Source: a virus
Length of the DNA stretch: 50,623 nucleotides
Reading direction: 5' to 3' (one strand)
Virus record (IMG/VR): IMGVR_UViG_3300032334_001861
Coordinates: 1 to 50,623 of that record
This document shows, piece after piece, positions 1 through 50,623 of this stretch. The position numbers and the translations under genes were made by a program. The notes under the pieces were generated by a model, which was not told the origin of the DNA, did not search any database, and saw only the letters and a program-made list of their open reading frames with translations. How positions within the stretch are numbered: position 1 is the stretch's first letter; each line of letters begins with the position of its first letter.

Positions 1-482
1 AAATGGTTTTCTTCACTATTAGCATTGGCCTGGAAACGCAAGCGGCTGATGCAACTGATAGTGGGTTCCATAGTGATGTGCCAGTTTGGCTGAGTGTCTT
101 TGAACTTGACACCCTTGACCATTTCTGTGACCAGGTTATCACCCATGAAACGATAGTCGTTCTGGAAATCACCCTTCTTGTTCTCGAAATGGACACCAGC
201 AGGTTTAGACACACCGTTTTCCGTCCTGGTATTGATCCTGATCGCAGGATCTTCCTTGTACTCAGGAATGTCCAGGATGGTCTTGAGCTTGCTGAGATTA
301 GGCATGCCAAACACACCAGCAAATGCTGCATTTGGCTTATGGAATGTGGCACTCAATAGCAATGTTTGCCTATCTTCGCTGTGTGCTTCCACTGTGGTAC
401 TCTGGTCATCACCAGTGATCTTGACCAATGTGAGGCCCAGGGGCTGTGTGTGTTCCACGATATCTACTAGAAAATCTTTCAT
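1..482 (-). CDS. 45: DNA polymerase sliding clamp, gp45-like (partial, 3' end outside window)
   Basis: Translation of the minus strand from the ATG at 482 gives an open frame of 160 codons that runs off the left edge. The N-terminal half has a clamp-like pattern: 'FAGVFGMPNLSKLKTIL' near residue 55 resembles the 'EFGI..L..LKGLL' stretch of sliding clamps in T4-like phages. The family forms a ring that tethers gp43 to DNA and, in T4, also activates late transcription. It lies directly downstream of the polymerase gene. The start is supported by AAAGGAA 6 nt upstream and by a sigma70-type promoter at 503-531. The C-terminal part cannot be judged. Assignment rests on pattern and neighbourhood, not on a database hit. 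Confidence 0.7.
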   Translation of the reverse strand, partial: MKDFLVDIVEHTQPLGLTLVKITGDDQSTTVEAHSEDRQTLLLSATFHKPNAAFAGVFGMPNLSKLKTILDIPEYKEDPAIRINTRTENGVSKPAGVHFENKKGDFQNDYRFMGDNLVTEMVKGVKFKDTQPNWHITMEPTISCISRLRFQANANSEENH

Positions 483-502
483 TGACGTTCCTTTCTTCTT
501 AT

Positions 503-531
503 ACTATATAGATGTTTTCTACAGGTTGCAA
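503..531 (-). promoter_or_regulatory. sigma70-type promoter for the sliding clamp gene
   Basis: On the minus strand a TTGCAA -35 box (526-531) and a TATAGT -10 box (503-508) are separated by 17 nt. The transcript would have a short leader holding the AAAGGAA ribosome site. The same TTGCAA -35 box occurs before the polymerase gene, which suggests shared early control by host RNA polymerase. Confidence 0.6.
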
Positions 532-536
532 TATTT

Positions 537-3191
537 TTATTCGAACCATTTATTATAAGTGCTGCTGATATTGGTATTTGTATCCAGGTCCCATTCCAAC
601 ACACCTAATAAATTGTCCACTTTCTGCGTGACGATAGTATCTTCCATGTCTTGCGCATCGAAAGGCAGTTCCTTGAACCACTTGGGGATACGGCTTTCGT
701 CCGTGGGATAACCTATGCTGGTCAATCCCAGTGGATTGCTCTTGAGCTTGCACACGATGGTCTTCATGCCATCTGTGATCTCGATGCTTCGTTTGTCTGC
801 ATGCATGCGCCTGAGGAAGTTCCAGTTGATAGCTGCTCTCACATGCCCTGGCATATTAGCTCTGCCCTGCTTCTTCTCCAGGTCACCATAGTATGTCAGC
901 TTGTTCACACGCTTGGGTGTGCCTTTCTCCCAGGCTGGCCGTTTCCTGAACTCGGTCTTGAATTCCCTGATCTGTTGGACAACCTGTTCACGATCCGCAC
1001 CATCCAAGACTTTTTTCAATACATCGCTGAGGAAGTCCTGCACTACCTTGGGAGTATCTGACCGTTTCAGGTCCAGTCCCATGGCTTTAACTTTGCCTGT
1101 CTTGCCCTCGCTGTCCAATCGTTTGCCTTCCAGGTCATAGATCAGTACCGCATAACGCTTCTTAGTGATAAACAGGCCTGAGCTAGCTACCAGTTCGCGA
1201 CCACCTTTGATGATCTCGCCCAACTCTGGTGTGGTGTGGAATGCCTGGTACATGAACCCAGGGAATGTGTCATTGACCTGGTCGGCTATCTGATCATACA
1301 GTGCAACACATATGTCACGATCCCATTCCATGTCACCACGGGCAACATCTGTCTGTATGGTTTCCCAAGCACTGAAGTACACCGAGTCAGTATCGCCATA
1401 GATGATAGCCTTGCCCACATGATCATATTCACCAGTGATCATCTGGTTCACAGTGGCATCCATGTGCTTGGCAATAGCTCTGCCGCACAGTGTGGTGCTC
1501 TGCCCGATGCGCTTATCGAAGAATCTGCATCCACCGTTCAGGATGGCACCATACAAGCTGTTCAAGTTAATCTTCTTGACCAGCTGTCGCTTGTCCCAGA
1601 AAGCCCTTTCTTTGGCATCTGTGCTGGCTCTCATCTTGGCTTGTAGATCTTTACGTTCAGCATACCAGCGTTCCAGCAAGCCTGGGATCACGCCTTGTTT
1701 CTCCAGGCTGAATATGGTGCCATTGGCACTGATGCACCAGGGCTTGTTGGTATTAAACAGCAAGTTGTATAACTGTCTGGCACTATACACCTCTGACTCG
1801 CCATTTTCCCAATCCAGCGTGATCTCTGTGGCTGGATCCTGTTTCATCACAGCTTCATATTCCAAGCTACCGAACAGTCCTTCCCAGGCTCCAGCTTGGC
1901 TAGTACCTGTGGAGATCTTATCGGCAATATATGCATCTGTCATGATGGGCCGTAATTGCCCTATGACAGTTTCTGGACCCATGTTGAGTGCTCGGATGGC
2001 TGAGGGATATAGGCTGTTGATATCGATGGCACCGATCCATTCATGCTTGCCTTTCTTGGGATAGGCCACATAAGCACCAGCCACCTGTGTGTCGTCCGTG
2101 TTGGTACGTTCCTTGCGATTGGGAACAACCATGCCGCGGCGGTGTGCTTCATTGATGATAGCTTGTTCTGTCACTGCTACTGCTCCCATGGTAGTTTGCA
2201 GCAACACGGTGTTGGCATGTGCCAGTTCGTTTGCCAGATCAACAAAGCGAAGCTTCTTGTCCAGCTTGTCCAGCAGTGCCACGTCCTGTCGGGAGTATGT
2301 GATGAATGTCTCGAAGTCCTGGTTGTACAGCTGGTCCAGGCTGCCTTCATAGGCAGTCTTGCGTTCGTTCAGTTCATACTCGCCGATAGCATCAAGGCTG
2401 TAACTGTGCCGCTCTTCGTAAGTATACTTACGATACAGTTCCATATAATCCATGTGAACCCGGCCAACCAGGTCAAAAGTAAGTTGATCCGCGCCATATT
2501 TCTCAAAAATCCGCTCCTTGGGAAACTGGTTCCATAAACAAAATCTACGAGTGTCATCTTTACTTAACACTCTGGCGGTACGGTTAACCATGTAGGGGAT
2601 ATCAAATCCACCTGAGTTCCAACCTGACAGGATGTCAGCATCCTCGATCAGATCCAGGAATGTCAGCAACATCTCTGCCTCTGACTCGAACATGAAGGTG
2701 TTATCAAATTTAGCACCGATCTCATTAGCTTGATCCATGGTCATGCTTTGTGGAGGCAGAGCCAGAGTGATCAACTGATCCATCCAGTTCAAGTACACTG
2801 TGATAGCTGTGATCTTAGTGAAGGGATCAGCTGGTGTTGAATAGCCACGTTTGGTATCGAAATCGGTCTCGATATCGAAGAATGCAATGTTTAGTTCTGG
2901 AGCATCTTTGTCCAGATAGTTTTCAGCCAAGCATCTGAAGATGGGATTGATATCCGATTCAAACAGTTGCTTGCCTGAATTGACAGCTACTTCTTTCCTA
3001 AACTCTTTGTTGCTACGAGTACTAACGCGACTAACGGGAGTATCGTAAATACTGCGCCACTTACCACGAGGATCAGCATAATAAAAGGTATAAACAACAG
3101 GAAATTCCTTGTAGATTCTTTTTCCATCGACCCTCTCCACGATGTGGATACGTTCTTTCTGCCTGTCCAGCAGGGCGTCAACATAGCTCAT
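537..3191 (-). CDS. 43: Family B DNA polymerase (gp43)
   Basis: Replicative polymerase with proofreading, 884 residues (T4 gp43 has 898). The exonuclease motifs are FFDIETD (about 105-111), NSGGFDIPY and YSRQD. Polymerase motif A is DINSLYPSAI (about 388), motif B KKINLNSLYG (about 540) and motif C YGDTDSVYF (about 600). All catalytic carboxylates are present, so the enzyme looks intact and is not split as in some phages. The open frame extends to 3227, but the start at 3191 is chosen because GGAGGAA lies 6 nt upstream. The clamp gene follows downstream. A sigma70-type promoter lies at 3257-3285. Confidence 0.97.
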   Translation of the reverse strand: MSYVDALLDRQKERIHIVERVDGKRIYKEFPVVYTFYYADPRGKWRSIYDTPVSRVSTRSNKEFRKEVAVNSGKQLFESDINPIFRCLAENYLDKDAPELNIAFFDIETDFDTKRGYSTPADPFTKITAITVYLNWMDQLITLALPPQSMTMDQANEIGAKFDNTFMFESEAEMLLTFLDLIEDADILSGWNSGGFDIPYMVNRTARVLSKDDTRRFCLWNQFPKERIFEKYGADQLTFDLVGRVHMDYMELYRKYTYEERHSYSLDAIGEYELNERKTAYEGSLDQLYNQDFETFITYSRQDVALLDKLDKKLRFVDLANELAHANTVLLQTTMGAVAVTEQAIINEAHRRGMVVPNRKERTNTDDTQVAGAYVAYPKKGKHEWIGAIDINSLYPSAIRALNMGPETVIGQLRPIMTDAYIADKISTGTSQAGAWEGLFGSLEYEAVMKQDPATEITLDWENGESEVYSARQLYNLLFNTNKPWCISANGTIFSLEKQGVIPGLLERWYAERKDLQAKMRASTDAKERAFWDKRQLVKKINLNSLYGAILNGGCRFFDKRIGQSTTLCGRAIAKHMDATVNQMITGEYDHVGKAIIYGDTDSVYFSAWETIQTDVARGDMEWDRDICVALYDQIADQVNDTFPGFMYQAFHTTPELGEIIKGGRELVASSGLFITKKRYAVLIYDLEGKRLDSEGKTGKVKAMGLDLKRSDTPKVVQDFLSDVLKKVLDGADREQVVQQIREFKTEFRKRPAWEKGTPKRVNKLTYYGDLEKKQGRANMPGHVRAAINWNFLRRMHADKRSIEITDGMKTIVCKLKSNPLGLTSIGYPTDESRIPKWFKELPFDAQDMEDTIVTQKVDNLLGVLEWDLDTNTNISSTYNKWFE

Positions 3192-3256
3192 GATATTCCT
3201 CCGGCTGCTTGTGGCCAGCCCTGCCATTCTACATGCACTTCAGGTGTGCGTACCAT

Positions 3257-3285
3257 ATTATATGTTAGTCGTCTGTGTTTTGCAA
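3257..3285 (-). promoter_or_regulatory. sigma70-type promoter for DNA polymerase gene
   Basis: TTGCAA (3280-3285) and a perfect TATAAT (3257-3262) are 17 nt apart on the minus strand. The -35 box overlaps the last codons of the upstream DsbA-like gene. Transcription would start about 60 nt before the polymerase start codon. Confidence 0.65.
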
Positions 3286-3537
3286 TTTATCTGTGCTATT
3301 CAAGATACTCTCGATCATATCCAGATCGTCACGAGCTCTATCAAAGTCACGCTTCTGTGCCATCTTGATAGCACGTTTGAGCAAGCCTGGTTTGATCTGC
3401 ATCTCTTCAGCAATGCTGGCCACGGTATCGTTGAGCCCGCCAGTCAATACTTCGATCTCGTTCATCACGCCCATGGCTTCCTGCATGATCTGCTTGAGCT
3501 TTGCACGTTCTTCTGGGTTAAAATTCCTAGTGGTCAT
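3265..3537 (-). CDS. DsbA-like double-stranded DNA-binding protein
   Basis: 90 residues, almost entirely helical and highly charged, with heptad-like spacing. The pattern (a long first helix, a 'GLNDTV' turn, then 'IKPGLLKRAIKMAQKRDF') resembles the small dsDNA-binding proteins of T4-like phages (T4 DsbA, 89 residues) that act in late transcription. The start ATG overlaps the stop of the upstream gene by 4 nt. It lies immediately before the polymerase gene. The family call is by size, helix pattern and context only; it could be another small helical phage protein. Confidence 0.45.
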   Translation of the reverse strand: MTTRNFNPEERAKLKQIMQEAMGVMNEIEVLTGGLNDTVASIAEEMQIKPGLLKRAIKMAQKRDFDRARDDLDMIESILNSTDKLQNTDD

Positions 3538-3932
3538 TTCTTGTCTTCCTCTTTCAACATAGCTTCTACTACTTTATACTGTTCGTATAGATCTTTCAAT
3601 ATTGGATATTTTTCGTGCTGTTCAAAGTTGGGAGTTAGTATCAACAGCCGTTCTTTGAGGGTGTTCATCATCTCAGCCATCTCATCCAGGTTGATGGTGT
3701 TCTTCTTGGTCTTGATCATGGCGTCACCGTCGCCTTCTGCCATGATGCTTAAAATACTTGTGCTCATTGCTATTGAACTCGCATAACTGTGACCTATGCC
3801 TAATGCGCCTGATGGCACTGTATAACTGCCTGTGGCACCATGACCGGTATAATAGTTTTTACCAGCACCGCCACCACCACCGCATCCGGTAGTTATAGTT
3901 ACAAATTGGTCATCATATGCTGTATTGCTCAT
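3534..3932 (-). CDS. Phage protein of unknown function, glycine-rich N-terminus
   Basis: 132 residues from the ATG at 3932, which has AGAGGAA 6 nt upstream; the open frame extends to 3992 without a better site. The N-terminal third is flexible and rich in Gly, Tyr, Ser and Thr, with a run of five glycines. The C-terminal half is helical and charged. This layout resembles small virion-associated proteins, but I recognise no family. The start overlaps the stop of the 61-residue membrane protein gene (ATGA) and its own stop overlaps the DsbA-like gene, so the three are probably translated together. Confidence 0.75.
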   Translation of the reverse strand: MSNTAYDDQFVTITTGCGGGGGAGKNYYTGHGATGSYTVPSGALGIGHSYASSIAMSTSILSIMAEGDGDAMIKTKKNTINLDEMAEMMNTLKERLLILTPNFEQHEKYPILKDLYEQYKVVEAMLKEEDKK

Positions 3933-4114
3933 ACAAGTTCCTCTACTATCCCCACGAATTCTGCTAGGATCAGCAGGACACCACCCATCCATACCATATT
4001 GTAGAAGAATGCCACACCGGCGAGTATCCTGATGGCACTCTTGCCTAGGCTGATGTAGAGATGTAAACGGGGGTCTGGGGCCTTAAACGCTTCTTGGTCT
4101 GGATTTTTTTGCAT
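3929..4114 (-). CDS. Small membrane protein
   Basis: 61 residues with a charged N-terminus and one long or two short hydrophobic segments between about residues 20 and 55 ('ILAGVAFFYNMVWMGGVLLI'). It overlaps the end of the upstream gene by 32 nt and the start of the next by 4 nt, typical of phage gene packing. No clear Shine-Dalgarno sequence precedes the ATG, so the start is less certain. No function is recognised. A role in the host inner membrane is inferred only from hydrophobicity. Confidence 0.55.
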   Translation of the reverse strand: MQKNPDQEAFKAPDPRLHLYISLGKSAIRILAGVAFFYNMVWMGGVLLILAEFVGIVEELV

Positions 4115-4625
4115 GATTTAACTTAGCAGCATATGAGCCCATAGTCAAATTATATTTCTTATGGAACATGTGCTCCAGTTTATCAGGCATTATGTGGAAT
4201 TGTACGCCCACCTGGTGTAGTATGTCGCTCAAACTGCGCTGATCTGAGAATTCCAGATCTTCCAATCGGTGTGCCAGCATGTCCAGGGCATTACGGCTAT
4301 TCATCTTGTCAGCCGCATCCACGTTTTTATCGAACCTCCATCTGGCTCCCATCAGTCCACGAGAACCAGGACTCACAGGATTCCTGCCTTGGATGGTACT
4401 ACTCATGGTAGCTTCTGCGATCTGGCCATTGGTATTAGCCACTGGGGGCAGTCCCATCTTGTCCACACTGTTGCCGAACTTCTTGGCTTGGCGTTGTGTC
4501 TCACCAGGCTTGACATCAACTGTCATGCTGTTACTGTACCTGGGATCAGCAGCCATCTTCTTGTTGGCTGCAACTACACCCACTCCGCCCACTTCCACCA
4601 GTTGGAACAATTCATTCAATAACAT
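4083..4625 (-). CDS. Conserved-looking phage protein of unknown function
   Basis: 180 residues. The frame stays open to 4934, but the extension only shadows the neighbouring gene and its codons look non-coding, so the ATG at 4625, 4 nt after that gene's stop, is chosen. The protein starts 'MLLNELFQLVEVGG', is Gly/Pro/Asn-rich in the middle and has a helical, basic C-terminus. Proteins opening in this 'LL.ELF.L.E' way are common near head and assembly genes of T4-like environmental phages. No enzymatic motif is seen and I do not assign a function. Confidence 0.75.
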   Translation of the reverse strand: MLLNELFQLVEVGGVGVVAANKKMAADPRYSNSMTVDVKPGETQRQAKKFGNSVDKMGLPPVANTNGQIAEATMSSTIQGRNPVSPGSRGLMGARWRFDKNVDAADKMNSRNALDMLAHRLEDLEFSDQRSLSDILHQVGVQFHIMPDKLEHMFHKKYNLTMGSYAAKLNHAKKSRPRSV

Positions 4626-4629
4626 ATCT

Positions 4630-5073
4630 TTACCACGCCCTACATGACCAATAACGTGCCTTTGTACGGGGGCCCGGATTTTCACAATGATGTCTGGCAC
4701 GGAAACTCTTCCTACGGCCAGGAATACTCTTTTTAATACGCATGTTCTTGTCACCGAAGTTGACTTTCTTGACGTTACCAGTGCCGGGGTCACGAACATA
4801 CACTTTGCTTTTCTTAACATCACCCTGCATGGGTTTACCCAGCGGCACTTTACGGCCATGGTATTCTGCTTCCATGATGCTGAAGCTGTCCAACAGGGCA
4901 CAGAACCGTTGTTCTCCACTGACGATGATGTCACCGGACTCAGTTATCTCCAGGATCTCTGATTCCACTTGCAGGCTATCGCCGAATTCTAAAAAGATAC
5001 CATCACCCACAGCTGGACGATCTTCTGCTATGGCTGTTAGTCTTTCGATAAGTTGTCTCATGTCTGCCATCAT
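4630..5073 (-). CDS. Phage protein with conserved basic Cys/Trp C-terminal motif
   Basis: 147 residues. The first about 80 look like a small alpha/beta domain. The C-terminus holds 'VYVRDPGTGNVKKVNFGD' followed by 'RHHCENPGPRTKARYWSC'. I know this tail as a recurring C-terminal element in proteins of T4-like marine phages, found near structural and assembly genes; the two cysteines, His pair and Trp could bind metal, which is inference. The start (ATGATG) overlaps the upstream stop by 4 nt; M1, M2 and M5 are all possible starts. Confidence 0.8.
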   Translation of the reverse strand: MMADMRQLIERLTAIAEDRPAVGDGIFLEFGDSLQVESEILEITESGDIIVSGEQRFCALLDSFSIMEAEYHGRKVPLGKPMQGDVKKSKVYVRDPGTGNVKKVNFGDKNMRIKKSIPGRRKSFRARHHCENPGPRTKARYWSCRAW

Positions 5074-6404
5074 GCATCTCCCACCATCTTATTGCCGGGC
5101 TTGCCCTTGTCCTTGCCTTTCCAGTAACCTGTGAACTTGGGACCAGTTTTACCGCCTTCGGATACATCGCCTGTTTCTTCGTGTCTTTGATATGCTTTTT
5201 GTGTTTTTAATTCTGAAGTGGCGGCTTGTTTTAGTGCTTTTAATTGCTCATAGTTTGTGTCTTGCACCATTTTACGAAATCTTTCTTGTCGTTCTCGCCA
5301 ATCTGTGGAACCATGCACATCATATTCTCTTTCCAATCTTCTCATCTGAGATAATAGATCTTTGTATCTAGTTTCGGCATTATTAACCTTTCCCAACACA
5401 TTCAAATCTGGTTTTACTTCAGGTCTGGGATCGCTGCGGTCAACTACGATAAAGCCTCTATTAGGACCTAATTTTATCACTTTGCTATTTGGTATTTTTT
5501 CTGACCGTTTCATTGCCAGCTGAATACTAGGAACAGGACGGTCTTTTCTAGCTATGGCTTCATCCACATCTTTTTCTTTGTTCTTAGCAATGGCAATAGC
5601 AGCCTGTTGTGCAGGATTAGCTGCTTCTGTTTTAGCAGTCTTAGCAGCATCTTTCCAGGACTGGCTAGTGGGAGCACCTTTAGTTCCAGGTTTGCGCATG
5701 TGTTCACCGCTGCCGTGCTTGATGCGTTCTCTTTTAGCATGTGTGTTAGCATAAAGTCCTGCCTTCTCTTCTTCCACACCCGGTTGCCCAACTGTAATAG
5801 CCTGTAGCATAGCGTGAGCAACTACACGATCTTTTTCTTTTTCATCTTCGGGTAGTTGAGCATATTGTTGTGTCATTAGTTTTTGACGTTGTGCTATCTT
5901 AGCCTGTAGTTTTTCTGGAGCCATTGTCTTTGAATCATCAAACATTTGTGGATTCTTAACAAATGCTTGAGCTGTTACATTCCAACCTTTGTGGATAGCA
6001 TCGCTAATTGCTTCAACATCAGTAACACCTTTATCAATCATCTGTTTGGCAAATGCCGCAGATTTTAGGTTAGCCTGCCAACCAAATGTATTACCAGGTT
6101 GACTACGCCCATATCCGTAAGCTGAATCTAATGCCGCATCACTAATAGTTGCCAATTGCTCAACACTTAATTGTTTTCCAACATCTTTAGCTTCATTCCA
6201 AGCACTTTTAACACTTATGACTTTGTAGTGTTTCTTTTCACCGTCAACATCCACGGTCCTACCAGCGACTTTACTCTTGGCTTCTGTTGCTGTAAGTGCG
6301 CTGATCTCCATGGTCTTCTCATCGCCTGTCTTGGGATCTATCACTTTGACAGCAAACATGGTGTTGGCGCTTTCTGCAAGCAATACTACTTCATGTATCT
6401 TCAT
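5070..6404 (-). CDS. Large phage protein, probably virion or assembly associated
   Basis: 444 residues, mostly helical, Lys/Ala/Gln-rich, with low-complexity stretches. Residues about 215-260 carry 'GLYANTHAKRERIKHGSG' followed by 'RKPGTKGAPT', a short motif that recurs in T4-like environmental phage proteins. The C-terminus 'YWKGKDKGKPGNKMVGD' is a second such recurring end motif. No catalytic signature is visible. The start ATG overlaps the upstream stop by 4 nt, with GGAG 12 nt upstream. It probably shares the late transcript that begins at the promoter at 7816-7823. Confidence 0.8.
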   Translation of the reverse strand: MKIHEVVLLAESANTMFAVKVIDPKTGDEKTMEISALTATEAKSKVAGRTVDVDGEKKHYKVISVKSAWNEAKDVGKQLSVEQLATISDAALDSAYGYGRSQPGNTFGWQANLKSAAFAKQMIDKGVTDVEAISDAIHKGWNVTAQAFVKNPQMFDDSKTMAPEKLQAKIAQRQKLMTQQYAQLPEDEKEKDRVVAHAMLQAITVGQPGVEEEKAGLYANTHAKRERIKHGSGEHMRKPGTKGAPTSQSWKDAAKTAKTEAANPAQQAAIAIAKNKEKDVDEAIARKDRPVPSIQLAMKRSEKIPNSKVIKLGPNRGFIVVDRSDPRPEVKPDLNVLGKVNNAETRYKDLLSQMRRLEREYDVHGSTDWRERQERFRKMVQDTNYEQLKALKQAATSELKTQKAYQRHEETGDVSEGGKTGPKFTGYWKGKDKGKPGNKMVGDA

Positions 6405-7795
6405 TTTAACTTTTCTCCGCGCATGTTACTACCCATCTGTGGAGCGGCACCAGCGTTGGCCATCTGTGCTTTGCGTGGATCTTTGCCCACGTACTTGAGC
6501 ATGTAACCTTTGCTGCGGGCATGCATCTGTTCATTGTTCCAATTCTTTGCGTCGAATGGATAGATGCTTAGTACATTGTTTCCTGTGACTTTGAAATCAT
6601 TGATGCCTTGTGGATCATCGCCCACTTGCAGTATACGTGGATTGGCAAGACCATACGGTTTGGTAGGATCTAACATGTCCCATGCTTCCGTTGTAATATC
6701 ATTAAACACTTTACGATAGTTGTTAGGCTCCATGCTGTAACGTGTACCCAACACTGCCTTGCCTTCGCCTCCTAATAGCATATCGTACATGAACTTTATC
6801 AGCTGCATGGAATCTTTTTTGCCGTCAATTACATGATTAAACCAGGCTATCTTTTGAGGTTTAATGGGTTTTTCACTGGGAGTAGCTATCAGTTGTTTGG
6901 CATACTGTTTCATTTTTAGTATATCACGCATACCTTCCATTCGTTTGATATCATCAGCAGTAAAATTTACTTCCACTTTACTTTCGGTTGTTCTTTTCTT
7001 CTTGGGGGCACGTGTCATAGAACCTGGACCACCATTAAGGAATCCATTTCCACCACCCATGCCTGATGCCATGCCGCCAGCACTGCTGCTGCCACCTGAT
7101 GCATCCTCACCTATCACATGGAAACCAGCCTGTTGTTTGCTCTTGATGGCTGCTTGTGATACCATGATGGGCTGCCCTTGTACCTTGCCGTTGGTGTCGA
7201 TCTTGGCCATCTTTACCATGCCAGGTGTCTTGGTCTTGCCATCTGAGCCCATGGTATTGGATTGGCCAGGCACAGGTTGCTGTTGGTTACCGGTGACACT
7301 GGGCATCTGTTGTTGGCTGGGTGCTACCACAGTGTTATCTTCCATCATGCCACTGGGGAAGCGCATCTCATAATCCAGATAAGCAAACACTGTCTCCATG
7401 TAATCAGCGGCGCGGGTCAATTTAGCTTGTACCCAGCCTTCCAGGCCCTGTTGTTCGCCCACACGGTTTAACAGATCATGTGTCATCAATGCCAGCTTGG
7501 CAGTGCGATATAACTCTTGTCGAGCCATCTGTACTTCATGGTCTGGATATTGGTTGTATGTTTCAGGCCTGGATTGGCCCATTGTTGCTACTGGTGTGCT
7601 GCCACAGTCACATTCTTTCAGGTTATTGGCCCATTCAGGCAACCTGATCATGTAGCGTCCGCTGGCACTTGGCACTAGTGTGCCTTGGTAGCGATCAGCT
7701 AGTGGTATAGCTTGGTGTCTTGGTAGTATAACGGTGCGGCCGTTCTCTGCCAGTACTTTTCCCAGCAAGGTGTTTTCTTTTAATTCCAGAGCCAT
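6401..7795 (-). CDS. Phage protein of unknown function, late-expressed
   Basis: 464 residues. An N-terminal domain (about 1-160) contains 'CDCGS'. A flexible Gln/Gly/Ser/Met-rich linker follows (about 160-265), then 'APKKKRTTESKVEVNFT', and a folded C-terminal domain (about 290-440). The linker suggests a two-domain virion or scaffold-type protein, but no family is recognised. The start is supported by AGAGAGGA 8 nt upstream and a GATAAATA late promoter 20 nt upstream. It is the first gene of a run of overlapping genes reaching to about 3.5 kb. Confidence 0.85.
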   Translation of the reverse strand: MALELKENTLLGKVLAENGRTVILPRHQAIPLADRYQGTLVPSASGRYMIRLPEWANNLKECDCGSTPVATMGQSRPETYNQYPDHEVQMARQELYRTAKLALMTHDLLNRVGEQQGLEGWVQAKLTRAADYMETVFAYLDYEMRFPSGMMEDNTVVAPSQQQMPSVTGNQQQPVPGQSNTMGSDGKTKTPGMVKMAKIDTNGKVQGQPIMVSQAAIKSKQQAGFHVIGEDASGGSSSAGGMASGMGGGNGFLNGGPGSMTRAPKKKRTTESKVEVNFTADDIKRMEGMRDILKMKQYAKQLIATPSEKPIKPQKIAWFNHVIDGKKDSMQLIKFMYDMLLGGEGKAVLGTRYSMEPNNYRKVFNDITTEAWDMLDPTKPYGLANPRILQVGDDPQGINDFKVTGNNVLSIYPFDAKNWNNEQMHARSKGYMLKYVGKDPRKAQMANAGAAPQMGSNMRGEKLK

Positions 7796-7815
7796 GTGTT
7801 GTGATCCTCTCTGGA

Positions 7816-7823
7816 TATTTATC
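7816..7823 (-). promoter_or_regulatory. T4-type late promoter (GATAAATA)
   Basis: Minus-strand CTGATAAATA ends 20 nt before the start codon of the 464-residue gene. The context and spacing match the other late promoters in this window. In T4 this single box is read by gp55/gp33-bearing RNA polymerase helped by the clamp. Confidence 0.75.
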
Positions 7824-7832
7824 AGAACTAGA

Positions 7833-8111
7833 TCAGACTGGTCGGTTGTTATAAACCTGGCATATGCATCTGGCTATGATAACAGCCTGGCTGCGCTGGC
7901 TATTATAATATGCATCACGCACCTTGCGCATCTTAGCCCAGTACCGCCTGTGTGGCCTGCCAGCTCTGCTGTGTTTGTAAGCACGATCTCGGTACATGTC
8001 GCTGAGATGAACCAGGCTAGCAGGCATTTCTACCTGTGGAGACTCCAGTTTATCATATAATTGGATCAGATGGTTGGTTGGATTGGTGAAGTTTTCGTCC
8101 TGAGAAAGCAT
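7833..8111 (-). CDS. Small phage protein of unknown function
   Basis: 92 residues, basic and helical in its second half (Arg/Tyr-rich, 'RAGRPHRRYWAKMRKVRD'), with no known motif. GAGGAGAGA lies 5 nt before the ATG, which makes the start convincing. It follows the HAD nucleotidase gene by 16 nt, and the late promoter for the next gene begins just after its stop. The basic helix could contact nucleic acid, but nothing specific can be claimed. Confidence 0.75.
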   Translation of the reverse strand: MLSQDENFTNPTNHLIQLYDKLESPQVEMPASLVHLSDMYRDRAYKHSRAGRPHRRYWAKMRKVRDAYYNSQRSQAVIIARCICQVYNNRPV

Positions 8112-8127
8112 TGATCTCTCCTCAGGG

Positions 8128-8679
8128 CTACCTCGCTGCCTTTGCCAGGTACTTCAACTTTTCGGCTACGCGAGCATAGTCCCTGTCATCATATTTAATA
8201 CCGATGCCACCGGCCATTTGCCAGCCGTTAATGTTGACACCATAATCATCTACCAGTATATTGGGCACACCAGCATTGGTGGCATGTGTGCTCTTATTGT
8301 GTGTCAATATCACACCAGCTGGTGGCATGCTGCTCAGATGCATGCGGATCCAGGCATACTTGCCAGGTTCTGACCTGGGATCGCCTTCTAAAGGCTTGCT
8401 ACAGATGTAATATTCACCAAATAATGATTGTGTCAACCTGACCAGTTCCAGGGCATGTGGCAATGGTGGTAAATCTACCCAGAAGGTGGGATGTTGCCTG
8501 ACCAGGTTCAATTTAGCCACTGGGTTATCGATGTCCTTGTAATGGTCCTTGCCATCCAAACGTGCCCATTGGCCGAAGAAATCGGCTAACACACCATCCA
8601 TATCCAGATATACACGGCCTATCTGGCCGCCGGTGATCACTTCGTCCATACGCATACGATTATTTATCCAGTTTTCCAT
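8128..8679 (-). CDS. HAD-family 5'(3')-deoxyribonucleotidase-like phosphatase
   Basis: 183 residues. HAD motif I is 'VYLDMDGVLADF' (about 23-34) with both aspartates; motif III is near 'NILVDDYGVNINGW' with paired aspartates. The size and motifs fit the small nucleotidases of T4-like phages that remove phosphate from deoxynucleoside monophosphates, probably tuning the nucleotide pool. The start is uncertain. The ATG at 8679 has no ribosome site. A GATAAATA box at 8661-8668 lies inside the N-terminal codons, 11 nt before the ATG of Met11 (8649), so a late transcript would yield the shorter, still complete, enzyme. Confidence 0.8.
   Translation of the reverse strand: MENWINNRMRMDEVITGGQIGRVYLDMDGVLADFFGQWARLDGKDHYKDIDNPVAKLNLVRQHPTFWVDLPPLPHALELVRLTQSLFGEYYICSKPLEGDPRSEPGKYAWIRMHLSSMPPAGVILTHNKSTHATNAGVPNILVDDYGVNINGWQMAGGIGIKYDDRDYARVAEKLKYLAKAAR
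8661..8668 (-). promoter_or_regulatory. Possible T4-type late promoter inside the nucleotidase N-terminus
   Basis: The box GATAAATA is on the minus strand, 11 nt before the internal ATG at 8649. It is a perfect match to the box seen at other late genes here, but the spacing is shorter than the usual 15-20 nt. It may define the true start of the HAD gene. Confidence 0.45.
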
Positions 8680-8698
8680 GCTGTAATGGTAGCACGTA

Positions 8699-11600
8699 TC
8701 AGGCCTTTGTCAAGCGGCTTCTGGCCCTGGCTAATGCTTCTGCTATGGTCTCACCTGGTTGCATACGATCGAATATCACTTTGTTCTCGTTATAGAACTT
8801 CTTGTCCACTTCCTTCTTGAGATCAGCAATGGCTTCGTCTTCGCTACGACCTTTGCCTACCAGTGTCTTGATAGCACCGTCCACGATGGTCTTGGGTTTT
8901 TTAGGTTTGCCTTTGGCTTCTGATATACTTTCGTTTGAAGGTGTTACTCGTAATGCAGGGCTTCGTGGATGACGACGGTTCCAATCTGCCGTGGCAGCTT
9001 CTGCGCTATCTGCTCTTACCCTGTTGCTGATCTCGCTTGGTGCATCATCGTCGGGGTCTTGATGCATAAACCACACATCCCACATGTTTGCGGCAGCAGG
9101 TTCTTGATCATTCTGCTGTAGATGTCCTTCATCGTCTATATCACCATGCATGTCAGGATTGTATGTCTCCACGTCATATATGGCTAATTGATTGCCGTAG
9201 TTGCGCTGGAAGATAGTCCTAGCCTGCTCTGCTGTTGTAGCAGTTACTGGTGTATGCATGAAGTCGCCCTGACCATCTGAATGTGATACTATCCAGGTAT
9301 TAGTTCTAGCTGACTGTCGAGTTGCTCGTGCAACGGACGAAGTTGGTTCTTTAACAGCATTATCTTTGCGTAATTTATCTAAAGTTTTAGTACCCAATGC
9401 ATGCAGTTGCCATCGCGATATGTTGGCATTTCCGGGTAGGTTTGTTTCAACCCATTTCCATGCATATTTACTTGCTTCTTCCTCGCTAGTAGCGTTGAAC
9501 TGATGTACATATGATTTCTTGCCACCTGGGGGTTGATATTGTATACCATATTGAATCTGGAATATGGGTCCTTGGGTATGCTTTTTAGTCAACACTTTCT
9601 TTAATTTAACAGCATCAACTTTACCCATACTGAAATCTATGAAAGTTTTTAGTTCATCGTTCTTTTCAGTTCCGGTGCTGAGAATCTTGTAGGCTTTTTT
9701 TAGATAGTCTTGTTTGCCTTCAACCGGATCAGCAGCCAATGCATAAGCATGTGTTACACGCAGCACTGTGTAATATATCTGATCCCATTTGGGCATCCAG
9801 TTACCACCGGGACTGCGGAACTCGATATAGTTGCTGTGTGCATTGATGCTCACATACTTGTTATCGTCATGGATATTATCCACTAGTGTGTTGGCTATGT
9901 TGCGCAATCCTGCCCAAGTTTCTTTCCTTAATGCAGCCATAGTGGCATTAATTTCATCATCAGATCTGGTCACATCTGAATCATCACTGCCCCACCATCC
10001 GCCGCTGTCTGTGTTGGGATCCTTGCCAGTGCGTTTCCATTTGAGTGCTTTTTTCAAACGTAACAACATACTCTCGCAATATTCGTTCTTCATACGACCG
10101 AATTCTTTTAGTATGGCCTGATCGCCCACAAGCAACAACAATTTTAACTTGTCTATGTCCTTGGGTTTACTGCCTTTAATACCAACATTCACATGGAAAC
10201 CTGAACTGCTGTTGGTGTAGATCAGTTTACTATCTCTTGCCCATTGGAATGTCTTGTTTAGTGCTTGCATTGCTTCAGGTAGTGGCATGGCATAACTGAT
10301 CAATTCCACTCCACCGTCGCCTTGTTTAGGATCCAAGCTGCCATCGTTGACTAATCCAAAAGCATCCGTGCTAGCACTCTGTCCTACTTTTATTTTATAA
10401 CCTGTGGATTGTGAGAACATGTCTGCCAGCTTATTCCTGGTCAAAACATCCTTTATTGCAAATGGCCACTTCAAACCAAGCATCCGCATCTGTAGCAGGT
10501 CGCTCATGGTGTTTAGCTCGCGATAGTCGTTGCCATATTTCTCAGTGAGATCATTCATGACAGCAATTACTTTTTCTTTACTGTTGGCATCGTTCTGTGT
10601 CCAGAACTGGGTGAAATTTTTCTGACCTCTGGGTAATCTTATGTTTGGCAAGGGCTTGTCATCGCTGCGATCTATGCCACTGGAACTGGTCTGCACCAGT
10701 CCTTTTACCAGCATCTCAGCTTCGAAACCCATGGTGATCTTGGCTGCTGCTTCGCTGCTGAGGAAACGATCCCACACTGCTGGGTTCTGCGTCACTTCTG
10801 CTAGTTCTATGCTCTCTTCGGATACCAATACATCCAAGAACTTAGCTTCAGTCATACCTTCTGAAGGAGTAGCTCTCAGTGCAGGGCTTCGTGGATAACG
10901 GTGATTCCAACTTGCCATGGCAGCTTGTGCGCTGTCTGCTCTTACTCTGTTGCGGATCTCGCTTGGCTCTTCGTCATCTGGATCCTGATGCATGAACCAG
11001 ACATCCCACAAGAGTGATACAGCAGGTTCTTCTGGTTCATCTGTAGCAGTAGGTTCGGCAGCAGAACGAGGACTGTGACCGGTTAGTGCTATCCCACTCA
11101 TTGCCATTCCGGGATACTGCCTACGGAATTGATTTATTGCTTCTGGTTGGCTACGAGCTGCGATGATGATATCGTCTCTAGTGCCACTTTCATCTTGATA
11201 GAAGACCCTATAGCGTTCCATCTGAGGCTGTTGAGCAGCGGCGGAATTCTGCCTAGCTGCGTATATGACCCATTGGGCATAGTATACGCTTCCGCCTGAA
11301 CTGAATGTAGCAAAGGTCTGTCCGTTTCTATCTGACTCTAAGGAGTATGTGTATTCAGGTTGACTCTCGCTCTGATACATACCTGTGCTTACAGCTCCAC
11401 GTGCTGTGGCTGTGAAACTATCAACCTCATCTCCATCTTCATCCATCAATGTCCAGCTTTGTGCTACAGACAACTCACGTGGCAAACGTGACAGTATGTC
11501 CTCGCTATACTCACCTGTGTCGACCACACTGCCAGCTGGCTGTGTGTTGGGTGTGTCCGTTGATGTGGGCTGTGGTAGAGCATTGCGTGTCCTGCCGCGG

Positions 11601-14600
11601 CGTCGTGCCAACTCGGCTGCAAACCGCTCTGCTGTTATCTTACCCATGTTATAATCTACGAATAGCTGCATGCTATCCTGATGATCGCTGCTCATGCCTG
11701 ACAAAAACTTGTATGCTTTCTTCAGGTAATCCTGTTGTCCTTCAGTTGGGCTAGCTGACACAGCATATGCCTGGCTGATCCTCAACACTGTGTCACGGAT
11801 GTTTGCCTGATTGTTCATCCAATCGCCACCTGGGCTGCGGAACTCGATGTATTTCTCTTTGAAGTTCACGCTGACATATTTCTCACCACCATGCGCTCTT
11901 TCCACATAATCGTTGGCTAGATCACGTAATTTTTGCCATGTCTCTATCTTGAGACTAACCAACATACTGTTTCGGGCTTGTTCGCTGGTGCGACGATCAA
12001 AGGTGTTTTCTAATCTATCCAACATGCTTGAGCAAAAATCGTTTGCTTCTCGTCCAAAGTCAGTGAGTATCTTCCTATCACCCAGCAACAACAGCAGCTT
12101 CATCTTGTCCAGTTTGCCGGTATCCAATCCTTTCATGCCCACGTTGACATGGAAGCCAGTGCTGCCATTGGTATACACATACCCTTTGTCATTGGCCCAG
12201 GCAAACATCTTGTCCAGAGCTGCCATAGCTTCAGGCAATGGCATGGCATGGCTTACGAGTTCTTGACCACCGTCGCCACTGCGAGGTCTGATGCTGCCAT
12301 CATACTCGAACACGAACTTGTCATTTGGTTTAGCTTGTGAATGGTACCCGCCATGTAGTTCAACCTGATATCCGGTGCTGTTCTGGAAGTCTCTTTTCAA
12401 CTTGTCACGTGTGAGAGTATCTGAGCTATCACCATACGGCCATTCCAACTCCAACTCGCGATTCAGTTCCAACATGTTGGTCCAGTTGCGATGGCCACCA
12501 CCACGCAGGAATCGTTTCCAATGGGCTGGTGTTACTTCTTCATCTTCAGCATGAGCCCGCATCCAAGTTTCCAGGCGTCTTCTCACCTTATCTAGGCCCA
12601 CACTTACTTCTGATCGGGTGTTAGCACCGTTGGCCAGCCAGAATTCATAATAGCGAGTTTGTCCCTCTTCATCGAAAGGAAACACTGCTTCTGCATCCAC
12701 GCCAGCTGGTATGTTTGGTCGTACACGTGAATTCAGATCCAAGCCTTTGACACACATCTCAGCTTCGAAGCCCATGGTGATCTGGTTAGCCACTTCGCTG
12801 TTTAGGAACTTGCGGAATGCACTAGGGTTCTGTGTGAGCTCTGACAGTTGTTCCTGTTCCACGATGCTCTGGTAGAGGCTGCGTGGTTCAGTGCTTTCAT
12901 TTCGTCCGAAAGGACGAACCTGGTATCCGTCGGGTAATCCATAATTGCTATTCCAGGTCTGGGCAACCTCTTCTGCATGGCTTTGGTTATTGGCACTGAA
13001 GACGCCGTTGTTGTTTATGGTATAGCCATTGTTGAATTCGGGTATATTGCTGCCGTTACGATCAACTATCTGGAATCTCTGGCGTTCTGCAGGCGCTGGC
13101 TGTGGAGTAGGACGCTGTGGCTCTGGTTCTGGCTCCCATGCACCGAAATCGACATCAGAGAGGTCATCATTCTGCGACTGCTGATTTGGCTGTTGATTAG
13201 CCACGACCACCGTGTAATTGTCTGGATCGGACCTGGTAGCTCTTGCCCATCTCTCTAGCGTAGCCTGTGCTATATTAGCATCCTGTGCCAGGAACTGGTG
13301 GACTTCGAAATCATCCGCACGCCTTAATACTTTATAGAGTTTCCAGTTGACAGTAACTAACTTCTGATCATCAGCTCTTATTAATTCATAATCCCATCCG
13401 CCGCGATTGGATCTCTGCAGCCATGCTCTATAGACCTCCATTGCCGCAGGATCGTTTTTAGCAGTAAGGGTATCATATACCTGGCCAGTGTCTCTCTTGC
13501 GGATCACATACTTGATCTCAGAGTCTGCTTTACCATCTCTGGTGTTTTGTAGTTGTTTGACCAGGCTCTTCAACGCGGTCTTTGTTATCTGGCCAGCAGC
13601 ATACTGAGCAAAATATTGCACAGTATCTGGTGATTCATCTCTTATGTGCTTGCTCAACACCTTGTACAGTTTCTTGGCATATTCCTGCTGAGCTTCTTCA
13701 GGGCTAGCAGCCAGTCCCAGCACACGCACATAGCGCAACATGGTGTTGACTATCAGATCCTTCTGTTCGAAGAAGTTGCCCCCACCGCTGCGTATCTCGA
13801 TGTAATTTTCCTTGTAGTTGACGCTGACATAACGGTCGCCAGCGGGCAGCAGACGGCGTTTCATCATCTTTGCTGCTTCTGAGTTCAGGCCACTGCGGAA
13901 TTCTTCCAATGCCGGTTTTGGATCGTAGTTGCCAGATCGTATTCTCTTGCGTATCACTGCCATGCTGCTCTTGCACCACTGGCTGGCTTCACGACCAAAG
14001 TCTGCCAACACCTTCTCGTCGCCCAGGAACAGGATGAACTTCATCACATCCACTGTGTCGCGAGTGTGTTGCGGTACGCTGACACCCATGTGGAAGCCAC
14101 AGCTGGCATTGGCTTCAGCACCGATGCTGCCAGCCCACTTGTAGAATTTCTGCAACATGTCCATGGTTTCTGGCAATGGCATGAAGGCACTGGCAAATTC
14201 CACACCTGCATAGCTGTCAGGCAGATCCAATCTCTTGATGCTGCTGTCAGGTTTGAATATGCTGGTGGTGTCGTCAGGGCTAGTGCTGTAGCTGCCACTA
14301 TCACTGGCATATCCGCTGTATTTGCTGAAATCTTTGGCGATGCTATCCATGCTGCGGTCACCGCGTGATCTGCTGCTGCTCACCTGGGTCATGTGAGGCC
14401 AATCCAGATTGAACCTGTTGGCAAATCCTGACATACGGCTTAGGCTGTTGCCATCTGCCCAATCGATGAAATTCTGATCGTCTCTCATGAAATCCGTGGT
14501 CCAATCATCGCGAACGTTATCTTCTGCCCTGTTGTATAGATCCATATAATCTTCACGATCCATGATCTGTTCATCAGTGAGATCTGTTGCATCGGCATTA

Positions 14601-17600
14601 TCTTCACGTATGCGATCCATGATGGCCTTTATGCCTTCATCACTTTCCAGATAATCTTTTAGCTCATCGTCCACATGTTCCTGATACTGTTCATCCATCT
14701 GTTCGATGGCACGTTCTATATCGCGGCGGCTGTGCATGTTGTGGTCAGCATCACGCCAGAAATTTTCTACCTGCCTGCGCCAACTACGATCAAAACGAAT
14801 GCGTTCATCTGCATCATAGTCTGGCTCATATTCGTCATCATAATCGTAATCGTCATCGTCTTGGCTGTCCAGGTCAGGAACCAGCATCTCTGCTTCGAAT
14901 CCCACACGGATGCTCTTGCCCAGGTCTGACTTGGCAAAATCAGCCAGCGCACCAGGGCCCATGTTGACTTCAGCTAACAGGCTTTCTGCCAGGCTCTCTG
15001 ACTGTTGACCTTCTGGATGAGGCTCCACGCTTACGATTGTGTAGGTCCTGGGATGTTGAGCAATGAAGGTCTGGGAGGCATCATTGACGCTGTTGGCATC
15101 ATATGCGGTCTGATGTTGTGCGCCTGAGGTATCCAGGTATGTGATGATAAATGTGCCAGCTTGTGTGGCTGCTGGATTAGGTTGTGGTGCCGCTGCTGGC
15201 TGATCTGCTGGAAGGGCCCTATAGTATTCTCTAAATGGTTCAGCTATCTGATTAGCTGTCATGAACTTGGTCACAGCATCTTCAGGGCTGTTAGCGATCT
15301 GTGTATGTGTGCTTGGAGAAGATAGAGCAGGCGGATTGCCGTTAAGGGCAGTGACGATTTTATATTTCTGACTGCCTGCTGATGTAGCCTGCTGTGTCGC
15401 AGCGTTCTTCTCTGCCTCTGCTTTATCCTGTGCTGCCTGTGCTGCCGCTATCTGTTCCTTGGTGTGCCATCTGGATTTGACAAAACTAGTCAGATCATCC
15501 AGATCCAATCCACCAGTCACATCTCGGGCTGTCAGTAATGCCACAGGCAACCCCAATAGGGATGAAGCGGTATCTGCTGCTTCAGCACCATTTGCTGCCA
15601 GCACGATCACTCCTGCTCTCTTTAGATGGTCCCAACCGCCGTCTGCTGGACCGATTCCTTTCTCAGTATCTACCCTGAAAATCTTCTCGCCAGGTTCAGT
15701 GACCAATTGGTAATAATAGCTGGGCGGAGCGTTAACATCGTTATTATTTCTTGCTTGTTGCTGAGCCTGGGGAATAGCAGCCATCAGGGTGGGAGCGATG
15801 ATCTCTATGTCCGGACCAGTATACCTGTGTCCTGGTTTGATCTTGAACACATACACATTGCCTGAGGGCTGGTACTTGGGTTTCTGCCCACGAGCTACTG
15901 CTGCTTTGCCCAGCTTGAACTTGAGTATATCTTTATCGATCTTGCCATCAGCATAATCTCTCAATGCTCTGAGACCAGGCTCGTCTGACTTTACCTTGGC
16001 CACCATCTTGTACAGCTTCTTGGCATATTCTTGCCTGTCAGCTGCTGGATCTGAAGCCAATATGATGCTACGAGCATACTGTAGTGCTGCCATCCTGACT
16101 TTTTCAATCTGGCCCAGTGCATTGCCACCTGCGCTGCGGAATTCCACATAAGTGAACTCTGGTGAATCTTCCTCGCTGCCACCGCCCTTGGGATGTATGC
16201 TGGTATATTTGCCACGGCTCATGTATTTCATGGCTTCACGTTTGGCATCAGGAGTCAATCCGGTCCTGATGGCATCGATGATCAGGTCGCTGTTGATGTC
16301 TCCACCTTTGGCAGTGGCGTCACGGATGTGCTTGAGTGCGCTCTTGGCCCAATTATTGTTACCACCAGCCCAACGATCGAAGTCACGTAACACGCGGTCA
16401 TCGCCGCCCATGAGGATCATCTTGACCCAATCCACATTTTGCATGTCCATCTTGGGCAAGCTGAAGCTCATGTGGAAGCCAGTGTCTCCGTCTGACCCAG
16501 TCCAGGCACGATGGCTCTTGGCCCAGGCAAATACTTTGTTCAGGTATTCCATGCTGCGCTTGTAGGGCATGGGAGGAGTGGTCAGTTCCACACCACCTTC
16601 ACCTTGGTCCTGTGGGCTCAAGCTGCCGTCTGGTTCGAAATACCAGGTGTCCATCCGCTTGTTCTTATGTGGACTATCGATAGCTTCCACCCTGTAACCA
16701 TCCTGGGTCAACATGTCGCCGAACTCACTCTGGAACATGTTCTTGAGGTCTTCGCGAGTGAGCTCGCCCTTGTCACTGCTGCCATAATTTTCAGATTCAG
16801 TCCATACGGGCCAGTTTAGATCACTGTTAGTGTTCTGCATGAAATCATACATGGTACTGGTGCCCACCTCATCACTGAGATAGTCTGCCAACATGTCGTC
16901 TTGGTTATCGTTGACCCAATCTTCCTTTGCTTCTTCCTTGGCAGTTGCTTCGTCCTTGCCAGGTTCTATGCGATCTGCTACTTCCCTGCGGACGTCATCG
17001 TCTTCGTCGTTGTATAACTCGTCCCATTTATCCATGAGATGGTTGTGATAGTCTTCGATGAAGCCGTCTAACACGCTCCTGACATCTCTGGTGCTGTTGT
17101 GTTCGCCCACGAAGAAGTTTGATATATCGCGGCGGAAACTGCCTACGCTGTCGGAATCGATGCTTTCATCAGCTTCGAAATCTGGTTCGCTCTCGGTATC
17201 GTAGTCCTCGTCTTGTTCACGGCCGTCATCATGATCAGGCCAGATCATCTCCAATTCCCAACCCATGTTCACCGTGTCCAGGCGTGGGTCGCTGGCAAAG
17301 TTACGCACCGATTTCAGATTGACTTCGTCCAGTTGTAGTTCTTCACCGATGAAGGGAGTATAATAATCAAAAGGATTCACAGCAACAGCACGATCGCCCA
17401 ACTGTGTGGTGGGACTGGTCACACCCTGATCTTCGTTCTCCACTTTTTTCAATAGTGTGTAATAGTTTAGTTTTTCACTGAGATGATCCAGAGCGATCTC
17501 TCGAGCTGCATCCACGTCTGATGTGTGTTCCATCTCTGTTTTGATGCCCCTGGCCAATTCCAGGTTCACCTGTGTGGTGGTCACTTTATACTTTGCTGCC

Positions 17601-18406
17601 AGTTCTTTCACAGTGGGTGTGGGTCTATCTAACAATTTGCTTTCACTAGCCTTCTTCTTGCCTGCTTTCATGTTGGCCATCCAATGTGCCAGTTGGCCCT
17701 TGCGCCCGCCCTGTTTGGCCACCTTACGCAGGGTGCTCACACTTGCTTTGGTGGGCACACCATGGCGCTTGGCATCGCCTTTGTCTTCAGGATGGCGTCC
17801 GTCCTTGAAATTCTCTTCCATGTTTTCACCAAGACCCATGCCAGCACGTACTGCCTGCATCAGTGTCTTGCCATCCACTATTATATTGCCACTCACTTGG
17901 GTGGCACGTTCGAAAGCTTCAGCATCATTGTTCCTGGCTGCTTCACGTGCATTGGTAGCACTGGTAAGCCTAGGTGATTCCTGGAATGTCAATTGGTCAA
18001 ACTTGTACATGCCATGGCTCTTGCCTTGCACACCGTTGTAATCTTCCAACAGTTTGCGCATCTGTGGCATGTCATCTTCGCCAGCTACGAATGTGGCTGT
18101 GCGGTATCCTTTGCCATACAAATAAGCAGCAGCCTGTAACACTGTGCGGATCTCTGGGTCAGGTACCAGATGCCCTTTGACCTGTGGATACAATGTGCTG
18201 ATCCACTTGAGCTTGTCTGGATAACTGAGAGGATTCTTATTGTTGTCATGGCTCTTGCTGACGAATATGAACCAGGCACCACTCTTGGCGCTGGTTTGCA
18301 CTGTCTGCATCAGTCCCTGATGGCCAAAATGGGGAGGGTTAAGCCTGCCAAAGCAGAAGCTCACGTGCTGCAAATGTTGATCTGTATTACTGATTGTTTC
18401 TGGCAT
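8699..18406 (-). CDS. Giant multidomain protein: nucleotidyltransferase, DUF5661-like segment and four amidoligase-like modules
   Basis: 3235 residues, the largest gene here. Residues 15-190 form a NadM/cytidylyltransferase-like domain: 'FGRLNPPHFGH' (19-29, H26-G28-H29) and 'SATNAREAA' (149-157). Residues 200-252 hold a basic phage motif ('QLAHWMANMKAGKKK'). Residues 265-322 resemble DUF5661 ('EMEHTSDVDAAREIALDHL'). Four modules then start near residues 382, 1169, 1879 and 2557. Each carries G-x-E-x-E, a 'D.S(I/L)...G.E' strand, a 'TGFH'-type His (645, 1437, 2085, 2739) and an 'EFRS.GG' Arg (756, 1537, 2189, 2863), the layout of Amidoligase_2 (glutamine-synthetase-like COOH-NH2 ligases). The linkers carry repeated small domains. 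The frame is intact. A GATAAATA promoter lies 15 nt before the ATG. Substrate unknown. Confidence 0.85.
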   Translation of the reverse strand: MPETISNTDQHLQHVSFCFGRLNPPHFGHQGLMQTVQTSAKSGAWFIFVSKSHDNNKNPLSYPDKLKWISTLYPQVKGHLVPDPEIRTVLQAAAYLYGKGYRTATFVAGEDDMPQMRKLLEDYNGVQGKSHGMYKFDQLTFQESPRLTSATNAREAARNNDAEAFERATQVSGNIIVDGKTLMQAVRAGMGLGENMEENFKDGRHPEDKGDAKRHGVPTKASVSTLRKVAKQGGRKGQLAHWMANMKAGKKKASESKLLDRPTPTVKELAAKYKVTTTQVNLELARGIKTEMEHTSDVDAAREIALDHLSEKLNYYTLLKKVENEDQGVTSPTTQLGDRAVAVNPFDYYTPFIGEELQLDEVNLKSVRNFASDPRLDTVNMGWELEMIWPDHDDGREQDEDYDTESEPDFEADESIDSDSVGSFRRDISNFFVGEHNSTRDVRSVLDGFIEDYHNHLMDKWDELYNDEDDDVRREVADRIEPGKDEATAKEEAKEDWVNDNQDDMLADYLSDEVGTSTMYDFMQNTNSDLNWPVWTESENYGSSDKGELTREDLKNMFQSEFGDMLTQDGYRVEAIDSPHKNKRMDTWYFEPDGSLSPQDQGEGGVELTTPPMPYKRSMEYLNKVFAWAKSHRAWTGSDGDTGFHMSFSLPKMDMQNVDWVKMILMGGDDRVLRDFDRWAGGNNNWAKSALKHIRDATAKGGDINSDLIIDAIRTGLTPDAKREAMKYMSRGKYTSIHPKGGGSEEDSPEFTYVEFRSAGGNALGQIEKVRMAALQYARSIILASDPAADRQEYAKKLYKMVAKVKSDEPGLRALRDYADGKIDKDILKFKLGKAAVARGQKPKYQPSGNVYVFKIKPGHRYTGPDIEIIAPTLMAAIPQAQQQARNNNDVNAPPSYYYQLVTEPGEKIFRVDTEKGIGPADGGWDHLKRAGVIVLAANGAEAADTASSLLGLPVALLTARDVTGGLDLDDLTSFVKSRWHTKEQIAAAQAAQDKAEAEKNAATQQATSAGSQKYKIVTALNGNPPALSSPSTHTQIANSPEDAVTKFMTANQIAEPFREYYRALPADQPAAAPQPNPAATQAGTFIITYLDTSGAQHQTAYDANSVNDASQTFIAQHPRTYTIVSVEPHPEGQQSESLAESLLAEVNMGPGALADFAKSDLGKSIRVGFEAEMLVPDLDSQDDDDYDYDDEYEPDYDADERIRFDRSWRRQVENFWRDADHNMHSRRDIERAIEQMDEQYQEHVDDELKDYLESDEGIKAIMDRIREDNADATDLTDEQIMDREDYMDLYNRAEDNVRDDWTTDFMRDDQNFIDWADGNSLSRMSGFANRFNLDWPHMTQVSSSRSRGDRSMDSIAKDFSKYSGYASDSGSYSTSPDDTTSIFKPDSSIKRLDLPDSYAGVEFASAFMPLPETMDMLQKFYKWAGSIGAEANASCGFHMGVSVPQHTRDTVDVMKFILFLGDEKVLADFGREASQWCKSSMAVIRKRIRSGNYDPKPALEEFRSGLNSEAAKMMKRRLLPAGDRYVSVNYKENYIEIRSGGGNFFEQKDLIVNTMLRYVRVLGLAASPEEAQQEYAKKLYKVLSKHIRDESPDTVQYFAQYAAGQITKTALKSLVKQLQNTRDGKADSEIKYVIRKRDTGQVYDTLTAKNDPAAMEVYRAWLQRSNRGGWDYELIRADDQKLVTVNWKLYKVLRRADDFEVHQFLAQDANIAQATLERWARATRSDPDNYTVVVANQQPNQQSQNDDLSDVDFGAWEPEPEPQRPTPQPAPAERQRFQIVDRNGSNIPEFNNGYTINNNGVFSANNQSHAEEVAQTWNSNYGLPDGYQVRPFGRNESTEPRSLYQSIVEQEQLSELTQNPSAFRKFLNSEVANQITMGFEAEMCVKGLDLNSRVRPNIPAGVDAEAVFPFDEEGQTRYYEFWLANGANTRSEVSVGLDKVRRRLETWMRAHAEDEEVTPAHWKRFLRGGGHRNWTNMLELNRELELEWPYGDSSDTLTRDKLKRDFQNSTGYQVELHGGYHSQAKPNDKFVFEYDGSIRPRSGDGGQELVSHAMPLPEAMAALDKMFAWANDKGYVYTNGSTGFHVNVGMKGLDTGKLDKMKLLLLLGDRKILTDFGREANDFCSSMLDRLENTFDRRTSEQARNSMLVSLKIETWQKLRDLANDYVERAHGGEKYVSVNFKEKYIEFRSPGGDWMNNQANIRDTVLRISQAYAVSASPTEGQQDYLKKAYKFLSGMSSDHQDSMQLFVDYNMGKITAERFAAELARRRGRTRNALPQPTSTDTPNTQPAGSVVDTGEYSEDILSRLPRELSVAQSWTLMDEDGDEVDSFTATARGAVSTGMYQSESQPEYTYSLESDRNGQTFATFSSGGSVYYAQWVIYAARQNSAAAQQPQMERYRVFYQDESGTRDDIIIAARSQPEAINQFRRQYPGMAMSGIALTGHSPRSAAEPTATDEPEEPAVSLLWDVWFMHQDPDDEEPSEIRNRVRADSAQAAMASWNHRYPRSPALRATPSEGMTEAKFLDVLVSEESIELAEVTQNPAVWDRFLSSEAAAKITMGFEAEMLVKGLVQTSSSGIDRSDDKPLPNIRLPRGQKNFTQFWTQNDANSKEKVIAVMNDLTEKYGNDYRELNTMSDLLQMRMLGLKWPFAIKDVLTRNKLADMFSQSTGYKIKVGQSASTDAFGLVNDGSLDPKQGDGGVELISYAMPLPEAMQALNKTFQWARDSKLIYTNSSSGFHVNVGIKGSKPKDIDKLKLLLLVGDQAILKEFGRMKNEYCESMLLRLKKALKWKRTGKDPNTDSGGWWGSDDSDVTRSDDEINATMAALRKETWAGLRNIANTLVDNIHDDNKYVSINAHSNYIEFRSPGGNWMPKWDQIYYTVLRVTHAYALAADPVEGKQDYLKKAYKILSTGTEKNDELKTFIDFSMGKVDAVKLKKVLTKKHTQGPIFQIQYGIQYQPPGGKKSYVHQFNATSEEEASKYAWKWVETNLPGNANISRWQLHALGTKTLDKLRKDNAVKEPTSSVARATRQSARTNTWIVSHSDGQGDFMHTPVTATTAEQARTIFQRNYGNQLAIYDVETYNPDMHGDIDDEGHLQQNDQEPAAANMWDVWFMHQDPDDDAPSEISNRVRADSAEAATADWNRRHPRSPALRVTPSNESISEAKGKPKKPKTIVDGAIKTLVGKGRSEDEAIADLKKEVDKKFYNENKVIFDRMQPGETIAEALARARSRLTKA
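8940..9085 (-). repeat. Direct repeat copy A inside the giant gene ('DVWFMHQDPDD' linker)
   Basis: It encodes a segment starting 'WDVWFMHQDPDDDAPSEI' and ending 'SPALRVTPS'. The nucleotide sequence is clearly similar to 10855-11010, so this is a duplicated linker unit, not just protein-level convergence. It lies after module 4, near the C-terminus. Confidence 0.8.
10855..11010 (-). repeat. Direct repeat copy B inside the giant gene ('DVWFMHQDPDD' linker)
   Basis: It encodes 'WDVWFMHQDPDDEEPSEI' through 'SPALRATPS', between modules 3 and 4. It is about 1.9 kb from copy A, which equals one module length, as expected from tandem duplication of a module plus its linker. Confidence 0.8.
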
Positions 18407-18421
18407 GACGGTTTCCAGAAC

Positions 18422-18429
18422 TATTTATC
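18422..18429 (-). promoter_or_regulatory. T4-type late promoter (GATAAATA) for the giant gene
   Basis: Minus-strand CTGATAAATA ends 15 nt before the ATG at 18406. A weak GGAAA ribosome site lies between. This implies that the amidoligase protein is made late, with the virion. Confidence 0.75.
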
Positions 18430-18434
18430 AGGAT

Positions 18435-18839
18435 CTAAAACCTACCCACAGCAACGTCTATCAGTTCCACATCTGTGCCATGGATGTTCTGCATGGCTTT
18501 GCCCACTACGCAACCAGGCGCCCATTTCTTCTGATCCAACTTCTGCCCCACACCAGCAACATCGCTAGCTACCACACAGTCACCTTTGGCGATGGGACCT
18601 TGGACATAGCAGGGCACTTTGCCCAATAGAGCTACTGCCAGTCCAGTGGTATCACCATCTGAATTGATCAGTACAGCTGGACTATAGCTCATGATACCAG
18701 CCACCCGGTGATCATGTGATTTGTCAGCAGCTTCCATCTCTGCTTCACCAGCGAATCTCACGATGGCATACTCAGGAATATAGCTGCCAGGTAGATATAA
18801 CTCAGCTACATCAGCGAATGGACTAGTAAATCTTGTCAT
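18435..18839 (-). CDS. Fibre/decoration-type structural protein
   Basis: 134 residues from the ATG at 18839 (AAAAAGG 8 nt upstream; late promoter 19 nt upstream). The open frame runs to 18974 but the extension covers the promoter. The C-terminal half, 'VAGIMSYSPAVLINSDGD' then 'VALLGKVPCYVQGPIAKGD' and 'VVASDVAGVG', has the pattern of phage fibre C-terminal domains ('VALAGRVPV.V.GP...GD'), also seen in peptidase-G2-type fibre tips. No Ser/Lys catalytic pair for self-cleavage can be confirmed. It is probably a small virion surface protein. Confidence 0.6.
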   Translation of the reverse strand: MTRFTSPFADVAELYLPGSYIPEYAIVRFAGEAEMEAADKSHDHRVAGIMSYSPAVLINSDGDTTGLAVALLGKVPCYVQGPIAKGDCVVASDVAGVGQKLDQKKWAPGCVVGKAMQNIHGTDVELIDVAVGRF

Positions 18840-18858
18840 GACATGTACCTTTTTGAAA

Positions 18859-18866
18859 TATTTATC
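18859..18866 (-). promoter_or_regulatory. T4-type late promoter (GATAAATA)
   Basis: CTGATAAATA on the minus strand lies 19 nt before the ATG at 18839. It overlaps the last codon of the upstream ligase-like gene. Confidence 0.75.
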
Positions 18867-19998
18867 AGTGCGGTGCCCAGCGATGCCTGGGAACCAGTTT
18901 GACGTTGCCTTCGGGATTATACAACACGTATCCTTCACCACCAGGCTGTCCACCTGTGCTCTGTTGTACATCACCTTGTTGCTGATCCAGCTGTGTTATG
19001 ATCTGATCTTTCAATTGCCTGATACCTTCCAGTATGGCAAATACAGCAGCATAACCTTTGGGGTTGCTGGCCATCCAGTTAGTGATCTTCTGCTGCATGG
19101 GAACGCTTTCGCCGGAACCTGCCAGCCATTGTGGAAACTTTGCAGCTAACCCAGTGGTGACACCTGCTCTCACCTGTTGGTTATTAAACTTGTACAACAC
19201 GTTCTTGAAATTACTCATCTTGTTCACGCCCAACGTATCGTCGCTGAGGAACCGATCTATGTCAGCAGCATGCGCCTGTGTGAGTGCAGCTATCTGCTTC
19301 AATCCAGCAGTATTGACCTGCATCTTCTGTGGTTGCACATGTTTGGGACCCATGACAATCAAACCAGCATTTTGATTGAATTTGTCAAAATCATCTATGG
19401 GTTGTTGTGTGCGGTCTGGTAATCCAAAATCACTGAAGTAAGCATGCCCCACTACTGCGGCAGTGCTGCCAGCGATACGTTTGCCCAGATCGCTATTGGC
19501 ATCCACGCTATAGGTGACCTGGTTGGGAGTGAATATGAATTTGCCATTGGCAACGGCCGGCCTACGCATGTACAACAGATCACCATACACATAACCTCGG
19601 AAATTTGCTGGTGTGGCTGCTTCAAACAGAGACCATAGGCTGGCAAATTCTGTGGCAAACTGTTGTCTTTCACGTACTTGATCATCAGTGGTGGCCTTGC
19701 CAGTGTTCATGATGAACTTGGCCAGATCTGCTGGTTTGGTGGTCTTGCCTGTGCCATCTGGCTTGAGCCAGCCGTTATGCCCGGTCATTATGAATGTGCC
19801 ATCAGGTTCACGCCCCCAGTATACCTGGGGTTTACCATCCCATTTCCATCTGACAGCCTGTGGTTGCCTCATGACGTCTTGCAATCTTTGCAAGCTCTGC
19901 GTGGCACCGGCACTGCCATGGAACAGCACTAGGTCTTCCAGATGATTGAAAGGGCGACCTGTGGCCGCCGCTTCAGTGATGATGTTACTGATAAGCAT
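18865..19998 (-). CDS. Covalent nucleotidyltransferase (DNA/RNA ligase-like) protein, DUF6267-like
   Basis: 377 residues. The opening 'FNHLEDLVLFHGSAG' and the following 'WKWDGKPQVYWG' match a phage family I know as DUF6267. K52-W-D54-G55 reads as the KxDG nucleotidyl-lysine motif of ligases and capping enzymes. 'GYVYGDLLYM' sits where motif III is expected. The C-terminal 'EGYVLYNPEGNVKLV' (E355, K367) matches motifs IV (EGxV) and V (KxV). The core fold of an ATP-dependent ligase is thus plausible; an OB domain is not evident. The nucleic-acid or other substrate is unknown. The start at 19998 has no obvious ribosome site. Confidence 0.65.
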   Translation of the reverse strand: MLISNIITEAAATGRPFNHLEDLVLFHGSAGATQSLQRLQDVMRQPQAVRWKWDGKPQVYWGREPDGTFIMTGHNGWLKPDGTGKTTKPADLAKFIMNTGKATTDDQVRERQQFATEFASLWSLFEAATPANFRGYVYGDLLYMRRPAVANGKFIFTPNQVTYSVDANSDLGKRIAGSTAAVVGHAYFSDFGLPDRTQQPIDDFDKFNQNAGLIVMGPKHVQPQKMQVNTAGLKQIAALTQAHAADIDRFLSDDTLGVNKMSNFKNVLYKFNNQQVRAGVTTGLAAKFPQWLAGSGESVPMQQKITNWMASNPKGYAAVFAILEGIRQLKDQIITQLDQQQGDVQQSTGGQPGGEGYVLYNPEGNVKLVPRHRWAPH

Positions 19999-20009
19999 AG
20001 CTTATTTAC

Positions 20010-20885
20010 TCAGCTAGCAATGATTTTGATCTTGCTGTTGTCTTTTTTCAGATTCAATTTCAGCATGCCAGGTTCAGCTGCTTTTTCTGGTGCTGCTGGT
20101 GCTGCCACTGGTGTAGCGTCAGGATGGATGGGACCACCGTTGCTGGCCTGGTTGGTCAGTACACGTTTTAATTCAGCCAGGTCACCTTCATACTTGTGGT
20201 ATCCAGTGTGATCCAGTTTGATGCCAACGTCAGCAAAGATCTTGCCGCCCATGAGGCGCCACAGATAACAGAATGTCCAATCTTCTGACAGATAGTTGTC
20301 ATCTTTATCGATCATGGTGTCGAACAAACCATACATGAATGGTTCATATTGCTGGCCGATACCGATGTTATCGCGGTACTTGAGCTCAGGGTGGGCAGCG
20401 ATCATCTTGTCGAACACATGGCGCTTGACCAACATGAATCCTGTGCCCAATGTGCTGACTTCCACCAGGTCGCCCTGGGTGACAGGATTGGGTACTGTGT
20501 TGATCACATAACGTACAGGTATGCGTTTCATGGGATACACCCCACCTACCACATCCTGGTTAGCCAATAGCAGGCGCAAGATAGCTTCGGGATCGAATCC
20601 CAGGTCCACATCGATGAACATCAGATGTGTAGCTGCTTGGTTGTGCAGCATCTTGGCCACCAGGTTATTACGCCCGCGGGGGATCAGACTCTCGTTAACC
20701 ATGGTATCGATGCTGTAGTTGATGCCCAACTTGGCAGCGATGATGGTAAACTTGATCATGGCGATGAATGTGGCTTCGTTACATAGACCACCAAACATGG
20801 GCAAGCAGAAATGGATATGTTGTTTACGAAGGAATTCCAGAGCTTCGGGTGGCAACCCACCGGTTTGTTGATTTTGATCTGTCAT
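20010..20885 (-). CDS. GT-A fold glycosyltransferase-like protein
   Basis: 291 residues. 'THLMFIDVDLGFDPEAIL' (about residues 87-104) holds a DxD motif that in GT-A enzymes binds metal and nucleotide sugar, followed by 'VVGGVYPMK' and 'GTGFMLVKR', as in glycosyltransferases of T4-like environmental phages. The region after residue 245 is a flexible Ala/Pro linker with a basic end. It may glycosylate phage DNA, virion proteins or host surface; the sequence does not say which. The gene lies in a run of virion-type genes. A GGAAAG about 12 nt before the ATG is a distant ribosome site. Confidence 0.7.
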   Translation of the reverse strand: MTDQNQQTGGLPPEALEFLRKQHIHFCLPMFGGLCNEATFIAMIKFTIIAAKLGINYSIDTMVNESLIPRGRNNLVAKMLHNQAATHLMFIDVDLGFDPEAILRLLLANQDVVGGVYPMKRIPVRYVINTVPNPVTQGDLVEVSTLGTGFMLVKRHVFDKMIAAHPELKYRDNIGIGQQYEPFMYGLFDTMIDKDDNYLSEDWTFCYLWRLMGGKIFADVGIKLDHTGYHKYEGDLAELKRVLTNQASNGGPIHPDATPVAAPAAPEKAAEPGMLKLNLKKDNSKIKIIAS

Positions 20886-20908
20886 GGTTGATTGAACTTT
20901 CCAGTTGA

Positions 20909-21280
20909 TTATGTATTATATAGCACACGTGAAATGACTCCTGCGGAAAACAGGTCCACGTATGCTCTGCACCAGACAAAGTTGCCGGTGAAGTTATGGA
21001 AGAATGTTCCAGTAACTGGAACAGTGCCGTCGCCTTGTACAGTGTCGTCCAGGTCGAACCAGTCTGTGTCTGCAGGTATGGTAGCCAAGCTGGCTTGGAA
21101 CCTGATCCTACCCCTGAAGTTTGACAATTGGTAGCTGACAGTGTGCAACCCATCGGTATAACCGTAGTAGCCATTGCCTTGCAGGTCAGCACTGTGGAAG
21201 CTGTCGTTGACGCCATCATAGGGAGGATATACTTGACCATGACTGATGGCACTGAGCACCAACTGGGGTACACTACTCAT
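20909..21280 (-). CDS. Small structural-type phage protein
   Basis: 123 residues, beta-rich, with 'FHNFTGNFVWCRAYVDLF' and 'GVISRVLYNT' at the C-terminus. This 'F.GNFVW.RA.V..F..G.I..VLYN' ending is one I associate with virion proteins of T4-like marine phages, where it occurs at the end of several fibre or tail proteins. The start ATG overlaps the stop of the upstream 56-residue gene (ATGA), so it is probably translated from the late transcript beginning at 21463-21470. The specific role is unknown. An overlapping frame (20824-21273) is a shadow. Confidence 0.7.
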   Translation of the reverse strand: MSSVPQLVLSAISHGQVYPPYDGVNDSFHSADLQGNGYYGYTDGLHTVSYQLSNFRGRIRFQASLATIPADTDWFDLDDTVQGDGTVPVTGTFFHNFTGNFVWCRAYVDLFSAGVISRVLYNT

Positions 21281-21447
21281 TGTGATTCAAAACTCACTTC
21301 TACTAATCTTTTTTCACCCACTAGTTCTTGCACTACTGCCAGCAGTTGTTCCAAGACATCTGCATCCAGTATCACTGCTGTGGGTTCATCGTTTCGAACC
21401 ATCTCGCTGATGGTGATAGTGATCTTATCTTGATTAAGTTTAGCCAT
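21277..21447 (-). CDS. Small acidic phage protein, 56 residues
   Basis: A short gene read directly from the sequence: it starts 'MAKLNQDKITITISEMV' and ends 'KRLVEVSFESQ'. It has a beta hairpin-like start, then a helix rich in Glu, Leu and Val. The start is well supported by GGAG about 9 nt upstream and a GATAAATA late promoter 15 nt upstream; its stop overlaps the next gene's ATG. It overlaps the 3' end of the upstream gene by 8 nt. No family is recognised. Confidence 0.75.
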   Translation of the reverse strand: MAKLNQDKITITISEMVRNDEPTAVILDADVLEQLLAVVQELVGEKRLVEVSFESQ

Positions 21448-21790
21448 TTTCTTGCTCCAAGATATTTATCCTGGGCTTTCTGCCACGTTTTTTTCCACCG
21501 CTGCGATTGATACCGTCTGCTTTGATGTCATATGCTGCTGCCAATCTCACCGGTGCCATGCCATCGATGGTTATGACTTTATCACAAGGTACGCTGTATC
21601 TCCTGCCACTACGGTGGCTAGTGATAAACTTCATGACACCCTGGTCATCCACTATGCGTTCTAATGTCAGTGTCAATCTCTCGGTAGCTGGGGCATATCC
21701 CAGTGCTGGAATAGGGCATTCAGCTATCAGGCGCACACCAGGATTCATGAGCCCACGATTGATCAGGGCATTTGCCAGTGTAACTTTCAT
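21440..21790 (-). CDS. Phage protein with AT-hook-like C-terminus
   Basis: 116 residues. The first about 90 look like a compact beta-rich domain. The C-terminus 'GGKKRGRKPRINI' contains a GRKP core like that of AT-hook minor-groove binding peptides. AAGGAA lies 6 nt before the ATG. The gene follows clpA by 17 nt and so may be early, with DNA binding as a possible role; the AT-hook reading is inference from about nine residues. No enzymatic motif is visible. Confidence 0.7.
   Translation of the reverse strand: MKVTLANALINRGLMNPGVRLIAECPIPALGYAPATERLTLTLERIVDDQGVMKFITSHRSGRRYSVPCDKVITIDGMAPVRLAAAYDIKADGINRSGGKKRGRKPRINILEQENG
21463..21470 (-). promoter_or_regulatory. T4-type late promoter (GATAAATA)
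   Basis: The box is on the minus strand, 15 nt before the ATG at 21447 and inside the 3' part of the upstream gene. It would drive the 56-residue protein and the structural-type genes after it. Confidence 0.7.
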
Positions 21791-21807
21791 TGGTATTCCT
21801 TTTATTA

Positions 21808-24054
21808 TCAGGCTGGGGTTGGAGGAACTGTTAATGATTTGTCAGTGATCAGATTCTGTATCTCAATCTCTAACCGATCATCCATTGCGACTACTATTAT
21901 ACTAACATGGCCTGCAGGCCTGTCAAACAATAATTTCTTAGCTAGTGGCACCTTGATGTTCTCGTGTATGCAACGGCCCATGGGGCGAGCACCCATGTTG
22001 CTGCTGTATCCTTTATTACACAACCAATCCAGTGCATTTTCGGTTACAGTGATGGAAGCATCTTGCAGGCTCAGCTGTTGGTTCAATTCTTTCAGGAACT
22101 TTTCAGCGATCTGCCTGATGCTGATCTTGTTCAGCTTATTGAATGTGACAATAGCATCCACACGGTTGCGGAATTCTGGTCTAAAGAACTCTTTCACAGC
22201 TTCATCTGCTGCATCTGTGCGTTCCTGGTCGCCGAATCCGATGCGAAGTTTCTCGCTGTTTTCTGCACCCAAGTTGCTGGTCATGATCAGTACAGCCTGG
22301 CGACAATCTGCTCGTTTGCCATTGCTGCCTGTGATGAATCCTTCATCCATGATCTGCAATAACACCTGTGCCACATCAGGATGGGCTTTCTCGATCTCAT
22401 CCATGAGTATGACACAGTGTGGATTCTTGCTGACTTCGCTGATCAGAAGACCACCTGCCAGGTTGGCATCTTCATATCCCACATATCCTGGAGGGGCACC
22501 GATCAACCTGCTGATGCTGTGTTTCTCCTGGTATTCACTCATGTCGAACCTGAGTAGATTCATCTGCATCTGTGTGGCCAGTTGTTTGGCTAGTTCGGTT
22601 TTACCAGTACCTGTGGGACCCAGGAACAGGAAACTGCCCACTGGTTTGTTGTCCAATTTCAGTCCAGCTTGGCTGACCCAGATACGATCCAACACCTGCT
22701 CCACAGCCGTGTCCTGGTTGTAGACTTTTTCTCTGATGTTCTTGCTGAGGTCTGGCAACGAGCTTTTCTTTTTCTCTGTGCCCAGCTGTTCTTCAGGTAT
22801 GTTAGTGATGCGGCTGAGTTCACGACGTATGTTCTTGACATCGATGGTCCTGCTACCACGGCTGCGGCTGCGTCTCAGAGCACATGCCGAATCCAATAGG
22901 TCGATGGCTTTATCTGGTAATTTCTTGTCGCTCTGGTATCTGATGCTGAGGTCTACTGCTGCTGCCACGGCCTGATCTGTGATCTGCACATTATGGAATG
23001 CCTGGTAGCTGTCACGTATGCCCATGAGTATCTGTTTGGCCACTTCTGCACTGGGCTCGTCTATGGTCACACGATTGAAGCGGCGCATGAGTGCGCGGTC
23101 TTTCTCAAAATGCTGCGTATATTCTTCCCAGGTGGTGCTGGCAATCACTTTGAAATCACTGCGAGCCAATGCTGGTTTGATCATGTTGCTGAAATCTACT
23201 GGGCTCTGCCCACCACCGCCGGCTCCACGCATCTGGTGTGCTTCGTCGATGAACAGGATCACATTTCCCATCTCTGTGGCAGCATTGATGATATCCTGCA
23301 AGCGTTCTTCGAACTCTCCGCGATACTTTGTGCCTGCCAGCAATGCACCCACATTGATGCTGTAGATCTTGTGGTCTCTGATGAACTTGGGAACCTGGTT
23401 CTGTTCCATCTTGACAGCTAGTCCTTCCACTATAGCTGTTTTACCCACGCCTGCATCGCCCACCATCAACACATTGCTCTTGCTCTTACGAGCCAAGATC
23501 TGGATCATATCGTCCAGTTCGGTCTCACGTCCTATGACTGGCTCTAGTTTTTTATGTTCAGCAAGCGTATTCAGGCAAGTACAATATTCTTCTAACACTT
23601 TTTCAGCCATGTTGATACTGGGCACAAGGCTTTTATTTTGTTGGCTCTGCACCATCGCTTCCTTTTCCACGCCGTATTTTTTCAATAACCATGCAGCATG
23701 GCTTTGTGCTTCGTTGCAGATGCTGAGATATAGATCCAATAGGGTGATCTGGCTACGTCCATGGAAGAGGACCTGTGTGAATGCACGATTGAACACCCGT
23801 TCCAGAGCATGGGTTTTCTTGGGTTCTTTGCCGTCCACTGTGGGAGTGTTTTCCAACAAGTAATGCTGGCATTCTGTGGCCATGTCATGGACCTGGATGC
23901 CATTCTTATCCAATTTGTTGGCAAAGTTTTTCTCCAGTAACATGCTGTATAACAGATGTTCCACTGTGAAATACTCATGCTGGTTACTAGTAGCCAGTTG
24001 CCTGGCGTATTTCACGACTTTTTCTATGTCGCCGTTGCTGTTGTATGTGCTCAT
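21808..24054 (-). CDS. clpA: ClpA-type AAA+ unfoldase
   Basis: 748 residues with a Clp N-domain (1-140, 'EYFTVEHLLYSMLL'), AAA-1 (Walker A 'GDAGVGKT' about 200; Walker B 'VILFIDEAH') and AAA-2 (Walker A 'GPTGTGKT' about 481; Walker B 'VILMDEIEKAH'). There is no ClpB-type coiled-coil middle domain, so it is ClpA-like. 'LRIGFGDQ' (about 602-609) sits where ClpA/ClpX carry the IGL/IGF loop that docks on ClpP, so the protein can plausibly use host ClpP. Its length matches ClpA (758). It lies just downstream of the dnaJ-like gene, with its own sigma70 promoter 6 nt before the ATG. No Shine-Dalgarno sequence is present. Confidence 0.95.
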   Translation of the reverse strand: MSTYNSNGDIEKVVKYARQLATSNQHEYFTVEHLLYSMLLEKNFANKLDKNGIQVHDMATECQHYLLENTPTVDGKEPKKTHALERVFNRAFTQVLFHGRSQITLLDLYLSICNEAQSHAAWLLKKYGVEKEAMVQSQQNKSLVPSINMAEKVLEEYCTCLNTLAEHKKLEPVIGRETELDDMIQILARKSKSNVLMVGDAGVGKTAIVEGLAVKMEQNQVPKFIRDHKIYSINVGALLAGTKYRGEFEERLQDIINAATEMGNVILFIDEAHQMRGAGGGGQSPVDFSNMIKPALARSDFKVIASTTWEEYTQHFEKDRALMRRFNRVTIDEPSAEVAKQILMGIRDSYQAFHNVQITDQAVAAAVDLSIRYQSDKKLPDKAIDLLDSACALRRSRSRGSRTIDVKNIRRELSRITNIPEEQLGTEKKKSSLPDLSKNIREKVYNQDTAVEQVLDRIWVSQAGLKLDNKPVGSFLFLGPTGTGKTELAKQLATQMQMNLLRFDMSEYQEKHSISRLIGAPPGYVGYEDANLAGGLLISEVSKNPHCVILMDEIEKAHPDVAQVLLQIMDEGFITGSNGKRADCRQAVLIMTSNLGAENSEKLRIGFGDQERTDAADEAVKEFFRPEFRNRVDAIVTFNKLNKISIRQIAEKFLKELNQQLSLQDASITVTENALDWLCNKGYSSNMGARPMGRCIHENIKVPLAKKLLFDRPAGHVSIIVVAMDDRLEIEIQNLITDKSLTVPPTPA

Positions 24055-24060
24055 GTTCTC

Positions 24061-24088
24061 ACTATAGCATAATAGTCAGGATTGTCAA
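24061..24088 (-). promoter_or_regulatory. sigma70 promoter abutting the clpA start codon
   Basis: Minus strand: a perfect TTGACA (24083-24088), 16 nt spacer, and an extended -10 TGC-TATAGT (24061-24066). Only 6 nt separate the -10 box from the ATG at 24054, so the transcript would start at or within 1-2 nt of the start codon, predicting a leaderless mRNA. Confidence 0.7.
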
Positions 24089-24090
24089 TA

Positions 24091-24948
24091 CTATGTATTT
24101 ACTGGCCTGATGCGTTGGATCTGTCTGACTAATTCCAGTTGATCTGAGGTCAATGCAGTGGGTATCAGCACCGATATACGCAGGACATATTTGCCCAGCA
24201 TGCCATTGTTCCTGGGAAAACCTTCGTCTGTCACTGCGAATTGTGCACCGTGTTGTGTGCCTGGTGGTATACTGAGATCGATCTGTTTACCACGTGGGGT
24301 ATCCAGCCTGACCACATGGCCTGCTATGGCCTGGAAGCAATCGATGGTCAGGTCTTCCAATATGTTTTCAGCATGTTTCTGGAACCTGGCATGTGATCTC
24401 ACTTTAATGAAGATCTCCAGGTTACCACGTGGTATGTTGGGATGGCTATTATCTCCACGACCATTCACTGTGAACATGCTACCATGTTCCACACCTGCCG
24501 GAATGTCTATCTGGAGGGTTTCGGGTCCCTGGCTAGTGTTATACTGCAACACTTTATTGCAAGTATTGAGTGTCTCCAGGAAGTCCAATTCCAGTTCTAT
24601 CCTGAGGTTACGGTTACGAGCCTGCTGACGCATATTGAAACCAAATTGCTGGAATATATGATCAGCCATGGGATCGCCACCGCCACCCATGTTGAAATGG
24701 AACTGGAAAGGGTTGCCTGCCTGATTTCCAAACGGATTGAAGCCTGGTCCAGGACCGTTCATCTGTGCATCGTATTGTGCGCGGCTCTGGGGGTCTCTGA
24801 GGTTATTATAAGCCTCATTGATCTCTTTGAATTTGGCTTGGTCGCCACCACGATCTGGATGATGCTCACCGGCCAACTTCCGGAAAGCTGCTTTGATTTC
24901 ATCAGCACTTGCTTGCTGGTTTACGCCTAGAGTATCATAATGTGTCAT
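24091..24948 (-). CDS. DnaJ/CbpA-type co-chaperone
   Basis: 285 residues. The J-domain (1-65) has the HPD tripeptide at 30-32 that activates DnaK. A Gly/Phe/Asn-rich region follows (70-110), then two C-terminal substrate-binding domains ('IDIPAGVEHGSMFTVNGRGD', 'LSIPPGTQHGAQFAVTDEG'). There is no Cys-rich zinc finger, so it is CbpA-like (type II). It should work with host DnaK, and the adjacent ClpA suggests a phage protein-quality-control module. The start has no ribosome site but has a strong sigma70 promoter 7 nt upstream. Confidence 0.95.
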   Translation of the reverse strand: MTHYDTLGVNQQASADEIKAAFRKLAGEHHPDRGGDQAKFKEINEAYNNLRDPQSRAQYDAQMNGPGPGFNPFGNQAGNPFQFHFNMGGGGDPMADHIFQQFGFNMRQQARNRNLRIELELDFLETLNTCNKVLQYNTSQGPETLQIDIPAGVEHGSMFTVNGRGDNSHPNIPRGNLEIFIKVRSHARFQKHAENILEDLTIDCFQAIAGHVVRLDTPRGKQIDLSIPPGTQHGAQFAVTDEGFPRNNGMLGKYVLRISVLIPTALTSDQLELVRQIQRIRPVNT

Positions 24949-24955
24949 GCTTGTA

Positions 24956-24983
24956 ATTATACATGATCAACCACAGCAGTCAA
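24956..24983 (-). promoter_or_regulatory. sigma70 promoter abutting the dnaJ-like start codon
   Basis: Minus strand: TTGACT (24978-24983), 16 nt spacer, perfect TATAAT (24956-24961). The -10 box ends 7 nt before the ATG at 24948, giving a predicted leaderless or nearly leaderless transcript, as at clpA. Confidence 0.7.
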
Positions 24984-24984
24984 A

Positions 24985-25536
24985 TTATTTTTGTACCGGA
25001 ACTGCTTTATCCTGCCCACGGCTAAATGCTGCCACACCTAAGATGGCACCGAACGCGATATGGATCAATCCACCATTGGCTAGTGTCAAACTCTGCCAGG
25101 CAGTGTAGGGCATGGTCAGGCCGAATGGTTTGAATATGATGGGCAAGAAGATGGTCAATACAGGGAAACCAACAAAGTCCATGAAGCAGATTATCATGTA
25201 CAACCAGCCCATGGCAGGGCGCCAGAAACTCTTGGCCCAATGCTCGTTGCCTTTCTCGTCTTTGGCATCCTGATCTTTGTCTTTGCGTGTTTGATCACGC
25301 TCTTTGTCTCGTTCTTCCTGCTCCACCTTGCGCATCTCGATCTCCATCTTGTGGAGTTCCTTGCGTTCTTCCAGATGGAATCGCATTTCTTCCAGCATGA
25401 GCCGACGCAATTCCACGCTGTCACTGCCTGTTACAGCAGCAGGTTTAGGCACAGGTGGAGTATAATCTTCACGCTCGTCGTCTAGTATACGAGCAGGACC
25501 AGTTGGCTCATCGTCATCATCACTTGGGTTTGCCAT
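24985..25536 (-). CDS. Holin-like protein (3TM family)
   Basis: 183 residues from the ATG at 25536 (AAGGA 9 nt upstream). The N-terminal half is acidic, then a long charged helix with coiled-coil character. From residue 104 the pattern 'SFWRPAMGWLYMIICFMDF', two further hydrophobic segments and a final 'GAILGVAAFSRGQDK' match the 'WRP...lgaiLG..ggR..eK' layout of the 3TM holins of gene-transfer-agent type (PF11351-like). A holin triggers timed inner-membrane permeabilisation. The gene overlaps the upstream lipoprotein gene and follows a spanin-like gene, forming a lysis cassette separate from the endolysin at 48.2 kb. Confidence 0.65.
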   Translation of the reverse strand: MANPSDDDDEPTGPARILDDEREDYTPPVPKPAAVTGSDSVELRRLMLEEMRFHLEERKELHKMEIEMRKVEQEERDKERDQTRKDKDQDAKDEKGNEHWAKSFWRPAMGWLYMIICFMDFVGFPVLTIFLPIIFKPFGLTMPYTAWQSLTLANGGLIHIAFGAILGVAAFSRGQDKAVPVQK

Positions 25537-25933
25537 CTTTGCTGTCCTTGGTGGGTGTATTGGTTCCACTATCGGTAGTGGATTTGATGTAATAGTCTTT
25601 ATAGGCAGCGACTTGGGCCTGGTACTGACGGATGATCTTAACCAGGTTAGCTTGGTTAGTAGCCAGGGCTTCATAACCATCGGGAGTAACTGCAAGCAAG
25701 CTATCGCTATTGCTTTCTCTAAATGCTTTTTCCGCACTTCCTGCCTGATCAGGACTCGTAGTCTTTTTAACGACATACCATTCTGCATCCTGTATTTTGA
25801 TATTGTCCACAGCTGGCACCATGATAGCAGGTTTCTCCACCTGTACTATTGCTGTGGCTGGTGGTTGAGTAGTCTGGCATCCTGCGATGGCAAAAGCTAT
25901 GATAGCTAATGCACTGTACTTAACAATCCCCAT
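25520..25933 (-). CDS. Phage lipoprotein, possible outer-membrane spanin
   Basis: 137 residues. It has a short signal sequence with lipobox 'AIAGC' (Cys19), then Pro/Thr-rich sequence, a folded middle and a helix ('ALATNQANLVKIIRQYQAQV'), ending in a hydrophilic tail. It lies between an i-spanin-like gene and a holin-like gene with overlaps on both sides, so an outer-membrane spanin role is inferred from position. It is longer than classic Rz1 proteins, which are proline-rich and short, so it may instead be a lysis-associated lipoprotein of another type. Confidence 0.65.
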   Translation of the reverse strand: MGIVKYSALAIIAFAIAGCQTTQPPATAIVQVEKPAIMVPAVDNIKIQDAEWYVVKKTTSPDQAGSAEKAFRESNSDSLLAVTPDGYEALATNQANLVKIIRQYQAQVAAYKDYYIKSTTDSGTNTPTKDSKDGKPK

Positions 25934-26318
25934 TGTGCTCGCCTTTATTGACTGTTTCTTCTATACAACGCCAGCTTTTCTTACTGGCGGCATTGATCTT
26001 ATCTTCTGCTTTATCAGGTTGGCTGTCCACAAACTTGCCGAAGTCACGACCCTGTTTGCTGAATTTGTCGTGCAGCTTGTCCACTTGGTTGCGGGCTTCC
26101 TGCATCTGTTTATTGGTTTCTTCTAACACTTTAGCAGCCTGTTCCAGGTCTGCTTTTTGTTTGGCGATAGTAGCCTGGCTCTGTTCCAGTGCAAACTTGT
26201 TTGCTGCTAACTGTTGGTTGAGTTCATCACGTTCTTTCTGGGTATAAACCATATATCCAAAAGCACCAGCAACTAACACGGCGATGATGATGATATTAGT
26301 GAAATTAAGCCCGAACAT
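25920..26318 (-). CDS. Inner-membrane spanin-like protein (N-terminal TM, coiled coil)
   Basis: 132 residues: one N-terminal membrane segment (about 7-25, 'NIIIIAVLVAGAFGYMVY'), then a long coiled coil rich in Gln, Glu and Lys, and two C-terminal cysteines. This is the topology of Rz-type i-spanins that bridge to an outer-membrane lipoprotein to fuse membranes at lysis. GGAGG stands 4 nt before the ATG, and the start shares one base with the upstream stop (TGATG). The call is by topology and neighbours; no sequence family is recognised. Confidence 0.6.
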   Translation of the reverse strand: MFGLNFTNIIIIAVLVAGAFGYMVYTQKERDELNQQLAANKFALEQSQATIAKQKADLEQAAKVLEETNKQMQEARNQVDKLHDKFSKQGRDFGKFVDSQPDKAEDKINAASKKSWRCIEETVNKGEHNGDC

Positions 26319-26845
26319 CAGTCCTCCAATCCGCTGAGTTTCCTGATACGATGGATATCATCCTTCAGTCTCTTGTTCTCAGCTTGCATCTTGTTGAAAT
26401 TTTCCACGCTCTCGGTGTAACTCTTGGCATCAGCTGGCACTAACTTTCGCAACATCTCACCGCTGAAATCTTCATATTCATTCTGCCTGTACCAGCGGAA
26501 CTTCCATTCGTTGAGACCGATACCGGTGAGATGATCCAGATCTTTCAGTAATTCTGTCAGTTGCTCGTAAAGATCAGGGGTGCGTTGCATCTCCAGGAAT
26601 ACCAGGCGTAGATTGTTCCTGATCTCACCGGTGCTTACATCAGCATCCAATACCCAATCATATCCATTTTCCAGGAAGCTGACCAGATCGTTGGCTGGCA
26701 TCACATCACGTACTTTGAAGCTGACCGTGACCACGTCTTCAGGTCCACCCATCTTGCTGTCAAACTCGTCGAAATGTAAGGTGTTATCCACCAGGTATTG
26801 CAGATCTCCGTGGATCAAACCTTCAGATAGTTGGTGGTTTTGCAT
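26318..26845 (-). CDS. Conserved phage protein, unknown function
   Basis: 175 residues. 'DEFDSKMGGPEDVVTVSFKV', 'DLVSFLENGYDWVLDADVS' and 'LTELLKDLDHLTG' form a pattern I have seen in proteins of T4-like environmental phages, always without known function. The C-terminus is a coiled-coil helix. It overlaps the end of the upstream gene by 23 nt and the start of the spanin-like gene by 1 nt. No catalytic residues are evident. Confidence 0.8.
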   Translation of the reverse strand: MQNHQLSEGLIHGDLQYLVDNTLHFDEFDSKMGGPEDVVTVSFKVRDVMPANDLVSFLENGYDWVLDADVSTGEIRNNLRLVFLEMQRTPDLYEQLTELLKDLDHLTGIGLNEWKFRWYRQNEYEDFSGEMLRKLVPADAKSYTESVENFNKMQAENKRLKDDIHRIRKLSGLED

Positions 26846-27386
26846 TAATATCTCCGCCTAGATCCAGTTCTTGTGCATTGTTTTGCTGTGACTGATCCTG
26901 TACACTACTCTGGCTCAGTCCTTTCTGCATGCTGGTCTGTAGATCTGTCAGATCCACTTCTTCTCCAGCGATGTCTATCGATCCTTCCTTGATATCGCCC
27001 ATGAGTTTCTTGGGCATCAATATCTCCACATACCACACAGGTATATCAACTAACTTGGCTTTGTGCGATCCTGGTCTGAAATCGCTGGGGCTGTTGATCT
27101 CGATGGGAGTCTTTACTTTGCCACGCTGATATCTGACCTTGGCACCATAGCTCAATAGCCTCTTACCGGCTGCAGGGTCTGGCATGCGATCTTCGGGCCA
27201 CATGAATTTACAACTGACCCAGTATCTGCTGATCTTAGGTCCTTCCACTAATTCGCCCAACCGCCAGTTGGGGAACACATAGAAGTCCATGGTATCCAGC
27301 ACACGTTCAAAATCACACAGCATGCTAAGGCTGGCGTCGCTCATGTATAGTTTTTTTAAGTTTTCAATGTTGGGTTTAACAGTCAT
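26823..27386 (-). CDS. Conserved phage protein, late-expressed, unknown function
   Basis: 187 residues from the ATG at 27386; the frame is open to 27425 but that region holds the promoter. Its 'YMSDASLSMLCDFERVLD' and 'YVFPNWRLGELVEGPKISRY' stretches are strongly conserved-looking and familiar from T4-like marine phage proteins of unknown role; the size and late promoter suggest a virion or assembly component. The C-terminal 40 residues are a Gln/Asp-rich tail. A perfect TATAAATA lies only 7 nt before the ATG and no Shine-Dalgarno sequence fits in that gap. Confidence 0.8.
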   Translation of the reverse strand: MTVKPNIENLKKLYMSDASLSMLCDFERVLDTMDFYVFPNWRLGELVEGPKISRYWVSCKFMWPEDRMPDPAAGKRLLSYGAKVRYQRGKVKTPIEINSPSDFRPGSHKAKLVDIPVWYVEILMPKKLMGDIKEGSIDIAGEEVDLTDLQTSMQKGLSQSSVQDQSQQNNAQELDLGGDINAKPPTI

Positions 27387-27393
27387 GGTAAGA

Positions 27394-27401
27394 TATTTAT
27401 A
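27394..27401 (-). promoter_or_regulatory. T4 consensus late promoter (TATAAATA)
   Basis: A perfect TATAAATA on the minus strand, 7 nt before the ATG at 27386. The short distance predicts a transcript beginning at or near the start codon. It lies in the 102-nt divergent region shared with phoH. Confidence 0.65.
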
Positions 27402-27442
27402 CGGTGACACCAAGTGTTTACACAAGTGGTAAATTATCCGAA

Positions 27443-27448
27443 TATAAT
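27443..27448 (+). promoter_or_regulatory. -10 box of the phoH promoter
   Basis: A perfect TATAAT on the plus strand, about 40 nt before the phoH start. No good -35 box is present at 16-18 nt (TTTACA occurs 20 nt upstream), so this may be a weak or activator-dependent promoter. Confidence 0.4.
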
Positions 27449-27460
27449 AGTAAATATTTT

Positions 27461-27478
27461 CGAGCTACAACCAGCTCG
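27461..27478 (+). promoter_or_regulatory. Hairpin just before the phoH ribosome site
   Basis: Perfect inverted repeat CGAGCT / AGCTCG with a 6-nt loop. The last stem base is the first base of the GGAGG ribosome site (27478-27482), so folding could limit ribosome access. Six base pairs make only a modest hairpin. Confidence 0.45.
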
Positions 27479-27488
27479 GAGGTAACAT

Positions 27489-28223
27489 ATGCAAAAACGT
27501 AAACATCGTAAAGAACACGCTTACAGCCATAATGTAACTAACATGGAATCTTATCTCCAAAATCCCACCAAAAAGAAAAAAGTAGAAATCATACCCAGGA
27601 ACCTCAATCAGGAGCGTTACCTGGACCTTCTTTTAGACCATTCATGCAGCATCATCATCGCAACAGGACCTGCCGGAACAGGCAAGACTCTGTTGGCCAT
27701 GCAAGCTGCCATACAGGCTCTCAAAGCAGGACATATGGGAAAGATAGTGGTGACCAGACCAGCAGTGGGCGTGGAAAACGAAAAACACGGATTCTTGCCA
27801 GGAGATCTTACTCGTAAGATGGAACCCTGGGTTAAACCGCTATTTGATGTGTTGCATGAATATTACACCCCCAGAGATACCGCCAGCATGCTAGAGAACG
27901 AAGTCATAGAGATATGTCCGCTAGCCTTCATGAGGGGGCGTACATTCAAGAACAGCCTTATCATTGCAGATGAGATGCAGAATGCCACACCTAATCAGAT
28001 GAAGATGTTGCTGACCCGTATAGGTGAAGGCAGCCGTATCATCGTGACAGGAGATATCAGGCAGACAGATCGCAAGGAAGGTGACAATGGATTACTGGAT
28101 TTCAATAATCTGGTCAATCATTTCCGTGGCAGCGAGCATGTGGGTGTGATAGAATTCACAGGTGGCGATATCGAACGCCATCCAGCTGTGGAAGAAGTGT
28201 TGCGTATCTACGGAGATATCTGA
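27489..28223 (+). CDS. phoH: PhoH-like P-loop ATPase
   Basis: 244 residues and the only plus-strand gene. Walker A 'ATGPAGTGKT' (about 58-67), Walker B 'SLIIADEMQNA' and 'IIVTGDIRQTD' are typical of PhoH, a helicase-like NTPase family widespread in phages; its role in infection is unsettled. The start has a strong GGAGG 6 nt upstream and a hairpin just before it. It is divergent from a late gene and convergent with the 107-residue gene, whose stop is 6 nt from its own. The reversed orientation suggests separate timing. Confidence 0.97.
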   Translation: MQKRKHRKEHAYSHNVTNMESYLQNPTKKKKVEIIPRNLNQERYLDLLLDHSCSIIIATGPAGTGKTLLAMQAAIQALKAGHMGKIVVTRPAVGVENEKHGFLPGDLTRKMEPWVKPLFDVLHEYYTPRDTASMLENEVIEICPLAFMRGRTFKNSLIIADEMQNATPNQMKMLLTRIGEGSRIIVTGDIRQTDRKEGDNGLLDFNNLVNHFRGSEHVGVIEFTGGDIERHPAVEEVLRIYGDI

Positions 28224-28229
28224 ACAGGG

Positions 28230-28553
28230 TCAGCTGAGCATCTTCAGCAGGCGCCAATTATTATAGGCATCAGCTACAGTTTCATTTTCATGTTCCATAT
28301 GATCTGAATACCAGCTGGTGCCTTTTACCACACCTGGATTATTATTATACACCATCCAGGCTTCGGTCAGATACTGCTCATACCAGTTGTCTTCACCATC
28401 TGGGGTCACACTCAACCCCCAGAAAGCATTGCCATCCAATATGGCAATCACCTCAGCTATTGGTCTCAGTATGATCTTTTCTCTGGCGCTAAACCTGCGC
28501 TTGCGAGTCTTTTTATAAGTCTGGTTTATAAAAGCTAGGATACTACCGGCCAT
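28230..28553 (-). CDS. Phage protein of unknown function
   Basis: 107 residues, with a basic N-terminal helix ('YKKTRKRRFSAREK') and a Trp/Tyr/Asn-rich second half ('DAYNNWRLLKMLS'). It overlaps the upstream gene by 11 nt and lies at the end of the clamp-loader transcript, converging with phoH. I considered the clamp-loader small subunit gp62 because of position, but the sequence gives no support. No family is recognised. Confidence 0.7.
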   Translation of the reverse strand: MAGSILAFINQTYKKTRKRRFSAREKIILRPIAEVIAILDGNAFWGLSVTPDGEDNWYEQYLTEAWMVYNNNPGVVKGTSWYSDHMEHENETVADAYNNWRLLKMLS

Positions 28554-28833
28554 CTAATTGTGTCTGCAACCATTGGTTGATATAATCTGCATTGCTTTCC
28601 AGATAATAAGCATATAGTTCTGTGAAACCACGGCCATTATCGAATCGATTCTTTATCACTCGTTGATTAGTCACATCCAACACCACGCTTGCTTGTGTCA
28701 GCTTACTTCCTTTGACATTCTTACAGCATTCGATCTTTTCATCATCCTGCCAGGCATTTTCACTGCGATCAGCACTGCGTGGATTACGCAGGCTGCGACT
28801 ATAGGTAGCTACTATGAAGAAGTTTTTGCTCAT
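28543..28833 (-). CDS. Phage protein of unknown function next to the clamp loader
   Basis: 96 residues. It begins 'MSKNFFIVATYSRSLRNPRS', a beta strand followed by a basic loop, and contains two adjacent cysteines. The ATG overlaps the gp44 stop by 4 nt (ATGA), so it is translationally coupled to the clamp loader, and it overlaps the next gene by 11 nt. No catalytic motif is seen. Confidence 0.75.
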   Translation of the reverse strand: MSKNFFIVATYSRSLRNPRSADRSENAWQDDEKIECCKNVKGSKLTQASVVLDVTNQRVIKNRFDNGRGFTELYAYYLESNADYINQWLQTQLDGR

Positions 28834-29759
28834 GTATTGAGATCCGTTAATTCCACGAATGTGGCACTGAGATTGATCTCATGATCAGCCACAGCATGAT
28901 GATTGTTGAGTCCACGATTGATGATCACGATAGCACGATCCTGTAATTGTTCGTCTGCGCTCCACAACTCCAGATTGTCATACATCCAACGATATACGTC
29001 TTCCATCTCATCAGCCCGCACACTTGCACAGATCAATTTACGGGCATCACGTAGTTTACCACTGCGGATCAGTTCCACTGCCTGTAAACGATAGTCAGCA
29101 GTGCCTTTGCTATCCTGGCTAGGTGCTACCAAGGTTCCAGTGCTGCTAGCAGCTTGTACATTGTTGATGCATTTACGCAGATCCGGATAGCTGGCTGTAA
29201 CAAACAGATCCAACACGTCTAGATCGAACTCGATGCTCTCAGTGACCAAGATAGTAGCCATGCGAGCAGTGAATTCAGTCTTATCCAAGCGTTCGATATG
29301 GAAACCCTGGCACCTGCTATGCAACGGTGGAATGATCTTCTGTTGGCTGTTACATGTCATGATGAAACGGCTGCTGATGCTGTACGTTTCCATGAGCCCA
29401 CGCAACACTGCCTGCGCATTATGGCTCAGATAGTCTGCCTCATCTAACAACACCACCTTGAACCTGCCGAAAGGAATGGTACTGATGAATCCTTCGATCC
29501 TGTCACGGATATAATCCACACCGTTATCACGGCTGGCATTGATCTGTAGCACATCCAGATCTTCCAGATCCAGTTCACGCACAAGCAAGCGAGCCAGTGT
29601 GGTCTTGCCTGTACCTGGACTGCCACTGAACAGCAGATGGGGTATATTACCCTCTGCTATCCAGTTCTTGACCTGTTGTTCTTGATCTGCGTCACGCCAC
29701 ACATAGTCGCTGACCTGTGTGGGACGATATTTTTCTGTCCAAAGATAATTTTTCATCAT
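28830..29759 (-). CDS. 44: Clamp-loader ATPase, gp44-like
   Basis: 309 residues (T4 gp44 has 319). It opens 'YLWTEKYRPTQVSDYV', a hallmark of clamp-loader subunits. Walker A is 'GSPGTGKTT' (about 46-54), Walker B 'VVLLDEADYL', and 'SRC' provides the arginine finger. It loads the gp45 ring onto primer-template DNA for gp43. No gp62-like partner is recognised in the window. Two adjacent ATG codons start the gene; only AAAG lies upstream, so either may be used. Confidence 0.95.
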   Translation of the reverse strand: MMKNYLWTEKYRPTQVSDYVWRDADQEQQVKNWIAEGNIPHLLFSGSPGTGKTTLARLLVRELDLEDLDVLQINASRDNGVDYIRDRIEGFISTIPFGRFKVVLLDEADYLSHNAQAVLRGLMETYSISSRFIMTCNSQQKIIPPLHSRCQGFHIERLDKTEFTARMATILVTESIEFDLDVLDLFVTASYPDLRKCINNVQAASSTGTLVAPSQDSKGTADYRLQAVELIRSGKLRDARKLICASVRADEMEDVYRWMYDNLELWSADEQLQDRAIVIINRGLNNHHAVADHEINLSATFVELTDLNT

Positions 29760-29794
29760 GTTTTACTTTAACTGATGGTTGCAGGAATGTCGAA

Positions 29795-30199
29795 TTAAAT
29801 CGTATTTGCGATGGTATCGTCCGTGGGCATGGTGTCTGATGCCATCAGGATCTCTTTGGGATCGACCAGTCTCACAGTGACAGACTCGCCATTTTCGTCA
29901 GTCATATCCAGTCCGCGAGTCCAACGTCCATGTGAGACCAGCAACCACTCACCTGGTACTACATCTTCTTGTTTGTATCCCACTGCCAATATACGGCACC
30001 ATCTGGGACGGATGCCATGTGCTTTTTTATCGTCATCGATCATGAGGATACCACCTTTGCTGATACGCTCACCGAAGTTCATATCTGCTACCAGGATGTT
30101 ATCTTTAGTGGGAGTGATCTTGCGGTAGTCTGTCGCATAACGTAACAGACTACTGCGCTGTCCTAACAGTTGTTCTGGATTAGCTTTTGTTTTTTTCAT
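29795..30199 (-). CDS. GroES-like co-chaperonin (gp31-like role)
   Basis: 134 residues. 'ITPTKDNILVADMNFGERIS' followed by 'KGGILMIDDDKK' has the Cpn10 order: first strand, then a mobile loop with GGIL that binds GroEL. 'RILAVG' and 'PGEWLLVSHGRWTRG' complete the fold pattern. T4 gp31 and related phage proteins replace GroES so that GroEL can fold the large major capsid protein; the same is inferred here. The gene sits 35 nt upstream of gp44 and overlaps the gene before it by 20 nt. Confidence 0.85.
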   Translation of the reverse strand: MKKTKANPEQLLGQRSSLLRYATDYRKITPTKDNILVADMNFGERISKGGILMIDDDKKAHGIRPRWCRILAVGYKQEDVVPGEWLLVSHGRWTRGLDMTDENGESVTVRLVDPKEILMASDTMPTDDTIANTI

Positions 30200-30590
30200 C
30201 TGCTTCTTTCTGTCTCTGCTGTTTGATTCGTTCTGCTAGTAATTGGCTCTGAGCCAATGCGTTGGCTTTGGCATCTGCCAGATCCGGAGGCAATGGTGTT
30301 TCGTCTATCTCTGGTACCCAGTTTGACACTTCTGCCTGTGTGGTATCGGCCTGCACTATGAAGGGATTTACTGGTGCTTGGTCGGAGGGAAGATTGGTCA
30401 ACTTGCTGCCCATCTGTCTGTTGTAGAATGCTTTAGTCATTTCTTCCTTGGTCTGGACCACTCGACCGCCAGCACCCAGCAGATCTCCACGGGCATTTTG
30501 GCTACTATTGCCCACGGCGATCTCGTTGCCGTTTTTCATTATCAGATTTTGCATGTCAAGGACCATACCCTTGGCTGTTTTTTGTGACAT
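30180..30590 (-). CDS. Conserved-looking phage protein, unknown function
   Basis: 136 residues. The N-terminal 'KGMVLDMQNLIMKNGNEIAV' then 'ARGDLLGAGGRVV' is a pattern I associate with small proteins of T4-like phages, often near structural genes. The C-terminal third is a charged coiled-coil helix. GGAG lies 9 nt before the ATG and a GTTAAATA late-promoter variant 22 nt upstream (30613-30620). Function unknown. Confidence 0.75.
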   Translation of the reverse strand: MSQKTAKGMVLDMQNLIMKNGNEIAVGNSSQNARGDLLGAGGRVVQTKEEMTKAFYNRQMGSKLTNLPSDQAPVNPFIVQADTTQAEVSNWVPEIDETPLPPDLADAKANALAQSQLLAERIKQQRQKEADEKNKS

Positions 30591-30615
30591 TTTACCTACT
30601 CCTGTAATGAGATAT

Positions 30616-31137
30616 TTAACGCATGAACTCGTTAAAATCTAGATCCTGATATAAACTATCGACACGGTGTACGCCAATAAGATAAAGAACAAAACTAGCA
30701 ACGCTACTTCCACGGCCCACTCCTAATACTATATTGTTGGATCTTGCAGTATCTGTCAGATATTTGAGATAACATAACATGCCCATGAGATCACGGTTCT
30801 GGTATTCCAATAATTCCTGACCAGCACGTTGTAATTGGTTCTGATCCTTGCACTGGGCTAACACCCACTTTGCTATATCCATGTCCTGGTATTCCACAGG
30901 CATGCGCCATGTTTTCTGGTTGTTAGCATGGAACAAATCAGGATCGTCAGTGATGGATTCAGCTTTGTTTAACATGGGCCAATCCAGATATAACTCAGCG
31001 ATTGCTGAATTATATTTGTCTGGGTCTGCCAGATTGATGGCTTGGAGATCGAAGCCAGGGTGCTCATAGAGCAATTCAGCTATCTCAGCATCAGTAGCCA
31101 CGGTTCTGTAACAGTTGTCGGTGCTAAGTTTTATCAC
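30616..31137 (-). CDS. DNA polymerase III alpha-like fragment protein
   Basis: 173 residues. The C-terminal 'LGVGRGSSVASFVLYLIGVH' (138-157) and 'DSLYQDLDFNEFMR' closely follow the palm-domain motif of bacterial DNA polymerase III alpha subunits ('VGRGS.AGSLVAYLLGI.D.DPL...L.FERFL'). The protein ends right there, before the catalytic aspartates, so it cannot be a polymerase. The start codon is GTG at 31137, supported by GAGGTGAT about 6 nt before it; it overlaps the upstream gene by 14 nt. It is either a remnant or a nucleotide- or DNA-binding module reused by the phage. Confidence 0.7.
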   Translation of the reverse strand: MIKLSTDNCYRTVATDAEIAELLYEHPGFDLQAINLADPDKYNSAIAELYLDWPMLNKAESITDDPDLFHANNQKTWRMPVEYQDMDIAKWVLAQCKDQNQLQRAGQELLEYQNRDLMGMLCYLKYLTDTARSNNIVLGVGRGSSVASFVLYLIGVHRVDSLYQDLDFNEFMR

Positions 31138-31795
31138 CTGGGATCACCTCTGGTTTCCAGCGTTCACGATTCTTTATACTGACTACATTTTCACCGTTAT
31201 CTGGTTTTGTGTCAGTGATATCATCGTCCCATGACAGGAAGTCTGGCCAGTCACGTTCTTCTATGTGTATGGCAGCATGTGGTTTGCCTTCGCGTTCTGT
31301 GACCTCGATCCAATCGCTCACAGACAGATCAGGCCTGTTCCACCAGATTTTACTGCCATGGGCCACGAACGGATCGTTCAGTAAGTCATCCCTGATAGAT
31401 TCCACGAAATCCACATCGATGTGGCTCACAAGCCCGTCTCCCATGTCACTGCTGAGACTGATCCGTTGGAACTCCAAGTGTCCTTCACAGAAACTTTCCA
31501 TCTTGCTCCACAATGCCGCTGCCAGTGTCACATCCAGGGGTTCGTTGCTCAGACAGATTATCCGGCTGTGGCTGTCTTTCAATGCTGGCAGATACACACT
31601 ATCCATGCTGATCACTATGCTTTCATGTAGCACTTCGTCCACGAAAAACTTGATCCTGCTGAAAGCTGTGTGTTGATGGATCACTTCTCCGTCGGTAGTA
31701 TCGAAATCTACACTCATGGTATAATTGCATGGATGTATGAATTTGTCAACAACACATATACCATTCCAAGTACCGGTCCACGTCATATCTGCCAT
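31124..31795 (-). CDS. Phage protein of unknown function
   Basis: 223 residues with mixed alpha/beta character, rich in Asp and Trp in the second half ('DWPDFLSWDDD'). No known motif. The ATG shares a base with the upstream stop (TAATG), and the 3' end contains the ribosome site and start of the polymerase-III-like gene, so the three genes from 32028 downward are probably coupled. The neighbourhood (MazG, polymerase-like protein, clamp loader) suggests DNA or nucleotide metabolism, but this is weak. Confidence 0.7.
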   Translation of the reverse strand: MADMTWTGTWNGICVVDKFIHPCNYTMSVDFDTTDGEVIHQHTAFSRIKFFVDEVLHESIVISMDSVYLPALKDSHSRIICLSNEPLDVTLAAALWSKMESFCEGHLEFQRISLSSDMGDGLVSHIDVDFVESIRDDLLNDPFVAHGSKIWWNRPDLSVSDWIEVTEREGKPHAAIHIEERDWPDFLSWDDDITDTKPDNGENVVSIKNRERWKPEVIPGDKT

Positions 31796-32028
31796 TATTC
31801 TATGTCCAAACTATCTTTGAATATGGGGTTTTTCTGTGCCGCTTTGACATCCTCTGCGCGACGGCGGTTGTATTCTTCCTGGTGATCCTGGATCAACATG
31901 ATCAATTGGCTACCCATGGCAGCATTGCCGATGCGCCTGGCAGTGCCCATCTTCTTATAGAGACTGTCCATCTTCTCCTGCAATTCTGCATCAGTAAGTT
32001 CACGTAAGCTACCCAGTAGTGGATGCAT
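31795..32028 (-). CDS. Small helical phage protein ('MHPLLG' type)
   Basis: 77 residues. It starts 'MHPLLGSLRELTDAELQEKM', then two helices with a basic stretch ('EEYNRRRAEDVK'). Small proteins with this opening occur in many T4-like environmental phages; function unknown. It is joined to both neighbours by TAATG stop-start overlaps, indicating tight translational coupling downstream of mazG. Confidence 0.75.
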   Translation of the reverse strand: MHPLLGSLRELTDAELQEKMDSLYKKMGTARRIGNAAMGSQLIMLIQDHQEEYNRRRAEDVKAAQKNPIFKDSLDIE

Positions 32029-32456
32029 TATAGATCACCTTGTTTGCGATTTTCAGAGTAAAATGCATCGAAGCTGCCACCAGGATACCTGGCTTCCAGT
32101 TTACGTACATTCTCTGCTATGACTTCGTTGGGGTCTAACCGCAATGCTCTACAGGTGTTAGTCCAATACCAAATGATATCGCCCAGTTCACGCTTCATGT
32201 GGAACAGGTTATCTTCTGTCAGTGGCTTACCTTGGAACAGCATCTTCTTGACGATCTCGTTGAACTCACCAGTTTCGCTGGAAAGTCCCAGCGCACCTGT
32301 GAGCAACAGCGGAACATTGATATCCGGACCATGCACGCCTTGGTTAAGGTTTGCATCTAGATGGTCGCAACGATCCATGAAGTCTGTCAACTTCTTGCTT
32401 TCGTTGCTTGTTACTTCAAATACGAAATCACTATATTTGTTTAGGTCGATGTTCAT
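32028..32456 (-). CDS. mazG: MazG-like nucleoside triphosphate pyrophosphohydrolase
   Basis: 142 residues. 'GLSSETGEFNEIVKK' (E61, E64) and 'KRELGDIIWYW' (E90, D93) give the ExxE...ExxD metal-binding pattern of all-alpha NTP pyrophosphatases. Phage MazG proteins hydrolyse (d)NTPs and have been proposed to adjust nucleotide or alarmone pools. AGGAGT lies 6 nt before the ATG, but the whole ribosome site is inside a 10-bp inverted repeat (32463-32500), which suggests control of translation or a terminator for the upstream gene. Confidence 0.9.
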   Translation of the reverse strand: MNIDLNKYSDFVFEVTSNESKKLTDFMDRCDHLDANLNQGVHGPDINVPLLLTGALGLSSETGEFNEIVKKMLFQGKPLTEDNLFHMKRELGDIIWYWTNTCRALRLDPNEVIAENVRKLEARYPGGSFDAFYSENRKQGDL

Positions 32457-32462
32457 GAAAAT

Positions 32463-32500
32463 ACTCCTGATAACAATATAATACGAATGCTATCAGGAGT
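32463..32500 (-). promoter_or_regulatory. Hairpin enclosing the mazG ribosome-binding site
   Basis: Perfect 10-bp inverted repeat (ACTCCTGATA / TATCAGGAGT) with an 18-nt AT-rich loop. On the minus strand the 3' arm contains the AGGAGT ribosome site of mazG. It begins 6 nt after the stop of the upstream fibre gene, and the 3' arm is followed by ATTTTC, so a weak intrinsic terminator is the alternative reading. Confidence 0.65.
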
Positions 32501-32506
32501 CAATAA

Positions 32507-33400
32507 TTATCTGCTGGCATACCACTTATTAGTGGTACTTGCATATGTCCAAGCCAGCGGAGTATTTGCAACAAGGCTTGTGACATTGCCATTGATGATA
32601 GTTCCTGCAGCCACGTTGGCGATCAGTGCCAGGCTAGTCACTGCTTTGTTGCTGCTGATGCTGACCACTTGACCGTTGGCAGGGTTTTGGGGCAAGCTGA
32701 TGTTACCCACGGCCACACTGGTGAGACCGCTGTCTATGATCAACTTGTTCAGCACTTGCAGATTGAAGTTATTAGATACACTGGATGCTAGTGTGAAATT
32801 GCGATTCACTGCGCCGCGTGTGAGATCTTCGATGCTGTAGGTCACACCAGCATCATCAGTGAGGAACTCGAAATAATACGTGCCAGCGCCGCTGGTGTTG
32901 AATCCCAGGATGTGGTTAGTACTGTCATATTCTGAGATATAATTGACACCTGTGACCACACTGCTGGGCAGGAATATCTTATCAGTGGCATCAGCCACGG
33001 TTACTTTCAGCCGGAATCGGCCCATCTTACCACTACCAGGTACATTTGTAAATGTCAATCCGATGGCAGCGCCAGTGCCTGGTGTGGTCAATCTCTGGTA
33101 ATGACCAGTACTGTGATCCAGTGTAGCACTGGTGCTGATCACACCATTGTCGAAACTGGTTTCTCGGAAATCACGTATTTCTGCACCAGTAAACAATGCA
33201 CCAGCCATGTTATTGTCCAGGCTAGTGTTATTCAATGCGCTTTTCAGTATCACTTTGGTCTGTAGGTCGCCCAGTTCACTGGCTGCATACCCCAAATTGG
33301 TCTTGATGTTTTTGAAGTTATCCCGAAAACCCTGGCTATCATTGTCAACACCAGCAACCGGATATGCATCATTTATGTTATTAGGGTTTATATTGCTCAT
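32507..33400 (-). CDS. Tail-fibre-type structural protein
   Basis: 297 residues. The opening 'MSNINPNNINDAYPVAGVDN' then 'SQGFRDNFKNIKTNL' is a typical start of fibre and fibre-associated proteins in T4-like marine phages. The rest is beta-rich, with many Asn, Thr, Ser and Val and few charges, fitting a virion surface protein. A GATAAATA late promoter is 19 nt before the ATG. It lies downstream of two other fibre/tail genes. The receptor or partner is unknown. Confidence 0.75.
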   Translation of the reverse strand: MSNINPNNINDAYPVAGVDNDSQGFRDNFKNIKTNLGYAASELGDLQTKVILKSALNNTSLDNNMAGALFTGAEIRDFRETSFDNGVISTSATLDHSTGHYQRLTTPGTGAAIGLTFTNVPGSGKMGRFRLKVTVADATDKIFLPSSVVTGVNYISEYDSTNHILGFNTSGAGTYYFEFLTDDAGVTYSIEDLTRGAVNRNFTLASSVSNNFNLQVLNKLIIDSGLTSVAVGNISLPQNPANGQVVSISSNKAVTSLALIANVAAGTIINGNVTSLVANTPLAWTYASTTNKWYASR

Positions 33401-33419
33401 TTTATCTTCCTGTTGCGTT

Positions 33420-33427
33420 TATTTATC
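33420..33427 (-). promoter_or_regulatory. T4-type late promoter (GATAAATA)
   Basis: CTGATAAATA on the minus strand, 19 nt before the ATG at 33400, in the 41-nt gap after the 1313-residue tail gene. Confidence 0.75.
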
Positions 33428-33441
33428 AGTGGTACACCATG

Positions 33442-36400
33442 TCATCCAAATATCACGCTGTGTGGAAACTTGAGATAACGATCTCCTTCCAGCGGAAGTT
33501 TGTAGCTGTCTGGTCTCTGACGGAACATGGTATGCCTGTTATCGAAGGTGGTAGGACCCACTATACGGTTAGCCTGTACTGTCACATGCCTATAATAGGG
33601 GAATTGGTAACCCAGATTGACTGACTGATCACCAGTATATTGTACATAGTTGTTGCCGTGGCGGCTGCCACCTTTGACATAGACTATGTCATTCAATTCC
33701 ACTTCTTCCACAAACGTCAGGTGGACTATGATATTGCCTAATAGGGTGCTGAACTTATCATATGATATCTGATCCCAGCTGACGCTGGTTGGATCCCAAC
33801 CCACTTGATCTGTCTTGGTAAGGCTGATCTTCCATACCCCAGCTCGTTTGTTCTGCACAGTGGTGCTCTTGTCATAATATCCAGGTATCACTGTATTATT
33901 GCCCAAGGTCCAGCCCTGGTTAGGCAGGCTCAATAATCCTGGATAGGATTCCTGTGTGAAGAATATGATGGTCTTGCCTTCCAGGTCAGCAGTGGTTCCA
34001 TCGATACCACCCAGGTTATAGATGTCACCCAGGCTGCTGGCATCCACAGTTATGAAAGGTATATCCACAGCATAATCCACCGAGTGTTTTGCTATGATAT
34101 TGGGTTGTGCCCTGGTATAATCATCGAATGTCACTGATGGGCTGTCCTTCCAGAACCCAGTCTGTAGATCAAAATTATCGGTCATCACATCATCCAACAC
34201 ATATCTGTCTACCAGGAAACTGATGTCAGTGATATTGAAATCCATATATTTTTTAAGATTGAACAGGCATTCCCTGCCATGTCCTGGTGCCACATGGGCC
34301 AGCACCACAGCTAATTGGAATCCAGGCACTTTACCGTCTGGCTGCACTGTGCTCATCCAGTCTGGTAACACGCTGGTATCGGTCTGTCCCACTGTGGCTA
34401 AGATGTCCTTGCTCATGAGTATCTGATCGTTGAGATAAAATTTGTTGTCTGTGCTCAGTATATAAAAATCACTATTGGTCCTGATCATATCCTGATCTGC
34501 TTTCATAGTGATCTTATCCACAGTTGTGTGGTTGACTGATCTACTCCTGTCACGTGGGTTGATCCATCCTGGTTTTGTTTGTGATAGATCCACGTAGCCG
34601 CTCTGTGGTAGCAGATCATATCTGACATCAGTATCCTGGTTCAGGGTCACATATACCACATCATACTGATGGACGCCATTGGCATCTTTAGCTTGTGCAT
34701 AATGGAATTGGTTCCAAAATAGACGTTTGTTACGATGACGGGTCTGCATGCTCTGCATATATGTGGACAGGGATTTGGCTCCCAGTCCAGCAGCAGTCAA
34801 CACACGGAATTCATTGCTAGTTCCATGGTAGGGATCGCCTGATCTGTATACTTTTTCTGGAGGGAATATGTCTGTGTTATACAACAGATTCAGTATCTTA
34901 CCACGGCTCTGGCTATCTGGCCTGCAAACCAGATAAAGATTGTTATACGGTTCATAGGTGGTATTGATCACATCGAATGTGAATCGTCTCTGATCATTGA
35001 CCGTGTTGTCTTGATCTGTGGCACGTACCAGGATCTCGTATGTCCTATCCCAGGTAGTGGGTGCTTTCAATTGTTTGCGTTGTGCCCTGTTCTTGTCAAA
35101 AGTGGTCTTGCCATGATCCAGGCTATAATGTTGGAAACTGGGCCTGCCACTGATCAGACCATTGCTCAATAACTGGCAACCATCTGGCAGGTGGCTGCCG
35201 CTGTCCAATGTGTAATTCAATATGCGGCCATTCAATGCTGTGGCACTGACTGCCAGTTGGCTGGGGCTACCTGCTCTGATGGAACCCAGATAATCTGGAC
35301 TATTCCAAACAGCCCTGCTGTCGATCGCACCCAACACTGTCAGTGTGTAAAGCACACACCCGGTCTCGAATTGCACGTTGTTGGTCTTGTAGGCTTTTAC
35401 TCCAAAGGTATATGTCTGGCTGTATTCGCTCTGTGCTTGTATACGCCCCACCAGCCAACCTGTGACACTGTCCAGATATATGCCTGGAGGCAAGTCATAG
35501 TCACTGCTTTGCCAATTGGCACTATCCCAACCAGAGTCGTTCTCCCAGCCCAGGCTACCACCGCATAAACTATATGTGAGTTCGTCACCATCGAAATCCC
35601 TGGCACGGAATTGGAAACTGAAGTATTCTCCGCTGCGATATTCACTGAATCCTGCCAGGTCGGTGGTCAACATGATGGGACTACGGATCACATGCTGTCC
35701 GCTGTTCACCACTGACATATCCACTGTCAAGACTTGTTGTGCAGCAGTCATGGTGCTGGTGGCAAAAACGGTCATGCTGTAACGACGATGCACACTGGCT
35801 TTACCGTCGGTGACTTTCACGCTGAAAGTATAAAAATTGTTGATGCTGTCAGGATCGCTCTGGAATCCACCCACACCCCAGATCACCCTGTTAACACCAG
35901 CAGGACTGGTAGCCTGTGACGTTTGTGCTATGGGTAAAGGTTCTATGATACCACTGATCAAACCTGAGCTATCCATGCTGAGCCCGGCAGGAAGTCCGCT
36001 GGTGTATATGCCATTGTCTGTGATATATTCCAGGCTATACACCAACTTATCATTGCTGTTGGCGTCCATGGCCAGTAATTGCAGTTGTAACCTATGGCAA
36101 TCCAAGAAGTTGCCCAGATCATTCATCTGGATATCCAAGCTGGGCAAGTAATTGCCTGTGACAGTGATACTGAAACTCTGATCACTGATCTGGTTCTGCA
36201 GATTAATAGCTCTCATGGTAAAATAGCTGGTCTTATCTATACCCAGATCGCTGGCTTGCCCTTGTATGTAATAACTGATCTTTCCGGTCTGTTTGTTGAC
36301 CTGATTGGTGAATTGCAATCCATCTGGCAGATCACCGCTGACCAGAGATATTATGGTATCTCCACCGATGTTGAATATCTCACCACCCAATCCATTATAC

Positions 36401-37383
36401 CAGGATTGTGCATTGCGATAATCTGTATAACAATATACCTGGGCATCCCTTACAAATCCACTAGCTTGGTCTTCGTTAAAATTATACCCTTGTGTTTTGG
36501 CACCAGCAAATGCCAGGTTATACGTGGGGCTATTAGCAGTACTGAATCCTGCAGGTATAGCTGTGCTTATAGCTGGGCTATATAATGCCACGCCGTTGAG
36601 CCAATAACCTATGATTCCTTGTGGTCTGGGTTTCTGTGCGCCTTGTTGTTTGGTTCCACCAGCCAGTGGCCAGGTCTGATTATAATTTTGTGCTTGTATG
36701 TTGTATGCCAGACGATTACCATAGGCATGATAGGGAGTGCCAGTTGCACTTAGGGTTATGCTGCCATTTACCAGAGCCCAATGGCTGTTCTTTCCATCGT
36801 AATTGCTGGACCCTATGTTATATTGATAATTATAACTTACCGGATTGCTGCCTTTGCCTTTGGAGTTATTCTTGACCACAGGATTGGTATAGTCTCCATA
36901 GTAAGTTTGCCCGATCACATATGGATAGACAGGTTTGGTACCATCCCAGGTGCAAAAATAAGCATAGGTACCGCCAGGATAATCAGGTGTCACACATATC
37001 CTGCCGTTGTGTATATCCAGATCGCCTGTGCCAGTGAACTCGTGATCCTCGATGAAGATGCCAGGAGGATATAGTTTCAGATCAGTAAACCCAGCTGGTC
37101 TTGCCAGTGGGGTTTTCAATCCATAGCCGCTGGCCATGAGCCGCACACCGCTGCGGCTATTTGTGGGATCTTTATATGCCCAGGGACCATAGATGGGAAA
37201 GCCATCCAATGCCCAGCCCATGATCTTGCTGTGGCCATCATTGAATATCAATCCCTGCAAGTAGGGTATAGCTAGTATCTCTGGCGTCAGATTCTGTCCA
37301 GCTTGCAGATGTAATTTATAAAATTCATTACTGCTGATCTTTCCCAGATCACCGCCAGGAGTTTGCCAAACTGGATAAGTCAT
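33442..37383 (-). CDS. Large tail/baseplate-type protein with YHYH-like and Ig-like (He_PIG) domains
   Basis: 1313 residues. The N-terminus 'VWQTPGGDLG' resembles the start of He_PIG repeats. Residues about 45-160 look like a YHYH domain: 'MGWALDGFPIYGPWAY', then 'GGTYAYFCTWDGTKPVYPYV' and 'IGQTYYGD'. At least four He_PIG-type units follow, recognised by 'LPDGLQF', 'LPAGLSMDSSGLISG', 'LPPGIYLDSVTGWLVG' and 'LPDGCQLLSNGLISG'. The C-terminal about 450 residues are unassigned. Such proteins occur in virions of T4-like environmental phages and are thought to bind surface glycans. AAGGA precedes the ATG. It follows the 565-residue fibre gene by 25 nt with no promoter between, so both are on one late transcript. 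Confidence 0.8.
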   Translation of the reverse strand: MTYPVWQTPGGDLGKISSNEFYKLHLQAGQNLTPEILAIPYLQGLIFNDGHSKIMGWALDGFPIYGPWAYKDPTNSRSGVRLMASGYGLKTPLARPAGFTDLKLYPPGIFIEDHEFTGTGDLDIHNGRICVTPDYPGGTYAYFCTWDGTKPVYPYVIGQTYYGDYTNPVVKNNSKGKGSNPVSYNYQYNIGSSNYDGKNSHWALVNGSITLSATGTPYHAYGNRLAYNIQAQNYNQTWPLAGGTKQQGAQKPRPQGIIGYWLNGVALYSPAISTAIPAGFSTANSPTYNLAFAGAKTQGYNFNEDQASGFVRDAQVYCYTDYRNAQSWYNGLGGEIFNIGGDTIISLVSGDLPDGLQFTNQVNKQTGKISYYIQGQASDLGIDKTSYFTMRAINLQNQISDQSFSITVTGNYLPSLDIQMNDLGNFLDCHRLQLQLLAMDANSNDKLVYSLEYITDNGIYTSGLPAGLSMDSSGLISGIIEPLPIAQTSQATSPAGVNRVIWGVGGFQSDPDSINNFYTFSVKVTDGKASVHRRYSMTVFATSTMTAAQQVLTVDMSVVNSGQHVIRSPIMLTTDLAGFSEYRSGEYFSFQFRARDFDGDELTYSLCGGSLGWENDSGWDSANWQSSDYDLPPGIYLDSVTGWLVGRIQAQSEYSQTYTFGVKAYKTNNVQFETGCVLYTLTVLGAIDSRAVWNSPDYLGSIRAGSPSQLAVSATALNGRILNYTLDSGSHLPDGCQLLSNGLISGRPSFQHYSLDHGKTTFDKNRAQRKQLKAPTTWDRTYEILVRATDQDNTVNDQRRFTFDVINTTYEPYNNLYLVCRPDSQSRGKILNLLYNTDIFPPEKVYRSGDPYHGTSNEFRVLTAAGLGAKSLSTYMQSMQTRHRNKRLFWNQFHYAQAKDANGVHQYDVVYVTLNQDTDVRYDLLPQSGYVDLSQTKPGWINPRDRSRSVNHTTVDKITMKADQDMIRTNSDFYILSTDNKFYLNDQILMSKDILATVGQTDTSVLPDWMSTVQPDGKVPGFQLAVVLAHVAPGHGRECLFNLKKYMDFNITDISFLVDRYVLDDVMTDNFDLQTGFWKDSPSVTFDDYTRAQPNIIAKHSVDYAVDIPFITVDASSLGDIYNLGGIDGTTADLEGKTIIFFTQESYPGLLSLPNQGWTLGNNTVIPGYYDKSTTVQNKRAGVWKISLTKTDQVGWDPTSVSWDQISYDKFSTLLGNIIVHLTFVEEVELNDIVYVKGGSRHGNNYVQYTGDQSVNLGYQFPYYRHVTVQANRIVGPTTFDNRHTMFRQRPDSYKLPLEGDRYLKFPHSVIFG

Positions 37384-37408
37384 AGTGGTCCTTATTAGTA
37401 CTCAGAGT

Positions 37409-39106
37409 TTACACAGTACCTACGATGTTGACATATACGTCATTGATAGTAGTCCCAACAGTGTAGAAATCCAGGAAGGCAGTAATACCAGCAGCTATAT
37501 TCACGTTGGCATTGTTACGATTGTTCCGTGTATTTGGTAGGGTTATCTGACGCAATACACCAGCAGTGTTCCTGATGATCACCGTGACATGTTTTCCTGA
37601 ATTGATGTTGCTGCTGTTGACATTTACTGCAAAATCTGCAGATATATCCATCTTAACTATACCAGTGGCTCGTTCTCTCAGATCCACTGTATAACTGGTG
37701 CTGGTTGCACCTAAGTCTGCACTATCATGGATCAGACCATTGATGGCACGTACAGGTGTGCCCAGTGTCAGGTTACCTGACAATGTGCTTGTGCCGCTGA
37801 CTGATATGTTGCCTGACAAGAATAGATCTTTTGCACTAGTGGTGCCGCTCACTGTCAGTGCTGTCAGAGCACCCACTGTGCGAATGTTGGGTTGGGCATT
37901 GCCTGTGACTGTCTGGCTGGTGATGCTGCTGGTAGCACTGCCGCTGAGTGTGGCATATTGTGCTGTGCCTGCTGTGACTGCGCTGCTGGCAGTGCCTGTG
38001 AGGTTACCTATCAAACTACCAGTCAAGCTGACATTACCCTGTACAGCCAGGTCATACCCCCATGTGGTGGCATAGACAGTGGCAAACTTGCGTGTGGCAC
38101 TGCCAATATCGTAAGCCATGTCCACGCTGGAATCAGAGTCGCCAGGTAATCCTGGCAGCATTGCACTGCCCAACTGTATGGCGCCGGAACCATCTGACCA
38201 ACGCACATACAGCTGACCTTGTGTGCTGATGTCGTCCACACTGGCTATCTTGCCAAAGGTAGCTATATCGCCTGTGCTGATGTTATTGCTGTATACGGTG
38301 CGGAATGGCATGTCTGGACTACCGATATCAAATACATCCAGTGCATTAGCCACGATGGCTGCGCCTGGTTTGGGATTGCCATTGCCATATTTCCAATCTG
38401 CGATGACCTGCCCTTGTACTGTGACGTCATCTAATACCAGCAAAGTGCCTTCCACGTTAACTGTTGTGAAGTTGGCATATGTGGCAGTATTGGGACCGAT
38501 AGGGGTGTTATCCAACCAATCGAAACCCTGGTTCTGATACATGAGTGTGCTGGCGTATACGTTGGCCACATAGATGCTGCGGAAATATCTGCTGCTGCTA
38601 CCGATGTCATAATGTACTGTGACATTAGCTGATAAATCTGTGCTTAACCCAGGCAATATGGCAGTGCCACCACTGGCAGGTTTCACATATAAGACACCTG
38701 TAGCACTGAGGTCACCGCCCACTTCCACATCACCGCTGGTCATGACGTCATGGAACACACCGCTGGGGGCGCTTATCATCTGGCCACTGAATATGCTGCC
38801 ATTGGCTCCTATGCCACCTTGCACTTGGAGGGCACCAGTGCCGCCACTGGTGCTCTGTGTGGTGCTCTGTACTATGAGATTATTGAGTGTGCCCAGTACC
38901 ACTCTACCGCCACCGGCTGGCACCAGGTCCAGGTCTGTGTTATTGGTGGTGGTGCTGATAATATTATTGCTGATTTGTATGTTACTGCTGCTGAACGCAG
39001 TGTAAAGTTCTTGAAAATTGTCGTTTGTCTTGGTGAACGCTACACGTAGAGCATCACCTGTGGTATCATTGGGAACTATACCTACGTTTATTATCTGCCT
39101 GGTCAT
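37409..39106 (-). CDS. Long tail fibre-type protein
   Basis: 565 residues. 'IINVGIVPNDTTGDALRVAF' then 'TKTNDNFQELYTAF' is the classic N-terminal signature of tail fibre proteins in many phages. Three copies of a 'DIGS...F..VY' unit ('YDIGSSSRYFRSIYVANVYA', 'FDIGSPDMPFRTVYSNNIST', 'YDIGSATRKFATVYATTWGY') mark a repeated beta shaft, as in T4 long-fibre proteins. The composition is Ser/Thr/Gly/Val-rich. A late promoter lies 18 nt upstream. It heads the fibre operon 39.1-32.5 kb. Confidence 0.85.
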   Translation of the reverse strand: MTRQIINVGIVPNDTTGDALRVAFTKTNDNFQELYTAFSSSNIQISNNIISTTTNNTDLDLVPAGGGRVVLGTLNNLIVQSTTQSTSGGTGALQVQGGIGANGSIFSGQMISAPSGVFHDVMTSGDVEVGGDLSATGVLYVKPASGGTAILPGLSTDLSANVTVHYDIGSSSRYFRSIYVANVYASTLMYQNQGFDWLDNTPIGPNTATYANFTTVNVEGTLLVLDDVTVQGQVIADWKYGNGNPKPGAAIVANALDVFDIGSPDMPFRTVYSNNISTGDIATFGKIASVDDISTQGQLYVRWSDGSGAIQLGSAMLPGLPGDSDSSVDMAYDIGSATRKFATVYATTWGYDLAVQGNVSLTGSLIGNLTGTASSAVTAGTAQYATLSGSATSSITSQTVTGNAQPNIRTVGALTALTVSGTTSAKDLFLSGNISVSGTSTLSGNLTLGTPVRAINGLIHDSADLGATSTSYTVDLRERATGIVKMDISADFAVNVNSSNINSGKHVTVIIRNTAGVLRQITLPNTRNNRNNANVNIAAGITAFLDFYTVGTTINDVYVNIVGTV

Positions 39107-39124
39107 CTGATATCTCCTGCTGGT

Positions 39125-39132
39125 TATTTATC
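39125..39132 (-). promoter_or_regulatory. T4-type late promoter (GATAAATA) for fibre genes
   Basis: CTGATAAATA on the minus strand, 18 nt before the ATG at 39106, with GGAGATAT in the leader. Confidence 0.75.
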
Positions 39133-39149
39133 AGCAGGAGCCATATATC

Positions 39150-39476
39150 TCAGAGACTGACGCTTGTGCCGCAACCACAACTGCTTTTAGCTGCTGGATT
39201 GCTCACTTTGATGTGGCTGTTAAACATGTCTGAAACATAATCCACAGTGCTTCCCAGCACATGCATCTGGCTGGCAGCATCAATCACCAGGTAATAGTCT
39301 GGTGCCAAAGTGATCACATGGTCGCTCTTATCAGGTTCCATGTGTGATACAGGTTCCCAATAATACTCGAACCCAGCACATCCACCACCTTGGAGTCCAA
39401 ACTTCAGATAATGGTACTGTTTATTTTCCAGTACTTTTACCAGATGCTTGTGTGCATTGTCAGTCAAGTTTATCAT
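39150..39476 (-). CDS. iscA: A-type iron-sulfur carrier (IscA/ErpA/HesB family)
   Basis: 108 residues, the family's usual length. All three cluster-ligand cysteines are present: C33 in 'GGGCAGF' and C100/C102 in the C-terminal 'CGCG'. The family receives Fe-S clusters from a scaffold and passes them to client proteins. The ATG shares a base with the stop of the IF-1 gene (TAATG). No Fe-S client is recognised in the window; a phage client elsewhere or a host enzyme are both possible. Confidence 0.9.
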   Translation of the reverse strand: MINLTDNAHKHLVKVLENKQYHYLKFGLQGGGCAGFEYYWEPVSHMEPDKSDHVITLAPDYYLVIDAASQMHVLGSTVDYVSDMFNSHIKVSNPAAKSSCGCGTSVSL

Positions 39477-39691
39477 TACCTGTACCTGTAAGTTATCCGT
39501 CCCTTGCTGAGATCATAAGCACTCATCTCCACCTGTACTCGATCGCTGGTGATGATCTTGATCTTGTTCTTTCTCACGCTACCTGCTGTATATGCGACTA
39601 TATGGTGCCCATCGATGTCAACTCTGAACATACCGTTGGGTAAAACTTCCAATATACTCCCATCCATTCTTACTAAATCTTCTTTGGTCAT
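39476..39691 (-). CDS. infA: Translation initiation factor IF-1 homologue
   Basis: 71 residues (E. coli IF-1 has 72) aligning over its full length with the S1/OB-fold: 'GSILEVLPNGMFRVDIDG', 'VRKNKIKIITSDRVQVEMS' and the nearly invariant 'YDLSKGRITYRYR' end. IF-1 binds the 30S A site during initiation. It is diverged from typical bacterial IF-1 in the middle ('HHIVAYTAG'). It is coupled to the Fe-S carrier by TAATG. A CATAAATA late-promoter-like box lies 7 nt upstream; no ribosome site is seen. It could redirect initiation on phage mRNAs, which is inference. Confidence 0.92.
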   Translation of the reverse strand: MTKEDLVRMDGSILEVLPNGMFRVDIDGHHIVAYTAGSVRKNKIKIITSDRVQVEMSAYDLSKGRITYRYR

Positions 39692-39698
39692 GCGCTGA

Positions 39699-39706
39699 TA
39701 TTTATG
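39699..39706 (-). promoter_or_regulatory. Late-promoter-like box (CATAAATA) before the IF-1 gene
   Basis: Minus strand, 7 nt before the ATG at 39691 and overlapping the upstream gene's stop. It has one base different from the T4 consensus. Its distance matches the perfect TATAAATA at 27394-27401. Confidence 0.45.
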
Positions 39707-40055
39707 TACCGGTGCCAGTGGTGGTTTTAATCACAGCCTGTTGAAATTCATTCCAATGATATCCCACAGGATAATTGCGAGTGGGATCACTATATTGTGA
39801 TGTGCTATCTGACCAATAACTTCCTGTCTTATAGTTGCCCATCTCACCTCTCAGATTGGTTATATCGATCCTCAAGCGCAACAATTCATGGTACATGACC
39901 TGTAGTGGTCCGTATCCATCTGTGTCATCTGTGTCATCTGTTATGATACTGGCTACTAGTGCCTGCTCTAACAGATCTTTCACAATAGGATTATCGTTGC
40001 TGAACAGACGGTCTATGCGGCGCAAGTGTTCCAACAGATGGTTATCTTCCGTCAT
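39702..40055 (-). CDS. Small phage protein of unknown function
   Basis: 117 residues from the ATG at 40055, which has AAGGG 9 nt upstream; the longer frame to 40160 only covers the end of the methyltransferase gene. The N-terminal half is helical ('LLEHLRRIDRLFSNDNPIVK') with an acidic DTDDTD run; the C-terminal half is Tyr/Ser/Thr-rich and ends 'TTTGTGT'. That mix resembles small virion or neck-type proteins, but nothing definite can be said. Confidence 0.65.
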   Translation of the reverse strand: MTEDNHLLEHLRRIDRLFSNDNPIVKDLLEQALVASIITDDTDDTDGYGPLQVMYHELLRLRIDITNLRGEMGNYKTGSYWSDSTSQYSDPTRNYPVGYHWNEFQQAVIKTTTGTGT

Positions 40056-40608
40056 CTGATATGCCCTTGCGATCATACAGGACGGTGACACCAGGCCCGT
40101 AATACAGGTGTTCCAGGATATGCCAGCTATCGGCCTGGTTGATGAAGTTATTGATGCCATGGATCAGTCCACAAGTCTGTATGTTGGCATCGATCCTGAC
40201 ATTGGGATCAGGATCATGTGCATTGTCATAAGTGCCTGTGACCAATATGTAACGGCTGACATTTTTATGGTGCTTCATCAGTTCTGTGTATTTGGTCTGT
40301 CCTTCTGCAAAGGTGTCTATATACAACAGATCAGTGTCAGCGATCTTTAACTGGTTGTAATCACATTGCTGGAATTCAAAACGGATGTTCTGGGCTGCAC
40401 ATATGCTGGAAAACTGGTTGGTTTCTTGTGGCGCCTGGTTGTACAAGCAGATGCTGTCAGGCTTGGCTGCGATGGCTGTGAGCAGGCTGAGCCCATTGCC
40501 GCAACCTAGTATACTGACCCTACGGACCCTGCTGGCATATCTCAGCAAGCACAACATCTGGGTATTGCGATTCAAGTTAGCATTGAGGTTTTGATAGATT
40601 GTTTTCAT
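40042..40608 (-). CDS. Class I SAM-dependent methyltransferase-like protein
   Basis: 188 residues. 'VSILGCGNGLSLLTAI' (about 31-46) is the glycine-rich SAM-binding motif I. 'DLLYIDTFAEGQTKYTELMK' resembles the motif after strand 4 in the Methyltransf_24-like small-molecule/O-methyltransferases found in phages. No DNA-methylase catalytic motif (NPPY or PC) is visible, so a DNA target is not supported. The gene overlaps its downstream neighbour by 14 nt. The substrate is unknown; capsule or virion glycan modification is one option, given the sugar genes nearby. Confidence 0.7.
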   Translation of the reverse strand: MKTIYQNLNANLNRNTQMLCLLRYASRVRRVSILGCGNGLSLLTAIAAKPDSICLYNQAPQETNQFSSICAAQNIRFEFQQCDYNQLKIADTDLLYIDTFAEGQTKYTELMKHHKNVSRYILVTGTYDNAHDPDPNVRIDANIQTCGLIHGINNFINQADSWHILEHLYYGPGVTVLYDRKGISDDGR

Positions 40609-40615
40609 ATGTGAT

Positions 40616-40951
40616 TTATGCCTTGTTTGCCTTGTCCCTGCCGATATTTGGATCTACGATGGCCAGCATGGTGCGATATATTTCCCAGGATTCTTTCAAT
40701 CCAGGATGTTGCTCGCGCAACTCTGCTTCATGATCTTGTTGCCTCACAGCTTGTAGTGCATCTTCATAATTGTACCATTTGCCGTTGACGTTACTCAAGT
40801 AGAATTTCTCTTTGTCACCAAACTTGTGTTTGCTGATGGTCTTGCCACCATCAGGGCTTTCCATGATCCAAGGTTTACCTTCAGCTGCTGGTTGTTGTTG
40901 CAATGCTGACTGTATTTCTTTGATCAATTCTCTACGCTCCCTATCTGTCAT
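40616..40951 (-). CDS. Phage protein of unknown function
   Basis: 111 residues with helical ends and a short middle beta segment ('WIMESPDGGKTISKHKFGDK', 'FYLSNVNGKWYNYEDAL'). The C-terminal helix 'LREQHPGLKESWEIYRTML' resembles helices found in small T4-like phage proteins. The ATG overlaps the upstream stop by 4 nt. No function is recognised. Confidence 0.75.
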   Translation of the reverse strand: MTDRERRELIKEIQSALQQQPAAEGKPWIMESPDGGKTISKHKFGDKEKFYLSNVNGKWYNYEDALQAVRQQDHEAELREQHPGLKESWEIYRTMLAIVDPNIGRDKANKA

Positions 40952-41358
40952 CCACGCCTGCTTTGTGAACCCAGATTAGTTTTATCTGACTCTGGACTGA
41001 AGTATTGTATGGGACCTTTGTTATAAGCCATGGTGGTCCTAGCAGCTTTTTCCATGACAGCTCGTTGTACTTCTGGCGATTCCTTGTGCAGGTTAGCCAT
41101 TATACCTTTCTTGAAACCGTTGCCAATGCCATTGCTAAGTTCAGCACTATGACGAGTGACAGTATAATCTGGTATGCTGTTGACATATTTGCCCTTGAAT
41201 GCTCGTTGCAGGTCACGTTGCTCAGGATGCAATCCACGTTCACGCAACCATGCATCGTGTTTAGCTGCGGCAGCGATAGCTTTAGCACTTTTTGACTTCT
41301 TGTTCTTGCTGTTGTAACGGGTGGTTGTGACAAATACCGGTGCCAGGTGCATGCTCAT
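40948..41358 (-). CDS. Basic phage protein of unknown function
   Basis: 136 residues, very basic at the N-terminus ('TRYNSKNKKSKSAKAIAAAA'). The opening 'MSMHLAPVFVTT' and 'HDAWLRERGL' recall a small protein widespread in tailed phages of aquatic bacteria, with no assigned function. GAGGGA stands 6 nt before the ATG; the start overlaps the upstream stop and the end overlaps the next gene, both by 4 nt. Confidence 0.75.
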   Translation of the reverse strand: MSMHLAPVFVTTTRYNSKNKKSKSAKAIAAAAKHDAWLRERGLHPEQRDLQRAFKGKYVNSIPDYTVTRHSAELSNGIGNGFKKGIMANLHKESPEVQRAVMEKAARTTMAYNKGPIQYFSPESDKTNLGSQSRRG

Positions 41359-41600
41359 TTCATATCCCTCAATTTGTCTGCCAGGCGTTGTTCTTTGTGT
41401 CGTTCCATGTCCACTTTGGCTTTGGCCATCTGGTACAAAGTGTACAGACCAAAAGCAGCTAACATGGAGTTTACTACAGTATCTGGGTCTGCGTCAAACA
41501 TTTGTTTACCTGCTGCTACTGCACCTGCAAACAGCATGAACACAGCAAAGATATAAAACAACCATGTGGCCATGGTCTTGATGACCCTAGCGTCGAACAT
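41355..41600 (-). CDS. Small two-TM membrane protein, paralogue B
   Basis: 81 residues from the ATG at 41600 (AAGGAC 7 nt upstream). It opens 'MFDARVIKTMATWLFYIFAV', closely recalling the start of its neighbour ('MDTRVIKRFMGYLLWGVTW'), has two hydrophobic segments (about 10-28 and 40-58) and a basic tail ('AKVDMERHKEQRLADKLRD'). It overlaps the neighbour by 14 nt. The pair looks like an old tandem duplication. No function is recognised; superinfection exclusion or lysis control are only possibilities. Confidence 0.7.
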   Translation of the reverse strand: MFDARVIKTMATWLFYIFAVFMLFAGAVAAGKQMFDADPDTVVNSMLAAFGLYTLYQMAKAKVDMERHKEQRLADKLRDMK

Positions 41601-41847
41601 CACGTTTGTCCTTGTGTAGGTTGTGCAGATCTTCATGGCGGATCTCGTGGTGTGCATGCCGCCACAGCATATAAATTCCGAATGATCCCACGGCAGCAAT
41701 AACTGCGATCATGGGAAACAGATGCATACCACCTGTGAGGGAAAGGCTGATCCAGACCAGACCAGCAATGATACCTGTGAGGCAAACAGTCCAGGTCACC
41801 CCCCATAGGAGATAACCCATAAACCGTTTAATTACGCGAGTGTCCAT
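41587..41847 (-). CDS. Small two-TM membrane protein with His-rich tail, paralogue A
   Basis: 86 residues, with hydrophobic segments at about 10-33 and 42-62 and a histidine-rich basic tail ('WRHAHHEIRHEDLHNLHKDK'). The N-terminus 'MDTRVIKRFMG' parallels the next gene's. It overlaps the upstream coiled-coil gene by 20 nt. The seven or so histidines in the tail could bind metal or respond to pH; this is inference. Function unknown. Confidence 0.7.
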   Translation of the reverse strand: MDTRVIKRFMGYLLWGVTWTVCLTGIIAGLVWISLSLTGGMHLFPMIAVIAAVGSFGIYMLWRHAHHEIRHEDLHNLHKDKRDVRR

Positions 41848-42022
41848 GCATGTCCTCTATCTTTGTTTTGACGATCTCATCTTTGACTTTGAGTCGTTCT
41901 TTCTTCAAATCTGCGACCATCTTGATCTCTTGTGGCAAGGGATGGTGATGCCGCTTTTCCAATTCGTCGATTTGATCGTCCAACAACTTGTGTTGCACAG
42001 CCAGATGATCTATTCTTTTCAT
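41828..42022 (-). CDS. Short coiled-coil protein, DUF465/YdcH-like
   Basis: 64 residues from the ATG at 42022, supported by AAGGAG 7 nt upstream. 'LAVQHKLLDDQIDELEKRHH' followed by 'LKKERLKVKDEIVK' matches the helical hairpin of the small DUF465 (YdcH/SlyX-like) proteins common in proteobacteria. Role unknown. It is the first gene after a terminator. A near-consensus sigma70 promoter overlaps its start codon, which is unusual. Confidence 0.65.
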   Translation of the reverse strand: MKRIDHLAVQHKLLDDQIDELEKRHHHPLPQEIKMVADLKKERLKVKDEIVKTKIEDMHGHSRN

Positions 42023-42049
42023 GATACTACTCCTTGTGATAGATGTCAA
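42021..42049 (-). promoter_or_regulatory. sigma70-like promoter overlapping the start codon of the YdcH-like gene
   Basis: TTGACA (42044-42049), 17 nt spacer, TATCAT (42021-42026) on the minus strand. The -10 box includes the first two bases of the ATG at 42022, so transcription would start inside the gene. It may serve the two membrane-protein genes downstream, or be chance. Confidence 0.35.
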
Positions 42050-42052
42050 GAC

Positions 42053-42077
42053 AAAAAAAGGGCCCGTGGGCCCTTTT
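42053..42077 (-). terminator. Intrinsic terminator after the small lipoprotein gene
   Basis: Stem GGGCC with its complement, extended by four A-T pairs, around a CACG loop; on the minus strand it is followed by seven T. It ends the transcript of the lipoprotein gene (stop 42080). The T/A runs on both sides could make it work in both directions. Confidence 0.85.
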
Positions 42078-42079
42078 AA

Positions 42080-42313
42080 TCACCTCCAATGGCAACGTTC
42101 TTGACGAACCCACTGGCGATATCTGTGGCTGTAATGGTCTTCCCAGGCACATACTTTGTGTGCGCGAGCATGTGGCCGGGGAGCCACATACACGTGAGTA
42201 AATTCTGTTCTGGGAGTCTGATAATAGCTGTCCCTGGAGGAATACGTGGGGCCTGCGCTCACGCATCCACTAGTTATTGCTGCTATCATGATCAGGGGAA
42301 AGATGTTTTTCAT
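42080..42313 (-). CDS. Small lipoprotein, His/Arg/Tyr-rich
   Basis: 77 residues from the ATG at 42313; a second ATG at 42319 is too close to the AGGTGA site. The signal ends in the lipobox 'ITSGC' (Cys17). The mature part is rich in Tyr, His, Arg and Trp and has two further cysteines. It lies between a secreted-nuclease gene and a terminator, with its own sigma70 promoter. It may act at the outer membrane, for example in superinfection exclusion, but only the lipidation signal is directly visible. Confidence 0.75.
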   Translation of the reverse strand: MKNIFPLIMIAAITSGCVSAGPTYSSRDSYYQTPRTEFTHVYVAPRPHARAHKVCAWEDHYSHRYRQWVRQERCHWR

Positions 42314-42326
42314 TTTCATGTCACCT

Positions 42327-42354
42327 ATACTAGCATGTCTGTCGTTAAAGTCAA
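42327..42354 (-). promoter_or_regulatory. sigma70-type promoter for the small lipoprotein gene
   Basis: TTGACT (42349-42354), 16 nt spacer, extended -10 TGC-TAGTAT (42327-42332) on the minus strand, fitting the 41-nt gap after the nuclease gene. The -10 box ends 13 nt before the ATG. Confidence 0.55.
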
Positions 42355-43170
42355 TTAACCTTTGCAGAGTGCTTTCTTAGCATCAGCAACTGCTTTGAAA
42401 TCCACTGGCCACAATGCTGGTTTAGCTGCCTTGTTGGCACCAGCTGGCAGTGGGAAAACAATACCAGATGCTTTTTCCACATCTGCAACAGTTACCTGTA
42501 CTACACTAAGATCGTTACCCTGGTTTTCCTTATGAGGGAATAAAAAAGCATACACTTCATTAGTGTCCTTGTCAATCACTATCTTATACAGAGCATCAGG
42601 AACTACTACTGCATTAGCACCGATCTTCTTGGTGGTGCTAGCAGTGGTATTATACACATTACCAGCATAGATGATCAGCGTGTGTTGACGACTGAATGTC
42701 CAAGCACCTGAAGCAGTCTCCAGCAGCTTCCAGATACCGCGATTGAGACCTGGTAACTGTGGGCTCATGTTGCTCATGAGGAATGATTCCTTCTCCACGA
42801 CCGGATCCCAGCTCTGGTGTGCATCGTTTGCTAGATGCCCCTGGTCATAACCTGATCCAGCATAATCTGTGGGAGCAGCACCCTTGCCTTTGGGCAGAGC
42901 CTGGTCGATGGCAAAAGCATTGTTACGAGGAACGCAACCGTTGACAGTCTTGGGAGTGATCTGCCAGGCAACCCAGGCTGGGATCTTGGCAACATTGTCA
43001 TGCTGTAGGAAGTAACCCTGCTTGCACAGGATGGTGCTATCTGGCAGAGTGGCTTTAGGAGCACCCCAAGGAGCATGTTGAACACAGGCTTCGGGAGGGT
43101 TGTTGGGGCGTTGTTGGGCAATAGCTACAGAAGAAACCAATGTGGCTACAAGTGCGATAATATATTTCAT
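42355..43170 (-). CDS. Secreted DNA/RNA non-specific endonuclease (NUC1 family)
   Basis: 271 residues. The ATG at 43170 has AAGGA 9 nt upstream and opens a signal peptide 'MKYIIALVATLVSSVAIA', so export to the periplasm or beyond is predicted. 'GSGYDQGHLAND' holds the beta-beta-alpha-metal catalytic His (H112) in a D-Q-G-H version of the usual DRGH motif, and 'SNMSPQLPGLNRGIW' supplies the Asn-containing metal-binding helix. These enzymes cut DNA and RNA without sequence preference. Periplasmic action would destroy incoming DNA or scavenge nucleotides rather than degrade the host chromosome. Several cysteines suggest disulfides. Confidence 0.88.
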   Translation of the reverse strand: MKYIIALVATLVSSVAIAQQRPNNPPEACVQHAPWGAPKATLPDSTILCKQGYFLQHDNVAKIPAWVAWQITPKTVNGCVPRNNAFAIDQALPKGKGAAPTDYAGSGYDQGHLANDAHQSWDPVVEKESFLMSNMSPQLPGLNRGIWKLLETASGAWTFSRQHTLIIYAGNVYNTTASTTKKIGANAVVVPDALYKIVIDKDTNEVYAFLFPHKENQGNDLSVVQVTVADVEKASGIVFPLPAGANKAAKPALWPVDFKAVADAKKALCKG

Positions 43171-43196
43171 TGAAGTATCCTTATTTGGTAATCTAT

Positions 43197-45077
43197 TTAA
43201 CCTATAAGATTTTGTGCCAGGCGGAAATACGTCTGGCACCGATGATCAGCATGCAGGGGAATCAGGCTGAAATAAAGTCCAGCCGCATATCTCCGGATGT
43301 CAGTGACATCCAGATCATATCTGAGCTCTACCCATCTGGTAAAATGATCCATCAGCTGCTGATCAGGTTGCCTGATCTTGTCCATCATGATAAAATCATA
43401 TCCACTGAGGCTCTGGTATACCTTTGCCAGGTCATACACTGCATCTCCGGCTATGGTCAGATCTGTTCCCTGGGCACCACGCATGTCTATGAATGTGATG
43501 TTGTTTTGCCCATTGATCAACACATTGCTGAACACTGGATCGCCATGTACTACCACAGGCTTTATACGATGACGGCTGTAGAACCCTGCCATGAATTCCT
43601 GTATCTGCACATATAGTTTCTCATGACCTGGAAACAGGGCATAGTCATCCACATTATACCGATCCCTGATCTTGTCGATGATGCTAGCACTGATCTGCTC
43701 TGCTGGATAATCCATGGTGGTCCCATGTAAAGTCCACAGTGCTTCCAATAACTGCTGGAACTGCGGTATGCTGAGGCAGTTGTTGTTGTACAGATAGCTG
43801 AAATTTAATCCGTTGACACGTTGCAATACCAATCGGTCATCATCCTGGTCCAACACCTGGGCAAACATGGGTTTGAGATCTGGATATTTTGATATCTCAG
43901 CGTAATAATATCGCTCACCAGCAATACGCCCACGTTTGATCACGCTGTCAGTGCCCATCTCCACGCTGTTGAAATCTCTTGCAGCAACCACTGTGTTATA
44001 GAACCCCAGTTGCTTCTCCAGGCTCTCGTGTGCGTTGACAGCCTTGTCGTCTATGTAATAATCAGCATGAGGTTTGCCAAAATGTAATTCGTCATATACG
44101 ATGCCCATCTGATCCAGTTGTTCCATGGTGCTCTGGCCTATGTCAGCCATGATTGCTCCCAGATTGCCAGCATGGGTACGCATGCGACGAGCAGTGTTGA
44201 TTATTATGTAATGCCCTTGCTGTTTCAGCTGTCGCAACAGTTTGATGTTGTCGTTGATGGGACGACATGTGTCGTATCTGCCAGGATACAAGGGTTCAGA
44301 CACCAGCGTGTGATCCAGATCAAAACAGAACCTGAGTTTTTCAGGTGCCTGGTGATTCTCACAGAATATCTTCAGTTGCTCTGGTGTGCCCACGCAGTGG
44401 AAATCAGTGACCAGGTTGGTACCGATGGATAATTTATCTGCCAACATCTGCTTATAGATGCCGCTGACATAATACTCGTTATTGACCAGGTCTGTGCTGT
44501 CTAATAAGCGATCACAATATCGTTGCAACAGATGTCCATCTGCAAAGCAATAGATACCACAGTTGGCATCAGCACTGATGCGCCGCTTCTCTGCTATGTC
44601 AGTGACCAATCCGTCTGTGATCTGGATATAACTGTAGATGGCACGGTCCTGTGTATCAGTGAAATGGAATATGCAGTTCTTGTAGACATTGTTGCGATAG
44701 TCTGTGACGATATCCTGGTGATAGAATGTGTCACAATCCATCAGCATGAAGTTGTGGTCCAGATCGGTCTCTTCCAGATAACCCAGGGCTAGCCTGATGG
44801 TGTCTGCTGCACCTCGGGTGTCATGGTTGATGCTGATGAATCTGAGATTTAATTGCTGGTAACGATCCCTCACCCGTTGTGGGAAATTGTAATCATCCAG
44901 CACACTGGTGTAGGGAATGATGATGCTGTTGACATCTGACAGGTTCAGGTTATCCAGCAACCAGAACAACATGGGTTTGCCCAGTACAGGTATCAATGGT
45001 TTGGGCAGGTGATAGTTTTCTTTCTCGAACCTGGTTCCCAACCCATTCATGGGTATCATGATGTTTATCTTTTGCAT
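43197..45077 (-). CDS. Three-domain protein: sugar nucleotidyltransferase, HAD phosphatase, APH/choline-kinase-like kinase
   Basis: 626 residues. Residues 1-240 form a nucleotidyltransferase: 'IMIPMNGLGTRFEKENY' and 'LPKPLIPVLGKPM', with 'MLMDCDTF' as the metal site. Residues about 248-370 form a HAD domain: 'FCFDLDHTLVS' and 'DYYIDDKAVN'. Residues about 380-626 form an aminoglycoside-phosphotransferase-like kinase: 'VVHGDPVFSNVLI' (about 508) and 'FIDMRGAQG' (about 527), both catalytic motifs intact. Such combinations make activated sugar or polyol phosphates for capsule or LPS. The ATG at 45077 lacks a ribosome site. The nearest late promoter is 240 nt upstream, across a structured non-coding stretch. 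Confidence 0.85.
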   Translation of the reverse strand: MQKINIMIPMNGLGTRFEKENYHLPKPLIPVLGKPMLFWLLDNLNLSDVNSIIIPYTSVLDDYNFPQRVRDRYQQLNLRFISINHDTRGAADTIRLALGYLEETDLDHNFMLMDCDTFYHQDIVTDYRNNVYKNCIFHFTDTQDRAIYSYIQITDGLVTDIAEKRRISADANCGIYCFADGHLLQRYCDRLLDSTDLVNNEYYVSGIYKQMLADKLSIGTNLVTDFHCVGTPEQLKIFCENHQAPEKLRFCFDLDHTLVSEPLYPGRYDTCRPINDNIKLLRQLKQQGHYIIINTARRMRTHAGNLGAIMADIGQSTMEQLDQMGIVYDELHFGKPHADYYIDDKAVNAHESLEKQLGFYNTVVAARDFNSVEMGTDSVIKRGRIAGERYYYAEISKYPDLKPMFAQVLDQDDDRLVLQRVNGLNFSYLYNNNCLSIPQFQQLLEALWTLHGTTMDYPAEQISASIIDKIRDRYNVDDYALFPGHEKLYVQIQEFMAGFYSRHRIKPVVVHGDPVFSNVLINGQNNITFIDMRGAQGTDLTIAGDAVYDLAKVYQSLSGYDFIMMDKIRQPDQQLMDHFTRWVELRYDLDVTDIRRYAAGLYFSLIPLHADHRCQTYFRLAQNLIG

Positions 45078-45096
45078 ACAGGTAATTATTCATGGC

Positions 45097-45315
45097 GACA
45101 CCAGCAGAAATAATTTCTACTGGTGTCTGTAGTTATTATAAAGTTTTAGTTTTCTTTTTTTTCGTTGGATGTTTAGTTAATTTGTCAAGCTGTTTAAGTT
45201 AGTTTGGGCTAATTTTTTATCAAGATATTGGTTAGCCCTAAAGACATCTCGTAATATATTAGTTGTGTGCCGTTCAAAAGCTACACTGGCCAACACTACT
45301 ATCGTGTTGACCAGT
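45097..45315 (-). ncRNA. Candidate structured non-coding RNA or long structured leader
   Basis: This 254-nt gap between the winged-helix gene and the three-domain enzyme holds no convincing gene. On the minus strand it starts at a perfect TATAAATA and contains three inverted repeats: 45285-45315 (12-bp stem, one mismatch, 7-nt loop), 45206-45238 (7-bp stem) and 45097-45127 (14-bp stem, one mismatch, 3-nt loop), joined by A-rich single-stranded-looking sequence. It could be a late small RNA, a leader controlling the downstream gene, or a terminator plus leader. Only short frames (12 codons) occur. Confidence 0.4.
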
Positions 45316-45323
45316 TATTTATA
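45316..45323 (-). promoter_or_regulatory. T4 consensus late promoter (TATAAATA) with no gene directly downstream
   Basis: A perfect TATAAATA on the minus strand. Unlike other late promoters here, which are 7-20 nt from a start codon, the next gene begins 240 nt away. The first hairpin starts right at the box. Confidence 0.6.
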
Positions 45324-45331
45324 CAGACAGA

Positions 45332-45646
45332 TTACTCTGCGATCTGAACCTGACCGTTATCGCCAATCGTGACCAAACCAGCAGCCAAAGCCTTATAGCC
45401 AGCAGCAACTACTGAACGACGTGGATTACCGATACGGTACTTGGTAGTGACATTACCCTTGGTATCCTTACGCTCGTTGGCATAGATAGCATAACCCTTG
45501 AAGCGCAAGCTAGAAACCGTTGCACGTGGATTAGCAATTCCAAAGCGATGAGTGATCTGCGCTGCTGTCAGCTGATCACCGGCCTTGAAAGCGGCCAACA
45601 GTTGTTCTGATTTAGTTACAGTCTGTGTCTTGCTTGTGGTTTTCAT
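45332..45646 (-). CDS. Winged-helix-like DNA-binding phage protein
   Basis: 104 residues from the ATG at 45646 (AAAGGAA 7 nt upstream); the longer frame to 45874 is non-coding overlap. 'SEQLLAAFKAGDQLTAAQIT' then 'RFGIANPRATVSSLRFKGY' reads as two helices of a winged helix, and 'YANERKDTKGNVTTKYRIG' as the wing. Small proteins of this kind are frequent in aquatic phages and are presumed regulators. It has a sigma70-type promoter and a leader hairpin, unlike the late genes, so early expression is likely. Targets unknown. Confidence 0.75.
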   Translation of the reverse strand: MKTTSKTQTVTKSEQLLAAFKAGDQLTAAQITHRFGIANPRATVSSLRFKGYAIYANERKDTKGNVTTKYRIGNPRRSVVAAGYKALAAGLVTIGDNGQVQIAE

Positions 45647-45666
45647 TTTATCTTTCCTTTGTTTTG

Positions 45667-45683
45667 GCCATGCTTGGCATGGC
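45667..45683 (-). promoter_or_regulatory. Leader hairpin before the winged-helix gene
   Basis: Perfect 7-bp inverted repeat GCCATGC / GCATGGC with a 3-nt loop, between the promoter and the ribosome site. It could stabilise the transcript or act as an operator; both are inference. Confidence 0.45.
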
Positions 45684-45691
45684 ATGGTCTT

Positions 45692-45720
45692 AATATACTG
45701 TATTCTGTTTAACAAGTCTA
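45692..45720 (-). promoter_or_regulatory. sigma70-type promoter for the winged-helix gene
   Basis: TAGACT (45715-45720), 17 nt spacer, TATATT (45692-45697) on the minus strand, in the 83-nt gap after the cyclophilin gene. Four of six and five of six consensus bases match. Confidence 0.5.
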
Positions 45721-45729
45721 TCTTTATTT

Positions 45730-46188
45730 TCAGATATTTTGCATATTTGCACGGCGCATGCTGATGATGCATGTGGGGTCCACAGGTGGCTCGCCACGTG
45801 TGATGCCGTTGACCACATCCATGCCATAGATCACCCTGCCCCAAGCAGTGTATTGTCCGTTGAGGAAGCTGCAATCTGCGAAACAGATGAAGAACTGATC
45901 GCTGGCACTGTGGGGATCATTGGTGCGAGCCATGCTGCACGTGCCTGCGATGTGAGGATAGCCGTTGAACTCAGCCTGCAATGCAGGTGGGTTCTTCTGC
46001 GTCCAGCCACCTTGTGCCATGAATCCTTCGATCACTCGATGGAATGGCATGCCGTCATACCAGCCCTTGTCACAGATGTCCAAGATCTGTGTGACATGGT
46101 TAGGTGCGATCTCTGGCAGGCATTCGATCAATACCATGCCGCCTGGTAGTTCCAGCCTGATCACTGGGTTGTTTGTTGCTGTGCTCAT
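45730..46188 (-). CDS. Cyclophilin-type peptidyl-prolyl cis-trans isomerase
   Basis: 152 residues from the ATG at 46188 (AGGGA 10 nt upstream). 'FHRVIEGFMAQGG' (49-61) contains the catalytic Arg (R51) and the Phe/Met/Gln of the active site; 'SASDQFFICF' and 'FLNGQYTAWGRVIYGMD' complete the cyclophilin core. Its length fits cytoplasmic bacterial PpiB, and no signal peptide is present, so it acts in the cytoplasm. It could assist folding of phage virion proteins together with the GroES-like, DnaJ-like and ClpA-like proteins encoded here. Confidence 0.93.
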   Translation of the reverse strand: MSTATNNPVIRLELPGGMVLIECLPEIAPNHVTQILDICDKGWYDGMPFHRVIEGFMAQGGWTQKNPPALQAEFNGYPHIAGTCSMARTNDPHSASDQFFICFADCSFLNGQYTAWGRVIYGMDVVNGITRGEPPVDPTCIISMRRANMQNI

Positions 46189-46193
46189 GCTGA

Positions 46194-46385
46194 TTAATCC
46201 CTGGTCATGCTGGTAACTTCGCGGACGATGAGGATCACTTCGTCCAGAGTGGCACAGATGATCTTGGCATTCTTCCATTCATCTTCTGAATCGCGGCCAC
46301 CCACTTCCACCATGTAGCCGTTGTCATACATGTTGATGGTGAAACTTTCATTCACTTTGGTCAGTTTGTCTGAGACTTTAGTCAT
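46194..46385 (-). CDS. Small conserved-looking phage protein
   Basis: 63 residues. 'VNESFTINMYDNGYMVEVGG' then 'DEWKNAKIICATLDEVILIV' suggests a beta hairpin followed by a helix. I associate this pattern with small proteins of T4-like environmental phages; function unknown. AAAGGA lies 6 nt before the ATG. It follows tRNA-Arg and precedes the cyclophilin gene by 5 nt, so all three are probably read from the sigma70 promoter at 46493-46521. Confidence 0.8.
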   Translation of the reverse strand: MTKVSDKLTKVNESFTINMYDNGYMVEVGGRDSEDEWKNAKIICATLDEVILIVREVTSMTRD

Positions 46386-46407
46386 TGGTTATCCTTTCTG
46401 TAGTAGT

Positions 46408-46484
46408 TGGCGATCCCTGCAGGACTCTAACCTGCGACCGACGGATTAGAAATCCGTTGCTCTATACAGCTGAGCTAAGGGACC
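46408..46484 (-). tRNA. tRNA-Arg (anticodon TCT)
   Basis: Full cloverleaf on the minus strand: 7-bp acceptor stem (one G-U pair), D arm with AGCTGTATAGAGC, anticodon arm ACGGA-TTTCTAA-TCCGT, a variable region, and the T arm GCAGG/CCTGC. The CCA end is encoded. The loop reads TTAGAGT rather than TTCGAAT, a small deviation in the T loop. It decodes AGA (and AGG by wobble), codons often rare in hosts. A sigma70 promoter lies 8 nt upstream. Confidence 0.93.
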
Positions 46485-46492
46485 ATGAAGAT

Positions 46493-46521
46493 ATGATAAC
46501 TTAAAGCTATCCTGATGTCTA
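46493..46521 (-). promoter_or_regulatory. sigma70-type promoter for tRNA-Arg
   Basis: TAGACA (46516-46521), 17 nt spacer, TATCAT (46493-46498) on the minus strand; each box matches five of six consensus bases. The -10 box ends 8 nt before the mature tRNA, the same spacing as at tRNA-Val. Confidence 0.65.
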
Positions 46522-46525
46522 TAAA

Positions 46526-47008
46526 TTATTCGTCATGTTCCCAGGGGAAACAGATCCAACAAGGGTCATCCACTTTGTTGATATCGATAGCACACCAATC
46601 CACCTGTTCTTCACTGGCCAGGTTATTGACGATAACTGCTACTCTGATACGCTTGTGCCAGTGGAATGCGATATCACCCTGGAACACGCTTTTCTCCCAA
46701 TCTGATCGGATCCAAGCCAGCGTGTCGCCTGTGTCGTTGATGTCGTCCACGATCAGTATGTTCTTGCCATCTGTGACATCTTCAGGCATCCAGGCATTTG
46801 TTTCAGTATGGCGATCACTATCACGAAGCTGCACCTTGAGCGTATGCATGGGAACGCCCAATAGATGGCTCAGGATCACTCCTGGTACCAGTCCGCCCCT
46901 GGTCAATCCCACGATGTAATCAGGACGCCAATCAGTCTTGAGGATATCCATGGCGATGCGGTTACACCAACGCTGGATATGGTTGTATTCGTAATGGATT
47001 TTTTTCAT
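46526..47008 (-). CDS. Phosphoribosyltransferase
   Basis: 160 residues. 'NILIVDDINDTGDTL' (83-97) is the PRPP-binding signature, and 'YIVGLTRGGLVPGVILSHLL' the preceding strand-loop of type I phosphoribosyltransferases (hypoxanthine/xanthine type). It would join a purine-like base to PRPP. Similar proteins occur in T4-like environmental phages. With the queuosine-precursor transporter gene upstream, a role in base salvage is suggestive but unproven. The gene lies between the terminator at 47025-47049 and the tRNA-Arg promoter. Confidence 0.88.
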   Translation of the reverse strand: MKKIHYEYNHIQRWCNRIAMDILKTDWRPDYIVGLTRGGLVPGVILSHLLGVPMHTLKVQLRDSDRHTETNAWMPEDVTDGKNILIVDDINDTGDTLAWIRSDWEKSVFQGDIAFHWHKRIRVAVIVNNLASEEQVDWCAIDINKVDDPCWICFPWEHDE

Positions 47009-47024
47009 CGAACTCTCTTGATTG

Positions 47025-47049
47025 AAAAAGGCAGGCTGTTATACCTGCC
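47025..47049 (-). terminator. Intrinsic terminator after the yhhQ-like gene
   Basis: On the minus strand a 6-bp GGCAGG/CCTGCC stem with an 8-nt loop is followed by TTTTT. It lies 10 nt after the transporter stop codon (47059). Confidence 0.85.
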
Positions 47050-47058
47050 CAGCTATGA

Positions 47059-47688
47059 TTAAACGATAGCAGCTTCTGCCCGTTTTGTCAAATAGTTTAA
47101 TAACATTCCATATACTGGAAGTATGACCAAGAGGCTGACGATCAGTTTAGTACCAGTCTGGTTCATGGCAATCACATGCCAGTTATCAGCCATATATGCA
47201 TTGGCACTCTGATAGAAGGCCACTGCGAAGAAGGTAAATGTGTCGAAGATGTTGGCAAAGATAGCAGCACCAGCTGGTGCCCAGAACCACATGTTCAGGC
47301 GTTCTCGCAGCTTCTGGAATACGAACACATCCATGAGGCTACTGATCAGGTATGCTGTAGCACTAGCTACACCGATACGGATGGCCACTGACTCAGGTGC
47401 GCCACCAGCATAGACCACTGCGATGCTTGCAATGATAGCTGGAATGAATGCCAAGTTGATCACTGCTCTGGCATTCTCTTTGTTGATAAGTCGGATAGTC
47501 AAGTCTGTGGCAACTACTACCAGCGGAAAGGTAAATGCTGCCCAGGTCAGTTTGATTCCATAGAGATCAAACTTGATGGTCACTAGATAATTGCTTAGTG
47601 CGATGATGAAGATGTGAAAAAGCACTAATTTTGCAATTAGTGCGCGATCCATGCCTTCCAATGTGAAGTATTGCTTCAGGTTAGTCAT
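47059..47688 (-). CDS. yhhQ: Queuosine-precursor transporter (YhhQ/VUT family)
   Basis: 209 residues with about six membrane segments. 'SNYLVTIKFDLYGIKLTWAA', 'PLVVVATDLTIRLINKENAR' and the C-terminal 'FAVAFYQSANAYMADNWHVI' are characteristic of the VUT/YhhQ family, which imports preQ0/preQ1. AAAGGAA precedes the ATG. Uptake could feed tRNA queuosine or the 7-deazaguanine DNA modifications known in some phages. No queuosine or deazaguanine synthesis gene is visible in the window. The gene ends in an intrinsic terminator and lies next to tRNA-Ser. Confidence 0.92.
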   Translation of the reverse strand: MTNLKQYFTLEGMDRALIAKLVLFHIFIIALSNYLVTIKFDLYGIKLTWAAFTFPLVVVATDLTIRLINKENARAVINLAFIPAIIASIAVVYAGGAPESVAIRIGVASATAYLISSLMDVFVFQKLRERLNMWFWAPAGAAIFANIFDTFTFFAVAFYQSANAYMADNWHVIAMNQTGTKLIVSLLVILPVYGMLLNYLTKRAEAAIV

Positions 47689-47740
47689 ATCTGTTCCTTT
47701 GTTGGAGGTACTTGAGATACCTTGATATATTTAAGGGAAA

Positions 47741-47832
47741 TGGCGGTGAGTGTGGGATTCGAACCCACGGAGGATATCGCTACCCTCGGGCATTTAGCAA
47801 ACGCCTGCTTTCGGCCTCTCAGCCAACTCACC
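47741..47832 (-). tRNA. tRNA-Ser (anticodon GCT)
   Basis: Minus-strand class II tRNA: acceptor GGTGAGT/ACTCACC, anticodon loop TTGCTAA on a GGCGT/ATGCC stem, a long variable arm (CCGAGGGTAGCGATATCCTC), T arm GTGGG/CCCAC with TTCGAAT, and encoded CCA. It decodes AGC and AGT. No promoter lies directly upstream, so it is probably cut from the transcript of the upstream small secreted-protein gene. Confidence 0.95.
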
Positions 47833-47838
47833 ATCACG

Positions 47839-47860
47839 ATGGGCAGTATTAGCTGCCCAT
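47839..47860. other. Hairpin resembling a collapsed tRNA acceptor stem
   Basis: Perfect 8-bp inverted repeat ATGGGCAG/CTGCCCAT with a 6-nt loop. Both arms match the acceptor ends of the tRNA-Val gene 0.3 kb away (GGGCAGT / ACTGCCC), and the flank 'ACATGGGCAG' is identical to that gene's 5' junction. On the plus strand it is followed by TTTTTT, which would be a terminator in the direction without genes. Confidence 0.4.
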
Positions 47861-47869
47861 GTTTTTTAA

Positions 47870-48073
47870 TTACTTGGCAGCTTTCTTCTTAGCTGGAGCC
47901 TTCTTTGCAGCTGGCTTCTTCTTGTGTACCTTGTAGGTCTTGCACTGTTCCTTGCCGTTCACAGTCTTACAGACCTGACGGGTTGGGCGTGGTTCAGGAG
48001 CAGGGGTAGGAGCAGCAAAGACACTACTAGCAGTGAATACTAGTGCAGTAGCTAGGAGTACGATCTTCTTCAT
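47870..48073 (-). CDS. Small secreted lysine-rich cationic protein
   Basis: 67 residues. It has a clear signal peptide 'MKKIVLLATALVFTASSVFA', then a Pro-rich stretch, 'VCKTVNGKEQCKTYKVHKKK' with two cysteines, and a Lys/Ala/Pro tail. The mature form is strongly basic, so it may bind LPS, nucleic acid or peptidoglycan after export. Similar small secreted proteins are found in beta-proteobacterial genomes, which hints at host origin; this is a recollection, not a search. AAGGAA lies 7 nt before the ATG. It is flanked by tRNA genes. Confidence 0.8.
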   Translation of the reverse strand: MKKIVLLATALVFTASSVFAAPTPAPEPRPTRQVCKTVNGKEQCKTYKVHKKKPAAKKAPAKKKAAK

Positions 48074-48092
48074 TTTTATTTCCTTATAAGAT

Positions 48093-48167
48093 TGGTGGGC
48101 AGTGAGGGTTTCGAACCCCCGACCCTCTCGGTGTAAACGAGATGCTCTACCACTGAGCTAACTGCCC
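48093..48167 (-). tRNA. tRNA-Val (anticodon TAC)
   Basis: Minus-strand cloverleaf: acceptor GGGCAGT/ACTGCCC, D arm GCTCAGTGGTAGAGC, anticodon arm TCTCG-TTTACAC-CGAGA, T arm GGGGG/CCCTC region with TTCGAAA, and encoded CCA. It decodes GTA and, by wobble, other Val codons. A sigma70 promoter ends 8 nt upstream. Confidence 0.95.
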
Positions 48168-48175
48168 ATGTTGTT

Positions 48176-48204
48176 AATATACTATGTATATGGGTGCATG
48201 TCAA
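48176..48204 (-). promoter_or_regulatory. sigma70-type promoter for tRNA-Val
   Basis: A perfect TTGACA (48199-48204), 17 nt spacer, TATATT (48176-48181) on the minus strand, in the gap after the endolysin gene. Transcription would start 1-2 nt before the mature tRNA. Confidence 0.7.
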
Positions 48205-48212
48205 TTAAAAAA

Positions 48213-48827
48213 TTAACCTTCGATAATTTTCAATGCATGCTCATAATGCTTGGTACGATCTTCCAGTCCGATGGTGCCACCATTGATCTTCTTGGTGCAC
48301 TTGAGGATGTCTCCATCATCAGCAACAGCATTGAGATCATTGTTAAACCAGAACCAAGCGGCACTACGAGCAGCACCTTCTGGTGTGGTCAGGTAGTCTG
48401 GGGTTTCATGCAGGTTCACTTCCAACTCGCTGCCACATGCTTCATAATTGTCATGACCGGTCAACTGGATCAGTCCACGACCACGGTAACGGTAGCCGTC
48501 GCCACTATCTTCATCACCATTGCCCATGCGACCACCGTATACCAAGTTGGCGATCTTCTCAGGCTGTTTGGCATAATCGTTGGGATCACGATCACGGAAG
48601 TATTTGGGGAATACCTTGGATAATGTTTCAGCCTTGTAGTTGAGGTTCTCACTGACTGCTGAAAAGTTTCCTGATTCATGTGCTACCTGGGCCAGGAACA
48701 TGGCTTGGCGCTTGGGTGTATCGATCTCGAATTCGTCGAATGCTGAGTTAAGAGCATCGCAATATTTTTCCAGGTTCTCTTTCTTTGCCTGGGGAAACAT
48801 CTCGTGTAATTGTTCAACTGTGACCAT
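48213..48827 (-). CDS. Endolysin, GH19 chitinase-like muramidase
   Basis: 204 residues. 'FLAQVAHESGNF' (E51) and 'SENLNYKAETL' (E60) carry the two catalytic glutamates of GH19-type phage lysins, and 'YRYRGRGLIQLTGHDNY' is the family hallmark. It cuts the glycan strand of peptidoglycan at lysis. No signal peptide or TM segment is present, so a holin is needed; one is encoded at 25.0-25.5 kb. AAGGAG lies 8 nt before the ATG and an AGTAAATA late-promoter variant 22 nt upstream (48850-48857). Confidence 0.93.
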   Translation of the reverse strand: MVTVEQLHEMFPQAKKENLEKYCDALNSAFDEFEIDTPKRQAMFLAQVAHESGNFSAVSENLNYKAETLSKVFPKYFRDRDPNDYAKQPEKIANLVYGGRMGNGDEDSGDGYRYRGRGLIQLTGHDNYEACGSELEVNLHETPDYLTTPEGAARSAAWFWFNNDLNAVADDGDILKCTKKINGGTIGLEDRTKHYEHALKIIEG

Positions 48828-48849
48828 TATATTTTCTCCTTGGATACAC

Positions 48850-48857
48850 TATTTACT
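48850..48857 (-). promoter_or_regulatory. Late-promoter-like box (AGTAAATA) before the endolysin gene
   Basis: Minus strand, 22 nt before the ATG at 48827. It differs from GATAAATA in the first bases; position and gene type fit a late promoter, but the match is weaker than at the fibre genes. Confidence 0.4.
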
Positions 48858-48889
48858 CCGGTAAAAAACGATGGAAAATAACATGTGGG

Positions 48890-50623
48890 TCAGTCTGCAC
48901 CAAATATCTTCTTGAAGAATCTGCCCAGGGCAGACTGGCTGTCTGGTTCATGGAATGGACGATCCACAGGAGTTTCCACAGGTGTAGCCACAGGCTTAGC
49001 TGGTGGTACTGCCTTGGGTTTGTCCTTGGTAGCAACCTTGGGTTCAGGTGGCAATGCCATGCCAGCAGGTGGCACAGGCGGTAGCCCAGCCAGGGCAACT
49101 GTCATGATCTCTCGCCAGGTACGTGCAGGCAAGCTGCCGCCAGTCATGTTGGCAGTGCTGGTGTTGTCATCGTTGCCATACCACACTGCTGTGGTATATC
49201 TGCCTGTGTAGCCCACGAACCAGGCATCACGATAATTGTTGCTGGTTCCGGTCTTACCGCTGATGATCTGGTTGGGGATCTTAGCAGCAGTGCCAGTGCC
49301 AGCTTCCACCACCCGGTTCATCATGAAGTTCATCTGATGTACAACCTGGTCGCTCAATACCTTTTCAGGTTTTACATCATACTTGTACAACTGTTGCCCA
49401 TCGCTGTTGTTGATGCGCCTGATGCTGTGGTTACCCACACGGTATCCACCTGATGCAAGGGCAGCATATCCTGTGGCCTGGTCCAGCACTGTCATCTCCA
49501 CGCTACCGATGGGCAAGCTCTGGCTGTCATACATCTGTGTCTGTACGCCCAAGCGATGTGCCATCTCGATGATCTTAGCCCGACCGTTCCGGATGCTGCC
49601 ATAGGGATTGCTCAGCTGGATGCTCAGTTGCACAGGTATGCTGTTGTAGCTGTGTGCAAAGGCATTAGTCATGGTGGTACTGCCACCAAATTTGCCCCCA
49701 TAATTATGGGGACACCAACGCCCGATGCACACAGGACGATCCACCATTACCGTGTCCTTGTTGATCAGCCCAGCCTCGATAGCTGTGGCATACACATAGG
49801 GCTTGAATGATGATCCGGGTTGTCTCAGGGCTTGTGTGGCACGGTTGAAACTGCTGTCGCCATAATCTGATCCACCCACCATGGCAACCACCAGGCCTGT
49901 GTTATCCAGCACCACTGTGGCAGCTTGATCCACATCCATGCGGTCGCCTTCTGTGTCCAGCATGCGTGTTATGGTGCTTTCAGCTGCCTGTTGTATCTTG
50001 GGATCCAGTCCAGTGTACACATGCAGCACACGGTTGTTGCCCAAGGTGCCAGCAGACCACAGGCGTTGTACCTCTGAATATGCATGATCCAGATACCAGT
50101 CGCTGGTATATTGCAACTGGTGTCTGTGTATGTAGGGCTCGAACTCCACTGCGATCTGCTGTTCTGTCTCTGTGATGTAGCCCTGGTCCACCATGCCCTG
50201 TAACACCAGCTGTCGGCGTTCTTTGTTGTTTTCAGGTTGCAGCTCAGGGTTGTATTTGTTGGGTGCCTTGAACATGCTGACCAGTGCGGCTGCTTCGCTC
50301 AGACTGATGTCTGCCAGTTCCTTGTTGAAGTAATACCTGGCAGCTTCTGTGATGCCATGCACCCCGCCACCCATGTAAGCACGATCCAGATACATCTTGA
50401 AGATCTGATCTTTGGTCAGTCGTTGTTCCAACCACAGTGCGATATATGCTTCAGATACCTTGCGTTGCAGGCTGCGCTCATTGGTGAGGAACAGGTTCTT
50501 GGCCAACTGCTGTGTGAGGGTGCTGGCTCCCTGTGTGTGTCCGCCGTTGCTGTTGTGCATGACTGCGCGGACCACGCCCACTGGATCTATTCCAAAATGA
50601 TGGTAGAAACGGCGATCTTCTGT
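48890..50623 (-). CDS. mrcA: Class A penicillin-binding protein 1A (partial, 5' end outside window)
   Basis: The open frame continues to the right edge; the first visible residues are 'TEDRRFYHHFGIDP', glycosyltransferase GT51 motif 1 with its catalytic Glu. Motif 2 'GASTLTQQLAKN', motif 3 'RKVSEAYIALWLE' and motif 4 'MYLDRAYMGGGVHGI' follow. The transpeptidase domain has 'SSFK' (SxxK), 'SYNS' (SxN) and 'KTGTS' (KTG), all intact. The C-terminus is a Pro/Lys/Ala-rich tail ending 'ALGRFFKKIFGAD'. It should polymerise and cross-link peptidoglycan in the periplasm; the membrane anchor is presumably just outside the window. It lies 62 nt upstream of the endolysin gene, on the same strand. Confidence 0.93.
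   Translation of the reverse strand, partial: TEDRRFYHHFGIDPVGVVRAVMHNSNGGHTQGASTLTQQLAKNLFLTNERSLQRKVSEAYIALWLEQRLTKDQIFKMYLDRAYMGGGVHGITEAARYYFNKELADISLSEAAALVSMFKAPNKYNPELQPENNKERRQLVLQGMVDQGYITETEQQIAVEFEPYIHRHQLQYTSDWYLDHAYSEVQRLWSAGTLGNNRVLHVYTGLDPKIQQAAESTITRMLDTEGDRMDVDQAATVVLDNTGLVVAMVGGSDYGDSSFNRATQALRQPGSSFKPYVYATAIEAGLINKDTVMVDRPVCIGRWCPHNYGGKFGGSTTMTNAFAHSYNSIPVQLSIQLSNPYGSIRNGRAKIIEMAHRLGVQTQMYDSQSLPIGSVEMTVLDQATGYAALASGGYRVGNHSIRRINNSDGQQLYKYDVKPEKVLSDQVVHQMNFMMNRVVEAGTGTAAKIPNQIISGKTGTSNNYRDAWFVGYTGRYTTAVWYGNDDNTSTANMTGGSLPARTWREIMTVALAGLPPVPPAGMALPPEPKVATKDKPKAVPPAKPVATPVETPVDRPFHEPDSQSALGRFFKKIFGAD

What the first reader, a model, noticed from the sequence alone, without database searches (positions are those of the whole stretch)
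8699..18406. A 3235-residue phage protein with four amidoligase-like modules fused to a nucleotidyltransferase
Seen: one intact frame with four modules (starts near residues 382, 1169, 1879 and 2557). All keep G-x-E-x-E, a conserved His in 'GFH', and an Arg in 'EFRS.GG' or close variants. Known: Amidoligase_2 proteins share this motif order and the glutamine-synthetase/GCL fold, forming amide bonds with ATP. Inference: a multi-active-site machine that ligates amino groups to carboxylates, perhaps cross-linking virion proteins or modifying host peptidoglycan or peptides. The N-terminal nucleotidyltransferase (HFGH) and late promoter suggest a virion-linked role. I know no described system with four such modules in one chain.
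Basis: partly seen in the sequence, partly recalled or inferred. Interest (0 to 1): 0.87.

Follow-up and report, generated by a model that had tools for sequence, protein, structure and literature searches.

The report
Phage enzyme polyprotein packed in head
A giant protein of a T4-like jumbo phage strings together four copies of a putative amide-bond-forming enzyme, and each copy is preceded by the cutting signal that T4-type phages use when they load proteins into the virus head, so it is probably a string of separate enzymes that is packed, cut apart and injected into the host.

Summary
One intact 3235-residue frame on the minus strand (window 8699-18406) has a HIGH-type nucleotidyltransferase, DUF5661 and four diverged Amidoligase_2 modules. 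All four keep GxExE, DxS, GxE, GFH, K, R, E-[FI]-R and Y..K, and a model of module C resembles glutamine synthetase, though weakly. The single-machine reading is probably wrong. Each module is preceded by [L/I]-x-E, the cleavage motif of the T4 prohead protease gp21. In 62 related modules the Glu is invariant (62/62; [LI]xE 60/62). It is absent at that place from ten amidoligases of non-T4-type phages, and it lies where a disordered linker meets the fold. Stand-alone relatives start with peptides such as MRLFDIINE and MRYTEFKPLLNE, like the T4 capsid-targeting peptide MKTYQEFIAE. All seven relative contigs over 300 kb encode an S77 (gp21-family) protease. Cyanophage homologues of the N-terminal nucleotidyltransferase are found in virions. 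Best reading: a cargo polyprotein packed in the prohead and cut in trans by the head protease into about 40-, 87-, 82-, 77- and 77-kDa enzymes that are then injected. Cleavage, packaging and enzyme substrates are inferred. The window's own N-terminus lacks the tag, and its fragment lacks the protease gene.

The parts
8699..18406 (-). Intact 3235-residue ORF: predicted cargo polyprotein
18422..18429 (-). GATAAATA, T4-late-promoter-like element 15 nt upstream of the ATG; same place in the orthologue L038
   Evidence: not enriched on tagged genes in general, p=0.53
17813..18400 (-). HIGH-superfamily nucleotidyltransferase ('cytidyltransferase'), residues 3-198; 70% identical to the L038 polyprotein's N-terminus
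17627..17794 (-). Small 'KRHGVPTKASVSTLRK' domain, residues 205-260; free-standing 63-aa ORF in L007, fused elsewhere in L004
17435..17608 (-). DUF5661 (PF18905), residues 267-324
17324..17332 (-). Predicted head-protease site A: LDE|V (P1 = E361)
15779..17323 (-). Amidoligase module A, residues 362-876
15017..15154 (-). SAEEA-type repeat 1, residues 1085-1130
14969..14992 (-). Predicted tandem head-protease sites B: LAE|SLLAE|V (E1141, E1146)
13460..14968 (-). Amidoligase module B, residues 1147-1649
12839..12865 (-). Predicted tandem head-protease sites C: IVE|QEQLSE|L (E1850, E1856)
11522..12838 (-). Amidoligase module C, residues 1857-2295; modelled with its linker (pLDDT 83, linker disordered)
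10862..11215 (-). SAEEA-type repeats 2 and 3 (residues 2398-2440, 2469-2515)
10796..10804 (-). Predicted head-protease site D: LAE|V (E2537)
9482..10795 (-). Amidoligase module D, residues 2538-2975; sister of module C
8936..9553 (-). SAEEA-type repeats 4-6 (residues 2952-3157)
8738..8746 (-). Possible C-terminal site IAE|A, 12 residues before the end (E3223); another, ISE|A, at E3163
   Evidence: by analogy with the C-terminal LTE cut of T4 Alt
18865..19998 (-). Upstream neighbour, 377 aa (DUF6267/phrog_455) with capsid-targeting-like N-terminus MLISNIITE|A; orthologue upstream of the L038 polyprotein starts MFINQILTE|A
8128..8679 (-). Downstream NT5C-like deoxyribonucleotidase; fused into the C-terminus of the L005 polyprotein
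5070..6404 (-). 444-aa gene of unknown function with tag-like N-terminus MKIHEVVLLAE|S

Best explanation
The ORF encodes an enzyme-cargo polyprotein of a T4-superfamily jumbo phage. It is made late and incorporated into the prohead core (inferred). The phage's S77 (gp21-type) head-maturation protease then cuts after Glu at the [L/I]-x-E sites before each module (inferred from a motif as invariant as the active-site residues). Expected products are NTase-DUF5661 (~40 kDa) and four amidoligase units (~87, 82, 77, 77 kDa), the last minus a possible 12-residue C-terminal peptide. They stay in the capsid and enter the host with the DNA, like T4 Alt and the internal proteins (inferred). There each unit would act as an ATP-dependent carboxylate-amine ligase of the GS/GCL fold, most likely modifying host proteins or small molecules early in infection; the substrate is unknown.
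For: (1) [LI]xE lies 18-26 residues upstream of GxExE in 49 of 51 distinct modules. In the 62-row alignment the P1 Glu is invariant and [LI]xE holds in 60/62, against 1.1% per position inside modules; 44/62 have a second [LI]xE within 9 residues. It holds in 24/26 rows thinned to <50% identity. T4 gp21 cuts at L/I-X-E (PMC9026906). (2) Ten Amidoligase_2 proteins of non-T4-type phages lack it at that place. (3) AF2: residues 1-25 disordered, fold starts at ~30, site at 26-28. (4) Stand-alone units start MRLFDIINE|, MRYTEFKPLLNE|, MRALDFILE|, like T4 MKTYQEFIAE|A; internal boundaries keep the same tandem sites. (5) N-terminal [LI]xE is enriched among genes of these loci: 249/828 against 108-139 in later windows; M[RK] starts 127/261 against 34/261. 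A stricter T4-like pattern gives 41 against 3-14. (6) S77 protease in 7/7 relative contigs over 300 kb and in Atu_ph07. (7) S-CREM2 NTase (MKNFSSFLTE|A) is in the virion by MS. (8) The same modules occur singly, doubly or fused to NT5C, NTases, LysM/SLT; predicted products match the size of stand-alone units.
Against: The window's own N-terminus (MPETISNTDQ...) lacks [LI]xE, unlike its orthologue L038 (MMTIINSTLKE|A). No S77 gene in the 50.6-kb fragment. No virion mass spectrum of an amidoligase unit could be consulted. The S-CREM2 tag test is modest (9/28 against 22/167, p=0.02, uncorrected; the tag also occurs in 5/24 structural proteins). T4-late-like promoters are not enriched on tagged genes. 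[LI]xE density in the linkers overall is only slightly above composition (11 against 7.2 expected); it is the position that is conserved.
Confidence: 0.7

Rival explanations
1. The chain stays whole and works as one multi-active-site ligase, for example cross-linking virion or host proteins.
For: All four modules keep all conserved residues; intact frame.
Against: Protease-type site before every module, in a disordered linker, and the same units as separate genes in relatives. C/D are sisters but A and B group with modules of other phages, so modules shuffle independently (quick tree).
Confidence: 0.15
2. The [L/I]xE-V-x-M-S-P segment is a structural or functional part of this amidoligase subfamily (for example an N-terminal cap), and its likeness to the gp21 site and targeting peptide is coincidental.
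For: Conservation runs on after the Glu (M31, P33), so the segment could have a role in the fold.
Against: The site lies outside the confident fold, is often duplicated 5 residues upstream (44/62), and the same N-terminal pattern occurs on unrelated proteins of the same phages and on virion enzymes of S-CREM2.
Confidence: 0.12
3. The frame is an assembly or annotation artefact.
For: The record is a metagenomic fragment.
Against: Modules are 27-41% identical; the best DNA repeat is 170 nt at 81%, far too diverged for mis-assembly. A syntenic 2845-aa orthologue with two modules exists in a 338-kb contig.
Confidence: 0.02

Closest known systems
T4 head-cargo system: internal proteins IPI-III and Alt with capsid-targeting sequence, cut by gp21 at L/I-X-E
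   Same: Same motif, similar N-terminal peptides on stand-alone relatives, same protease family in relative genomes, enzyme cargo (Alt is an ADP-ribosyltransferase); PMC9026906, PMC5694885
   Different: T4 cargo is one protein per gene cut near its ends; here several enzymes are joined with a site before each amidoligase unit
Polyvalent proteins of phages and conjugative elements (Iyer et al. 2017, PMC5512222)
   Same: Large multidomain proteins thought to be packaged and injected; the authors draw the analogy to polyproteins
   Different: Those are released by embedded peptidase domains. No peptidase domain was found here, cutting would be in trans by the head protease, and amidoligase is not mentioned there
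Agrobacterium phage Atu_ph07 gp196 (AUZ94978.1), 500 aa
   Same: Only isolate homologue found; starts MRWQDISSKKLTE|LKMNSS; two genes from the portal gene; genome has S77
   Different: Single module, not fused
LUZ24 gp18 and other podoviral Amidoligase_2 proteins
   Same: Same Pfam family and catalytic motifs
   Different: Not in the virion-gene block, beside a COOH-NH2 ligase and RimK-like gene; no [LI]xE at that place
Glutamine synthetases (e.g. PDB 4s17)
   Same: Top 50 PDB fold matches are all glutamine synthetase-type enzymes
   Different: Best E 1.3e-3, TM ~0.28; no sequence match in the PDB

Membership tests
Amidoligase_2 (PF12224) | Profile score over the curated cut-off | tested here: met
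   69.3 bits against 22 for the whole protein; two of four modules over the cut-off alone, the third at 19.4 bits
Amidoligase_2 (PF12224) | Conserved GxExE, DxS, GxE, H, R motifs in every module | tested here: met
Amidoligase_2 (PF12224) | Glutamine-synthetase/GCL fold | tested here: inconclusive
   Foldseek ranks only GS-type enzymes on top, but E 1.3e-3 and TM ~0.28; one module modelled
Amidoligase_2 (PF12224) | ATP-dependent amide-bond formation | not testable with these tools
   needs enzyme assay
T4-type capsid-targeted, gp21-processed cargo | [L/I]-x-E cleavage motif at the processing position | tested here: met
   before all four modules; 60/62 in relatives
T4-type capsid-targeted, gp21-processed cargo | N-terminal targeting peptide ending in Glu at about residue 10-20 | tested here: not met
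   not met in the window protein (MPETISNTDQ...); met in orthologue L038, in L005 and in stand-alone relatives
T4-type capsid-targeted, gp21-processed cargo | S77 prohead protease in the same genome | tested here: inconclusive
   absent from the 50.6-kb fragment; present in 7/7 relative contigs over 300 kb and Atu_ph07
T4-type capsid-targeted, gp21-processed cargo | Presence in the virion and actual cleavage | not testable with these tools
   only homologues of the NTase part are known from virions (PMC10665884)
Polyvalent proteins (Iyer 2017) | Large (>2000 aa) multidomain chain encoded by an invading element | tested here: met
Polyvalent proteins (Iyer 2017) | Hub domains (MPTase, ArdC-N, MuF) or embedded peptidase | tested here: not met
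   no such Pfam or PHROG match

The most novel reading that the evidence does not exclude
T4-superfamily jumbo phages encode true polyproteins of injected enzymes: units carrying capsid-targeting/[L/I]xE peptides are fused in tandem, packed as one chain and cut in trans by the head-maturation protease. This couples dosage and timing of several host-takeover enzymes to capsid maturation, and the [L/I]xE tag can be used to read the injected cargo of uncultured phages from sequence.
Probability: 0.6. Interest if true: 0.86.

Novelty: new variant of a known kind. Interest (0 to 1): 0.76.

Why it matters
If true, a dsDNA phage uses the polyprotein strategy best known from RNA viruses, with the capsid protease as processing enzyme, to deliver a set of enzymes. 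It turns hundreds of unannotated giant phage proteins into predicted, separable effectors with exact N-termini. It also gives a sequence tag for finding injected proteins. The amidoligase copies suggest that amide ligation of host targets is an early takeover activity, which is directly testable.

Tried and rejected
PDB sequence search with the whole protein or the module profile found no convincing match. Nearest-DNA search in phages found nothing. Plasmid search found nothing. Bacterial genome scan gave one partial hit in a Burkholderiaceae MAG, so this is a viral subfamily. Late-promoter enrichment on tagged genes: none (p=0.53). [LI]xE density in linkers as a whole: not informative. A full careful tree did not finish; only the quick one is cited. 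Atu_ph07 virion table S5 could not be read (supplements not available), so whether gp196 was detected is open; it lies in the CDS 170-215 cluster named as rich in virion proteins. Iyer 2009 on amidoligases is not held. Assembly artefact considered and rejected.

Full report
OBSERVATION. The frame is real: window 8699-18406, minus strand, ATG, 3235 aa, no internal stop. Four homologous modules are recovered by BLASTP among themselves (27-41% identity, E to 1e-95), PF12224 passes its cut-off, and the N-terminus matches phage cytidyltransferases. Added here: DUF5661 and six ~45-residue repeats. The DNA repeats are too diverged for mis-assembly. The record is a linear 50.6-kb IMG/VR fragment. Its DNA polymerase is closest to Sinorhizobium phage Phosso and Agrobacterium phage Atu_ph07 (50% and 46%), that is, T4-superfamily jumbo phages.

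MODULES. In a 62-sequence alignment the invariant residues besides the cleavage Glu are G51, E53, E55, D208, E221, G256, H258, K275, R291, R362, G365, Y399 and K402. All are present in modules A, B, C and D. AlphaFold2 of module C with its upstream linker gives pLDDT 83 and pTM 0.72, with residues 1-25 disordered. The top 50 PDB matches are all glutamine synthetase-type enzymes, best E 1.3e-3, but TM is only ~0.28. In the viral library the nearest are phage amidoligases, including the Atu_ph07 protein. So GS-like chemistry is likely but unproved.

RELATIVES. A profile scan of IMG/VR found at least 476 encoding stretches; the best 80 were fetched. ORFs carry one or two modules; the window's four is the maximum seen. 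Two- and one-module ORFs can lie side by side (L006, L020, L066). Other ORFs fuse the module to NTase, NT5C, GNAT-like, NTP_transf_2, DUF5661, LysM and SLT domains. L038, in a 338-kb contig, is a syntenic orthologue with the same NTase (70% identity) and two modules. C and D are sisters; A and B group with modules from other phages (quick tree). Units are therefore shuffled and duplicated.

THE BOUNDARY MOTIF. Upstream of GxExE, usually at 22 residues, stands [L/I]-x-E followed by V/I/L-x-M-S-P (49 of 51 distinct modules). This spacing was read by pattern, independently of the aligner. In the alignment the Glu is invariant (62/62) and [LI]xE holds in 60/62; the background inside modules is 1.1% per position; 44/62 have a second site within 9 residues. 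Thinning to under 50% identity leaves 24/26. Modules at the start of an ORF are preceded only by 10-20 residues: MRLFDIINE|DQLDE|, MRYTEFKPLLNE|, MKNNKDLILEEILNE|, MRWQDISSKKLTE| (Atu_ph07). T4 gp21 cleaves after Glu in L/I-X-E, and ten residues of IPIII suffice for targeting, with positions 4 and 7 for targeting and 8 and 10 for processing (PMC9026906). T4 Alt is cut at ITE-6 and LTE-619 (PMC5694885). The IPIII sequence MKTYQEFIAE is from my own knowledge. Ten Amidoligase_2 proteins from LUZ24-like and other non-T4-type phages have no [LI]xE in the corresponding place, so the Glu is not intrinsic to the family.

GENERALITY. Among 828 distinct genes of the fetched loci, [LI]xE in residues 2-19 occurs in 249, against 108-139 in later windows; other residues in place of Glu show at most a small N-terminal excess. 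For M[RK] starts it is 127/261 against 34/261. A stricter pattern built on the T4 functional positions gives 41 against 3-14. S77 protease is present in all seven contigs over 300 kb, in 10 of 16 relatives tested, in the 191-kb contig and in Atu_ph07. In cyanophage S-CREM2 the virion proteome holds the NTase homologue (MKNFSSFLTE|A), SAM hydrolase (MKDFDSFLEE), a kinase (MKRFDAFLTE) and a Cas9-like nuclease (FASFMAE|A) (PMC10665884). Generic tags are 9/28 among non-structural or unknown virion proteins against 22/167 undetected (p=0.02), a modest result. The authors of that paper warn of possible contamination.

MECHANISM AND PREDICTIONS. Shown: the motif, its position, its conservation, the protease family in relatives, and virion presence of NTase homologues. 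Inferred: packaging, cutting, injection, enzyme action. Predicted products are residues 1-361 (40 kDa), 362-1146 (87), 1147-1856 (82), 1857-2537 (77) and 2538-3223 (77), the last four close to the size of stand-alone units of 699-827 aa. A possible C-terminal cut IAE|A lies 12 residues from the end.

WEAK POINTS. The window protein's own start lacks the tag; the fragment lacks the protease gene; no mass spectrum of an amidoligase unit was available; T4-like late promoters are not enriched on tagged genes; substrates are unknown.

NOVELTY. Capsid-targeted cargo and head-protease trimming are known, and polyvalent injected proteins are known (PMC5512222), there with embedded peptidases. In the papers found I saw no description of cargo polyproteins cut in trans by the head protease, nor of four amidoligases in a chain; subscription literature was not searched. 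I rate it a new variant of a known kind.

Noticed in passing
window 48890-50581 (-): A phage-borne class A penicillin-binding protein: Transglycosylase (E 2.5e-46) plus Transpeptidase (E 1.1e-30), phrog_33002; N-terminal part of the transglycosylase domain missing near the contig end.
   Followed up: partly
window 43197-45077 (-): Fusion of a sugar-nucleotidyltransferase-like domain with phosphoheptose isomerase-like and polynucleotide kinase-like stretches.
   Followed up: no
window 21808-24948 (-): Adjacent ClpA/ClpB-like AAA protein and full DnaJ (J domain plus C-terminal domain): a phage chaperone/disaggregase pair.
   Followed up: no
window 39150-39476 (-) and 45730-46278 (-): Iron-sulphur carrier (Fe-S_biosyn) and cyclophilin-type prolyl isomerase genes in the phage fragment.
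   Followed up: no
L103 7704-10313 (S-CREM2 ORF12): The Cas9-annotated nuclease found in cyanophage S-CREM2 virions carries a T4-like targeting peptide FASFMAE|A after about 20 residues, suggesting real packaging rather than contamination.
   Followed up: partly
L072 5418-10283: A relative's polyprotein ends in LysM and SLT transglycosylase domains after the amidoligase unit, which would suit entry through the cell wall.
   Followed up: no
L016 8734-9963 and 7476-8720: Atu_ph07 major capsid and adjacent proteins also start with [L/I]xE-type peptides (MSKLFES...ALLE|G; METGFEKLLE|G), as expected for S77 substrates.
   Followed up: no
window 27489-28223 (+): PhoH-like gene alone on the + strand amid minus-strand genes.
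   Followed up: no
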